From Valencia hispanica (lineage: Eukaryota; Chordata; Actinopteri; Cyprinodontiformes; Valenciidae), in NCBI GenBank assembly GCA_963556495.2, contig OY747713.1, positions 1,351,321 to 1,415,320 on the forward strand: 64,000 nt of DNA. The letters are read 5' to 3'. Below the pieces are notes generated by a model. It saw only the letters and a list, made by a program, of their open reading frames with translations. It ran no database searches and had not been told where the DNA came from. Positions within the stretch are counted from its first letter, which is position 1; the number at the start of each line of letters is the position of its first letter. Shown piece after piece: positions 1 through 64,000 of the stretch. The position numbers and the translations under genes are program-made.

Positions 1-258
1 GTGAGGTAAAGTGGAAACAACTGAAACAAGAATAAAAAATAAAAAATATCTCAAAAACTAAACCTCAAATCTGTCATATTTTGACATTTGTAGAGAGAGA
101 AGAAGTACCTGAAGAGTTTGATATAAAATATGTGTATGGTGTAAAAAAGTCATCTTATTAAAAAATAAATTCCGATACCGATAATTTCCGATATTACATT
201 TTAATGCCAATATCGGCCGATAATGACTTTAGGCCAATAATATCGGACATCCCTAGTA
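1..258. repeat. Probable DNA-transposon terminal fragment (ATCGG-rich)
   Basis: Positions about 165-258 are built from recurrent GATA/ATCGG words and end in a phrase of the type ATATCGGACATCCCTAG. I recognise this as a common dispersed terminus in fish genomes, probably of a non-autonomous hAT-type element. Only one end is inside the window, so neither the inverted repeat nor the target duplication can be checked. The first 160 bases are AT-rich and hold no reading frame that I recognise. The piece lies in the intron before the xkr exon. Confidence 0.35.
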
Positions 259-421
259 AACAATGAAGATTATTTTAGATTAGGGTATAATTTAGTACCC
301 AGAATTGCTGATCTGTTCACCAACAGAACCTTCCAGAACACAAATTGTTGACGGAGGGTTTTTAGTGTTATACTTTCATCTGTTTTCTTAATGTTGTCAT
401 GTCATCTGTCTTCCTTGTCAG

Positions 422-1350
422 TGATAAAAACCCTGGTTTCATTGCTGAGCCTTGCACTCTCTGAGGTCAAGTACTACCGCTCACTCATCTCCTCCTTCCC
501 TGAGGACATTGACCACGGAGGTTGTGGTTGTTGTGGACATCGATGCTGGAAGGCAAAACGGTTGGTGGGCTACTTCTTCTGGAACCTGATCCTTCTGTCG
601 TGTCGCCTTGTTGCCCTCGCCCTCTTCGCCTCCGTAGAGCCCTGCTTCATCTTTACCCACTTCATCTGCTCCTGGCTGGTCCTGTTCTTCCTCGCCACCT
701 ACCTAGACACAAACTTCATGAAGTGTAAAGGAGGGAGGTGGCTGTTCCAAGGCACCCTGGGCCTCATCTGGTACTTCAGCTGGTTCAGCGGGGTGGTGAG
801 GGGGAAGACCTTCAAAAGGATGCTCTGCTACCACATCTACATGCTGGTGGACATCTGTTTCCTCTGTGGGATGTGGTACTGGAAAATGAGTTTGGATCCA
901 CCTCACATTGAAATCTCGTGTTTGAAAGTTGTCATCGCTGCTGTAAGTGTGCCGGCTCTTTATGTCTGTGGGCTGGTTTTAAAGTGGTATTATTTCTTTG
1001 AAAACCACCCACGCCAGGAAGAAAATGACCAGAAAGAAGGCAACATGGAGGAGGAGCAAGAACCCAGTTTAACGAACCCAACAGAACCCAGCGGGGAGGT
1101 CTGGATTTGTGTGAAGAAGCAGAAACAACACTGCTTACAGATATTTAAAAACCTGGTATTCTATGTCTTTTATTTGTTCCACTGTTTAATTCAGTCCCCC
1201 TCTTTAAATAAAATCCCCGGTTTAAATCGGCTCCCTTGTGTTAAGGATTACCGGGATGAACTTGAATTTGAAGCCATCGACTTCTCGCATCATGAATCAT
1301 CTTGCAGCAACAAGAGAATGGAGGAGTTGGCTAACAGCTTTTACAGTTAA
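422..1350 (+). CDS. XK-related protein (Xkr8/Xkr9-like), terminal coding exon
   Basis: This is the 3' exon of an XK-family multipass plasma-membrane protein. Xkr8 and Xkr9 are caspase-activated phospholipid scramblases that expose phosphatidylserine during apoptosis. A pyrimidine-rich acceptor ending in AG at 420-421 opens the exon in phase 1, and the frame runs 309 residues to TAA at 1348-1350; the in-frame ATG at 391 lies inside the intron. The protein shows hydrophobic segments separated by short loops, for example a Trp/Phe-rich stretch around LIWYFSWFSGVV, then a charged tail of about 110 residues. The tail holds acidic DxxD-like sites (DYRD, then EAID) near the C-terminus, where Xkr8 relatives carry their caspase cleavage site. 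Earlier exons lie left of the window. The family call is firm; which paralogue is not. Confidence 0.8.
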
Positions 1351-1956
1351 TAATCCGATGCTTGTGATGCTTTTGTTTTACATGAAAAACATCACCTGTC
1401 AGGGCTTGATTTAGCCAGCCCCACTAAGGGGAGAAGGACTCTGGCCAAAACAACCAAATAACATCACTGATGGACAGTAACCCCCCCCAACCCATGCATG
1501 ACAATGTTGCAGAACCAGAGAGCACCTTCAGCGACAGGATCTTAAATGCATGAAGGAACGTTATCAAAGGTCCTTTCTCACAGCAGTTGTTGACTCTAGA
1601 ACCAGAACTGCTCCCAATTTTGCATTTCTTCTCTTTTTTTTTACTTTTTAAATCTGTCCTTTCAGTTTTTTTTCTTTTATTTATATCTTTTTTCTTTATT
1701 TTGTGTGTATTTGTTTGTCATTTTATTTCTTTAGTTCTGTACACAGCATGGCTTATATCAGTCATAGCATCAGTCGTCTGCTTTTTTGTGCAAAAGTCCT
1801 AAGAAATGTATCCATATCTAGGCCTGTTGTTCTGGCCTTCTCGTGAGCCACAGCACGAGAGAAAGTGGAGAAAGAGCTCTGGCATGATGCAGATGATATT
1901 CCATCACATACATGCGGTGGAGCTGAGGAAAGGCATTCTTATACCCGTGTAGATAT
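1351..1956 (+). other. xkr 3' flank / likely 3' UTR, no gene
   Basis: This follows the xkr stop directly. It contains a T-rich stretch (about 1618-1710) and no coding signal that I can support. Part of it is presumably 3' UTR; I see no convincing AATAAA close to the stop. Confidence 0.4.
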
Positions 1957-4150
1957 TTGCAAATGGTGGAGAGGTCTACAAACTTTACATTGCCATCATC
2001 ATCAGTCTTTTTGAGTTATTTTTCCAACATTATTTTTGCAACAAGAATCTCATTTCAAAGTTTGTCACTGTCACTTCCTACCATTTTGTGCAGAGGACTT
2101 AACATGGCAACATCCAGTGGAGTTTTGTCCATATCTGTGAGTAAACAACTTGAATTTCTGGCCTTAAATGTTGAGGTGTACAAAGGCATGACTGTCACTG
2201 TCGTTGGAAGCTACAGACCACCCTGCTGTAGCTGACACCCTTCAGACGCTGTCACAGCTTTTATCACAGCTGCAGTACAGTGAGATTGTCCTGGCAGGTG
2301 ATATGAACTGGGACTGGTTCAAACCTGCTTCAGACGGATTGAAGTGTCTTTGCTGTGAATTAAATCTTACATAATTAATTGAGTCTCCTACTCGCCCAAA
2401 TCCAAAACATCTAGAGAAATCTACTCTGATTGATTTGCGATTGACAAATAAACCCCCCCCTAAATTTTCTGAAATTACTGTGTTTGCTAATGACATCAGT
2501 GATCATTGTACGATTGCTGCAATTAGGAATTCCAAAATCCAGGCCTCGATGCATTGAAAAACGTGATATGAAACGTTTCTTTTTACAAGGCTTTACACAT
2601 GATTTATTTTTATTTTTATTGGGACCGCATTAGGCTTATTGATGATGTTGAAATAGCCTGGGAATACTTTCATGATGGACTTCTGCAACTTATTAACAAA
2701 CATGCTCCTTTGCGTGAGTTCAAAGTCACGGGACGAGACAATCCTTGGTTTTTGCCGGAGCGCAGCAAACATCTTCATGAGAGGGATGTGGCTTGGGCAA
2801 AGGCTAGGAAAACAGAGGTGGAGGCCGATAGGATTAATTTCAGACGACTACGAAACCAGTTCACAGCAGCTGTCCGACATGCCAAATCTGTCAATACTAT
2901 CTAGCGGCTACTACAGACAATCTAAATAACCTTAGGACCTTCTGGAAGACTATCAAGTCCATTTCTTCAACTAAATCTCATAATGAACTGCCTTCCCATA
3001 TCATTAGGGACGATATTCCTATCTCGGACAGATTGGCGATGCTAGAATGTTTTAATGAACACTTTGTTGCATCTGGTTCTTTGTTTGACCAATCTCTAAC
3101 TCAAAAAAACCTCCCTTCTTATGGTAATGCTGCTGGAAGATGTTGTGTTGGCCAGCCTTTTTCTTTAACCTTTACCCCATTTTCAATCAACGATGTACAT
3201 AAAGCTTTAGTGTCACTGGACATCAAAAAACCTGCTGGCCCAGATTGTTTAGAGCCATATTTTTAAAAAATCGCTGCAGATTTTATTGCTCATGTATATC
3301 TTAAATTTGTCTTTGGTTCAGAATGTTATGCCATCGATCTGGAAATCTGCCTATGTCCTCCTTGTTAAAGGGAGGGGATCCTACCTTGCTAAACAACTAC
3401 AGGCCTATCTCCAACTTGTCTGTGCTGTCAAAGGTCTTAGAACGACTAGTAAGTGAACAACTGAAAGAATTCCTGAGTGTTAATAATATTCTCTCAGAGA
3501 TTCATCGGGTTTCAGAAAGGAACATAGTACCATCTCTGCTTCACTGAAGGTTGTGAATGACCTCATTGAGGCAATGGACACCAACAAGATGTGTGCAGCT
3601 CTTTTCGTCGATCTCTTCTAAGCTTTTAACACGGTGAACCATTGTATTTTAAAACAGAGACTGCTCAATATTGGTCTTTCTGAGAAGGCAGCTGGTTGGT
3701 TTGAAAATGATCTCTCAGATAGGACTCAGTGCATCACCTTTGACGGTATCTCTTCAAGTTTCTTACAAGTTGTATCAGGGGTTCCACAGGGCTCAGTGCT
3801 AGGCCCACTTTTATTCACCATTTATGTAAATGACCTCGGTTCAAATGTCCACAATGTTCTATTCCATTTTTATGCTGATGACACAATCATTTACAGCTGT
3901 GGAGAAACCCTTCACCAGACCTTTGAGTACCTGCAGGATGCCTTTGACACTGTACAATCTCCACTATCTGACTTTAAGCTTGTGTTGAATGCAAATAAAA
4001 CCAAGATGGTCCTGTTCTCAAATAATAGGAACTCCACAGCTATCCCCCCAAACATTGTCACCCTGCAGGGAAATCTAATAGAGCGTGTGGCTGAGTACAA
4101 GTACTTGTGGGTCTTGTACTTGACGACAATTTGACTTTTAAGGCTCATAT
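1957..4150 (+). mobile_element. Degenerate non-LTR retrotransposon (Jockey/CR1/L2-type LINE)
   Basis: Conceptual translation in shifting frames gives first an APE-type endonuclease. Its signs are a GSYRPP motif near 2205, LAGDMNWDW near 2295, a region of the type STLIDLRLTN near 2425, and NDISDHC near 2490. It is followed by a reverse transcriptase: KKPAGPDC near 3230, NNYRPISNLS near 3390, VSGVPQGSVLGPLLF near 3772 and the catalytic FYADDT near 3868. Reading is broken by stops (for example at 2233, 3264 and 3619) and by frame changes, so no complete ORF2 survives. The LINE superfamily is clear; placement within the CR1/L2/Rex1 group is inference. The copy reads in the same direction as xkr and begins about 600 bp after its stop. 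Confidence 0.85.
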
Positions 4151-4199
4151 CCCAAAATTTAGCCAGGAATCAAACATATTTTGGAGTAGGAATGTGAGT

Positions 4200-5100
4200 A
4201 ATTCTGAAATATCAGTTCTAACTCTGTCCTGATTCCTGTCTGGTTTCTCCCACCAATGAATCTCTTTCTAATCTCTCGTTACCTGTGAAGACCCTGCGTC
4301 ATCTTCACTGCTGCTGGCCTCTGCTCTCCTCCCTGACACAAATTTTACTACTGTGCCAATAAACAGATGAAAATGTGGAAAGCAACATTTTGAAATAGAA
4401 TTAGAATGAGTAGCAGTGAAATTGCTTTGGAAATTTGCCTCAGAGTCCCTTTTGTGCCATATATTTTTTTTCTCAGTTACTTATATTCTCTTTTCACCTG
4501 ATCAGACCCTCCCTAACCCCGCTCTGTGTTTTCTGACAAATATTTCTTTCAAATTAGAGGGAAGCAGTAAAGTTCTGCACAGAAATGAAAGAGAATTGGG
4601 TTTATTCCTAGCATGAACTGACTAGTAACGGATGTAAAATAGGCAACATTAGTATTGTTAAGTAGCTACATATATTGATATGTACTCACTAGTCATCATT
4701 TAGCTAACATCATCTGCATGCAACAGCATAACTCAACTTACATAGCTTGTTTGGAAAAAAACTCAAAAGATTTTGCCTCATGCTGTGTCTGGATCGGTAG
4801 CTGAACATGCTGCTCGGCTCAGCAGAACGCACACGCTTGAGGTGCGTTTAAAGACTGCTCGGAAAAACACGCTGCAGCATATTAACGGATTAAACGGGTC
4901 AAAAAAGTGTGGGGGACATTTACCCCATCCGCGTCTGTTATGCCAATGTTAATGGGGGCAGATGCCCTAATGAGCCACAGGAAGGATTGTTTATTTAAGA
5001 ATCAAGCACAACCCGACCTGACGTAAACCATCGCCCAGCGGATCACTTCGGGAAGTGTCCCGACGCTCCCGATGGCCAGTCTGCCACTGACAGTGGATAT
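4200..5100. other. No gene recognised
   Basis: This is AT-rich sequence between the LINE and the hAT-like remnant. No open frame resembles a known protein. It may include terminal sequence of either neighbouring element, but I could not find paired inverted repeats by eye. Confidence 0.4.
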
Positions 5101-5109
5101 AAGAAATAT

Positions 5110-6108
5110 CCTTCCCTCCCTTCTTTTGCAATAAGGCCTGAACCCCAACGCCACTCATGACAGAAGCTCCATCATAGCACTGATCCTTTCAGCTGCACTA
5201 AAGCCTGAGTCAGAAAGATGCTCAACAATTTGGGTGGTACTAAATTGAGCATTTAACTGACTGAGGTCAAGCAGACCAATCAGGTGTTCATCTGGAATGC
5301 CTTTGCAGACAAATCTAACCATGACTGACCGATTCTCCACATTGCATCTGTCCCTAGTTCCATCACTTTTAATGCAAAACCCAGCATAATCTGGTTTGTC
5401 ATTATTTTCTTTGATCTTATTCAATACCATTTTGGCCAGTGTTTCATTAATTTTGTTTTGCATGTTGTGAAAGGTGTGTTTTGCATTCGGTCGAATGCGT
5501 TTGTTTATTTCATTAAATTTGGGGTCCTTTGCCAGTGTGTAGTCAACCGTTTTTAAGAACAGTCCTGCAGAAAAATCATCATCATTTGAGCTTTCCACAC
5601 TGCCACAAAGTGGAAGTTCATTTACTGCTAGGAACTGAACTACTTCTCCAATTGTTTTTATATAATATCTATTTGTTCCATTTGTCTGGGATTTATTAAA
5701 TTACCAATGGTTTCCCCTGTGTCCTCTTTCTGGAAGATTTCAGACCAGGTTTTTGCATTTTTTATGTGGCATTGACTTGATGGGTGCTTTGTGAGACCCT
5801 TTTCCTTTTCCAAAGCCTGTTTTCTGATTATTAAATCCTTGTGTGAAAACCAAATCCATTTTATTGTTCCCCCCATATTTACAACATGGGAAACAAAAGC
5901 ACGCATCAGGATTTGCTGAGCTATGGTCTCCCACGATACCAGCCCGGGCAGAATGAGCGGGCGTTCTTCCCAACATGGAGAACACCAGAGCTGTGGGTTG
6001 TGACGGTATTGTAGTGTTCAAGCCTATGTTTACATCACCTGCATCGGCCACGGCTGGGCTGGGAGCGGCGGGGACAGTGGGGGCTGCGCTAGCTTTTAGC
6101 TTTAGCAA
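5110..6108 (-). pseudogene. Decayed hAT-like transposase (TTF-zinc-finger/ZMYM-type)
   Basis: Three overlapping minus-strand frames together read as one hAT-like transposase of the kind often annotated as zinc finger MYM-type protein 1-like in fish. The first segment (about 6108-5800) holds a TTF-type zinc-finger motif, CFCFPCCKYG, followed by FTQGFNN. The second (about 5810-5660) continues with a KHPSSQCHIKN motif typical of the end of that domain. The third (5598-5155) matches the DUF4371-like core, ending near DLSQLNAQF. Near 5170-5190 the frame must change to continue into a CYDGASVMSG motif, the usual sequence before the catalytic centre. At least two frameshifts, and no downstream half, mean it is non-functional. 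Confidence 0.75.
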
Positions 6109-6324
6109 CCAGAGATCTGCGCATAGTCGACTCAGGTCACTTCAAATTACAAAAGAGAGCGATAGAGAGACAGGGAGAGAACGAGAACACTTTAAGAGAA
6201 AGACCAACCAAATAATAAGACAGTGGAAGAAAACGTAAACCAGTGGCTAAGCTCAGAGTGTCTGCATGCTCTGCTGTGACTGTGAAGTAAGTGAGACGTG
6301 GAGCGGCCACACCTTCCCTATGTA

Positions 6325-6600
6325 AATACCAATCAGTAGCTACTTTGGCTCCCTGTTAAATCCAGAATAGAATCTAAGATCCTTCTTCTTCCATATAAAG
6401 CCCATAATAATCAGCTCCATCATACATCAGAGATCTGATTGGTCCATATGTTCCTAACAGAGCCCTTCACTCTCAGACTGCAGGTTTACTTGTAGTTCCT
6501 AGGATTACTAAAAGTAGAATGGGAGGCAGATCTTTTAGTTATCAGGCTCCTCTCCTGTGGAACCAGCTCCCAGCTTTAGTGGCTTTTCATGAACCGATGG
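6325..6600 (+). mobile_element. LINE 3' (ORF2 C-terminal) fragment
   Basis: Translation across frames gives the C-terminal signature of fish LINE ORF2: a start of the type LPVKSRIESKILLL, then RSQTAGLLV-like and GGRSFSYQAPLLWNQLP-like phrases near 6470-6575. It is short and frameshifted. It could be the 3' tail of a CR1/L2-group element inserted independently of the copy at 1957-4150. Confidence 0.6.
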
Positions 6601-6604
6601 GTGG

Positions 6605-6980
6605 CGCTGCTGAGCTGACTGCCGCCCACAAAAAGGGAGCGTTCTGTGAAAGTTGAATTCTTTTTGTAATAAACTCTTGTATTTTGGAATGTTATTATTC
6701 CACATACATGTGTAGAAACTTGTTGTTCAAAGAACGCCAAGAACTTATTCCTTCATCTATTGTTTAATTATCTCAGCCTTATCAGGCAGGTAATCATAAA
6801 TAATATTTATATTATATTATAATTAACTGAGACTGAACAATTTGGGTATTATTTCCTGGATCCCAGGATGGTGCCCCAAACTTGGTAATTTTGACATAAA
6901 ATTATTAACCTTATATTTGCCCTAAGCAATTATTCATAATTATTCATAGCCAAAACCTACCTACCTATCTGAGTGACTAC
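6605..6980. other. No gene recognised
   Basis: AT-rich spacer before the GGAT array. Nothing in it can be supported as coding. Confidence 0.4.
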
Positions 6981-6984
6981 ACGG

Positions 6985-7472
6985 GTGGACAGATGGATGG
7001 ATGGGTGGATGGATGGATGGATAGACGGATGGATGGATAGACGGATGGATGGATAAACGGATGGATGGATGGATAGACGGATGGATGGATAGACGGATGG
7101 ATGGATAAACGGATGGATGGATGGATGGATGAATGGATGGATGGGTGGGTGGGTGGATGGATGGATGGATAGACGGATGGATGGATGGATGGATAGATGG
7201 ATGGATGGATGGATAGACAAATGGGTGGGTGGGTGGATAGATGGATGGATGGATGGATGGATGGATGGATGGATGGATGGATGGATAGACGGATGGATGG
7301 ATGGGTGGACGGATGGATGGATGGATGAATGGACGGATGAATGGATGGATGGGTGGGTGGGTGGATGGATGGATGGATAGATGGGTGGGTGGATGGATGG
7401 ATGGATGGATGGATAGACAGATGGGTGGATGGATGGATGGATGGATGGATGGATGGATAGACAGATGGGTGG

Positions 7473-7506
<34 letters not shown>

Positions 7507-8124
7507 AGACAGATGGGTGGATGGATGGACGGATGGATGGATGGGTGGATGGATGGATGGATGGATGGGTGGATGGATGGATAGACGGATGGATGGATGG
7601 GTGGACGGATGGATGGATGGATGAATGGACGGATGAATGGATGGATGGGTGGGTGGGTGGATGGATGGATGGATAGACGGATGGATGAATGGATGGATGG
7701 GTGGGTGGGTGGATGGATGGATGGATAGACAGATGGGTGGATGGATGGGTGGATGGATGGATGGATAGACAGATGGGTGGATGGATGGATGGATGGATGG
7801 ATGGATAGACAGATGGATGGATGGATGGATGGATGGATGGGTGGGTGGGTGGATGGATGGATGGATAGACAGATGGGTGGATGGATGGGTGGATGGATGG
7901 ATAGACAGATGGGTGGATGGATGGATGGATGGATGGATAGACAGATGGGTGGATGGATGGGTGGATGGATGGATGGATAGACAGATGGGTGGATGGATGG
8001 ATGGATGGATGGATAGACAGATGGATGGATGGATGGATGGATGGGTGGATGGATGGATGGATGGATGGATGGATAGACGGATGGGTGGATGGATGGATGG
8101 ATGGATGGATAGACAGATGGGTGG

Positions 8125-8160
<36 letters not shown>

Positions 8161-8177
8161 ATGGATGGATGGATGGA
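6985..8177. repeat. (GGAT)n tetranucleotide array with ordered variants, about 1.2 kb
   Basis: The array is almost pure tandem GGAT/ATGG. It is interrupted by recurring variant units (GGGTGGGTGGGT, GATAGACAGATGG, GATAGACGGATGG, GGACGGATG, GATGAATGG). Because 4 and 3 share no factor, all frames stay open for long stretches and produce meaningless ORFs of the type MDGWMDGW (+) and SIHPSIHP (-). The variants recur in blocks, which suggests repeated segmental duplication inside the array rather than pure slippage. It is not coding. Confidence 0.95.
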
Positions 8178-8179
8178 TT

Positions 8180-9213
8180 TTTATCTTAATCTTGAGTGAC
8201 TGTAAACATGTTAGAGGAATTCAGAAGTGAATAAGATGTTTTCATGTAGATGACAGTAGCTGATCTCCTTGGCTCAGTTTTTCATTGGTAGCATCAGTAA
8301 CTGAAGCGGTGCATCATGCTGCCACTCTGTTCTCTCTATCAGACACATTTCTGGACTTGTTTTCATGCTTTTTGTTGCTCTAATTTCTTTTGTTGTTTTT
8401 ACTTATCTATTTTCTTCTGTAAACTTCTGTCACTTTGTGCTGTCTTCACTGTCTTTGAAACGAGCTCTATAAATGAAGACTGATAGTTGGAAATGTGAAA
8501 AAATATATGTTTTTTCAATCATTGTTTCCTCTGATAGTAATAAATTAATAAATCCCCTCTAAGATTGGATTAGGTTAATACATGTCTCCTGACGAAGGAG
8601 AAAATAACACTAAATAAAAGACTCATTTGACTCTTTAGAGATTAAATTTGTGAGCAAACATAATCATCACATTTTAAGGATATGTTTGTTACTGTTATCA
8701 CCGTGGAATATTCAGACTCAATGTTTACAGCTTTTTAGAACACTTCTCACTTTTTTAAGGTTTTAAAACGTATTAATGAAGTTCATTTGTGCAATTTTGT
8801 TTGAATAAAATAGAAGTAAAGCAGCTGTATAAATAAACGTGAAATGTTATCGAAATGTTTAAAATGCTGAGCGAGCGATCTGCAAGATATTTATAGTGTA
8901 GTGCAAGTATTGGTATTGAAACATGTTTATTTTGTATATTTTTTATTCATGTTTTATCTGATAATCTGAGCCTCTCAGGCCTCCATAAACCTGCAGCTCT
9001 GACGTCACTATGATGCCTGCTCTAGTTTTGAATTAATCATTAAAAATAATTCAAAATAACATATAATTAGTGATAAATGTCTAATAATACGACGACTCTG
9101 GAACTCCAGGTTAGAAATGAGAGATTAATTAAAATAATAAAATTCAGATCAGATTAAAATCTGAACTAAATTAATTATGAAATGAAAACAACTGAGATTT
9201 TCATCTTTTATCA
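8180..9213. other. No gene recognised
   Basis: AT-rich spacer between the GGAT array and the 3' end of the PI-PLC gene. No coding signal is seen. Confidence 0.4.
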
Positions 9214-9219
9214 TTTATT
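9214..9219 (-). terminator. Candidate poly(A) signal of the PI-PLC gene
   Basis: On the minus strand the hexamer AATAAA lies about 35 bp past the stop codon at 9254-9256. It is the first canonical hexamer downstream and would give a very short 3' UTR. It supports the view that a transcript crosses the long repeat and ends here. Confidence 0.55.
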
Positions 9220-9253
9220 TTCCTTCTTCAGATCAAAGACGTTTTAGGAAGTT

Positions 9254-12200
9254 TTAGCGCCCCCTGTGGCAGTGACGCACTCGCCATGCTGGTTCCTGTT
9301 TGTGCTTTATTTTGAAAGGGATTCCAGGAAGTACCACAGGGTGAGGCCCCAGGGCTCCTGGTCCAGGTTCTGTTGGAGGTTCTACTCTGGGTAACGGTCC
9401 TGGTTCTTCTCCATGTTCTGCTGGTTCTGTTCCATGTTTTCCTTCAGGTTCTCCTGGTCTTAGTTCTGATCCTGGTTCCTTAGGTTGGTTTTCAGGTTCT
9501 ACTGGTTTTTCTGTGGGTTCTGCTCCATCAGGTCCTGGTTCCGCTGAATCAGGACCTGGTTCTTCTGGTTTTGTTCCAGGTTGTGTAGGTTCTTCTAAAG
9601 GTTCTGTTCCAGGTTCTCTTCCTGGTTCCACTCCTGGTTCTCCTCCAGGTTCTTCTGCAGGTTGTTCTGCAGGTTCCGTTCCTGGTTCCTCTCCAGGCCC
9701 TCCTGGTTCTGATCCTGGTTCTTTTGCAGGTTCTGTTCCTGGTTCCTTTCCAGGTTCTCCAGGTTCTGCTCTAGGTTCTCCTGGTTCTGACCCTGGTTCT
9801 TCTGCAGGTTCTGTTCCTGGTTCCTCTCCAGGTTCTCCAGTTTCTGCTCTAGGTTCTCCTGGTTCTGACCCTGGTTCTGATCTTGGTTCCTCTCCAAGTT
9901 CTGCTCTAGGTTCTCCTGGTTCTGACCCCGGTTCTGATCCTGGTTCTTCTGCAGGTTCTGTTCCTGGTTCCTCTCCGGTTTCTCCATTTTCTGCAGTAGG
10001 TTCTCCTGGTTCTGTTCTTGGTTCCTCTCCAGGTTCTCCTGGTTCTTCTGCAGGTTGTTCTGCAGGTTCTGTTCCTGGTTCCTCTCCAGGTTCTGCTTTA
10101 GGTTCTCCTGGTTCTGATCCTGGTTCTTCTGCAGGTTGTTCTGCATGTTCTTTTCCTGGTTCCTCTCCAGGTTCTCCTGGTTCTGCCCTAGGGTCTCCTG
10201 GTTGTGACTCTGGTTCTGATCCTGGTACTTCTGTGGGTTCTGTTCCTGGTTCCTCTCCAGGTTCTCCTGGTTCTGATCCTGGTTCTTCTGCAGGTTCTTT
10301 TCCTGGTTCCTCTCCAGGTTCTGATCCTGGTTCCTCTCTAGGTTCTTCTGAAGTTTCGGTTCCTGGTTCTTCTGCATGTTCTGTTTCTGGTTCCCCTCCA
10401 GGTTCTGCTCCTGGTTCTTCTGCCTGCTCTGTTTCTGGTTCCCCTCCAGGTTCTGCTCCTGGTTCTTGTGCATGCTCTGTTTCTGGTTCCCCTCCAGGTT
10501 CTGTACCTGGTTCCTCTCCAGGTTCTCCGTTTTCTGCACTAGGTTCTCCTGGTTCGGATCCTGGTTCCTCTCTTGTTTCTTCAGAAGGTTCTTTTGCAGA
10601 TTCTGTTCCTGGTTCCTCTACAGATTCCGCTCCTGGTTCTGCATCTGGTTCTCCTGGTTCAGATCCTGGTTCTTCTGCAGGTCCTTTTCCTGGTTGCTCT
10701 CCAGGTTCTGTTCCTGGTTCTTCTGCATGTTCTGTTTCTGGTTCCCCTCCAGGTTCTGTTCCTGGTTCTTCTGCATGCTCTGTTTCTGGTTCCCCTCCAG
10801 GTTCTGTTCCTGGTTCTTCTGCATGCTCTGTTTCTGGTTCCCCTCCAGGTTCTGTTCCTGGTTCTTCTGCATGTTCTGTTTCTGGTTCCCCTCCAGGTTC
10901 TGTACCTGGTTCTTCTGCATGTTCTGTTTCTGGTTCCCCTCCAGGTTCTGTACCTGGTTCCTCTCCAGGTTCTCCGTTTTCTGCACTAGGTTCTCCTGGT
11001 TCGGATCCTGGTTCCTCTCTTGTTTCTTCAGAAGGTTCTTTTGCAGGTTCTGTTCCTGGTTCCTCTCCAGATTCCGCTCCGGGTTCTGCATCTGGTTCTC
11101 CTGGTTCGGATCCTGGTTCTTCTGCAGGTCCTTTTCCTGGTTCCTCTCCAGGTTCTGTTCCTGGTTCTTCTGCATGTTCTGTTCCTGGTTCCCCTCCAGC
11201 TTCTGTTCCTGGTTCTTCTGCATGTTCTGTTTCTGGTTCCCCTCCAGGTTCTGCTCCTGGTTCTTCTGCATGCTCTGTTTCTGGTTCCCCTCCAGGTTCT
11301 GTTCCTGGTTCTTCTGCATGTTCTGTTTTTGGTTCCCCTCCAGGTTCTGTACCTGGTTCCTCTCCAGGTTCTCCGTTTTCTGCACTAGGTTCTCCTGGTT
11401 CGGATCCTGGTTCCTCTCTTGTTTCTTCAGAAGGTTCTTTTGCAGATTCTGTTCCTGGTTCCTCTACAGATTCCGCTCCTGGTTCTGCATCTGGTTCTCC
11501 TGGTTCAGATCCTGGTTCTTCTGCAGGTCCTTTTCCTGGTTCCTCTCCAGGTTCTGTTCCTGGTTCTTCTGCATGTTCTGTTCCTGGTTCCCCTTCATGT
11601 TCTGTTTCTGGTTCCCCTCCAGGTTCTCCGTTTTCTGCACTAGGTTCTCCTGGTTCGGATCCTGGTTCCTCTCTTGTTTCTTCAGAAGGTTCTTTTGCAG
11701 ATTCTGTTCCTGGTTCCTCTACAGATTCCGCTCCTGGTTCTGCATCTGGTTCTCCTGGTTCAGATCCTGGTTCAGATCCTGGTTCTTCTGCAGGTCCTTT
11801 TCCTGGTTCCCCTCCAGCTTCTGTTCCTGGTTCTTCTGCATGTTCTGTTTCTGGTTCCCCTCCAGGTTCTGCTCCTGGTTCTTCTGCATGCTCTGTTTCT
11901 GGTTCCCCTCCAGGTTCTGTTCCTGGTTCTTCTGCATGTTCTGTTTCTGGTTCCCCTCCAGGTTCTGTACCTGGTTCTTCTGCATGTTCTGTTTCTGGTT
12001 CCCCTCCAGGTTCTGTACCTGGTTCCTCTCCAGGTTCTCCGTTTTCTGCACTAGGTTCTCCTGGTTCGGATCCTGGTTCCTCTCTTGTTTCTTCAGAAGG
12101 TTCTTTTGCAGATTCTGTTCCTGGTTCCTCTACAGATTCCGCTCCTGGTTCTGCATCTGGTTCTCCTGGTTCAGATCCTGGTTCTTCTGCAGGTCCTTTT

Positions 12201-15200
12201 CCTGGTTCCCCTCCAGCTTCTGTTCCTGGTTCTTCTGCATGTTCTGTTTCTGGTTCCCCTCCAGGTTCTGCTCCTGGTTCTTCTGCATGCTCTGTTTCTG
12301 GTTCCCCTCCAGGTTCTGTTCCTGGTTCTTCTGCATGTTCTGTTTCTGGTTCCCCTCCAGGTTCTGTACCTGGTTCTTCTGCATGTTCTGTTTCTGGTTC
12401 CCCTCCAGGTTCTGTACCTGGTTCCTCTCCAGGTTCTCCGTTTTCTGCACTAGGTTCTCCTGGTTCGGATCCTGGTTCCTCTCTTGTTTCTTCAGAAGGT
12501 TCTTTTGCAGATTCTGTTCCTGGTTCCTCTACAGATTCCGCTCCTGGTTCTGCATCTGGTTCTCCTGGTTCAGATCCTGGTTTTTCTGCAGGTTCTTTTC
12601 CTGGTTCCTCTCCAGGTTCTGTTCCTGGTTCTTCTTCATGTTCTGTTCCTGGTTCCCCTCCAGATTCTGTTCCTGGTTCTTCTGCATGTTCTGTTTCTGG
12701 ATCCCCTCCAGGTTCTGTTCCTGGTTCTTCTGCATGTTCTGTTTCTGGTTCCCCTCCAGGTTCTGCTCCTGGTTCTTGTGCATGCTCTGTTTCAGGTTCC
12801 CCTCCAGGTTCTGTTCCTGGTTCCTCTCCAGGTTCTCCGTTTTCTGCACTAGGTTCTCCTTGTTCTGATCCTGGTTCCTCTCTTGTTTCTTCAGAAGGTT
12901 CTTTTGCAGGTTCTATTCCTGATTCCTTTCCAGGTTCTGTTCCTGGTCCTGTTTCAGGTTCTCCTTGCTCTTTTTCTGGTACTTCTCCAGGTTCCTTTCC
13001 TGGTTCTTCTGCACCTTCTTCTCCTGGTTTTTCTCCAGGTTCTGTTTCTGGTTCCTCTCCAGGTTCTGATCCTGGTTCTTCTGCAGATTCTGTTTCTGTT
13101 TCAGGTTCTGATCCTGGTTCTTCTGAATGTTCTGTTTCTGGTCCCCCTCCAGGTTCTGTTCCTGGTTCTTCTGCAGGTTCAGATCCTGATTCCTCTCCAG
13201 GTTCCGCTCCTTGTGCTGCATTTGGTTCTCCTGGTTCAGATCCTGGTTCTTCTGCAGGTTCTGTTCCTGGTTCCTCCCCAGGTTCTGATCCTGGTTCTTC
13301 TGCATGTTCGTTTCCATGTTCTTCTGAAGGCTCATCTGCAGATTCTGATCCTGGTTCTTCTGAAGGTTCTTCTGCAGGTTTTGATCCTGGTTCTTCTGAA
13401 GGTTCTTCAGTGGGTTCTGTTCCTGGTTCCCCTCCAGGTTCTCCATTTTCTGCACTAGGTTCTCCTGGTTCTGCTTCAGGTTCTATTCCTGGTTTCTCTC
13501 CAGGTTCCGCTCCTGGTTCTGCATCTGGTTCTCCTGGTTTAGATCCTGGTTCTTCTGCACTTTCTTCTCCTGGTTTTTCTCCAGGTTCTGTTTCTGGTTC
13601 CTCTCCAGGTTCTGATCCTGGTTCTTCTGCATGTTCTGTTCCTGGTGCTGTTTCAGGTTCTCCTGGTTCTGCTCCAGGTTCTGTTCCTGGCTCTTCCCCT
13701 GGTTCTTTTGCAGGTTTTGCTCCTGGTCCTGTTTCAGGTTCTCCTGGTTCTGTTTCTGGTTCTTCTCCAGGTTCTGATCCTGGTTCTTCTGCATGTTCTG
13801 TTCCTGATTCTGTTTTAGGTTCTCCTGGTTCTGCATCAGGTTTTCCTGGTTCTGCTCCTGGTTCTTCCACAGGTCCAGACCCTGGTTCCTCTCCAGGTTC
13901 TGCTCCTGGTTCTTCTGCAGGTTCTTTTCCTGGTTCTTCCGCACGTTCTTCTCCTGGTTCTGCTCTTGTTTTTTCTCCTGGTTCTGCATCAGGTTCTCCT
14001 GGTTCTGCTCCTGATTCGTCTGCAGGTTCCCTTCCTGGTTCTGCTCCTGGTTCCTCTCCAGGTTCTGCTCCTGGTTCCTCTCCAGGTTCTGCTCCTGGTT
14101 CTTCTGCAGGTTCCTTTCTTGGTTGTTCCACATGTTCTTCTCCTGGTTCTGCTCCTGGTTTTTCTCCAGGTTCTGATCCTGGTTCTTCTGCATGTTCTGT
14201 TCCTGATTCTGTTTTAGGTTCTCCTGGTTCTGCATCAGGTTTTCCTGGTTCTGCTCCTGGTTCTTCCACAGGTCCAGATCCTGGTTCTGCTCCTGGTTCT
14301 TCTGCAGGTTCCTTTCCAGGTTCTTCCGCACGTTCTTCTCCTGGGTCTGCTCTTGTTTTTTCTCCTGGTTCTGCATCAAGTTCTCCTGGTTCTGTTCCTG
14401 GTTCTCCTGCATGTTCTGTTCCTGGTTCTCTTTCAGGTTCTCCTGACTCTGCATCAGGTTCTCCTTTTTCTGACCCTGGTTTTTCTGCAGGTTTTGTTCC
14501 TGGTTCTGCTTCAGGCTCTCCTGGCTCTGCTCCTGGTTCTGTTCTTGGTTCCTCTCCAGGTTCAGATGCTGGTTCTTCTGCAGCTTCTGTTCCTGGTTCT
14601 TCTCTAGGTTCTTTTGTAGGTTTTGTTCCTGGTTCTGCATCAGGTTTTCCTGGTTCTGCTCCTGGTTCTTCCACAGGTCCAGATCCTGGTTCCTCTCCTG
14701 GCTCTGCTCCTGGTTCTTCTGCAGGTTCCTTTCCTGGTTCTTCCGCACGTTCTTCTCCTGGTTCTGCTTTTGTTATTTCTCCTGGTCCTGCTTCAGGCTC
14801 TCCTGGCTCTGCTCCTGGTTCTCCTGCATGTTCTCTTTCAAGTTCTCCTGACTCTGCATCAGGTTCTCCTTTTTCTGACCCTGGTTCTTCTGCAGGTTTT
14901 GTTCCTGGTTCTCTTTCAGGTTCTCCTGACTCTGCATCAGGTTCTCCTTTTTCTGACCCTGGTTCTTCTGCAGGTTTTGTTCCTGGTTCTGCTTCAGGCT
15001 CTCCTGGCTCTGCTCCTGGTTCTGTTCTTGGTTCCTCTCCAGGTTCCTTTCCTGGTTCTTCCACATGTTCTTCTCCTGGTTCTGCTCTTGTTTTTTCTCC
15101 TTGTTCTGCATCAGGTTCTCCTGGTTCTGTTCCTGGTTCTCCTGCATGTTCTGTTTCAGGTTCTCCTGACTCTGCATCAGGTTCTCCTTTTTCTGACCCT

Positions 15201-16882
15201 GGTTCTTCTGCAGGTTTTGTTCCTGGTTCTGCTTCAGGCTCTCCTGGCTCTGCTCCTGGTTCTGTTCTTGGTTCCTCTCCAGGTTCAGATGCTGGTTCTT
15301 CTGCAGGTTCCTTTCCTGGTTCTTCCACATGTTCTTCTCCTGGTTCTGCTCCTGGTTTTTCTCCAGGTTCTGTTTCTGGTTCTATTCCTGGTTCCTTTCC
15401 AGGTTCTGTTCTTGAATCCTCTCCAGGTTCTCCTGGTTCGGCTCCATGTTCTCCTGGTTCTTCTGTAGGTTCCTCTTCATATTCTGTTCCAGGTTCCTCT
15501 CCTGGTTCTGATTGTGGTTTTTCAGTCCCTGGTCCAGATTCTGCTTGTTCTGCTTCCGGCTCTCCTGGTTCCCCTCCTGGTTCTGTTAATGTTCCTGCTT
15601 CGGGTTGTTCTGGTTCTGCTCCTGGTTCTTGGAGGGGTGAACAAGAACATAATCAGGATGTGACCGGTCATTAAACCGGGTATTAAATCAGCTGTGGGTT
15701 CTGATTGTTAATCTGGTTCACATTCTCTAGTATAGAAGATGCAATAGGTTCTGGTTCTAAGTGTATACCAGGTCTGGGTTCTGGTTCATCCCTGTGATTT
15801 TTCTTCTTCTGGGCCTGTGCATCTCTATGTTTTGCGTTCTGACTCACCTGCTGAACCCGGTGGTCCTGTTTCTGGTCCAGGTGGACATGGTTCTGGTCCT
15901 GGTTCTTCTGGCCCCCCAGGACGGCCAGCGGCCGGCCCACAGCCACAGACTCCCAGCTGGATGATGTCTCTGATCAGGTCGGCACTAGGGAAGTCCATAA
16001 TGAGGACGCCTACGCAGCCGGCGCCGGACCTCCCCTTCCGGTTCCTCACCAAGTCGCTGAGCTGCGGGTTGATGGACCGGGCCAGGGTCTTCTGCTGCTG
16101 GACCCTCCCGGCGGCGGTCTCAGTCAGGAGGATGTAATGGCCGCAGAGATGCCGCCTGATGTGTTTTATTTTTCCTTCAACGTCTTTTAGCTTGTTGGAC
16201 TCAAAGAAATGTGATTTATGGTTCTCTGTTCCCACTGGGAACCTCACGTTCTGCAGGAAGATGATCTTCCCCCGGACCTGCTTGAGTTCTGGTACCGACA
16301 CTTTTTTCCAGATTCTTCTTTCAAACTTCTCCATCAGCTTCTTCACCATGCGCGCCACCTTGTCTTTGTAAAGTCCATGTGGCGTCACCTTCATCAGCAC
16401 AGCCTCACTGCGGTGCGAGTCCAGGAAGTCCAGAACCTTCCTGAAGACCGCGGCTAAGGTGGTTCCCTGGGAGAAGATCATTCTGGAATCTACAACGCTG
16501 ACCTGCGTGCTGAAGGGTAAGTAGATCCCAACATGGATGTCAAGATACCGAACTCCAGCTCTCAGCTGCTTTTCCAGAGTCCAAACCTGAGATACGGCGA
16601 GCACTCCTCCTGTTAACGCCAGGCTGTCGTGAGTTCCGGGAATGGCGATGGCTGAGACGGGAATGTCATCCGGGATGGACCTCATCCAGTCCTTGTGGAA
16701 AAGACTGGAATCCAGGTTTGGCTTGTCGTTAAAGCCTCTCTCTGCTCTCACACAGGAGGTCAATCTGGAGAAGGAAACGGTTGACACATGGAGAGATCAT
16801 GTTGGACCAGAGAGTTATTGTTTGTCGAATATGACGGCAGAACTTACAGGGAGAAAACCCAGAGGTGGTGGTGGATCTCCAT
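9254..16882 (-). CDS. Secreted PI-PLC X-domain protein with giant Glu/Pro/Gly-rich repeat tail
   Basis: Three-exon model: 16882-16848, 16764-15848, 15627-9254, joined length 7,326 nt = 2,441 codons plus stop. Exon 1 encodes a signal peptide completed by exon 2 (Met-Glu-Ile..., predicted cleavage after VRA, residue 19). Donors GTAAGT and GTGAGT and pyrimidine-rich acceptors agree in phase (2 and 1). Residues about 38-282 form a bacterial-type PI-PLC X domain: IPGTHDS with His57, VRYLDIHV at 83-90, and an end near MDFPSADLIRDIIQL. Aligned by memory to Bacillus PI-PLC, the first catalytic His is kept, but the DIR arginine is His89 and the YHG histidine is replaced in VVDSRM (102-107), so catalysis is doubtful. 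The remaining ~2,150 residues are tandem EPGTEPAEEPG-like repeats with a unique basic end (WRVRHCHRGR). The nearest relatives are fish 1-phosphatidylinositol phosphodiesterase-like proteins. Expression is unproven. Confidence 0.72.
9330..15627 (-). repeat. 6.3-kb coding tandem repeat (GAACCAGGA-type) with ~399-bp higher-order units
   Basis: On the minus strand the basic words are GAACCAGGA, GAAGAACCAGGA, ACAGAACCTGCA and close variants. In the coding register they give EPG, EEPG and TEPA. Higher-order structure is visible from a marker (plus-strand TTTCTTCAGAAGGTTCTTTTGC) near 10573, 11020, 11419, 11674, 12085, 12484 and 12883, i.e. spacings of 447, 399, 255, 411, 399 and 399 bp, all multiples of three. 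Among the minus frames only the EPG frame is open throughout; the Asn/Gln frame is cut by TAG in most higher-order units. The plus strand is also open in one frame (Gly/Ser/Pro), a by-product of composition. The minus strand is purine-rich. Confidence 0.93.
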
Positions 16883-18586
16883 GCTGGTTTCTGTGGTTGA
16901 ACTGGAACCCAGTCGAGTCCGGATATCAGGATTTGTCCAGGTTTTTCTTTAAGATGTCCTCATATTGTGCAGTCAGCAGTCTCCGGTGAGCACGACTGTC
17001 TCAATAATGTAATTGTCTGCTGAACAGAGAGCTGCTCTGGGAGATAAAGGAACATTTGCATGTTTCTACTCTAATCTATTCTTCTAACTGCGGAGGACAG
17101 AGAGACAGACGTCCTAAAGGGACGAACGGATCGTCACAGTTTGGATAGTAAAATGTGGCTCAGCAGATGGTTGGAGAGGCTCTCCACCAGGTTCTTCTTT
17201 GTTGCAGTCACACCATGGTTGTTTCACATATCTGCACTAAATGGAAATAATCTGGTTTGGTCAAAAAGACGTCAGCTTTTTGGAAAAGCAACTTGGAAAT
17301 TTGGACTCCTGGTCTCCCGATTAAAGTTCAAAATGTATGAAGAGTTGATTGGAGTCAAAGGGAAAGGTTATCTGGCCTAATCATGCCAGAACCACCACTA
17401 CGGTATAAGTCGTCACCTTTCAATGTTCCAAAATCTGTCTGTTGTCTCACTGGACCTCCGCAGGTGTGTGCTTCTCAACTCTTTTTCTTGACTCGTCTGA
17501 GGGGCCAAAGAACTGTCCGCCACAGGCGCGGTTGGTTCTGGACCAGACTGCAGAACATCTCACTGGTTCCTCACTTTGAATCAAGAACTGGGCTGGATAA
17601 GAAGAGAGAACGCCCTAAGTGGCAGTGGACACATATGGGAGGTGCATGGTAATCTTGACTCTCTTTGTTTGCTGGCAGGAGGAGACAACGCGGCTTAATC
17701 CTGGATGGCGTTTAGGACTGCTGCCCGGAGGGAGTGGAGGTTGTGTTCTTCCAGATTTCTGACCAGCGGTTGGTGAGATGTGAAGGAGGGTGGTCCTACT
17801 GGGTTTTACCACAACCAGGACTGACCGTCAGGCATTAAGGTGACATCTGCCAGATCATTTTAAGATGGCTACCAGATGAGGAGACAAGGAACGGGTTTGA
17901 GAGGCCTCAGCATGGCCACCTAGAGGGGGAGGGGGACTCCAGGTTATCGAGGTAAATCATCCAGAATATGATTGATGGAACATGAACTCAGCTCTCCTTT
18001 CAGCTGTGTGAGCTTTCTGGGAAGGAGTCATCAAGAGGGGCTGATCAGCCAATCAGAAGCAGAGGTAATGTGAGAGATACTTTATGCTAGAGAGCTAGCA
18101 TGAACCAACGAGTCCAACAAGGTTAGAGGAGGTGAAAGGTCAAACCTGAGGTGTTTGTGTTAATCCCCTGCAGCCGTTATGGGATTTTAATTTTTTATTT
18201 ACCATGTAAGAGCGATCTTTAGACTCTGACATTGTGACGCACGGCTGTACAGAGTCCAGGATGCTGTAGAAACATGCTTTCTTCAAGCCTTCCCATGTTT
18301 TTAGCATGTTTGGCTGCTGTTTAAGCCTGCAGCTTTCCCTCTGGGGCAGGTTATACTCTGTGTCGTCTTTATCCCATCCAATCAGCTTGAGGCTGACCTC
18401 TGCTGATCCTCTTCCTGACCACCTGTTGCATCTTAGTGTGAAGCTGCAGAAGCTGAATCAGTTTAGCCACTAACATGGACTCAGTCACAGAATCTGGAGC
18501 TCGGATGACCGGACCTCACCTCAGCTGCTTCTAACGCTGACCTCTGACCCGTTTGGAGGAGCTAGCCCTGCCTCAGTTTGACCAGG
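16883..18586. other. Spacer between divergent PI-PLC gene and oscp1
   Basis: The two genes are head to head, so both promoters should lie here. ORFs of 60-90 codons in this stretch (for example 17141-17380 and 17383-17652) resemble nothing I know and lack splice or domain support. I see no clear TATA box or recognised binding site. Confidence 0.45.
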
Positions 18587-21500
18587 ATGTCTGTGAGGAC
18601 TCTGCCCCTGGTCTTCATTAACCTGGGTGGAGAAATGCTTTACATCCTCGACCAACGCCTGCGAGCCCTCAACACATCTGAGGACAAATCAGAGAAAGGT
18701 AGGCATACCTGGCAGGTGTGGTGGGCGTGGTTAGAGCTTCAGCTGATGGAGTTCAGCTTCTTCATTAACAACTCTTCTTCTTCTGTTTCATGGAAACCAT
18801 CACCACCCTGCAGGAGTTTGGTCAGAACGCGACAGAAAGCGAGGTATCAGAGAACCCTCCTCCTGTAGGAACTTAGTTCTGTCGTCTCTACCAAAAGTTC
18901 CTGCAGTGACACAAATAATTTTCAGATTTTCAGGCTTAATATTCACAGAGTTGCTCCTCCTCTTCTTCCTTCTTCTTCTTCCCAACTTCTGGAATTCTCT
19001 CTGACCTTCTGGACCAAACCCTGACTGGTGGAGAGCCGTTCTTATCTTCTCAGTGCCTGGAGTCGGGTTATGGTTCTCCACCTCTTTGAGAACTGACCAC
19101 AGGTTCTCATGGGGTTCATATCTGGAGAGCTGCTGATGATGTGGACATCCACTGATCCACATCATCCCCAGATGCTCCTGGATTGTTGGGAGGACTGGGA
19201 GGACTGGATCGGACCAGGATGCCTCACTGATAGGTCCATCCAGAACTCATGGAGCCTCTTAGCTGTTCTTTTGTCTAGAACAGAGGTGGCGTCTTTGCTG
19301 CTCTTCTTCTTCAGCTCACTATGCCTGCAGATGAGCTCACCTCCACCTGCTGCAAGCTCTGCACTGGTGGCACCATGTCTCTACAGCGCCCTCCTCAGGA
19401 GGAGACAGTCTTCCCGCTTGGTGGACCCTCTGGGATGTCCTGAATCTTTTTGTCTGCAACCGAGCTTCTCTGTCTGATGTTCTCGATGCTCCAGAAAGCT
19501 GTTCCTCCAGCTGGGATGTTCTCAGCAGCAGCATCCTGCAGGTGAGGCGGTTCTGATGCGAACTGGAACCGTTGGTTCTTCACCATCAGAACAAAGATTT
19601 CAGCAGATCATCTAACTGATGGAGGGATTTCAGGTTCTCCTGCTGATGATCGTCTGACGATGCCGATGTGAAATTAGTTCATCAGTTGGGGCTGAGATGT
19701 TCTGAGCAGGTTGAATTTTTGTGTCTAGCATATTTTAGATGTTAATTATGAACCCTGGAGACGTTCAGAGAGAATAAATGTGAATCTAGATGATCCAGCC
19801 TCCTGCTGGACCTCCTGAGACTCCCGTCTGGTCTGAGACTTTGTCTTTTTGTCTGAATCTTAGTTCTGAATGACATCGTTGGGACCATGTTCAGTAAATC
19901 CTTCATGGATGAACTCCTGAAACCTCAGCAGCTGTATTCCCACCGGACCATGAAAACAGTCCTGACCCGGTTGGCGCAGACCTCCATCATGAGGCTAAAC
20001 CCGGCCAGCATGGACAGGGTAGGTGGTGGGACCCACCGTGTCGGATGGTTTTATCCATATGATGCTGTTACCAGGAGGTTCTGTGTACAGTGGGTCGGTT
20101 CTGTTCAACGACCAGACGCACCAATGAGGAGGTGCAACATATGGAAAGAGAGAACCTTCTGGACCGCTCAGAACCAGGAGGAGCGCTCTCAAATGGATGT
20201 AGTTTGTTTGAGGTGCCAGTCAAAAAGTTAACAGCAATCATTTGGATTATGTTTCCTGTCATAAGATAAAAAAATGGGGGTTCATTTTTCAAACTCATAT
20301 TTGCATCCAAGTTATTTATTAATTTATAAACGTCACAGTTTCAAATAAATATTTAGTTAGCAGGCTAAACGTTTAATTTTAGTGAAATGGCAAAAGATAC
20401 TGAGGCTTTGGAGCTTGTGTCGCTCTTCCTGAAGGGGAGTGATTCCCAGTTTAACGTGACCGATGACGTTCAGAGCCGTTTCGCTTCATGCTTCAAAATG
20501 TTTTGAAGCTTTTCATTGGCTCATAGTGTTTCAATGCATTCTGAGCCAATGACGGCTTGACAGATTTGAGTGGTTTGGTGCCATCCCAGCTATGTAAGAT
20601 ACATCATTATGCATCAAAATGGGGTTGTGAGGAGACAGAGATTTGGAGAGTGAGAGTATTTTGGCAAGTTTCATGGCCAGAAGAGGAGCAGACTGAAGCC
20701 TGCAACAGTAGAAAAAATTATATTTCTCAATGAAAACCCGTGAAGACAAATAACTTGTCTGCATCTGTGAATAGTCATTCCAAATCAACCATACAAGTCC
20801 CCAAATGACAAAGCATTATCACTATTATAGCAAGGTTTCCTTAAAAACACTTCACACACAAAAAACAATGTTTCTGAATTCAAACACCAGGATCATTTGT
20901 AACGTAGGAAGGATTTCTAATCATGTTGGGGACTTTTAGCACAGTTTTAAATAAAGCCCAAAGCTGTAAATTAGGGATGGGCATAATTAATCGACGATCG
21001 ATTAATTGATCATTAAGAATTTCATCGATTACATTTTTTTAACCGATCAATTAACGCACGTTCTGTTGCATAGTGTGTGTTTTGAAGGAATGCAATAAAT
21101 GTTGCTATGTGGCCGTAATTAAACACTTGACCACATGAGGGCGATGACTGAAAATAAAACCCACAGGCCGAATCAGTTTCTTCCCAGTTTCTGTGTATTT
21201 CAAAAGTAGCAAAGTGTGGCGTGGGACCAGTTGGACTAAAAAAACAAACAAGCAAAAGTCTCGGTTCACTGCCAACACTGCAAAACTGTGTATAAGTATC
21301 TGAATGCAAAGAACGGTAGTCAGTGGAGCGCTCAAAGTTATTTTCTGCTCCGCTTTGTCTTACATCCTGAATTACGCATAGATGTTCCTCAATTTAAATA
21401 ACAACTAATAATGATGCGTTTCCACTGTTTCTCAAGTGATTTGGGATTTATTTGATTGTAAAAATTCACAATTAAAATGCCTACAAATTAGAAGTCGCTT

Positions 21501-24500
21501 ATATGACGTCACGGAGCTAACGCTAGCTAACGCTAGCAGCATGTAAAATCCTCACTGAGACGTTGTGGAGCTGCATGCTGACTCTCGCTGTACCGACTGT
21601 TTCTCCCCCAGCATAGCTCCACTTTCCACATTATGGTGGTTTTCTCCACGTTTAATGCTCTTCCTTCATCCTGGAGGAAGGAGGCGGAGCCAGCTAATCT
21701 CACCGCCATTCTTCTCCTCGCCCCATGGCAAATGGGGAGCCTAAGCCCCGCCCTTCTACTTCCGGTCTATGGGTCCCCTACTGCCAAACAGAAAAAATGA
21801 ATGAGAGTCAATGGAGCAATAAATTATTTTCTGATCCCGTTTGAAATGCGCCATGGATTGAACATATGATGTCCGTGAATTTTAAAGACACATTTTGATG
21901 CAGGGAAAACGGTCATTTTCGACCGGCGGCAAAAGTTATTTTAGGTTTGGTGTAAAAACACTTAGTGGACTACAACTGAAGAAGGAGAAGGAGAAAAATG
22001 GCGGTGGATCTTAAAGTGTAACTGAACCCCTGAAAAATCATAACCCCGCCCCCAGACAACATTTGAAAAATTCTACAAAGTGGGCGGTGCCAGGAAGCAC
22101 GGAGGGGCGTGGCCAAGTGTTGAGGAGCCGTATCACTTCAATCCGCCGGCTCGGGGCGTTGAGTCGGCGCTGCCCGAGGCCGGCGCTGCTGCTGAGGGAG
22201 AGAGAGACAGGATGGGTCCCGTCTCTGAGTGGTGATGCTAACATAGGCTAACGTTCAAACAGTATGTTAGCTATGCTAACTAAGTGCTAATGTGATAATA
22301 ATGGTAACCTGAAAAACGCAATCCCACTCGAAACTCGCCATGGGGGGCGGTATTAGTGATGTGTCGGTTGTGAACGAACCGTCTCTAAGAGCTAACTCTT
22401 TGAAGTGAACGATGGGAGCCAGTTTATTTATTTTTCATTCCCCCCCCCGCTTGTTTTGGTACATTTGGTACACATTGTTTTGCATTAATTTTGGTGATAC
22501 ATGCACTTTAAGCAACAGAAAATCTGAGGAGCCACTTGGGAGCCGAAAGAGTCGGCTCTTTATGGTGAGCCAAGCCAAAAGGACTGGCTCTCCAAAAACA
22601 GCTGGAATTCCCATCACTAGCCGGTATGTCTGATAGTTTTATCCCCAACGCCACGGGGCGTGTCTGTGAGACCATGGCTGCTGTGACACAGTCGATGCCT
22701 GTGATGTAGAGATGTACCGCTCTCCACCAATCACAACATTCAAATGCAGTAGCCACAGTTCAACCCAAAGGGGGCAGCATTAAGACGTTTTTAGACCAAA
22801 AAGTGTAGAATTAAACAAGTTTACACTCAAATGTAAATAAAACACCAGAAACTGAAAGACTGCATTGCAAAAAAAAGTTGTTTTGGGGTTCAGTTACCCT
22901 TTAAGTTTTATATTTCCACCAGTTCCTGCAGGATTCAACAGCAATGTATCGGTTTTTATGAGATTTTTTTATTATTTGAATGGAACCATTAATGATGACT
23001 GTAATTTTTGTAGTAAAATATAAAGTATAAATGGTAGTTTGTGGCTGTTTTCACCTTCTTGGTTCCAGTGGATCAACTAGATCTAGTAATAAAACTGGAT
23101 GTGTTAAAGTATGAAACATGTTGGAGTGTTTAGAATGATGGGACAGATTTATAAATCACAATATATCGTATCGTCTCCCCAGTATCGCCAGATTTTACCA
23201 ATACACATCCCTATTAAGTATACAGTGGCTTGCAAAAGTATTCGGCTCCTTGAACTTTTCCACATTTTGTCACATTACAGCCACAAACATGAATCAATTT
23301 TATTGGAATTCCAGGTGAAAGACCAAAACAAAGTGGTGTACACGTGAGAAGTGGAACGACAATCATACATGATTCCAAACATTTTTTACAAATAAATAAG
23401 TGAAAAGTGGGGTGTGCATAATTATTCAGCCCCCTGAGTCGATACTTTGTAGAACCACCTTTTGCTGCACTTCCAGCTGCCAGTCTTTTAGGGTTTGTCT
23501 CTACCAGCTTTGCACATCTACAGACTGAAATTCTTGCTCATTCTTCTTTGCAAAACAGCTCCAGCTCAGTCAGATTAGATGGACAGCGTTTGTGAACAGC
23601 AGCTTTCAGATCTTGCCACAGATTCTGGATTGGATTTAGATCTGGACTTTGACTGGGCCATTCTAACACATGGATATGTTTTGTTTTAAACCATTCCATT
23701 GTTGCCCTGGCTTTATGTTTAGGGTCGTTGTCCTGCTGGAAGGTGAACCTCCGCCCCAGTCTCAAGTCTTTTGCAGACTCCGAGAGGTTTTCTTCCAAGA
23801 TTGCCCTGTATTTGGCTCCATCCATCTTCCCATCAACTCTGACCAGCTTCCCTGTCCCTGCTGAAGAGAAGCACCCCCAGAGCATGATGCTGCCACCACC
23901 ATATGTGACAGTGGGGATGGTGTGTTCAGAGTGATGTGCAGTGTTAGTTCTGCATTTTGGTCTCATCTGACCAGAGCACCTTCCTCCACATGTTTGCTGT
24001 GTCCCCCACATGGCTTGTGGCAAACTGCAAACGGGACTTCTTATGGTTTTCTTTTAACAATGACTTTCTTCTTGCCACTCTTCCATAAAGGCCAACTTTG
24101 TGCAGTGCACCACTAATAGTTGTTCTATGGACAGATTCCCCCACCTGAGCTGTAGATCTCTGCAGCTCATCCAGAGTCACCATGGGCCTCTTGGCTGCAT
24201 TTCTGATCAGCGCTCTCCTTGTTCGGCCTGTGAGTTTAGGTGGACGGCCTTGTCTTGGTAGGTTTACAGTTGTGCCATACTCCTTCCATTTCTGAATGAT
24301 GGCTTGAACAGCGCTCCGTGGGATGTTCAAGGCTTGGGAAATCTTTTTGTAGCCTAAGCCTGCTTTAAATTCCTCAATAACTTTATCCCTGACCTGTCTG
24401 GTGTGTTCTTTGGACTTCATGGTGTTGTTGCTCCCAACATTCTCTTAGACAACCTCTGAGGCCGTCACAGGGCAGCTGTATTTGTACTGACATTAGATTA

Positions 24501-27228
24501 CACACAGGTGCCTCTATTTAGTCATTAGCACTCATCAGGCAATGTCTATGGGCAACTGACTGCACTCAGACCAAAGGGGGCTGAATAATTACACACACCC
24601 CACTTTTCAGTTATTCATTTGTAAAAAATGTTTGGAATCATGTATGATTTTCGTTCCACTTCTCACGTGTACACCACTTTGTTTTGGTCTTTCACCTGGA
24701 ATTCCAATAAAATTGATTCATGTTTGTGGCTGTAATGTGACAAAATGTGGAAAAGTTCAAGGGGACCGAATACTTTTGCGAGCCACTGTAAATATTTCTC
24801 AGATGTCCTGTTGATGTATTTCTATGTTTTTTTAGTCTGCAGCTTTTCTCGGCTCTCAGATCAAACGTTGTGTCCTGATGAAGCTGTTGTTCTTCTTGGA
24901 CCTGCAGCTTTATGAGCTGATGATCATGGCCTTCAAATATCAGGTCCTCCTTTGTCCTCGGCCCAGAGACCTCCTGCTGATCTCCTACAATCACATCGAC
25001 GCCATCAGAGAGTTCATTAGAGACACTCCGGTGGTTCTGAACCAGGTGGACGAGACTCACAGGAAAATCATGGAGGTAACCAGATGGTTCTGGTTGTTTT
25101 CATCCCTGCTAGAACCCGACCAACCCTTGGTTAACCCTTGATGATCCACTTTGTCTCCTCCTCCTGGAGGTTTACTCCAGATTATCAGAAGGAGAATTCC
25201 AGCTTCTGAGACAAACTCTGCTCACATTTTTCCAGGACGTCCACACTCGGGTGAGTCCTCTGCTCATGGAGTCATCTCCCAGAACTCCGCGTGTTTAAGC
25301 TCCTCCTTCGTCCGCTTTTCTTCCAGGTTTCAGTTTTCCTGAAGAATCAGATCCAGAATCCCAGCGGCCGTTTTGTCCTGACGACCTCGGGTCCGGTTCC
25401 GTCTGGCGTGGACGTTCCAGGACTTATCAGGTACTCAGGTGAACAGCAAATATGAAGTCTGTGATTTCATTACGCTGACTTATGAACATTTGTTCAACCA
25501 TCTGGACCGACGTGGCTCGGTTCTGAAAGTCTGCTTTGACTTTTAGAACCAGAATATGGATCAGTGTCTAAGGTATTCAACAAAGACTATATTTGGGGTT
25601 TTATTCAAACCCAGTCCTGTTTGGACCTCCACAGCTCCTCCATCAGAACCATCATTCAAACAGCTAGTTGGACTTCCCCAGACTCGGTCAGGATTTTGAT
25701 CAGTTCTACAGTCTGGGTTCAGGATGGATGGATTGAGGTAAGGATCCCTAATCACTTTGTTGTTTCCAGGACGTTTGACCCCAGAGGGAGGGAATCGGGT
25801 CGGAGCGAGTTCCCGCCCGGAGGAACCTACAGCCGTCCTGTTGGAGACGGATCGTTTGACCTGAATGGAGACAGAGTCCTCCGGCTGGGCAGGAACCTGT
25901 ATGCACCCTGAGCTGGTAACATACTGCAGGCTTCACCAGGCTCTGGGTGACCCCACCGTTTGCTCTCTGATTGAAGGTACCAGGCGGCGGAGACCCAGAC
26001 GTTGAGGACACCTGGTGTTCAGGTAACCGGTCCTCAGCTCCTGGTCCGGACCGCTTAGTTTATTATAGGATTATAGAGAAGGTTCTGCTGCGCGCCGTGT
26101 TCTGACTCATTGAACCCAAACCCCACCACCATGTCCATTTTCTGTGTAACCTTCGTGTTCCCATCCCTCTGCAGCCTGACAGAACCACCAACCCGCTGGC
26201 CAAGGAGGAGCTCAACCTGCTGGCCCGGCTCATGGGCAGCATGAAGGCCGAGACCGAACCTCGGTTCCGGATCAACCTGTTCACCACGGACCGGGAGGAG
26301 GAGGAGGCGTGAGTGCTTCGTTTTTCCTTCAGTTTGTTCCCTGCAGGTAAACCCAGAGTCGATCCCACTGACAGGAATTTACTCCCGTTGAGCAGAGGAG
26401 CTTCAGGTGGAGAGCAGGCGGCCATGTTTCAGGTCATCAGCATCCAGGCTGTGCAGGTAGGTCCACTTAACACACCTGAGTTCTGATTTACTGGTTCTGT
26501 GTCGCCACAGGTCAATTGGGACCAGAAACTTTTACTGATAATAAAATGCTTGGATTGGATTTATCGCCCCCTGCTGGCCTTCTCTTTGAAATATTAAAAC
26601 ATTTTAGCTTCAAATATTAATTTTTCATATAAGAACACACACATGTAGGGAAAATGTGGGCTGGACCTTTTCAGAACCAGAACCGGAAGCTTATTGGATG
26701 GTAAAAGTCAGACTTTTTCTCCTTCGGCAACAACAGAATTTTTTTTTTTTTCTTTAAATGTTTCTTTGATATCTTTATATGTTATACTCTTGATGTCTCT
26801 TTGAAAAACAGTGATTGTTGGACATTTGGGTTCAGTAACCAGCCCTAAATTAGCTAAAAAAAATGGATTCTGGTTGTAAAACCTTAAATATGTGGATGAA
26901 ATCTGATCTGTGGAGCTCCTAAACCATCATAGGTACCAGAAAAATACAAATAATTACACAAATCCGAACCAAATCTGTGTGAAATTACAGAGTTGGGAAT
27001 CTGGTCCGGCTCAGTTTTCCATCTGCATCACCATGAAATCCAGAAGGAATCCTGCTGTTCTGTTCTGAGATGATCCTCTTAGAACCCGTGTTCTGTTTGA
27101 CCCAGGATGACCAGACGGCTTCGGCGCTGGCTCAGATCGCTGGGCAGTTTACAGACGATGAGGCGAAGCTGGAAAATCCCAGCAGCAGTAAAGGCGACGA
27201 GCTGCTGGCCATGATGGATGATCTCTGA
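18587..27228 (+). CDS. oscp1: Organic solute carrier partner 1 (OSCP1), complete, ten exons
   Basis: Exons: 18587-18698, 19864-20018, 24908-25075, 25170-25250, 25327-25430, 25770-25898, 25977-26022, 26175-26308, 26375-26456, 27106-27228. They sum to 1,134 nt (377 residues plus stop), close to human OSCP1 at about 379. The start is MSVRTLPLVFINLGGEMLYI, the family's hallmark N-terminus; an in-frame TTG nine bases earlier is not the start. Exon 3 begins LYELMIMAFKYQVLLCPRP, exon 8 carries NPLAKEELNLLARLMG, and the end is GDELLAMMDDL, all OSCP1-like. All junctions are GT-AG with matching phases. OSCP1 (NOR1) is a conserved protein reported to modulate organic solute transport and found in ciliated and germ cells; its biochemical activity is unclear. 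Intron 2 (4.9 kb) hosts a Tc1 element and a MITE. A poly(A) hexamer follows the stop. Confidence 0.95.
18990..19300 (-). mobile_element. Tc1/mariner transposase fragment in oscp1 intron 1
   Basis: A minus-strand frame around 19070-19140 reads SPDMNPHENLWSVLK. This matches the third catalytic block (NPxENLW) of Tc1-like transposases, including its glutamate. The rest is too decayed to delimit, and no terminal repeats were found by eye. Confidence 0.5.
20960..21080. repeat. Putative transposon end with ATCGAT-rich palindromic words
   Basis: A compact block of ATTAATCGACGATCGATTAAT-like palindromic words is preceded by GGGATGGGCATAA. This resembles a dispersed fish DNA-transposon terminus. I could not find a matching opposite end within the intron. 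Confidence 0.4.
22354..22619. mobile_element. Non-autonomous hAT-type MITE in oscp1 intron 2
   Basis: The 266-bp unit starts TAGTGATGTG and ends CCCATCACTA, so its termini are short inverted repeats. Inside it repeats the word GAGCC/GGCTC typical of this fish family (AAGAGTCGGCTCTTT near 22547-22561). It has no coding capacity. Confidence 0.7.
23223..24788 (-). mobile_element. Tc1-like transposon with ~215-bp terminal inverted repeats
   Basis: The element lies in oscp1 intron 2, opposite to the gene, bordered by TA at 23221-23222 and 24789-24790. Its ends read CAGTGGCTTGCAAAAGTATT and, inverted, CAGTGGCTCGCAAAAGTATT. The match continues for about 215 bp with few differences. Two overlapping minus frames encode the transposase: 24420-23944 holds the paired DNA-binding region (KKISQALNIPRSAVQ, GRPPKLTGRTRRA) and the first catalytic aspartate in WSDETK; 24023-23538 holds the second in QQDNDPKH. 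A frameshift separates them. The third catalytic position reads NPIQNLW, with Gln in place of Glu, so this copy is dead even apart from the frameshift. Confidence 0.93.
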
Positions 27229-27271
27229 TTTATGATCATATCGTCTCCTTTATTCTGAAACACGGAAGGTC

Positions 27272-27277
27272 AATAAA
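27272..27277 (+). terminator. oscp1: oscp1 poly(A) signal
   Basis: AATAAA lies 44 bp past the oscp1 stop codon, a typical distance for a short 3' UTR. Confidence 0.7.
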
Positions 27278-27959
27278 ATATCACGTAAAAATGAAAGCTG
27301 CTGTTTGGAGAGATACTTTTTGAATTTGAACTTTATTAACACTGTGGTTTGTTTCCAATGAAATATAAAGTTTATTTGTGGGTTATTTGTGATTTTTATC
27401 ATTTTGGAGAATTTGTTTTCTTCTTTAAGGCAGAAAATGTGTCCGACCCAAATTATTGCTTTAGAAACACAGTTTGAGACAGAACCAGTCTAGATTGAAG
27501 AGAAATAAATGAATGAAATAGGAACACAGCAAGTTCCCTAATAAATCCCTGGTCAGACGTGGATCTTGACTGGATGAAGGAGCTTCATCCAACACAGATT
27601 CATACAATAAACCATTATATTTGATTCATGTTAATACTCAATATATATACCACAGGTCCCAGTTAGAGAATCCCAGTGAGATATGATAAAAAACACTCCA
27701 TAACTGATTAATCTGCTGGGTTTAGGCATCCGGATGTTCTCTGTCATCAGATAGAGACAGCAGGACGAGTTTTGCAAAAGTACAGGAATAAAAAGCATGA
27801 TTTAAAATGAACAAAAAAAAAAGTATGGCAAACTTTCAACAACAAGATGATTCAAGCTGCTTTACATGATTAAGAGGTAAAATAAAAACAGCAATAAAAC
27901 ACAGATAAAGCATATAAAATAAAATCAGCAATAAAGCAAGAAGCAGACACAGATACATG

Positions 27960-28975
27960 AAAGCATTAATCAAATGCAGATCGAAACAGAAACGTTTTTA
28001 ATCGTGATTTAAAGGATCTCCGTGTTTCTGCAGCTTTGCAGTTTTCTGGAAGTTTGTTCCAGATTAGAGGATCATAGAAACTGAAAGCTGCTTCTCCATG
28101 TTTGGTTCTGATTCTAGGGATGTTGAGTCGACTGGAATTAGAGGACCTGATTGGTCTGGGGGGGTTGCTATAGTAACAGTAGATCTTCATCATATTTTGG
28201 TGCTAAGCCATGTAATGATTTATAAACTAGTAAAAGTATTTAGAAGTCTATTCTCTGAGCTACAGGGAGCCAGTGTAAGGACTTTAGAACTGGGGTGATG
28301 TGCTCTACTTTCCTGGTTCTAGTGAGGAACACGAGCAGCAGCGTTCTGGATCAGCTGCTTCTGTCTGATTGACTTTTTAGGCAGACCTGTGAAGACGCTG
28401 TTGCAGTAATCAATCTGACTAAAGATAAACGCATGGATGAGTTTTTCTAGGTCCTGTTGTGACATCAGTCGTTTAATCCTAGAAATGTTCTTCAGGTGAT
28501 AGAAGGCTGACCTTGTTGTTGACCTTTATGTGACCCTGGAGGTTCAGGTCTGAGTCCATTACTACACCTAGATTTCAGGCCTGATCAGTAGTTTCTAGCT
28601 GGATTAACTTTATCTGTGTGCTGACTGTTGATCGTTCCGCTTTAGGTCCAAAAATAATTACTTCAGTTTTGTTTCTGTTCAGCTGGAGAAAGTTATGTCA
28701 CATCCACACATTTATTTGATCGATGCATTTACTTAGGGTTGGGATGGGTTCAAAGTCACCTGGTGACATCGTAATGCAGAGCTCAGTATCATCTGCATAG
28801 TTATGGTAGCTAATCTTATTGGATGTTATAATCTGAGCTAGTGGGAGCATGTCGATATTAAATAAGAGGGGCCCTAAGATGGAGCCCTGGGGCACCCCAC
28901 ATGTAATTTCTGTTCGTTCTGATGAAAAGTTTCTTATTGAAACAAAGAAGTCCCTGTTTTTTAGGTAAGTCATTG
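27960..28975 (-). mobile_element. 5'-truncated L2-like LINE (reverse transcriptase C-terminal half)
   Basis: Read on the minus strand, 28973-28698 gives [13 protein letters not shown] and the catalytic [10 protein letters not shown]. Further on come remnants of the L2-type block ARNLGVVMDSDLNL (near 28570) and, at 28193-27966, the C-terminal phrase RIRTKHGEAAFSFYDPLIWN ending in FRSAFD. Several frame breaks make it a pseudogene. A short adenine-rich stretch follows the C-terminus at about 27800-27830. It lies between oscp1 and the receptor genes. Confidence 0.85.
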
Positions 28976-29160
28976 AGACTGTCCACTCTTGACTTTTTAG
29001 GAACGCGGATCATGGTTGAGGTTTTGCAGCCGGCTGCTTTGTGACGGGGACTGATTAAAAATGGTGTTAAAACCTCTAGACAGTTGGTCAGCACACGATC
29101 TGAGTACCGTACCAGGTACTCCATCAGGGCCTGCCGCCTTCCTGGGTTTTACCAACTGTA
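28976..29160 (-). mobile_element. Fragment of a second, different LINE
   Basis: Immediately next to the L2-like copy, the minus strand reads a decayed AAGPDGVPGTVLRSC-like block (about 29150-29100), then [20 protein letters not shown] (about 29035-28975). These are finger/palm motifs of another fish LINE family and are out of register with the L2-like sequence that follows. The junction near 28975 suggests one element inserted into another. Confidence 0.6.
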
Positions 29161-29164
29161 GCAA

Positions 29165-30365
29165 ACTCCTCATGTTCCTGAAGTGACGGTGTACTGGCGT
29201 TTATATGTGATTGTTTCCTTTTGGCTCCTTCCAAGTAAAACACCTGTAACTGAATTTAATTGTAAATAAATTGATCACACAGACATTAATATTATTGCTG
29301 CTGTTAATATTATGTAAATTATTTTTCATCTGAATAAAACCCTACAGTGGCTTTTATTCAACAACAGTCATGTCAGCCGATTTTAAAGACAAACCAAACA
29401 TCTGTTTGAACAATTAAGACAAAGAATATCTGTAGTTACAATAGTTTGCCACCAGAGGGCGCTGAGGACTCATAATCAACCGTCCTAAAACTCTTCAACT
29501 AATAAAATCGTTTTCACTAAATAGTTTGACTGCAGCTATATTGACTAAATCCTTTGAATAAAAATCTACATATTTTATACCTGTTTGTTCTTAGAGATGG
29601 AGTTTCATAATTAACACAATCATACAGACCAGGAGGGAAACAACAGTTAATTAGAAATAGTAATAATCTGTTACTTTAGAAGAAAATGTAGTAGTTGAAA
29701 AAAAACTTTAAATTTATGATTTCAGTAAAAGAAAGATGAGCTGTGGCTAATTTTGAGAATAAAGGCTTGAAAAACTGTAAAGATTATTAAAATATATTTA
29801 TTAGTGATAAATATTAACCAGCTGAGATCCGAGCATCGAGCAGGATGAAAATTAATAATCGAGGAACAAATAAATAAATGACTAAGAAAAAGTAAATAAA
29901 TTTTTGATTTAATTTTACAAAACTCCAGGCAACAAAAGATTGTTCATATTTTTAGGATGTATTTCGCCTGAAACTCTCTCTACCGCCCCCCTGTGGTCAA
30001 AGGCTGTGATTGCACACTGAAATTCTTCAGACCAGTTTAACTGAAGATGAATTAGATCGATGATAAAACTATCGATCGATTATTTGTGGCCTGAAGGACA
30101 GATGCTACTGTTCAGCATCAGTGTTTATAATCAACCGTCATTAAACTCTCTTTTTGGGAGGATTTTAACAGAAGTAAATAAAATAAAAATTCACTTACCA
30201 CATTTTCATCCAAAGTAACAGAAATAATTAATAAATCTAAGTAACAGTTGTTTAGCTCGTAGTCTGTATGATTCTGTCAATCATCTCTAATAACATGTAA
30301 GAATAAAATAAGTCAATACAGCTGTAGTCATTAAAAAATGTTTTCAGAACCACATTCAGCTCCAG
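29165..30365. other. No gene recognised
   Basis: AT-rich intergenic DNA without recognisable coding or structured repeats. Confidence 0.4.
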
Positions 30366-30530
30366 CTTTGTGACGGTAGGAGGTGGCATCATGGTATGGG
30401 CTTAGATCATCTCCTCCTCTGTGATGGAAGCATTGATGCAGAAAAGTCCAGCAGAGATCCTAGAGCAACATCTGTAGCCTTCAGGACCACGTCTTCTTCA
30501 TGGACGAACACGGAAACCATGAAGAGGACG
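30366..30530 (+). mobile_element. Possible Tc1/mariner transposase scrap
   Basis: Plus-strand translation gives a VGGGIMVW-like block followed by a phrase like AEILEQHL. This resembles the stretch between the first and second catalytic residues of Tc1-like transposases. It is short and broken. The following 800 bp, to about 31370, contain ORFs under 110 codons with no recognised similarity. Confidence 0.4.
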
Positions 30531-31596
30531 AGTACAGGCGGCGGACTGGTCTGTCCCCAACAGAGGAAGACAACCTCTGTTGTTGGCAGGAAGAATCGGA
30601 CAAAAAAAACTGGAACTCATGGAGTGGGTTCCGCCATGACAGAAGGGGAACATAAAATTTTTTTCCTGGTTCTGAACGTGTAAAGAAGCTCCTTATCCAA
30701 CCTGGATCAGTTCGGGTAGAAACGTCTTTTAAATCCCCTTCGTCCCTCTGAAGGTGTGGAAGTATCAACTCAAACGTCACAGAGGAAATGAGTCACCGTC
30801 TGAAATTAAAGCCAAGTGTTTTATAAGAGCGAAGAGTTCACCAATTAAAAAGCAGAGGACGTTTTATCAGACGGCAGGTAGAGTCAACACGGAGATGATA
30901 CCAGGGTGTGTTCAGGCCCGGCTGCAAACACCTGGAGGTGCCTCAAACACTGACTGCTGATCAGATTGCGGCCGCTTCCTGACGGTGACGAGCAGCTCCT
31001 GAGGACGGTAAACAGAACGTCCCTGTTTGCTGTCCTGGTGGGGATTAAATTAAGTAGAGACAGGGAAGGTGGGAACATGACGGGAACACCTCCTAGCATC
31101 ACCTGGCTGCAGGGACTGGATGCTCCTCTTCCAGCAAACACCTGGAGAACCAATCCTTCTGGTCCTGGTTCCCACTGGGTGATGGTCCGTCCCTCCTCTG
31201 AGGAAAACATCTGGATGAAAGTTGTAAGTTGTCCAGAGTGATCCCTGCTCCATGAAGTTCTACCAGCTGCTGATTGATGATGGTTCTGGATGCAGAACTA
31301 TCATCAAGGATCAGAGACCATGGCTGTCCAGCTGAGGCTGCTCCCTGGAGTTCCTCCAGATTCATTTTTAAAACTCAAAAACCCAACAACACTAAACCAG
31401 AGAACATAGAAATGTCAGTCATTTGTCTTTATTTACATTTGCAGCTTTTCTAAATGAAGGTTTTATCTTTGACACAAGTTAGGATGAACGTTACACAAAG
31501 ACAGAAACATCAGATCTTTACTCGTTTTATAGGGAATAGAATCAGGCTGCACAATATATCGCAAATGTATCATAATATGCAAATCATATATTAGTT

Positions 31597-32735
31597 AAGC
31601 TACGGTCACAAAGATTCTTACGGTTCGTACGAAATCTGGAGTTCGTAGACATTCGTGGAGCGGAAGCGTCGTTTCCTACGGCTGTCTTTCAATTCGTAAG
31701 AGCAGCTTTAGGCATTCTAGAAAAAATGAGGCGATTTTCCGTCATGCGCTGGCCGTAGAGTTCTTACGTTCTTCGCCTTGGACCTTTCCTCCGGTATGGA
31801 GCCAGCTATGCATCCAGTAGGAGACTCTCGCGAGTCGAAAGGTTTGTACGGCCTCTCGCCAGAAAAAACAAGCGCGTACCGTTGGAGGGTGGGGCCTTTC
31901 TTACGGATGTCGAACTAATATCCATTCGTACGCCGTTCATATGAAGGTTGTAAGGAACTTACTTAATGTGATCCAGCAGCGTAATTATGGCCACTGTGGG
32001 AATACGGGATTCTGGATTAATCTGCGAACATCGTGCGTTTTTCTTCGAATTTGTACTGAGGTGTTTTTGTGACGCGCTCGTAGAAAATCTTGATCAAGAC
32101 CACCAGAAACTTACGAACGGGCTACGAACGCTGGATTCTTATAAGGCTCCCTTAAAGCTGCCGTCCGGAGAATATATTTATGTATCAAAGTTGTATAAAT
32201 CTTTAAAATGATAGTGGGGTTCAATCATATGATAAAAGGCTAGTGTTCCACAACACTAGTTATTTTTCTTAATCCCACCTTCCTCCCGTAGACCCCTATG
32301 CATTTCACACTGAGCGCCGAATTTCTTTAGCCAATAGGATTCGAGTTTCCTCATTGCTGGCGGTCAATCAACTTGTGGATCGTGCAAACATGTGAACATG
32401 GGGCCGCGCACACAGACTGCTCCGTGTCTTCCTGTTTACAGTCGCCATATTGTGAGAGAGCATCAGTCATGCAGAAGTTGCTCACCTCCGAAATGTCCAT
32501 AGCAAAAATACAATCGGGTGGAGCTCAAAGCGCTCGCTGCTTACTTCTTTGACTCGGCACAGGTGATACGCGTCCACATCTGCTTCGGGAGGGAAAGGGG
32601 GGAGTGTTTTGGGAGGGGCCTTGGTACGTTGGATTCAAAAAATATCTCTCACTTAAATACTCCGGAAGAAAGCCATAGGAAATGGTCCAAACATCATTGG
32701 TAGGGTGTTCGTACGGGTCATTGTGATCGTAGCTT
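31597..32735. mobile_element. 1.1-kb non-coding DNA element with short inverted termini
   Basis: The left end reads AAGCTACGGTCACAAAGATT. The right end, inverted, reads AAGCTACGATCACAATGACC, giving about 16 matches in the first 20. Words such as TTCGTACG and CGTACGAA recur inside. No transposase is present. Positions about 32170-32420 are shared with 47500-47740, so the element either contains or was invaded by a second dispersed repeat. Confidence 0.6.
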
Positions 32736-33086
32736 TTATCATGGAGGTACCAGGCAATCTAATTGGTGACACTTGTAGTTCAAGGGAGCATAAAGAGTTT
32801 TTAAAAGATAACGAAGTAGTGAGGAGTTGACCTGTTTAGGAAATTCGAGCTCGGGTGCAACAAACATCGAACAGAAGCAACTGTTTGAGCAGAAAGACAG
32901 TAAAACATTAACTATCTGTTGATTTGTCACAGCACCAGAGTTTCTCTGATATCAAGCAGTCCCAGAACAGAAGATCGGGCTGAAATCAACAAGGATTGTT
33001 ACTGGCCTAAAAACAGCTTGAAGAACATGTTGATGTCTGGAGCTTCACTTTGTCCACATCTGTCAAACACGTGAATGTTAAATTCT

Positions 33087-34052
33087 TCAGGGTTGAGCTT
33101 CTGCCTGGTACTTTTCAACCCTCTGCAGTTTGTGTTGAGGAGGATGAGGAGGCGCTCCGCAACCCAGGATGTGCATCTTGGCCGCGATCCTCCTGAAGCA
33201 GCGGTTTAGCGTGCACCGGACCGCTGCGGACGACAGGTAGAAGATGAACGGATCCAGGCAGGCGTTGAGGGTGCTGGAGAGCAGCGCCAGGTTCCTCCAA
33301 TCCTGATTCTCGCGATGGATGAATCCCACCACATGGGAGGCGTTGTAGGGCCCAAAGCAGACGGTGAACACCACCAATGTCCCGACCGCCAGGCCGATGC
33401 ATCGCAGTCGCCGTCGCCGGCTGATGTTGGGAAGGCGGGACAGGATGAGGATGAAGTTGACGTAGCAGAAGCAGCTGATGATGAAGGGGATGCAGAAGAG
33501 GACGAGGAAGAGCTGCAGGCGAACGGGCAGCAGGATTTCCAGCTCAGCGTCCGAGAAGTTCAGGTAGCAGGTGGGTGGAGGACGGGCGGGCCCGCTGGCG
33601 TTCAAACTCCACTGGGAGTACGGCAGGACGTAGACGAAGCTGAGGTTGCAGGAGGTCACCGCCCAGAAGGTGAAGCAGGCCCACGCGGCGTAGCGAGGCC
33701 GGCGGCACAAAGAGTACCTGAGTGGAAAGGCCACGCCGAGGTAACGCTCCACGCTCACCGCCGTGAGCAGCAGGGTGCTGTTGTAGATGGTGACGTAGAA
33801 GATGAACCCGGTCAGCGGGCACAGCGAGTAGGGCATCAGCCACGCCATGTCGTCGTACGCTTCCTTCATTTTAAACGGCAGGAAGGCCAGAAAAATCAGG
33901 TCTGAGATGGTGAGGTTGAGGAGGAGCACGTCGATGGGCGCCGCCTTGCGACACACCTTCCTGCAGAGGGTGAAGAAGGACAGGATGTTGGCAGGGACCC
34001 CCGTCAGGAAGGTGAGGATGTAGACGGAAAGCAGCAGGCGGCTGTAAAACAT
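33087..34052 (-). CDS. Free fatty acid receptor 2/3-like GPCR
   Basis: A 321-residue rhodopsin-like receptor in a single coding exon, as usual for the FFAR family. These plasma-membrane receptors sense short-chain fatty acids (FFAR2/3) and couple to G proteins. Seven hydrophobic segments are visible. The cytoplasmic end of TM3 has ERY (102-104), and TM7 has DPFIFY in place of NPxxY, as FFAR2 does. The carboxylate-anchoring trio of FFAR2 (Arg180, His242, Arg255) is matched by Arg178 in LLPVRLQL, His240 in YNASHVVG and Arg253 in DWR. The start sits in a good context (CCGCCATG). Human FFAR2 is about 330 residues, so the length is normal. A second family member lies 6 kb to the right on the same strand. 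Assignment to FFAR2 rather than FFAR3 is not possible by eye. Confidence 0.93.
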   Translation of the reverse strand: MFYSRLLLSVYILTFLTGVPANILSFFTLCRKVCRKAAPIDVLLLNLTISDLIFLAFLPFKMKEAYDDMAWLMPYSLCPLTGFIFYVTIYNSTLLLTAVSVERYLGVAFPLRYSLCRRPRYAAWACFTFWAVTSCNLSFVYVLPYSQWSLNASGPARPPPTCYLNFSDAELEILLPVRLQLFLVLFCIPFIISCFCYVNFILILSRLPNISRRRRLRCIGLAVGTLVVFTVCFGPYNASHVVGFIHRENQDWRNLALLSSTLNACLDPFIFYLSSAAVRCTLNRCFRRIAAKMHILGCGAPPHPPQHKLQRVEKYQAEAQP

Positions 34053-34136
34053 GGCGGACGCTCAGATCCGGTTCACGCTCTCTGGGAAGCTGCATGAAAG
34101 GAGACAAAAATCAAGATAAACGGACCATCTGCTCCA

Positions 34137-34790
34137 GTTAACACGTCTGCGGCCATTTTGTTTCTTTTTTTGGGTTGGGGTGTTAATCGTGCTCTTATTG
34201 GACAAAGATGGCTTCCTGTTGTATTGATCGCACTAACAGACCGTCCAAGAAGTCTCTGCTCCATTTTTTTCTGTAAGTAAAATTATATTTCTGCTGTGCA
34301 TTTAAGACAACGCTGCTTGGTGAAAATGGGTTGAAATGATCACATTTCTTCTTTGCATATTGATTATTAAAACTTGTTTTATTTAAAATTCACATAGTTT
34401 TAGTGAAAGTTATGGACCAACAAGGCTTCATGATTTTATTTGACAATTATTTTATCTGCCTAGAAGGCTGAGGAATAGCAGAATTGATCGACTGCAATTT
34501 TCTGGCTAAAAGCGCCCGCTAACCTGCGTTAGCTCTTGTTAGCTCAGTTAGCTCGTAGCTACATCGGCTCAGAGTTTGATGGGTGTCAATCATCCGCCCC
34601 CCACCTTCTCAGCTCCGCCTCTTTGCCTATTTTTTGTATTTTTCGGGCGTGATGAGACGCGTGACGCTGCCAAGATGGCGGTGGTGGGAACCGCCCACTG
34701 GGCTTCAACTCAGCTCTTCAGAATGTGACGGGTTTCGGAAGAGAACATGGAGGCTCTGTTTATCTTATATATACAGCCATTTGGAGAAAC
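34137..34790. repeat. Dispersed repeat, copy A (with THAP-like exon scrap)
   Basis: Long stretches match 47270-48290: the block from GGCCATTTTGTTTCT to a short exon-like piece, and the block from AGTTATGGACCAACAAGGCTTCATG through GCGCCCGCTAACCTG to CTTATATATACAG. At 34208-34272 an ATG frame with Cys-Cys and NRPSKKS motifs is followed directly by a GTAAGT donor. This looks like the first exon of a THAP/P-element-type transposase. It has no other coding content. Confidence 0.6.
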
Positions 34791-34799
34791 ACAAACATG

Positions 34800-36390
34800 A
34801 CCTGAAATTTTTAAACACTGAAACTCATATGGATGAAAAACAGATGTGTTTATTTCTTCTTGATGATTCAGGAAAAATGACCTGAACATTCATTAAGACG
34901 AGACTGCTGACTGGACAGATATCAGGAAGACCCAGAAGGTCATTGATAAAGAAGCTGCTCGTTCACAGAGGGCTGTGAACGAGAGCAAATTCACAGAAAG
35001 TTGAGTGAAAGAGGGAAAAAAATGTGAGAGGAGAACCAGAACCGGTCCAAACTCCTCTTTTCAGGTGAAAGTGAAGTCTTCATTTCATTTGGACCTCAAG
35101 GTCCCAGAGTCTGGAGGAAGAGTGGAGAGGACCAGAATCCACGTTGCTGGAGATCCAGAGATGATCTGGGGTCTTCTGCTGGTTCTGGTCCACTGGGTTT
35201 TCTAAAGTCAGTCAGCGGAGACGTCCACCAGGACATTTTAAAACTCTTCATGCTTCCTTCTGCTGACCAGCTTTATGGAGATGCTGATTTCATTTCCCAA
35301 CAGAACTTGGTACCGACCCACTCTGCCAAAGGAACCTGTCTGTCTGGAATCAATCTTTTGAATGATTTTCAGTTTTCTTATTGAAATCTTTAATTTACTG
35401 TTAATCACCTGTAAATAAAACGGACCCAGTGACAACAGCAGATGTCCATGGTATCACGGTTCTTCAGGAGCGAAGAGTCTCTTCCTTCTGCCACAGTTTG
35501 GGTTTCAGGTTCTACATCGACCCGCTTCCTCAGGAAATCTGGGTCGGATCCGGTAGAATCATCACATCAAGCTGTGGTGACGAAGAGATGTTTAGTCAGC
35601 TTCAAAACAAAGCAAAGATGTTTCTGGAAGTGCCCAGATTCACCTGGTTTCATTGGTCGGAGGTTGGGGGAAATATTAACGCTTCGTTACGGAGCGAAGC
35701 GGTGAAACTTCCCTGAACGTAAAATGCTCCATGGCTGGCTTTCAAACAGAACCGGGTCAGAATCTGTGTCCCGGGTCATATGTTATTCACAGATCAACTC
35801 CTCTTCCTTTTCAGCTTCCCTCCATAAAAACAACTGAACAAGCATCACAACATGACTGTGACAATAAAGCTGCACCCTGAAGGTGTTGCAACTTTCAGAC
35901 ACCAGTTCAGTGGTAAAACAAGAGATGCTCTGCATGGTGTGTTTCTTTTATCTTTACCTTGATCAAGGTTGAAGATGCAAACTCTCCATCCCTGCGTCCG
36001 CGCTCTGCCGTTTCAGGAGTCCGACTGTTTCATCGAAACTCAACACGATGCTTAATATGCTTCAACTGCGGAAATTTAATAAACTTCAGGACGCAATCTG
36101 TTCTCTAAACACGGTCTCCAAGCAACCGATGGGAGAACAAGGGTGACGCAGTTTATCATGGGATGCGGCTGTGTGAAGATGGAGAGGAGGAAACTTTGGT
36201 GACCGCTGGAGGGCAAACTTCTCAGCTAGTTGTCCTATACCTGCAGTAAATACGGGATGGGCGTCACATTCTGCACATGTGGGTCCAGTTTTATTATGTA
36301 CCGCACTGTATAATAAACGTTTGCTCTTGTTGTTGTCTTTATTTCCATCATCGCCTCTTTGTAATTTTGTAAGGCTGCTTCATAATATTG
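34800..36390. other. No gene recognised
   Basis: Intergenic sequence between the two receptor genes. ORFs at 35429-35716 and nearby lack any recognised similarity or splice support. Confidence 0.4.
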
Positions 36391-36399
36391 TAAAATCTT

Positions 36400-39170
36400 T
36401 GGTGGAAACTGAGCAAATTTGACCTAAATATAACAAACCAATCTAAAGTAATATTTAGCTAAGTTGAAATAAGATTGGTTAAATTAATTCAAGATAAAAT
36501 AGCCAGAGGTGCATTAAGGTAATATTAGATAAACTAAGATACAGCAAGAAGGGGGGAAACTGCTAAATTAAGACAGATTAAGATATGATTGAAACAAGAT
36601 TAGATAAGGTTAACAAAACAAAACTACAAGTTGAAACTAACTAAACTAATGTAAGACAATAAAATAAGCTTAATAAAGCTAAGATAAAAATAATGAAACT
36701 AAATTAAAATAGTAAAAAGTAAAATTCACTATAAAATACACTAAATTAACGCAGAAGAAGTAATATAATAAATACTTATTTAAGTAAGGCTAAATTAAAC
36801 CAAAGTAAGAAAAACTTCACTAAGCAAAGGTGAACTGAAATGTAGAAGAAAAACAAAATAAGGAAATAACTTAAAAGTAAGAAAATTATCTTAGATAAAA
36901 TAAGCTAAAACTAATATAATTAGGATTGTAAAAACTGTGCTTTTGCTTAAGAGAACTAAAATAGATTGAATAGAATAGGACTTTCAAGATGTGATAAACT
37001 AAGTTTAGAAATATTGGTTAAAATAAGACAAACAAAATTAAATAGGGGTTAGGGTTAAAATATATTCTACCCGTTTACCGGTATTTCTACGTACAACCAG
37101 CAATATCTAATGCTACTAGGTGGAAGCTGGCGTTGATATGACTTTTATGATCACATCTAACAACATTTCTTAATTTCCACTAGATCAATAACTGCATAGT
37201 GTAGTTAGTGGACAGATGTGAAGCCAAAAGGTTAAAGTACTACAACCTTTTCACAATAAAGAGAGAAAACACCATCTAAAAATAAAATGTCAAATTAAAA
37301 TGTGATCAAGTCACATGACGTGAAAGCGATTTAAAAAAAATCTACAAATTTTCCTTGAACATGATATATGAAAATGATCTGTATAGGATAGGGTGACCAT
37401 GTTTTGATTTCCAAAAAAGAGGAAAGTTAGCCCAACACTTCAAATATAATCTGTCTGCTAACTTAAAGACTTTTGATTTCAACATATTTAGTGTTCCCTC
37501 TCTATGTAGTTAGAAAGAATAAATAAACTTCAGATTGGCTTTCACAAGTCAACAAGTACCAAAATGACGTTGAAATCTCTGGAAATAAATCATAAAAATA
37601 ATACTATAATACTATAATTACCGTTCTCTATTAGAAAAGTAATCTAACAATAATTGCTCACTTTTTCAGTCATGCTGGACATAATTTACACTAAAATCTG
37701 AAAATATATTCTGAGAAATAAGTATTTAATTTTCATTGTAATAAAATTAAAAAGCAGCAATCTCAAAAAAAAATTTTCCTCTCTAATCTATTCATCAATT
37801 TAATGGATGAAGTCTCCCTTTTCTCAGCCTTTTTTTGGTTTTTATTGAACCTAATGGGATCTTTGCCTCGTATAGCAGCACATATGCCAACTATGTAGCT
37901 CTTAGCCACACATTTGTTGTGACTGGTTCGTCTGTAAAGCTACACCTGCGCTTTGACATCTTGTTAACAACCGTTGTTCCTTTTATCTGTTTTTAATTAT
38001 AAGGATATTTTTCCAAATCTCAAGATATCGCCTAGCAATCTATGTTCCACTTTTATGACCACATCTAACAGACATATTTGAGCTTGCAGAACAAGTGGTG
38101 TTATAAATGACTTACTGCTATCAGCTATCAGCCCTGATGCAGGGAGAAACAGAGCAGTTGGCCGCCCCGCCCGTTGGAAACAGCTTGCATGGACTGTACC
38201 AATCTGAGGAATGGGGGGCACCTTAATCTTTCAACAATCTTCGTTTTGTGTTTGTAATTTCTATTTGTGTTGTGCTTTTACCGGACAATACTATGTTGTT
38301 ATTAAAAACCTGTATGTGTTTACAATCATTTTGGGGGGGGGGGGGGGGGCCCCCGGGCCCCCCCTGTCCCCCCCCCAGGATCTCCGCCTATGGCTAAGAT
38401 AATGAAAGACGAAATAAAATCAGTTTAGCCAAAAAGAACTAAATATTAAGTGGCTGAAAAAAGGCTAAACTACTTTAAGATAAGTAAATCTAGCTAAGCT
38501 AAAGTAAAACAAGCTGAGATGTGGAATGCTAAACCACAATATAAGAAAGTTACGCTAAATTTAGGACAAGCAAAGACGAAAGATAAAACAGAATCAACTA
38601 AGCCTGGAAGAACAAAGATAAAATATGACAAATCACAATAACACAGATTATAGCTAAACTTGAGCCAAAAAACGAAAGTAAAAATGTAACCAAACCGAGG
38701 TAATGGTCTGCTAAATTAAACTAAGGTAAAAAAAAAAACCTTATCTGATATAAAAAGAGGTAAGACACATTTAAGATGATCTTAGGATCAAAGTTAGCAA
38801 AGTTAGCAGTATTTAACAAGCAAAACCATATTTAGGATGAGTCAAGATAGTCAGAAATAAAGTGTAGAAATGCTAAGGTAAAGTAAAATCAGCGTAACTA
38901 AGCCAAGCTTAATTAAATCATGCTAAGCTATAGCACAATATACTAATCAAATGAACTACACTCAATCTCAGATGAACTTTGACTACAGCAGATAAAGTAA
39001 TCCTAGAAAAACTCAGGTGAGATAAAAAATGAGCTAAAGCAATAATCTTCATTACGGAAGATGAAATAAGATAAACCAAGCTAAGCTAAATGAAGAGTAA
39101 ATAAATAAAGATAAAATAAACAATGCTAATAAGTGCTGAGCTAAAGTAAGATCTTAGCCAGTATCAGTTT
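36400..39170. repeat. A-rich degenerate repeat (AAGCTAAA/AAGATAAA words), interrupted by an insertion
   Basis: From about 36400 to 37040 and again from 38395 to 39170 the plus strand is dominated by loosely repeated words (TAAGATAAA, AAGCTAAA, TAAACTAAG) with very little T-run content. It is a strand-asymmetric simple-sequence field rather than a clean tandem array. The two halves are split by about 1.35 kb of different sequence (37040-38394) that ends in a G17/C hairpin and the phrase GGATCTCCGCCTATG. No coding signal is seen. Confidence 0.65.
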
Positions 39171-39837
39171 TTATTAAGGTCAAAAAGAAGACAAAACAGA
39201 AAAAAAGTTTATTTGATTTATTTCAGTTATTTTTGTAATGCACCAGTTTAAAAAACAAATCATCTAGGGAGCTGTACATAAAATATCAACTTCAAGTAAA
39301 AAAGTACAAAAAAATGTTTACTGTCTGAGTCCAACAATTGAGACACAAGGTTTCTGAGAAAAACTTTTGTTTAATGATTGAGAAACATCTATTTATGTGT
39401 TAATGAAATTCATGTATTTTTAAGATCAAATAGTTGTTAAATCTTTAAAATTTGACAGACATGTAATTTGATTAAGGCTGTTTCATGTAAATATGTTGTC
39501 CAATGAAACGTTCGATAGCCGCTAGTTAGACGCCAAACAGAGCGCTTTGTCTTTAAACTGATGCTCTGATTCAAATGCTTTAAAATAAAAAACCTTCATG
39601 TAGGTAGAAATCCATCTTTAAATCCAGCCTACAGATTCTCAGTTTCCTGAGGAATAATACCGTCTAGTTGCTCTCGGCGTGTTAAAAGAGTCACGGTAAA
39701 AACTACGACATGAGGGAAAACCGGTGAAACACATGAGTCCTCAATGTCTCGTCTGTGTTCACCGGAGTTTCTGTTGCATTTCATCCACAGAAACATGACA
39801 ACAAAGTCCCCGAATCAACATGCAGATCTGTGCCGGT

Positions 39838-40884
39838 TCAGATGTGGATATGAAATGTGGTTGGTTCGTTTTGTTCTCCAGGGCACCCTTGGCTTTCTCT
39901 CGTCACCTCGGCCTCCGCCCGCATCTTCTCGGACGTTATAGGTGGCACCTTGGTGTTTGCAAACCCGCTGGTGGGTTTCCTTCGATGTCGAGGCCCATCG
40001 CTCCACCTGTAGTGACTCTGCTGGCCACAGATTCTTCCCAGAATGCCCCTCGACACAACAGGCGAAAGCATCAGCATCACCACCGGCTCCAGGAAAACAT
40101 TACAGGAGCTCGTCAGCATTGCTGTAGTCCGCCATTGAACACTTTCCCACTGAACAAACCCCACAATGTGCGAGGTGTTGTAGGGGGCATAGCAGATCAC
40201 AAACACGGTCAGCGTGGACAGCGCCACCGCCAGGACTCTCCTCTTGCCCAAAGGAGGCAAATTTGAGCGCCACACCAGAGTGACGCAACGCAGCGTGCAA
40301 AACGAAGTCACAATCAGAGGCAAAATGAACAAGACGATGGCCATCTCCAAGCGAAGAGGAAGCAGGACCTTCAGTTGCGTCTCGTTGAAATGTTCGTAAC
40401 AGGCCGAGTCTTCATCCTGGACGCCGATAAAGTAAGCCCCGCCTTCAGCCACAAGGCTAACCCCGAGGTGCACCATCACCAATGCCCACAAGGCGACGCA
40501 GATGTAGCAGGACAGTCGTGCACGACGGTATCTCTTGTAGATGATGGGGAAGGCGATGCTGAGGTAGCGCCCGATCGTGACGGCGGTGATGAAGAGGCAG
40601 CTGACGTAGAGAGAGGAGTAGAGGAAGAAGCTGTAAACGGGGCATATGGGCGCTGGCAGCAACCAGTCCTTCAGCACCGTCTCTAAAACCTTCACTGGCA
40701 GCCAGGCCACGAGCGCCAGGTTGGCCAGACACAGGTTGATGGCGTAGACCACATTGGGCGTGGCACCATGTTTGCAAGCCTTACGGGCGTACACGAAGAA
40801 GACGAGTAGGTTGGCAGGAAGGCCCAGCAGGAAGGTGAAGGTGTAAACAGAAACAGCGACATAGTCTGTGACCGTTAGATCCAT
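39838..40884 (-). CDS. ffar1: Free fatty acid receptor 1-like GPCR
   Basis: A 348-residue intronless rhodopsin-like receptor. It begins MDLT, has GRYLSIAFP at the end of TM3 (residues 105-113), where FFAR1/GPR40 also has GRY instead of DRY, and starts TM2 with VVYAINLCLANL, like FFAR1. Fatty-acid-anchoring arginines correspond to Arg178 in LLPLRLEM and Arg252 in QWR. The position that is Asn244 in mammalian FFAR1 is His239 here (YNTSHIVG), as in FFAR2. TM7 has EPVVM in place of NPxxY. The C-terminal tail is about 60 residues, longer than in human FFAR1 (300 residues in total). Seven hydrophobic segments and the usual single coding exon make the receptor call firm; the paralogue is a judgement from the GRY motif and N-terminus. 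It lies in tandem with the receptor at 33087-34052. Confidence 0.88.
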   Translation of the reverse strand: MDLTVTDYVAVSVYTFTFLLGLPANLLVFFVYARKACKHGATPNVVYAINLCLANLALVAWLPVKVLETVLKDWLLPAPICPVYSFFLYSSLYVSCLFITAVTIGRYLSIAFPIIYKRYRRARLSCYICVALWALVMVHLGVSLVAEGGAYFIGVQDEDSACYEHFNETQLKVLLPLRLEMAIVLFILPLIVTSFCTLRCVTLVWRSNLPPLGKRRVLAVALSTLTVFVICYAPYNTSHIVGFVQWESVQWRTTAMLTSSCNVFLEPVVMLMLSPVVSRGILGRICGQQSHYRWSDGPRHRRKPTSGFANTKVPPITSEKMRAEAEVTRESQGCPGEQNEPTTFHIHI

Positions 40885-43800
40885 CTCTTCAGATGCGTCT
40901 GCCGAAGCACCAAGACTTCATCTGGTTTGGCATGACCGATCAAGCAGGACCGTCTAAAGCCAGCAAACCACCCCGGACGTCCGTCCTGGCGCCGTCTCCG
41001 CTCACGTTCGCCAAATTCTGCTGGTCAGGAATGAAAAGCCAGCCGAGCTCTTCCTCATCTCTGACGCAGAAGTAGAACCATCAGATGACAACAAAGGAGG
41101 CGGTGGCCACGATGTGGGTGCGTTGGGGGCGAGGTGCACACGACATGATGACAGATAAGGAGACGCAGCCACTCAGGCAGAAGTATGGCGCATTTATCCG
41201 ACACCAGCCTGCCTTAATCACCCTCTCAGCAAAGGCCAACAGACAGGTAGCATCTGGGCCCTTAAGTGAAATGATTCAGAATAATCTGAGCGGTTAGGAA
41301 GCGCATGCTGTGAGAGTGGACTGGAGGGCCAGGCAGTAAAACACCAACCGTGGCCTCGGTGACGGTCGATGAGAGGAGGTTGGGTTCTTGGACAGGGAGA
41401 TGTGTTTTTGGCCTGAAGTTGTTTCTCACAGTTTTACGACAGAGAGAAAGTTCCTGTGACGGGGAGAGGGTGTGTGTGTCACGTGGGAGACTTTTGGTAA
41501 AGAAAATGGAGCAGAAAATCAATGAGGCCTTTTATTAGAGGAAACCTGAGATACCAAGAAATGTTTTCCCCCCTGAAAGCAATCACAACAGGAAGAACCG
41601 AGCCGGCCTTCTGACAGGACTCCAGACTGATGTTTGCTTTAATGTCACACAGCTTTGTGCTCAGGATAGTTTCTCTTTTCTGCTTGTGATTTCAGTCAGT
41701 GAGATTATCTCAGTTATGGGAACTCATCCTCCTTTTTCCCTGATAATCTCTGTGGGCGGAGTCTGCAGCCAACAGGTTAATTAAAGCACCAAAACTGATC
41801 AAACAGAAGATTTGATTCACAGGACAACCTCCTACCTTTACAATCTTCCATGATCTTCAAACTACAGGTAGACAAAATAAACCCATTGATGCAGTAGCAG
41901 GTGAGATTTATGGGATTTATTGAGGCGAGGAACCTGTTTACCACATCATTTATCTCAAGCAGAGTCAAAGTTCACGTCCTTATCGCAGCCTTTATGCTTC
42001 TAGTGCCAGTTGAACACTAGGACAAAGCCAAACAAAGCCATTAAAGCAAATGGTTGACAAGCCGCGAGAGTGAGCGCGCTCAGCTCTCAATTTTAAATAA
42101 ACACGTGCAGGCCGAATAAACCTGAGAAAAAGAAGGCTTTAAATCCGATTTTAAAGAATGTTTAGCAGATCAAACGTCCAACTTGTCACATGCTAATGGT
42201 CCTTGGAGACAGATTTTAAAGCCCTTTTCATCAAATGTATTAAAGAACGTTTTTAATAGGTAGTCATATTTCTCGAGCCTCAACCAAGAAATGTTCAAAC
42301 CTAAATATGGCTAATTTCTGCAGTCTTTTCTGCCATCCTCCCTTCAATCAATCAATTCCCCTGATCTATAGTTCTCCATCCTTTATGAAGAACCTTCAAA
42401 AAAACTTCTTGGACTCAGAAGGTTTTGTCTTAAAAGTTTTAAACCATGAATGTCCAGGGTACTTTTTAGGGTCTCACGGGGTACTCCTTTGTAACTGATT
42501 GGGTTCCTTCTGGTGCTTTCTTGGACCTTACTGGGTTCTTTACCAGAATTTCCAGGGTACATTTCCAAGATCTTACAGGCTGATCCTTGGGATGAGACTT
42601 ACCAAATACATTCTGGTATCTTTCCTGAGACTTACAGGTTACTTCTTCTAACAGTCACAGTTACACCACATAGAGTGCGGTGTCGTGTGTCGCCACAAGG
42701 TGGCGCCTCTTTGTTTTTGTGCTACACAAAGGTTTTTGTGTTTTTTCTTCTTCTTTTTTTTTCCTGGCAACATTATGCCAAGCTGTGTGTGCACAAACTG
42801 TAGCATATATTCTCACCTTGTAACAAGTGGTAAGCTGGCGAGTTTCTTATTTTTTTATTAAATGAGTACTGAGTGGATAAATACTAGCCCTCCTTCATTT
42901 TGCTATCCAGCTGCACTTCTGCCGGCAGCTCCACACGTTACGTTCTTCAGAAAGTGCCTTCATGTTTTAGGGAGACTCATTATTAAAACTCAAGAACCAC
43001 TGCAGAACAAATCATGAGAAGAGAGAGTATGACATGTTTATATATTTTTTTCAATTTCTATTATAGTTAACACAAATTACTCAACGAAGGTAATATGAAT
43101 CATGTGTCATAAGTTGTCTCCAGCAGGTGTGTTAGCAAAACAATACATAGATCACATCTGTAGGTTAAAACAATAAACATCTGCTGCTTTAAAAGTGCTA
43201 ATTCGGAGGTTATTAAAGTTCCTCACTAACGAACAGATGTTTTTTAAATAAATGTCACCTTTTTACACAATAAATGTTGGATAATGTTGCTCTTATTTAG
43301 CCAAGGCTTTTCGCTTGTTACAGTAGAATATATTTTTATCATCAGACAACAAATATTGTATAACTCCAAACACTTTATTATTTTTTTTGTCAAAGTAAAC
43401 AATTAAATCCTGACATTAAGAATTGAATCATTTCTAATCTTTGATGAAATCCAGACCTCGTTCAGGCGGGAGAATAACACGTTCATAATAATTAGCAGCG
43501 ATGATTTGGGTAACTTAGCCTGTTAAAAGGTAAATAAATGGGGGTTCATTTTTCTGTCATATTTGTGTCAATGTTATTCATTCATTTATAAATGTCACAC
43601 TTTCAAACTAAATATTTAGTTTAACAAATTAAATATTTTGTCTAAAAATGTAATATTTAGTTCCAAACTAAATATTTAACTTAAAAATAAATACTTAGTT
43701 AGCCAGCTAAATATTTAGTTTGAAGCTAAATATTTAGCTAGCAAGCTAAACTGGCTAGCTAAACATAAAGCTTAGTACTAAACATTTAGCTCTGATATAT

Positions 43801-45060
43801 AGACCAATACGGCGAGCGATTTGTGGAGGCCGCCATCTTGCGGTGCCGCCATTGCTGTGGTGACCAGCGTCCATACTCATTCATTGTGCTGCTGTCATTG
43901 TAAACCGACCCTCTACATTGACAGTATGATAAATACCTGGATTGATGATGTTAGACTGTGGCCTCCAGTAACTGATTAAGGTATATTAAATGAATACAGA
44001 TATTAATTTATGAATTAATCCTTTTTTGAACAATAAACAATATGATTGATAGGAAGATAATAGACTGTACCATTAAACACAGCGCATATAGCATGCGTTA
44101 GGCGTGCAGAAGTTAGCAAGCTAACTGTGACATTTAATCATTATGGACAGGGTATGCGACTTAAAAAAACAAAACAGAACACAAGTTTGTGTTTTGTTTC
44201 AGATATTTAAGAGTGTTGTATTGAACGCCTGGCGTCCGATGAGCAGAGAAATGACAACAGGTCTCTGATCGAGGGTCAAAATGACCTGAACTCTGGACGG
44301 GTCGGGCAGATTTTACACCGCCTTTTAGACGACCACGTCGTATTGAAGGGATCAGTGATCCATGCGCTGTCACCGAGACGTGGAGGTGACCATGAGAAGA
44401 GATGGTGGCCAGGTTGAACGTCTCTGCTGTGACCGAAACGTCAGGCGTAGCCTATGGCTGCCCAAGTGGGAGGAGTCACTGCAGTAATGGCGGCGGCTCG
44501 ACTTCCAGTTAATTTGCCAAATCGGTCTAGATTATTGCTGATAAGGGGAAGTGGACTGTCAAAATAAAAGCTAGTTTTTTCAGAACCTCAAATATTTATT
44601 TTGCTAGCTGAATATTTAGTTTGAAATCGAAGTTCAACAACACGCCCAGGAGGTGGCGCTAACAGGCGTGAAAAGATGTCCTGGCTTAGTAAACTATCTC
44701 GCTGCAGCTCAGTCCTGTAATCGCTTATCAAAGGATCGGAGCGCACTGACAACGTTAGCATCGCCGTCGTCATGGGAACCAGGTGGTCGTGTCAACCTTC
44801 TCTTAGGCCTTGTGCAACAACCTCACTGTTGATTTTTATTGATTTATTTTTCATTTTTGTAAAGCAGGATGTTTGAGAGCAGACGATGAGTCCGCTGGTC
44901 GACCCAGAGCCGGTGAAACCGGTCGGATGTGCCGCCATCTTTACTGGAACCACAGACCAACTGTTAGCTTGCTAACTGGGAGCAACAGCTTAACGTCCAC
45001 CGACTGAAGCGCAGACCTTAAAGGACAACTAACATGGAAATGTGTAATCAATGCGTTTGC
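40885..45060. other. Intergenic DNA with dispersed repeats, no gene recognised
   Basis: No frame over 100 codons resembles a known protein. About 43560-43800 is a local field of TAAATATTTAGTT words (direct and inverted), able to fold extensively. About 42400-42640 holds repeated phrases such as CCAGGGTAC and TTACAGG. Otherwise it is unstructured. Confidence 0.4.
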
Positions 45061-45067
45061 TACTGAA

Positions 45068-45330
45068 TAGGGGGCGTAACGGTACACAAGAATCATGATT
45101 TGGTACGTTTTCGGTAAACTTTGATCCAGAAAAATAAATACAAATGTGATAAATAAAATAAAAAATTAAACAAAGAACCGTCCCATTCCACGGTTTCTCA
45201 GTGAACGAGACCTTTAAAGGTTCCCACGTAAACATTCTGCATCTGTTCAGGTAGAAAACAGCTGGATTCATTCGGTACCGACTCGACAGGCTGTACGATA
45301 AAATCTGAATCAGAACAAACGTACCGACCG
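45068..45330. mobile_element. Internally deleted hAT-type element (GTAACGGTAC family)
   Basis: The left end, TAGGGGGCGTAACGGTACAC, belongs to the same family as the elements at 51700-53164 and 59288-60549. The right part (ATTCTGCATCTGTTCAGGTA, then GAAAACAGCTGGATT) matches 53056-53100. Relative to the 51.7-kb copy most of the interior is missing. Confidence 0.6.
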
Positions 45331-45759
45331 TCACACAGCTAATACGGAAAACGCCACATATCACACACCCTCACTTCTAACCTGGGAGGATGAGGAACCA
45401 ATGGGAACCCTGCAGGTTCCAAGACATGCCTGCAAAGGAACCGGGGAGTCGGTTCCCTGTAAGTTCTGGGAACACAACCGAGGTTCTCCCCTGGGTTCTT
45501 TAAAATACCTCCATCAAGCCTGGGGAACCTGTGATCCAGCGGTTACTGGAAGGTTGGATTAGGACTTCTGGACAGAACGTCTCTCCTCGTTAGCCGAGGA
45601 TTCGCTGTCCTCTTCCAACATCCCATCTGCCAAACATCTCCAATGTTCACCACAACATAACAACAACTGGAATAAAGAATAAAGTTTCAAACGAGCACCC
45701 ATAAAAACTGAAAACACATCCCGTCTCCAAGCCGACCTCCTTCCATGGTTATGATCTCC

Positions 45760-48700
45760 TCACTGGGCCAGCAGCTTCAGGTCGCTCCTCCCGCTGGAGT
45801 TCATGAGCGGAACCAGCGGCGCGGCGGTCCGATCGGACCACGAGAGGTTTGTGATGCGGGTTCTGGTGTGCATGCTGCGCTGCTCCAGAGACAGAGCTTC
45901 CTCTTTCCTGGAAAGATCCAGCCGCATGCGGCCGTGATGGAGCTTCATGGCCTGCAGAGAGCGCCTGAGAGAAATAGGTACAGGTGAGGTAATGAGGTCC
46001 AGAAGCGGTTCCGGGCCGCGCCTGTTAGCACGTCTGTTAGCACGACTTGGACTCACTGAGCTTCTGAGAGCTTCTGTTTCAGGGCCTGGATGGTGGCCTC
46101 CAGCTGCTGGACCTCAGCAACAAGGCCATGCTGCACCTGAAAACAGACAATTACAGTTCCTCCTCAATCATTTAAAAAAAAAGTTTTTCAAACATGCTCA
46201 CATTCAGTCATATTCCATAACGCATATTTACATATGTATTTGTTTGAAAGGGAAGTGGCTTAAAGTATAGACTTATTTAGCCCCACCCCCTTCCTTTTAA
46301 CTAACAGGTTCATCTTTCTAAAAAAATAAAAACAATAAAAACAGAACAACGCTCATCCACAGAAGAGGAAATACATACCCAAACCACAAGTAACACAATT
46401 ATTTTATTTTTTTTCCAAATAAGGAAAGAAAAGCAACAGAAACTAAGGGAGCTTCTTGTATTAATAAATATTTTCATTACCATGGCAGTTCAATATGCTC
46501 CTCTGTGGCGTAGGTGTTTTGAATTTGTGCTTAATATGTTATTTTGAATTGGCTACGGTTCTAATTAATTACTTCTTCTGGTAGATTGTTCCATAATTTA
46601 AGCCCTGCTATAGTAGACATACTTTTTACAAACGTCATTCTAACACCACAGATGTTTAAATTCAATTTCGCTCTTAAGTTCTTATATTTCCCCTTCCCTT
46701 TCAACAAACTATTTTATTTTAACAATAATTTTTCTAGGAAGTAAATTATTTCTGGCTTTAAATATTATTTGTGCTGTTTTAAAGATGACCAAGTCTGGAA
46801 AATAATTTTGTTTGCGCTTTGTAACCTACTTTATTGATTAATCTAATTGCCTTTTTCTGTATTGTTGTTATTGAGTGGATATTACTGTTGAAGCTCTTAC
46901 CCAAATGTGAGGCCAACGCGGAAGTGACATAAATTGCAGTTCCCCCCTTCATCCACTAGGGGCTGGCTCCAGAAAGGAGCAACTTCTCATTGACTCCCAT
47001 GTTAAAAATGCAAGCTTCACAGCAGAAATAAACATGTTTACAGCCTGGTTCAAAAAACCATTTTAGGTTTAATAGGTCAGGTTTATAGTCATGACGGCTC
47101 TGAGGGGGGTGATTTTTTTATAACTCATCTGTTTAGATGTAATTTAAGCTTGAAATGATGAATAATAAGGGGCGTGTCCTTTTGATTGACAGGTCTCAGA
47201 TGAGCCGTCAGCGCTAAGGCTGGTGGCTAGCAGCTCGCTCCAGGAAAGCCTTCAGCCTCACAGTAAAAGCCTCGGCCATTTTGTTTCTCTGAACTTGACC
47301 ATCAGTTGAGTCTGCAATATTTATTCGTGTTCGGATGTTAATTATGGTCCTATTGGACAAAGAGCAAGATTAAAGATGGCTCGCTGTGGTAATGACTGCA
47401 CATTTCTTTTGGTAAGTAAAGTTATATTGTTGGTCCAGGTTGACATGCAAGATATTGAGTCTGCTTGGTTGAAAGGATCACATTTATACTTTAATATATA
47501 TTTATGTATCAAAGTTTTATATGTCTTTAAAATGATAGTGTGGTTCAATCCTATGATAAAAGGCTAGCGCTCCATTTGTTATTCTTACAAAGTCCCGCCT
47601 TCCTCCCATAGACCGCTATGCATTTCACACTGACCTCCGAATTTTTTTAGCCAATAGAATTCGAGTTTCCGCCTTATTGGCTGTCAATCAACTTACATGC
47701 GCATCGAGCAAACCTGTGATGATGGGGCAATGCACACAATTAAAATTCACAGTTTTAGTGATAGTTATGGACCAACAAGGCTTCATGCTTTTATTTAACA
47801 ACATTGAATCTGCCTAGAAGGCCGAGGGGTAGCAGAGTCGCTAAACCACGGTTTTCTGGCTAAAAGCGCCCGCTAACCTGTGTTAGCTGTGGTTAGCTCC
47901 GGGTTAGCTCAGTTAGCTCGTAGCCTTTAGTGACAGTTATAGACCAACAAGGCTTCATGTTTTTTTTGACAAAATTATTGAATCTGCCCAGAAGGCGGAG
48001 GGATAGCAGAGTCGCTAAACCACGGTTTTCTGGCTAACAGCGCCCGCTAACCTAGCTTCGGTTAGCTCGTAGCTCCATCGGGTCAGAGTTTGATGGGAGT
48101 CAATGATCCACCCCCACCCTCACAGTCCCACTCACAGCTCCACCTCTTTGCCCATATTTTTGTTTTTTCTGGGTTTGACGAGACGCGGGCAAGATGGCGG
48201 CGGTGGGAACCGCCCACTGAGCTTCAGCTCTTCAAAAACCAACGGCTGATGTCACGGAGGCTCCGCCCATCTTATATATACAGTCTATGGTGTTACCCCA
48301 TACTTCTACACAGTAATTCAAAGATGGACGAAGTGATGGACTATATAGTGTATCTTGGAGGAAGCTGCCGAGGAGCCGAGCTTCACCTCGTCGCGGCACA
48401 GGTCCGCCCCGGTCCTGCAGGTTCTGGCCTCCAGGCGGGTGTGAGCCAGCTTCAGGGAGGCTGTCTTGGCCTGCAGGTCTGCATCCAGCCCACGGATGTC
48501 GCTCTCCATCTCGGCCATTTCATCCTCCGTCTGTGGAGAATCACAGAAGCTCATCAGGAACACCTGGAGACGAGGGAAAAAACGTTTCCGGCTCTCCGTC
48601 GTACGTTTTTGATTTGCCACAGCAGCTCATCCATGGCCTGCTCCTCCTGGTGATTTCGTTTACGGAGAGCGAACTCTGTGGCTCGGCGCTGAGCCTCCAA

Positions 48701-51700
48701 CTCGTTCTGGAGCTACGGGGGAACAAACAGAACCTCAGATAGAAACATGTTCCACGGACCGGACCTCACAAAGGCTCGGTAAATACCGTTTAACTACCCG
48801 GGAAAGTATTGGCACCCCTTAAACTTTTCTACATCGTATCTTCCAGGGACCTAATGTGGCAGATCAACATAAAGTCGGAAAATGATTGTGTCAGATTGGA
48901 TGGAGAACATCAGTTCTCAGGTCTGGACTTTGACTAGGCCGTTCTAACCCATGAATCAGCTCTGATCTAAACCATCTCATAATACCTCCGCCTCCATGTT
49001 TAGGGTGGTTGTCCTGCTGGAGGTCTTCTCCTGCAATTAGCTCCACCAACTATGACCAGCTTCCCTGTGCCACAGCATGATGCTGCCACCACCATGTTCC
49101 GCCTCCTCTGATTCCCCCCTCAATTCAGGTTCAGATTTGTGGAGTTTGCCTGTGGACAGGTTCTTCCACCTGAGCTGTGTAGCTCCTCCAGAGTCACCCT
49201 GGCCCTCTTAGCTGCTTAATAAGGTCAGAGGTTCCAGATGAGTCTCTGCTCCAACACAGCTGGTCCAGGTTCTGCAGAGGTTCTGCTGACGAGTCATCAT
49301 CTGATTCAGCTGTGTGGAACCAGGGAAAGAACTAAAACATGCAGGATACCGACCAGAACCTCCTCCCCGTAGAACCCACCCCTGCTTTAAACCGGACCAG
49401 AACCTCCTCCCCGTAGAACCCGACCCCGCTGTAAACCGGACCAGAACCTCCTCCCAGTAGAACCTGACCCTGATATAAACCGGACCAGAACCTCCTCCCA
49501 GTAGAACCTGACCCTGATCTAAACCGGACCAGAACCTCCCCCTCGTAGAACCTGAGCCTGATCTAAAACGGACCAGAACCTCCTCCCAGTAGAACCTGAC
49601 CCTGATCTAAACCGGACCAGAACCTCCTCCCAGTAGAACCTGACCCTGATCTAAACCGGACCAGAACCTCGCCCTCGTAGAACCTGAGTCTGATCTAAAA
49701 CGGACCAGAACCTCCTCCCAGTAGAACCTGACCCTGATCTAAACCGGACCAGAACCTCCTCCCAGTAGAACCTGACCCTGATCTAAACCGGACCAGAACC
49801 TCCCCTTCGTAGAACCTGACCCTGATCTAAACCGGACCAGAACCTCCTCCCAGTAGAACCTGACCCTGATCTAAACCGGACCAGAACCTCCCCCTCGTAG
49901 AACCTGAGCCTGATCTAAACCGGACCAGAACCTCCCCCTCGTAGAACCTGACCCTGATCTAAACCGGACCAGAACCTCCTCCCAGTAGAACCTGACCCTG
50001 ATCTAAACGGACCAGAACCTCCTCCCAGTAGAACCTGACCCTGATCTAAACCGGACCAGAACCTCCTCCCAGTAGAACCTGCTGCTGGGTTCTTTGCTCT
50101 CCATGATGCTGGTTGCTCTCTGAAGAACTTGTGAGGTCAGAACCAGAACCTCTGCAGTTGGACTCATGGTTGTTGGTTTGTTGCCAGGTTTTTGTGTTGG
50201 TTGCATCAGAGTAGAGGGAACCTCCGTTCTCTCTGACCCATCTCTGCCTGCAGCGCCCCCTGCTGTGGGTCAGGAGGAGAGCAGGTGGACAGTTTCTTAG
50301 CATCTAAATATTTATCCTGTATATTAGGGGCGGAGCTAGCTGTTGATTGGCTCATCGGGTTGTTTCTGCTGGTTTCCCTCCAGTTGATTGGACGGTGTGT
50401 ATCTCACCCACCTGGGCTCGGCTGAGGCTCATATCCGCCCTCATTTGCTGGGACACCTGGACGGCCTCCTGGGCACGAGCCACATTATACCGGCTGAACT
50501 GCGCCCACTCCTGGGGGGTGGAGGAACTGCACGGATGAGGACATTTTATCAGCTCCACCACAGTAGGTTTAGAAACGTGAAAGCAGGGAGGTGTGGCGGT
50601 GGCCTTACCCTGAAGGTATCCGGGTCGGGTTCGTCTTCAGGGAGATGTTAGCAGACTTTGTTGTGAGGGACAGGCAGGACATATCAATGTCCAGAGCTTC
50701 CATCTTGTTCTGAAGGTCAGAGGTCAGCTGGTGTCGCACCTCCTGCAGGACACTTTGCAGCAGAGTGAGGAACACCAGTCAGAGGGAGGAGAGGAGTGGG
50801 AGTGGATCCACAGCAGGACTCACCACAGCTGCTCAAAGGCCCGGTCGACGCTCTGCTGCAGACGCTGCTGCACGCCTTCGATCAGCTCCACCTCCTGCTT
50901 CAGCTGCTCCTCCACCGGGTCGCGGACCAGCTCGTAGCCCCGCCGCCCCTCCCTTAGCGCCAGGCACTCGTTGCTGACCTCCAGGGGGACGGCGGTGGCG
51001 GCCAGGTCCAGCTCGCTCCGCTCCTTGGACTGGAGGCACAGACAAACACAGCGGAACCATGAGAAACGTGTGAAAACCCAAATCCGAGGAAGGTTTCTGA
51101 TCCCATCACCAGAGTCAGAGCCTCCATCTCCTCGTCCACTTCCCGAGCGCAGCCTTCCAGCACGTCTTTCCACCGAGCCACGTCCCAGATCCGATCACTG
51201 AGCCGGCGAGACGTGTCGCTCTCATCCCACGCCGTCTGCACACGCAGAGGGAATAAAAAATGATTGAGCAGTTTCATTCAGGTGGTTCAGCAAAAAAAAA
51301 AACACGAAGGAGAATCCATCCAATGACCTGAAATCTAGTCACCAGTCCATCACAGGGCAACACACACACCCACACACACCCACACACATGCACATACAGA
51401 CTCCCTCCTCAGGGTAATGTATAGGAGCCGGTTAAGCTAACATGCTAACATGCTGTTAGGAACCATGAACTCCATGCAGGAGGGACCTGGTCGGGTTGCT
51501 GCAGGAAAACTGCCTAAAAAGGGCTGATGTTCTCCCTGTGCATCCATGGCTTCTCCCCCAGGTACTCTGACTTCCTCCCCACAGTCCAAAAAACTTGACT
51601 GTCAGGTTAATTGAAATTGTCCTCAGGTCAATTAATTGTCCCTCGCCCAGTGACCTCTGGAGTTAGGGACCACACAACCCTGCAGTTGGACACATCTACT

Positions 51701-53560
51701 AGGGATGTAACGCTGCTACAACAACTACAAAAAAATCACGGTTCGGTACGTTTTCGGTACACTTTAATCAAGAAAAAGAAATACAAATGTGCACATGACT
51801 TCTTTTTTATTATTATTACTTTTATCAGCATTAAACAGATAACTTTTTTTCCTGAATTTCTTCCTTAAAATTCCTGAAATTAATTTGATTTTATTATTTT
51901 CTTTAATTTACAAAAGTTGGAGGTAGAACTAACTGGAGATTTGATCAAATTTTTAAAAACAAAATAGTACAAGCAGACATAGCCAGAGTAGAAAACAAGA
52001 TGACCACTTGAAAGCAGTCAGTGTAAATTTTTAGAAAAGTTAAAATAAAACATGCTTCAGTCACTTTGGAGTTGTTTTGATATTTCGACAGCCTAGTCTC
52101 CCAGCTGTATTTGAATCCAGCATGGGCAGCTGGTGGGGAAAATTTCTTCTCATCGCTGGGATTTACGCCAACTTACATTTTATCCAAAACTAGAAAATCA
52201 CTCGGAGAGTGCAGACCTCTGCCAAGGCAGCTCAGCTCAATGTTGTGATCTAATTCTAATCTTTTTTAGATTCCTTGACTATTAAAACATACCTTTAGCA
52301 GCTGGATTCACACTGATATCATTATTAGTTCATAAGTTTTTCACGTAAATAATGTTTTTGGTAATAGCTGTTTTTGGATCACTCCCAATTCTAATCACTT
52401 ATTCATGGTCTCATTGCAAACATTTCCTGAGAATTTAATCAAAATCCGTCAATACCTTTTTGCCATATGTTACTAACTAACGGACTAACAAACACAAACA
52501 AACCTCCCTTGGTCAGCCACTCAAGGCCTCCTTTTGGCGCATTTTTCAAACAGGAAATGTGGGCGGAGTTACACTCTGGTAGTGGGGTTAGTTGGTCTTT
52601 AAATCCCTTTGGAGCTGTTTTGATATTTTGACAGCCTAGTCTCCCAGCTGTACTTGAATGCAGCATGGGCAGCTGTTGGGAAAATCGGGGGATTCCTCCG
52701 ACTTGCCTTTTATCCAGAATAATGAGTTTGATCTGACTGGATGCTACTGGTAGCCATGTTGGACGTCAGCTGGTTTCTCTCTAGTATCACTGATGTTTCC
52801 ATTCAGCTCCACATTGTTTCAGGTGAGTCATTCAGTTCAGTGCAGAGCGTCTTATGGACCTTATTGTTGCTGAAAGATGCGTTCACTGACAAACTTCTGG
52901 TTCGGTCCATCTTTCTTTTTCTACTGTAGCCGCATGAGAAACCATTAATGTTCCCAAACAGCAGAGTTTAGTGATAGCTGGGAGTCCTTTCTGTTTTGTT
53001 TTGGTGTCACTTTTTAAAGTTGCACTGGGGAAACGTTGTACTGCACTCTGAGTTCTGCACATAAACGTTCTGCACTTGTTCAGGTAGAAAACAGCTGGAT
53101 TTGTTTGGTACCGAACCATTGGACCATACCGTAAAATCCAAATGCATTTACCGTTACACTCCTAATATTTACACAGAGAGAAAGAGATCAGATTGATCTT
53201 TGATAGTTTCAACAAAGAATTTTAAATCCAGAGTTTGATTTTTGTTCTCCTTAAATGAATTAAACTGAGATTAAAATAAAATTCAAAAAAAAAATACAAA
53301 AACAAATCAACCCCAAAGTTAAAGATTGAAAATGAACTAAATTTCCTCAGGATCCCGACTGACTGCTTTCATGTTTTCGCTGTTCAGACTCCTAGAGGTC
53401 CCACCTTGGAGTGGGTGTCGTTGCAGAGCGCCCTGCCCTCCTGTCGGACCTCGTGGGAAACCTGTCGCTCGTGTCGAGCCGTGCCATACAGCTGCTGGTT
53501 GTTGCTGAGCCACTCGGAGACGCTGTACCGCAGGCTGGGCTTCGATGGAAGAGCAGACAT
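45760..53560 (-). CDS. tekt2: Tektin-2, complete coding region, nine coding exons
   Basis: Coding exons, 5' to 3': 53560-53405, 51235-51110, 51029-50824, 50752-50609, 50526-50412, 48712-48605, 48530-48387, 46136-46057, 45964-45760. They total 1,284 nt, 427 residues plus stop, against 430 in human TEKT2. All junctions are GT-AG and phase-consistent. Diagnostic stretches are MSALPSKPSLRYSVSEWL at the start, TAWDESDTSRRL, RDPVEEQLKQEVELIE, ELEAQRRATEFALRKR, LAHTRLEARTCR and EVQQLEATIQALKQKL; most of the protein is predicted coiled coil. Tektin-2 is a filament-forming inner-lumen protein of ciliary and sperm-flagellar doublet microtubules. The C-terminal ~35 residues diverge from mammals. Introns carry a hAT element, a 44-bp minisatellite and a P/THAP-like repeat. 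A non-coding first exon with X-boxes near 54.9 kb is proposed separately. Confidence 0.95.
46900..48292. repeat. Dispersed repeat, copy B, in tekt2 intron 7
   Basis: This composite block ends CTTATATATACAGTCTATGG, a terminus seen widely in fish genomes and here shared with 34137-34790. Inside, a unit of about 130 bp starting AGTTATGGACCAACAAGG (or AGACCAACAAGG) occurs twice in tandem, at about 47763-47930 and 47936-48075. A mini-exon at 47376-47411 (ATGGCTCGCTGTGG...) runs into GTAAGT like the THAP-like scrap at 34208. Positions 47500-47740 also match 32170-32420. Confidence 0.6.
48790..49330 (-). mobile_element. Decayed Tc1-like element in tekt2 intron 5
   Basis: Phrases matching the Tc1 copy at 23223-24788 recur in the same order: TCTGGACTTTGACTAGGCCG near 48921, TTTAGGGTGGTTGTCCTGCTGG near 48999, GACCAGCTTCCCTGTGCC near 49056 and GCATGATGCTGCCACCACCAT near 49075. 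The copy is shortened and heavily mutated, with no usable reading frame. Confidence 0.7.
49347..50083. repeat. 44-bp minisatellite, about 17 copies, in tekt2 intron 5
   Basis: The unit is of the form ACCGGACCAGAACCTCCTCC followed by CAGTAGAACCTGACCCTGAT and CTAA. Two main variants alternate irregularly: CTCCTCCCAGTAG and CTCCCCCTCGTAG. One unit near 50005-50010 is shorter (CTAAACGGACC). It is intronic and non-coding. Its GAACC words recall the PI-PLC tail repeat, but unit length and register differ. Confidence 0.92.
51700..53164. mobile_element. 1.46-kb non-autonomous hAT-type element in tekt2 intron 1
   Basis: The ends are TAGGGATGTAACGCTGC and, inverted, TAGGAGTGTAACGGTAA, with GGTTCGGTACGTTTTCGGTAC just inside the left end. 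This fits a family of fish elements whose termini read GTAACGGTAC. It contains two direct copies (about 52065-52195 and 52605-52730) of a block including GACAGCCTAGTCTCCCAGCT. No transposase is encoded. Confidence 0.7.
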
Positions 53561-53586
53561 CCTGCTGCAGCGTGCAGACTTCAGAC
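53561..53586 (-). other. tekt2: Proposed 5' UTR part of tekt2 coding exon 1
   Basis: On the minus strand ATATTTCCAG at 53596-53587 could serve as an acceptor for a 26-nt 5' UTR segment before the ATG. The pyrimidine tract is weak, so the call depends on the matching donor at 54879. Confidence 0.4.
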
Positions 53587-53589
53587 CTG

Positions 53590-54480
53590 GAAATATCTAC
53601 ACATATTAGCCGAATACCCTAATAAGCTTTTTGCATATTTATTCCACAGCTTGACAGTTTTAAAGGCTTTAAAAGAACCAAAATGGTGGACTTGCTGTAG
53701 GGTTTGGACTATGGGTCCAAGAGACTTTTTTGACACTGCATATGTGTACCACATTTCATAATCCTCAGATAAAGAATAGCTTGGGTCTGGTTGTTTTATT
53801 GGTCCTAGGGGGCGCTGTGGTGGAATTAGGCCACGCCCACCCGACATTTGCAAAAAATCTGTTAGAGGTTGGACTAATATCAAATATTTTAATTTTGGTG
53901 AAGTTTGCATGTTTTTTGTGGAACTTAGAGCCAAACGTATAGTCGTGGTGTAACGCCAGATTCGCCCCACTTCCTCTTCTCAGGGGGCGTGGCTTAGGTG
54001 ATGTCAGCATTTGACCACTGAGATTCGTTAGGGACTTGATGGTGACCAATCAAAGCAGGTTTGGTGTCTCTATGACTTTCTTTTTAGGAGTTATTACTAT
54101 TATTATTGTTTGGCATGTGGTAAAAGTTTGAGGCCCCTTCAACATGCACGAAAAGTCGGGATTTTAATAACTTTAGTTCCCCCGTGCCTTGTAAGCAAAA
54201 TCACCAGTTTTCAAGCCGATCGTTCAAAAGCTCAAGGAGGAGTTTGATCAAATGTCGAGGCAAAAAAGGGCCAAAACGGAGTAAAAATCGGTCAAAATTG
54301 CAGATAAATTCAAAATGGCCCACCCCCTGTTTGTTGTAGACCATGGGTGCAAGAGACTTTTAGGTAGATCTTGGAAAGTTCTACAAGTGTTCCGCTTCAT
54401 GGAATGGGGGACAAGTCCCCCCCCTCCCCCCGGGATCTCCGCCTATGACGGGTATAATGGATGGATGATGGATATATTTA
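53590..54480. repeat. Unclassified dispersed repeat upstream of tekt2 ATG
   Basis: The segment carries two related phrases, GGACTATGGGTCCAAGAGAC near 53707 and GACCATGGGTGCAAGAGACT near 54340. It ends in C-rich sequence followed by GGGATCTCCGCCTATG, the same ending as the insertion at 37040-38394. If the proposed non-coding first exon is right, it lies in the 5' UTR intron of tekt2. Confidence 0.5.
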
Positions 54481-54878
54481 ATCAGATCACTATTTACAGC
54501 AAGCTGATCTCAATGTAAACTGCCACCGTAAACCAAAAAAACAGCTTTCTGACATTTAGTCACAAATGCAAAAATTATCTTAATAAACGTTTAACATCAA
54601 TATGTTGGCAATTTTATAAAGACAAAGAAAATAGTTTAAAAGTGCGACTGGCTAAAACTACATTAATTATGTGCGTTGTGTAAAAACAGGAAGTTTGACA
54701 TGTTTAATCCATAGAGGGGAACCCTTGAAGGGCTGGACCCGAACAAACGTCATCGGAACTTTACCAAAGAGTCCAAACTGTCCCCAGAGCTCTAGAATCA
54801 CACAGAACCTCCCTGTTTCTGTTTTAAACGGGACCCAAACGGCTCTTTTGGATCATTTTGGTTTGTTTTTTAACTCAC

Positions 54879-54922
54879 CGGCGTTCCAGAAGCTTCTCTG
54901 TCCTCCGCTGGCGCGTTCAGGC
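54879..54922 (-). other. tekt2: Proposed non-coding first exon of tekt2
   Basis: A GC-rich segment on the minus strand ends GAACGCCG followed by an excellent donor, GTGAGTTA (GT at 54878-54877). It lies just downstream, in the sense of transcription, of two X-box motifs. The true 5' boundary is unknown. Confidence 0.45.
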
Positions 54923-54968
54923 GTTTCTATAGCAACGGCCACAGGAGGGAAAGCCGTCTCCAGGCAAC
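54923..54968. promoter_or_regulatory. tekt2: Paired RFX X-box motifs, likely tekt2 promoter
   Basis: GTTTCTATAGCAAC at 54923-54936 fits the X-box consensus GTHNYYATRRNAAC at every position. A second, imperfect site, GTCTCCAGGCAAC, lies at 54956-54968. RFX factors (with FOXJ1) drive many ciliary genes through such sites, and tektin-2 is an axonemal protein. The sites are about 1.36 kb from the ATG, next to the proposed first exon. Confidence 0.6.
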
Positions 54969-55099
54969 GAAGCGACACCGAAGCCGCTTTACTGATTTAA
55001 AGCCGGTTATTTATGAGACCCAAACCGAGCGACTACTAGCGGCAGAACGAATTTTATGGACCGTTCACCTCATTCTCTTAAAGGACTTCTAGAACAACA

Positions 55100-55635
55100 T
55101 GTTTTTGACAACTGGAAACTGTTCTTCGAGCCTCTATATGGCATATGAAACTTTATCGGGGCGGAATTCCGGAATTGCGCCGCTCAAGGTGGCAGCATGT
55201 TGGAGTAGCTCTGTTACTTTGGTTCATATTTTTTTCTTTTTTTAAACTTTAATTCTTCCATTTCTGGTTGAAACATCGTTTTTGTGGACAACTGTTCTCT
55301 CTGGTTTTGAATGTTGTGCAGCTGGAAGGATTTTTGCTGATACTTTTTATTTTTGGACATTTGTTATGATGCATAACCATGGCAACAAGGTGGTTTACAA
55401 CTGGCAGCAGCTGATTAACATCACAAAAGCTCAAATAAGACCTCAACTACAGCCACAAAACCCTGATGATGACACTCATGAATATTTAACGAGCTGCACG
55501 CTGATTGGCTGGTTTACCCCGGTGGCTCTATTACCATAGGATTATTAGTTTGAGAGGGTTTATGGATTGTGAGTTAGATTGTAACTGAGGTTTATAGTGA
55601 TCTTGTTGTTTTTAAGGGTTTGCTTTATTTTATTC
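55100..55635. other. No gene recognised
   Basis: Spacer beyond the tekt2 promoter region. The ORF at 55282-55539 has no recognised similarity. Confidence 0.4.
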
Positions 55636-55639
55636 TAAA

Positions 55640-55895
55640 ATTCTAAAAATCTAATCTGGAACAAACTTCCAGACGACTGCAAAGCTGCTGAAACACTGAG
55701 TTCTCTTAAATCACAGCTAAAGACTGTTTAGAGCTGCCTTTGATTGATAATAGCTGGAATGTCATAACAGTGGTATGTTCTAACAGGCTTTATGTCTTCC
55801 ATCTTGTGTTTTCTGTTTTTGTTTTATTGCTGCTTTTATTTTATCCCCTAACCACCTTGCAATGTCTTGTTCCTCAAAGTCTGTTGTACAAATAA
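55640..55895 (+). mobile_element. L2-like LINE 3' end
   Basis: The start reads NLIWNKLPDDCKAAETLSSL with a following LKSQLKT. This is the same C-terminal block as in the element at 27960-28975, but in the opposite orientation and followed by its own 3' UTR. It is a short tail only. Confidence 0.75.
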
Positions 55896-55899
55896 ATTA

Positions 55900-57133
55900 G
55901 CTTGGCCTATGATTTGTTATCAAAGCTTTGTCCAGACTGGCCCATTTCTCGGTGGCAATTAAAAAAAATTAAGAATTTTCACAGAAAAGCAGGTGGGAGA
56001 CGGCTCAGACTTTTTGGTATGGTACATTTGACCCCAAAACTGCCTACATTCAACAAGGTAAATGTGGTTTTGAATTCTAGGACCCCTTTAAAGGTCAATC
56101 ATCCTCCAGAGAGGAGAACATCTCAGACGTCCAAGGTCAGAGAAATGACCAGAAACCCCAGAGCTTCATCTTTGTCTCTAGAGGCCCTCAGCTAGGCAGG
56201 TCAAAGGTCATGAACCACTATGGCTCCTTGGGAGGGTTAAAAGAGAAAGCCTCTTCTCTCTAGAAACAAGATGGCCGCAGGACGGCTGTTGGCAGAGCTG
56301 CATCTGGGACAATGTCCTCTGGACATTTGGGACCATATTTTATACATTTATTTCAGTTCAAGACCAGAAGGTCATTATATTTCATTTTGCTTTGCTTCAT
56401 AAAACCTCTAAACTGCTTCAGAGACAAACTTGAGTCAGATCTAAATAGGTCTGTTTAATTGTGTCAGAATTAGTCATGCCAGTGGTTGTACGTCCATGCT
56501 GCGGTGCCTTTCAGTGTAAACAAGCGTGTTAGTCCATCCTGGAGGGGTCCATGAGAACCAGCAGCCGGAGGAGCTCCTCGAAGTCCTTCCTAGAGCCGAG
56601 AGTTCCTCCCATGGACAGGTTTAAAGCGAGAGCTCCATCTCAGTGACCCACAGTGAGCTTCTACAAACATCCCATGATTTAATGCCCAGCAGAAGGAACA
56701 GAAAGGCCAAGAATCCCCTCCGTTCTGTGTCTGTACATTTCATCCATGAGGAACGAATTAAAGCCAACTCTACACAGGTTCTCCAGTTACCTGAGCTACG
56801 TTAACGAAAAATCTAAAAAAGAAAACCCTTCATCTCCGTCACCGCGAGCCGTTCCGACCTAACGGGGAGGAGCGCCGTCGCAGTCCGGCAGCTTCTTCTC
56901 TCCCGATGCGTCAAACCGAGCGGGAGCCAACGTTCAGGTCACATTTAGTAGCTTCACACATTAAAAGGTCAGGTTAGCAGGAAGATAGCGAGATGAGCAG
57001 GAGGTCGGGTAGGAGAGCTTGCAGGGAGCAGGAGACGCCGTCCTCCGCGTGGGCCGGTTTCAGGTGGAAGTCGTCCCCGCTCCGATTGGTCCTGCTCGGA
57101 TCGGTGTTGGTGGCGGTCGCACGGGTCAGGCGC
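55900..57133 (-). other. usf2: Downstream flank and probable 3' UTR of usf2
   Basis: No coding signal. On the minus strand the first clear AATAAA past the usf2 stop is at 56352-56347, which would give a 3' UTR of about 0.8 kb; that is inference. ORFs here have no recognised similarity. Confidence 0.4.
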
Positions 57134-57363
57134 TCACTGCGGCGTCTCGTCCCCGTTGACCTCCACGCCGTGCTGCTGCAGCTGAGCCCGGAGCAGAGCG
57201 TTCTCGTTCTTCAGCTCCTCGATCTGAAAGCAAACGGGTCACTGGGGGTTTGCAGCGCCAGAACCATCAACCACCTCATGAATGTACCTCTGAAGTGAAA
57301 TCAGACCAGACTTCTCCTGTTTTAGGTCAGATTCACCTTAATTATAAAAGCATCAATGATGAG

Positions 57364-57414
<51 letters not shown>

Positions 57415-60400
57415 ATATATTCAGCTCCTCGATCTGAAAGCAAACGGGTCACTGGGGGTTTCCATGAATCCACCATTTTTCTTACTTGCTGCGTGTTTGT
57501 AGTCCAAGTCAGTACAGGTTCATCGTCTTAATTTATCCTCTTGCTCCGGATCAGACTCTGGCTCAAACATGTAAGGCCTAAAGTTGATTTTGCATGATAT
57601 GTCCCCTTTAAGCAACGAGGGGAAGCCCAAATGATGATGTCATGACTTTGGAAACTTCTGATTGGTTAACTGACATATTTGAGCTAATTGGAGGCTTATC
57701 CCTTTAAGTTATGCAATTGCAATTCTCCTGTGATTTCGTGACCTCTCGGGACCAGCTGGGTGGAACGCTTTCGCGAGTGAAACGCGTCCAAAGCGCACCC
57801 GTCGGGAACGAACGCGCCGCTGAACCCGCGAGTAAAACGCATCTATTACGTCGGCCGCCGCTTACGCGTCCGGTGGAAAGCAGGGGTCAGCGTCCAGCCA
57901 GAGATGTTCCAGAGACGCTGAAGGACAATAAAGTCAATGTTTTGTCCGTCACAGAGCCCAGATCTGAGTCCTAGAGAGAAGGCATTGGCGGCCTACCAAG
58001 CCGACCCAGCTCCACCTGTTCTGTAAGGAGGAATGAAACCCACATGTTTGACCACAGTCGTCCGGTTCAGAGGCAACGCTACCAGTACAGATGAGAAGCA
58101 TGAAAACCTGTGTGACTTTGAAGACATTAATAAATAAATCTGACAGATTCTTTCTCTCATCATTGGTTCATTTAGCAGATAGAAATAATTCTAGTGACCT
58201 AAAATCAGAGTTTGGTCTGATTTCACTTCAGACAGTCAGGGGGAAAAAAGGTGGATGTGCCTTTAATATTGGGTGTATGAAAACTTCTGGTTTGAGCTGC
58301 AAATAAAGCAGTTTGATTTGGAGGCCTAGAATATACGGTGATTTGGAGTGAAGCGGCGGGTCTGTGTGGGTCTGATCCACCTGTTGTCTCAGCAGCTCGT
58401 TGTCCATCTCCACCCGCTCCACCTCCTTGTAGCCGTCCTGCAGTCGCTGGTTGTTCTGACGCAGCTCTCGGATGTAGTCGCAGGCTTTGGACAGGATGCC
58501 TCCTTTGCTCTGAGCGACACACAACGTTTCAACCGTCTCGTTAACAAAGATTCGGCGCCGTCGGCACCGGGCGAGTTTCGACGTCAGCGCACCGCCTCAC
58601 CGCTCCGGTTCTGGTGTCCACGCTGCAGTCTGGGATCAGCTTCGACAACGTCACGATCCAGTTGTTGATCTTGTCTCGTCGTCTTCTCTCCACTGCAAAT
58701 AAAAAAAAAAAAATAATTAACTTTAAGGGTGAAACTACTAACTTTAGCACTTTTGTTGTGAAATGAAAGATTTTTCACACATTTTGTCACAGCGACAAAC
58801 TTCAGCCTGTTTTATTGGGATTTTATGAGACAGTTTAGTGCATCAGCATTGAGCAAAAAGAAAATAACTCCCCCTTTACTCTGACACCCTGAAACTGAAT
58901 CCAGCTCATCCAGCTGCCTCCAGAAGTCCCCGAATCAGTACCCAGAGTCCAGCTGTCAATTTAATCTGCGTTTCTGGTTCTACCCTCGGAGGTTCTCCAG
59001 AGAACAACCAACACCATGAAAACCAAGGACTCCAGCAGACACTGACTGAGGGGGGGTAGGGGGTCATCACATCACCCAGCAGGCCTCAGCCAGCGGGCGG
59101 GTCACTGTGGACGAGGTGGACCTGGACGGGTGATGAGGTGAGAGGGCAGGTTAGAAAACTATCAGCTAAAAGGTGTTCCTCAGGGATCCATCCTGGCCTC
59201 CCTCTCTATCATCCCTGACGTCAACAGTCTTGATCAAGAAATGACGAGTGAAACATTTTCACTGATGATTCTGTGATGTAACTTTATCTAGGAGCGTAAC
59301 GGTACACGTATCCATATTCGGATATTTCGATCTGCAACGTTCGGTGTGGCACAGAGGCGTACTGATTTTCCACACGGAAGCTTAACTCCGTTGCACTTTA
59401 GCCAGAAACAATGCGACTCTGTAAGCAAATCCAGCCTCCTGCTAGCAGAAGTTATGACCAGCGACTCTTCCAAGGGAGAGCAAGAGCTTGAACGCCTACT
59501 TTTCTTACCTTCTTAAATCCTCCAGTTGGGAAAGACTTTGGCTTCACTGTGTTACAGAACAACACGTTTTCGTGTTAACTGGTTACCAGCTTCTGTTAGC
59601 ATCAGTTGCTGTTAGCTATCACAGATGTTACTGAGCCGAAGGACCTCACTTAGCTGCCCTCGTTGGTGCAGTTCTCTTAACGTAGCAATAAAGGATAAGC
59701 AGACTGTATTAATGTGTGTTAAAAATGTTTCTTCCAGGAATTAGTCAGTGACGTTTGCATTGTTTTGTAGCAGCTGGAAGCTGAAGGGAAGGAGCTCCGC
59801 CCCCACCACAGTGTCCCACATAAAAATCAAACAGTTATTTATCTAATGTTATCTTTTGTTTCCACACATACTAAAGGGTATAGAAGGCCAAATAAAAACA
59901 CATGAAACCTGAAAGAAAAACTCCAAGGTTAAAAGCCGCGGCTCCTCGGGAAAATGAACTCTGCAGCAGTGATTAAACCATCAGACAAGCAGAGTGTGCT
60001 GTAGCCCCGCCCACCTCACCTGTATAATTTATGCAACATCTGGCTCAGGTAACAGCTTCACCCCCGATTAACTTGTTACCACTGTTGACACATACAGTAG
60101 GGCCGTCTGAAATATTAATTTCATATCCCAGATTGTCTTGACTTTGGTAGAAAACTAAAGTATTGATGCTGGCGTTTCCTAAAAGGAAAATATTTAAATT
60201 GTTAGATGGTATTTATTTAGTTTATTATACATATTTTTATGCTATCTGAGAACATTTTGTTGTCAAATTTACTGCAAGTAGTTTGATTTTAAATGTCATA
60301 CAAAAACTTGTTTTTTGGCAGAAAACCAAATGTTGCTGTTTCCTAAAAAGAAAATATTTAACTGGTTAGATGTTATTTGTTTGATTCTATACATTGTGTT

Positions 60401-63400
60401 GGAAAATTTACTGCAAGTACAGTTTGATTTTCATTAGAAAACATTTTTTTCTTCATTTTGTTCCCTTACTGTACCGAAAATGAACCAAACTATGAAATTG
60501 AAACCAAGGTACGGAACCGGGATTCTTGAGGTAGCGTTACACCCTTAATACACACCTCTCAGCTAAGCTCTACTTTCTGTTGATCTGTCACATAAAATCC
60601 TAAAAAATATCCTGAAGTTTGTGGTTGAAACCAGAGGAAATATGAAGGAAAGTCTAACAGGGTGTGAGCACTTTTTCAAAGCTGCCCAAACTAAGAGAAA
60701 GGTTCAGAAATGAAACGCCAAACCTTCGTTGTGCTGAGCTCTTCGCCTCTCGTCTCTGGGCGCCCGCGGACCTTCAACCTTCCTGCAGAGACGGGAAACA
60801 GTTCGGGTCAGAAGGTCAGAGAGGAAAACCTGGTGTACAGCTGCAGAGAGCAGGGGTGACACCTGGAGGTCAGGGAGATGAACTGCAACCAGTTAGAAAA
60901 GCTACTGGATTTCTAATAGTGCGTTCCATTTGTAGTCGGAACTCAGAAATTACGACTTCAGAGTGGGAAAACTCAACTGGAACGCCCCCCGAAGTCGGAC
61001 TTCCCACTCGGAAAGTCGGAGCATTTTTCTTGCTCTGACTTTTGACTTTCAACAATGGCCGCTCCTCGCATCAACAATAGTGGCTGTGGTGGAAACATGT
61101 TTATTTTACCAGACACAATTGTAAAAGTCTGTTAAAAATTAATGCTACACTGAGGAACATAAGTTTGTGTCACATTGTCTGATTTTAAAGAATTTATTTT
61201 TATTTTATTTGCTGCACATAAGTATTTGAACACCTGGCAATCAGCAAGATTTCTGGCTCTCAAATACCTGTTACTGTACCTTTAAAAAGTCCACCTCTAC
61301 TCCACTTATTAATCTAAATGAGTAGCACCTGTCTGAGCTGGTTAAAGACACCTGTCCACCCCACAGTCAGTCAGACTCCAACTACTACCATGTGAAAGAC
61401 CAAAGCGCTGTCAAAAGACACCAGAGACAAAATTGTAGACCTCCACAAGGCTGGAAAGGACTACAGGGCAATTACCAAGCAGCTTGGTGAAAATAAATCA
61501 ACTGTTGGAGCAATTGTTAGAAAATGGAAGAGGCTAAAGATGACTGAATGGAGCTCCATGCAAGATCTCATCTGGTGGGGAATCACTGATGATAAGAAAA
61601 AGTGAGGAATCAGCCCAGAACTACATGGGAGGAGCTGGTCAATGACATGAAGAGAGCTGGGACAACAGGTTCAAAGGTTACTGTTGGTAGAACACTACGC
61701 CGTCATGGTTTAAAATCATGCATTGCACCGAAAGGTTCCCCTGCTCAAGTCATCACATGTCCAGGCCTGTCTGAAGTTTGCCAATTACCAACTGGACCAA
61801 GAGGAGGCATGGGAGAAAGTCATGTGGTCGGATGAGACCAAAATAGAACTTTCTGCTCTAAATGTCCCTCGCCGTGTTTGGAGGAAAAAGAAGAATGAGT
61901 TGCATCCCAAGAACACCATCCCTACTGTGAAGCATGGGGGTGGAAACATCATGATGTGGTGCTGCTTTTCTGTGAAGGGGACGGGACGACTGCACTGTAT
62001 TAAAGGAGAGGATGAATGGGGCCATGTATTGTGAGATTTTCCCTCAGTCAGAGCATTGAAGATGGGTCGTGGCTGGTTCTTCCCACATGACAATGACCCG
62101 AAGCACACAGCCAGGATAACCAAGGAGCGACTCCATAAGAAGCATATCATGGTTCTGGAGTGGCCCAGCCCGTCTCTAGATCTAAATCCAACAGAAAATA
62201 TTTGGATTGAGCTGAAACTCTGCGTTGCTCAGCGACAGCCATGAAATCTGACAGATCTAGAGAAGATCTGAGTGGAGGGGTGGGCCAAAATCCCTGTTGG
62301 AATGTGTGCAAACCTGGTCAAGAACTACAAGAAACGTTTGACCTCTGTAATAGCAAACAAAGGCTTCTGTACCAAATATTAACACGGATTTTCTCAGGTG
62401 TTTAAATACTCATCTACGGCAATAAAATACAAATGAATTCTTTAAAAATCCGACTGGACAACGATCCCAACCCTTATCCAGACACCTGATCCGTTCGCTT
62501 GGGTGGAGCTGGGAACGTTACCTGGGAAGGTCAGGATCTGATCTGGATCTGATCTGTAAAACTTTGTCAGGATGAAATCCTTCAGGAAGGGATGGAGGAG
62601 ATAAAGTTGCTTACGTGGTGTAGGTGTGGGTTCTGGGTGCGATGGTCCGAGGACTCGCCGTCTGCAGAACCTCAGAGGGACTCATCATCACGTAGAACTG
62701 GCCTGGGTTTGACAGAACAAACAGGGTCAGGATCACGAGGGAAGTCCGGCGGCTTTCCTCCAGCCGAGCGCCTCCTCACCTCCCGCCTGCGTGATGGCCG
62801 GGTCGGCGCCCTGGACCGACACCGCCGTCCCGTCGCTGACGGCCGCCGCAGGGAAGTAAGCGAAGCGCGTTTCTCCTCCCACGGCCTCCCCGCCTGGACT
62901 TCCTCCGTTACTGAAGGAGTTCTGGATAACGGCCTGGAAGTCAACGGAAGTAGGGAGTCAGTACGGGAAGAAGGTTCTGCAGAAAGCCAGAAGTCTGCTC
63001 ATTCTGAGGCATCTCCATCAGATGATCCTCAAAGGTCTCCTCAGGTTTGCAGAATAATCTTCTGGGATTCTTAGGAAAAGTAAAGAAATGAGTTCAACCT
63101 TCATCCCTTGACAGGATGGAAAGAAGAACCAAGGTTGAGAGAAAAGAACTGTTGATCCGGAACAATTTAAAGAGAGTCTGGATCACAGGAAGGAGGAGAG
63201 GAGGAAGAGAGGACCGGATCGGGAGTTTCTGGAGATCTGCGGACTCACCTGAGCCACGGCCTGAGGAGCTCCAGCGAACGCAGCAGCTGAGACGACGCTG
63301 ACGGCGCCGGACGCGTCCGCCGTCGCTTCCAGCTGATCCTCTGTCACCTGAACCACCCGATAGGTCACCTGGAGACGGAGCGGAGAGTCAATCCGAGGTT

Positions 63401-63767
63401 CTGGGAGCGAGACCAGTACTGGTTCCTCACACGGAGGATGACCTCTGACCCTCCAACCTCTCTAAAAAGTGTCCAACTCCAGTCCTGGAGGTCTACTATC
63501 CTCCAGCTCTTAGATGCATCCCTCCCCCACCTCCTGAATCAAACGGATCAGAACCAGAACTCTGTAGAGCTCGATCCAGGTGTGTTGGACCAGAGATGCA
63601 CCCTGCAGGAGAGGAGCTGGGCGAGGTCCTGATCCAAATGTTCCACCTCACCTGTCCTCCGTTGTTCTCGGTGCGAAACTGGTACTGAACGCCGTGGTCG
63701 GTGAACGCCGCCTGGGGGACGCTGGTGATGGTGACCGCGGACTGTCCATCCGTCCCGACAGCTTCTC
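57134..63767 (-). CDS. usf2: Upstream stimulatory factor 2 (bHLH-zip), 3' eight exons; 5' end outside window
   Basis: Exons, 5' to 3': 63767-63652, 63368-63249, 62933-62780, 62702-62615, 60782-60724, 58692-58601, 58509-58381, 57223-57134; 848 nt, 281 residues plus stop, all phases consistent. USF2 is a nuclear transcription factor that binds CACGTG E-boxes as a dimer. The first exons match the USF activation region ([43 protein letters not shown]) and the USF-specific region ([24 protein letters not shown]). The basic region ([20 protein letters not shown]) spans the fifth and sixth exons, helix-loop-helix follows ([16 protein letters not shown]), then the zipper ([20 protein letters not shown]). 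The C-terminal [12 protein letters not shown] and the SNGGSP block favour USF2 over USF1. N-terminal codons lie to the right of the window. Introns hold a Tc1 copy and a hAT-type element. Confidence 0.95.
57367..57420. repeat. (TA)n microsatellite in the last usf2 intron
   Basis: About 54 bp of almost pure TA. It is followed at 57420-57461 by a perfect 42-bp copy of 57210-57251, the region covering the start of the last usf2 exon and its acceptor. Confidence 0.95.
59288..60549. mobile_element. 1.26-kb non-autonomous hAT-type element in a usf2 intron
   Basis: The ends are CTAGGAGCGTAACGGTACAC and, inverted, TTAAGGGTGTAACGCTACCT, the same terminal family as 51700-53164. Inside its right part a block containing GAAAATATTTAA, GTTAGATG, TTATTTG and TTTACTGCAAGTA is present twice (about 60186-60290 and 60350-60440). 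No ORF resembles a transposase. Confidence 0.65.
61172..62466 (+). mobile_element. Tc1-like transposon (second family), defective
   Basis: The element sits in a usf2 intron, opposite to the gene. The left end around GATTTTAAAGAATTTATTTT matches the inverted right end GATTTTTAAAGAATTCATTT, and AGTATTTGAACACCTG pairs with AGTATTTAAACACCTGAG. The plus strand encodes a decayed transposase: an N-terminal DNA-binding region near 61400-61550, then WSDETK near 61831, DNDPKH near 62090 and NPTENIW near 62187, so all three catalytic residues survive. A shift near 61750 and stops near 61602 and 62033 break the frame. It is clearly distinct from the copy in oscp1 intron 2. Confidence 0.88.
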
Positions 63768-64000
63768 CTGCGGAGAAAACGAGTTCATGACGGGTTTAAA
63801 ACGAGTTCCTAACGAGAAACCGCTGACAAGAGCGAATACGGCGCTGGAACCACTTCGAATTTGGGTCGATAAGCAAACGTTCGATATTCGTGAAGAAGAC
63901 CAAGACACCACTACGAAGGACTCCAGTTACATTAAGAAGCGGGATATTTATCACTAAGCCGCCTTTCATTAGATTTTCCAGTTCCATGTTTATCGACGAT
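63768..64000 (-). other. usf2: usf2 intron running off the window
   Basis: The sequence beyond the acceptor of the 63767 exon is intronic. A plus-strand frame ending at 63957 has no recognised similarity and is taken as chance. Confidence 0.4.

Follow-up and report, generated by a model that had tools for sequence, protein, structure and literature searches.

The window analysed here is a 64,000-nucleotide stretch of Valencia hispanica DNA (contig OY747713.1). By direct reading, three minus-strand exons within it join to a coding length of 7,326 nt, divisible by three and closed by a single terminal stop, which would give a product of 2,441 amino acids. The gene, the repeat that makes up most of it and the other elements discussed below are as follows.

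16848..16882, minus strand: coding part of exon 1 (MEIHHHLWVFSL); begins a signal-peptide-like segment reaching about VRA in exon 2 (direct reading and hydropathy peak)
16765..16847, minus strand: intron 1, 83 bp, GT-AG, phase 2 (GTAAGT...CCTTCTCCAG)
15848..16764, minus strand: exon 2, the entire PI-PLC X barrel without internal intron, with the E-P-G-rich end GPEEPGPEPCPPGPETGPPGSA (Pfam, PDB sequence matches, AF2 and Foldseek)
16533..16535, minus strand: His codon in YLDIH (residue 89) at the site of the conserved DIR arginine, alignment column 77
15628..15847, minus strand: intron 2, 220 bp, GT-AG, phase 1
9254..15627, minus strand: exon 3, 2,124 codons of G-x-E-P repeats followed by TAA; the final ~45 codons are non-repetitive
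9587..15452, no strand assigned: minisatellite with a 12-bp basic unit, derived from proline spacing; TRF periods of 24, 36, 48, 60, 399 and 447 bp among others
9345..15674, plus strand: antisense open frame of 2,109 codons lacking Met (GSSPGSVP...), interpreted as a side effect of composition
9306..9311, minus strand: second AATAAA, within the coding frame, its start 55 bp ahead of the stop codon
9214..9219, minus strand: AATAAA poly(A) signal, hexamer start at 9219, 35 bp past the stop

The first-pass annotation had proposed three exons joined by GT-AG introns with matching phases 2 and 1, a joined length divisible by three and an AATAAA 35 bp past the stop, all of which were confirmed on the minus strand. 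Its in-frame tail also stands, at 2,124 codons instead of a slightly high ~2,150 residues. The N-terminus carries a short hydrophobic run (LWVFSLLTSCV), by hydropathy a candidate signal peptide. The intron-2 donor, CAG/GTGAGT, is the top-scoring donor within 17300-9100 by a weight matrix, the E-P-G reading frame is common to the end of exon 2 and exon 3, and the frame is preserved by all three candidate exon-3 acceptors (15627, 15621, and 15615). We infer splicing and translation of the chain in this arrangement. The interior of intron 2 contains apparent decayed copies of the GAACC-type repeat, with 3-5 stops per frame in all three frames. A[AT]TAAA poly(A) hexamers are lacking from exon 2 to 9311, which makes it likely that the array is exonic with or without splicing of intron 2.

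The PI-PLC X domain assigned earlier to exon 2 was borne out by a Pfam match to PF00388 (30.8 bits, cut-off 23.1) and by the predicted fold. The AF2 model of the head (pTM 0.69, mean pLDDT only 64) is a TIM barrel like that of bacterial PI-PLC, with Listeria PI-PLC 1aod as the best Foldseek match (E 3.9e-13, TM 0.57/0.62). With the bacterial-type secreted enzymes (Listeria 1aod/2plc, Bacillus; PF00388) the protein shares the barrel, the GTHD histidine, the MDFP aspartate and the size of the head; it differs in the lost DIR arginine and HHG histidine and in the added C-terminal tail of 2,124 residues. In bacterial-type PI-PLC, the GTHD histidine is the general base, the DIR arginine binds phosphate and the HHG histidine is the general acid. 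The bacterial rows used for the catalytic columns and for the model were all 11 distant PI-PLC relatives among 70 pattern matches in prokaryote genomes; with the head as query, viral contigs gave three pattern matches, with no relative among them. The GTHD histidine is present in the head and in 11/11 bacterial rows. The DIR column holds arginine in all 11 rows and histidine in the head, and the HHG column, which is histidine in 9/11 rows, falls in a loop modelled at low confidence where the head reads VVDSR. Between residue 89 and the next aligned block of the head there is no other histidine. Since both the DIR arginine and the HHG histidine are replaced, the head is probably not an active PI-PLC, as judged from an alignment that is uncertain over exon 2 residues 81-99 (block pLDDT 31 and 39).

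At E <= 0.01 the head has a single other match in the genome, a paralog at C16:21.069 Mb with 36% identity over ~166 residues. It retains DVRV and IHHG, has an apparent extra intron inside the barrel and ends in ...IKHFTPKK and a stop. Neither a related array nor a tail was found in its 9.9-kb locus, which contains only unrelated 30-bp and 14-bp arrays. Thus the paralog has kept the catalytic arginine and histidine and lacks the tail, whereas the studied gene has lost both residues and carries the tail. The head is also basic, with a pI of 9.8 compared to 6.1 for the paralog. The DIR and HHG losses, the openness of the antisense frame and the tail-less paralog are points absent from the first-pass annotation.

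The 2,124-codon tail consists of 32% Glu, 20% Pro and 18% Gly, with a net charge of -607 and a mass of ~216 kDa; G, A, P, E, S, and T together make up 88.6%. It is almost without hydrophobic residues (I, L, V, F, M, Y, W, and C account for 38/2,124) and contains only 104 Lys or Arg. The charge-hydropathy relation (mean hydropathy 0.305 and mean net charge 0.286, with the boundary at -0.302) classes it as disordered. The acidic, disordered tail described before is therefore supported by net charge and, for disorder, by composition. A mucin-like tail is not: Ser and Thr reach 10.4% (S 4.4%, T 6.0%), N-x-S/T sequons are absent from the tail and there is one Cys. Membership among the mucins was rejected, as the tail is no Ser/Thr-rich O-glycan repeat domain.

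Prolines in the tail are spaced by four residues in 267/434 intervals. Related arrays lie at several other genomic sites near contig ends, which supports the earlier proposal of a minisatellite captured as coding sequence; the studied locus lies ~1.36 Mb from its contig end, as with the other listed arrays. Indels between adjacent copies range from 0 to 13% among the 20 arrays listed; the four longest of these have 2, 2, 0, and 6%. A related array on chromosome 6 (C6) shows 13 stops in the SEPG frame of 776 codons, although its nearest-copy divergence (.010/.020/.041) is lower than that of the studied array (.042/.065/.098). Every one of the 13 is a TAA, and this array is rich in TCA/TTA codons, which are rarer in the studied array; the 13 could stem from one or a few events at such codons, multiplied by copying. 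For this reason the C6 array was downgraded to a weak natural control for an untranslated repeat, its untranslated state being assumed. Two of its plus frames are open. As it is likewise in phase, over 2.3 kb, a lack of frame-shifting indels was rejected as proof of coding.

The Glu-Pro-Gly frame contains no stop in 2,124 codons, while the five other frames contain 2-70. Matched neutral simulations seeded with real array pieces left it open in 0/800 runs (mean stops 33.2 and 23.4), and those seeded with the consensus unit in 0/60 (mean 29.7), under a model without gene conversion, with a single duplication-size distribution and with divergence matched from five runs per setting. Frame openness by itself is nevertheless weak evidence, because the opposite strand is open too; GAACC-type repeats in this genome can yield very long open frames through composition alone, and the antisense frame stayed open in 100/800 matched neutral simulations.

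Substitutions between young copies of the array are synonymous in 29 cases against 28.8 expected (n=113), with 0 stops against 3.4 expected. Young copies with longer flanks likewise show 0 stops, against 3.0 (n=80) and 1.5 (n=60). Among older copies, synonymous changes fall below expectation (56.5 vs 69.0, 91.5 vs 110.9, and 140.5 vs 158.6); their stop counts were left out, as single changes had been applied to codons with several differences. The synonymous/non-synonymous test between copies thus detects no purifying selection on amino acids inside the array, and it is the avoidance of stops alone that argues for coding. As the simulations predict stops and the C6 array has 13, the frame has probably been held open as protein.

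Several other explanations were weighed against these data. The gene for the head might stop at TAG 15825 through retention of intron 2, which would leave the minisatellite as a 3' UTR that is open by chance. The stop comes soon after exon 2, the array is likely exonic regardless, given the hexamer-free stretch, its substitutions appear neutral when judged by their amino-acid effects, and plus-strand frames are open both here and in the C6 array. We nevertheless regard this explanation as unlikely, considering the perfect donor at 15848, the match of phase and E-P-G frame across intron 2, and the absence of stops where simulated means were 23.4-33.2 and none of 800 runs stayed open. An active PI-PLC with a tail, in which the loop is misaligned and the general acid is a different residue, would fit the retained GTHD histidine and MDFP aspartate, and 2/11 bacterial relatives likewise lack a histidine at the HHG site. 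The histidine in place of an arginine found in every bacterial row and in the paralog, and the lack of a further histidine up to the next aligned block, make it improbable.

The entire locus could also be a recent pseudogene, a paralog without catalysis overrun by a subtelomeric minisatellite. The two lost catalytic residues, the distance from the contig end and the unconstrained amino acids of the array agree with this, but neither stops nor frameshifts interrupt the ~300 codons of the head or the 2,124 of the tail and the sites of both introns are intact, so that we consider a pseudogene quite improbable. A plus-strand gene for a Ser/Pro/Gly-rich, mucin-like chain (GSSPGSVP) is hardly credible despite its 2,109-codon frame, which has no Met, contains no Pfam domain and can be left open by composition; it was rejected.

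On balance, we favor as the most likely explanation a real secreted fish gene encoding a pseudo-phospholipase whose final exon captured and expanded a GAACC-type minisatellite, yielding a disordered polyanionic brush. A bacterial-type PI-PLC barrel would have lost catalysis, and the last exon would have taken in the repeat, which then expanded. The functions suggested for the two parts are likewise conjectural. The basic head could serve as an anchor that binds acidic surfaces (phosphoinositides, GPI glycans or glycosaminoglycans) without cleavage, and the tail, hydrated and XTEN-like, could provide bulk, hold cations such as Ca2+ and resist folding or aggregation. Selection would maintain the open frame and the hydrophilic composition while exact residues hardly matter, and tail length could consequently change by unequal exchange. 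More tentatively, and with somewhat less than even confidence, a subtelomeric minisatellite may have become a natural XTEN counterpart of 2,100 residues on a dead, strongly basic phospholipase barrel acting as surface anchor, selected only for open frame and bulk composition, with length and sequence turning over like non-coding DNA.

If translated, the gene would be a striking instance of a vertebrate protein built mostly from minisatellite DNA, and related arrays at other sites of this genome allow it to be compared. It would also offer a testable protein region selected for openness and hydrophilicity instead of residues, and an animal pseudoenzyme descended from a secreted PI-PLC. Judged by title, the publications retrieved on zebrafish PI-PLC X domain-containing proteins hold nothing on this subject, which makes no claim on print at large; for coding minisatellites in fish, the matches listed concern PRDM9 or recombination only.

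Exonic minisatellites are described for mucin genes such as MUC2 (PMC2065792). The likeness lies in a secreted (here predicted) protein with a coding exon made of a minisatellite; the difference is that the studied tail, with its Ser and Thr content and single Cys, forms no O-glycosylation domain. Fish antifreeze glycoproteins are a further case of repetitive DNA coding for protein and are easily lost from assemblies and annotations (PMC3441883). Their repeat is different, and the one studied here remains fused to a folded domain, with no ice-binding motif implied. For Starmaker and Starmaker-like, acidic disordered proteins of otoliths, disorder and calcium binding are proposed (PMC4260845). 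They resemble the tail in being very acidic; for them, as for the secretory calcium-binding phosphoproteins, the likeness is one of composition only. We know of no PI-PLC head in Starmaker proteins. XTEN is an engineered, unstructured polypeptide built from six kinds of amino acid, with ~12% Glu in the passage cited (PMC8370750). Like it, the tail is dominated by G, A, P, E, S, and T, hydrophilic, acidic and presumably unstructured and bulky; it differs in being natural, tandem-repetitive, far richer in Glu (32%) and 2.5x longer than XTEN864. If translated, it would represent a natural model of unstructured bulking polymers.

The gene under study lies within a 1.29-Gb genome of 29 contigs (window C16:1351321-1415320) and comprises a signal-like peptide, a PI-PLC X barrel (the head) and a G-x-E-P repeat tail, distributed over three exons:

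Exon 1, 16882-16848, minus strand
Exon 2, 16764-15848, minus strand
Exon 3, 15627-9254, minus strand

The exons are connected by two GT-AG introns (83 bp and 220 bp). The spliced frame of 7,326 nt encodes 2,441 residues and contains a single, terminal stop, which bears out the first-pass annotation of a PI-PLC X-domain gene running on in frame into a repeat. The proposed tail of ~2,150 residues was correct as a long in-frame Glu/Pro/Gly repeat, but its length was counted as 2,124 codons. The intron 2 donor (CAG/GTGAGT) scored highest among all GT sites in 17300-9100, using a donor weight matrix, and the frame is preserved with each of three candidate exon 3 acceptors spaced 6 bp apart. The end of exon 2 shares both the E-P-G language and the frame of exon 3 (GPEEPGPEPCPPGPETGPPGSA before and EPGAEPEQPEAG after the junction). 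Intron 2 itself contains repeat-like DNA, with 3-5 stops in each frame.

As no A[AT]TAAA occurs on the minus strand from exon 2 to 9311, the array is probably transcribed with or without intron 2 splicing. From there onward the motif was found at 9311, 9219, 8947, and 8931, the second of these beginning 35 bp beyond the stop. The AATAAA at 9306-9311 (minus) lies within the coding frame and begins 55 bp upstream of the stop codon; its use could yield transcripts without a stop codon.

Assignment of the head to the PI-PLC X domain was supported by Pfam (PI-PLC-X, 30.8 bits) and by a PDB sequence search, in which all 14 matches were PI-PLCs. An AlphaFold2 model built from 12 sequences (mean pLDDT 64, pTM 0.69) gave the Listeria enzyme 1aod as best Foldseek match (E 3.9e-13, TM 0.57/0.62). 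Catalytic columns were read after aligning the head with every prokaryote relative found (11 in all); residue roles follow the Bacillus enzyme. The head retains two residues that are invariant in the 11 relatives, the histidine of GTHD (residue 57) and the aspartate of MDFP (residue 269). The DIR arginine, present in 11/11 relatives, is replaced by histidine (residue 89), and the HHG-type histidine, present in nine of the 11, is missing from the head, which reads VVDSR.

The wider X-domain family accounts for 56 exon-level matches in the same genome. A search with the head, in which only the best candidates were scored by the tool, returned a single further hit at E ≤ 0.01, which lies at C16:21069043-21069525 and is 36% identical. 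This paralog carries DVRV and IHHG, has an apparent extra intron, and stops soon after the barrel, and no related array was found in its 9.9-kb locus. Its pI is 6.11, compared to 9.78 for the head. The window copy thus differs from the paralog in the missing catalytic pair, a more basic character and the tail, changes that one genome cannot order.

The tail (216 kDa, net charge -607) contains 686 Glu, 435 Pro, 372 Gly, 167 Ala, 127 Thr, 94 Ser, and one Cys. G, A, P, E, S or T make up 1,881 of the 2,124 residues (88.6%), and I, L, V, F, M, Y, W or C only 38. The computed pI is 4.05, the program's floor. No N-glycosylation sequon was found in the tail sequence. Composition is uniform except in the final stretch and places the tail far into the disordered side of a charge-hydropathy plot. 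A 12-bp unit, G-x-E-P, underlies the repeat, and 267 of the 434 intervals between successive prolines measure four residues; TRF periods include 24, 36, 48, 60, 399, and 447 bp. A 30-base unit, two of its positions ambiguous, has six genome-wide occurrences, all inside the window.

Since both strands are open across the array, openness alone is worthless as coding evidence. Stops numbered 0, 15, and 70 in the minus frames and 46, 2, and 24 in the plus frames. Neutral arrays were therefore simulated by tandem duplication and substitution, seeded with 72-base segments drawn at random from the real array, at transition shares of 0.5 or 0.65 and three mutational loads. At the highest load, nearest-copy divergence (.039/.056/.079 and.038/.058/.086, five runs each) was slightly below that observed (.042/.065/.098), and the E-P-G frame acquired on average 33.2 (share 0.5) or 23.4 stops (share 0.65). 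It was open in 0/800 runs at this load and in 4/1,600 at the two lower loads, whereas the plus-strand antisense frame was open in 100/800 at the highest. Seeding with one consensus unit at this load gave 0/60 open runs (mean 29.7 stops). Thus, the antisense open frame is a by-product accounted for by neutral simulation, and the E-P-G open frame is not.

Related arrays were sought genome-wide with a degenerate three-unit pattern (≤2 mismatches), which gave 580 forward and 70 reverse matches; the same pattern reversed, used as control, matched 44 and 6 times. Among the matches listed (first places), sites were no farther than about 4.2 Mb from the end of a contig. Eleven extracted regions held 20 arrays of at least 250 bp, one region having none. 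Near contig ends (regions L050-L059), GAACC/GGTTC-containing minisatellites recur with periods of, e.g., 11, 12, 18, 19, 30, and 84 bp. An array of the same motif family on C6 (C6:59452984-59455314, 4185-6515 of region L050; 2,331 bp, period 12 bp) served as comparison. Its length is roughly a third of that of the tail array, and its copies are less diverged (.010/.020/.041). Its minus strand encodes GSEP in a frame with 13 stops in 776 codons, where simulation predicted means of 1.5-5.3; its plus strand has two open frames (777 and 776 codons). All 13 stops are TAA and may stem from one or few changes, TCA or TTA codons, one step from a stop, are frequent (145/776 vs 45/2,124 in the window tail), and the array may itself be translated; it is therefore a weak control. 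Within the window, a 44-bp minisatellite at 49351-50081 (16.6 copies, GACCAGAACCTCC...) has a motif akin to the tail repeat and stops in all six frames. A GATG array at 6992-8178 (297 copies) is another case of open frames in repeats, its three minus frames each being open for ~400 codons (Ile-His-Pro-Ser).

Young substitutions between tail-array copies comprised 29 synonymous (28.8 expected), 84 non-synonymous (80.8 expected), and 0 stop changes (3.4 expected; with longer flanks, 0 vs 3.0 and 1.5). They were roughly equal over codon positions (39, 41, and 33 of 113). Older synonymous changes fell below expectation, the deficit being roughly 1.6 to 2.1 standard deviations. Nothing in the substitutions between copies points to conservation of particular residues, and the absence of frame shifts was rejected as a special feature because the C6 array also stays in phase. 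The coding case for the tail consequently rests on stop avoidance, splice anatomy, and the frame common to both sides of intron 2.

Beyond the anatomy, residue losses, composition, and stop avoidance observed, the protein would be secreted, its basic, non-cleaving barrel might dock on acidic lipids or glycans, and the tail could act as a polyanionic brush providing bulk, hydration, and cation binding. The closest functional likeness of the tail is the engineered polymer XTEN, described as an unstructured polypeptide that is built from six amino acids and surrounded by a large water shell (PMC8370750), followed by the acidic disordered otolith proteins (PMC4260845). Only as a lead, a trypanosome PI-PLC-like protein is discussed against the background of pseudoenzyme pairs (PMC10051276).

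Elsewhere in the window, two single-exon frames (33090-34061 and 39841-40917, minus) are seven-transmembrane-receptor-like. By eye they resemble free fatty acid receptors. Fragments at 23541-24444 (minus), 61714-62031 (plus), and 2572-4131 (plus) are, by eye, Tc1-type transposase- and LINE reverse transcriptase-like.
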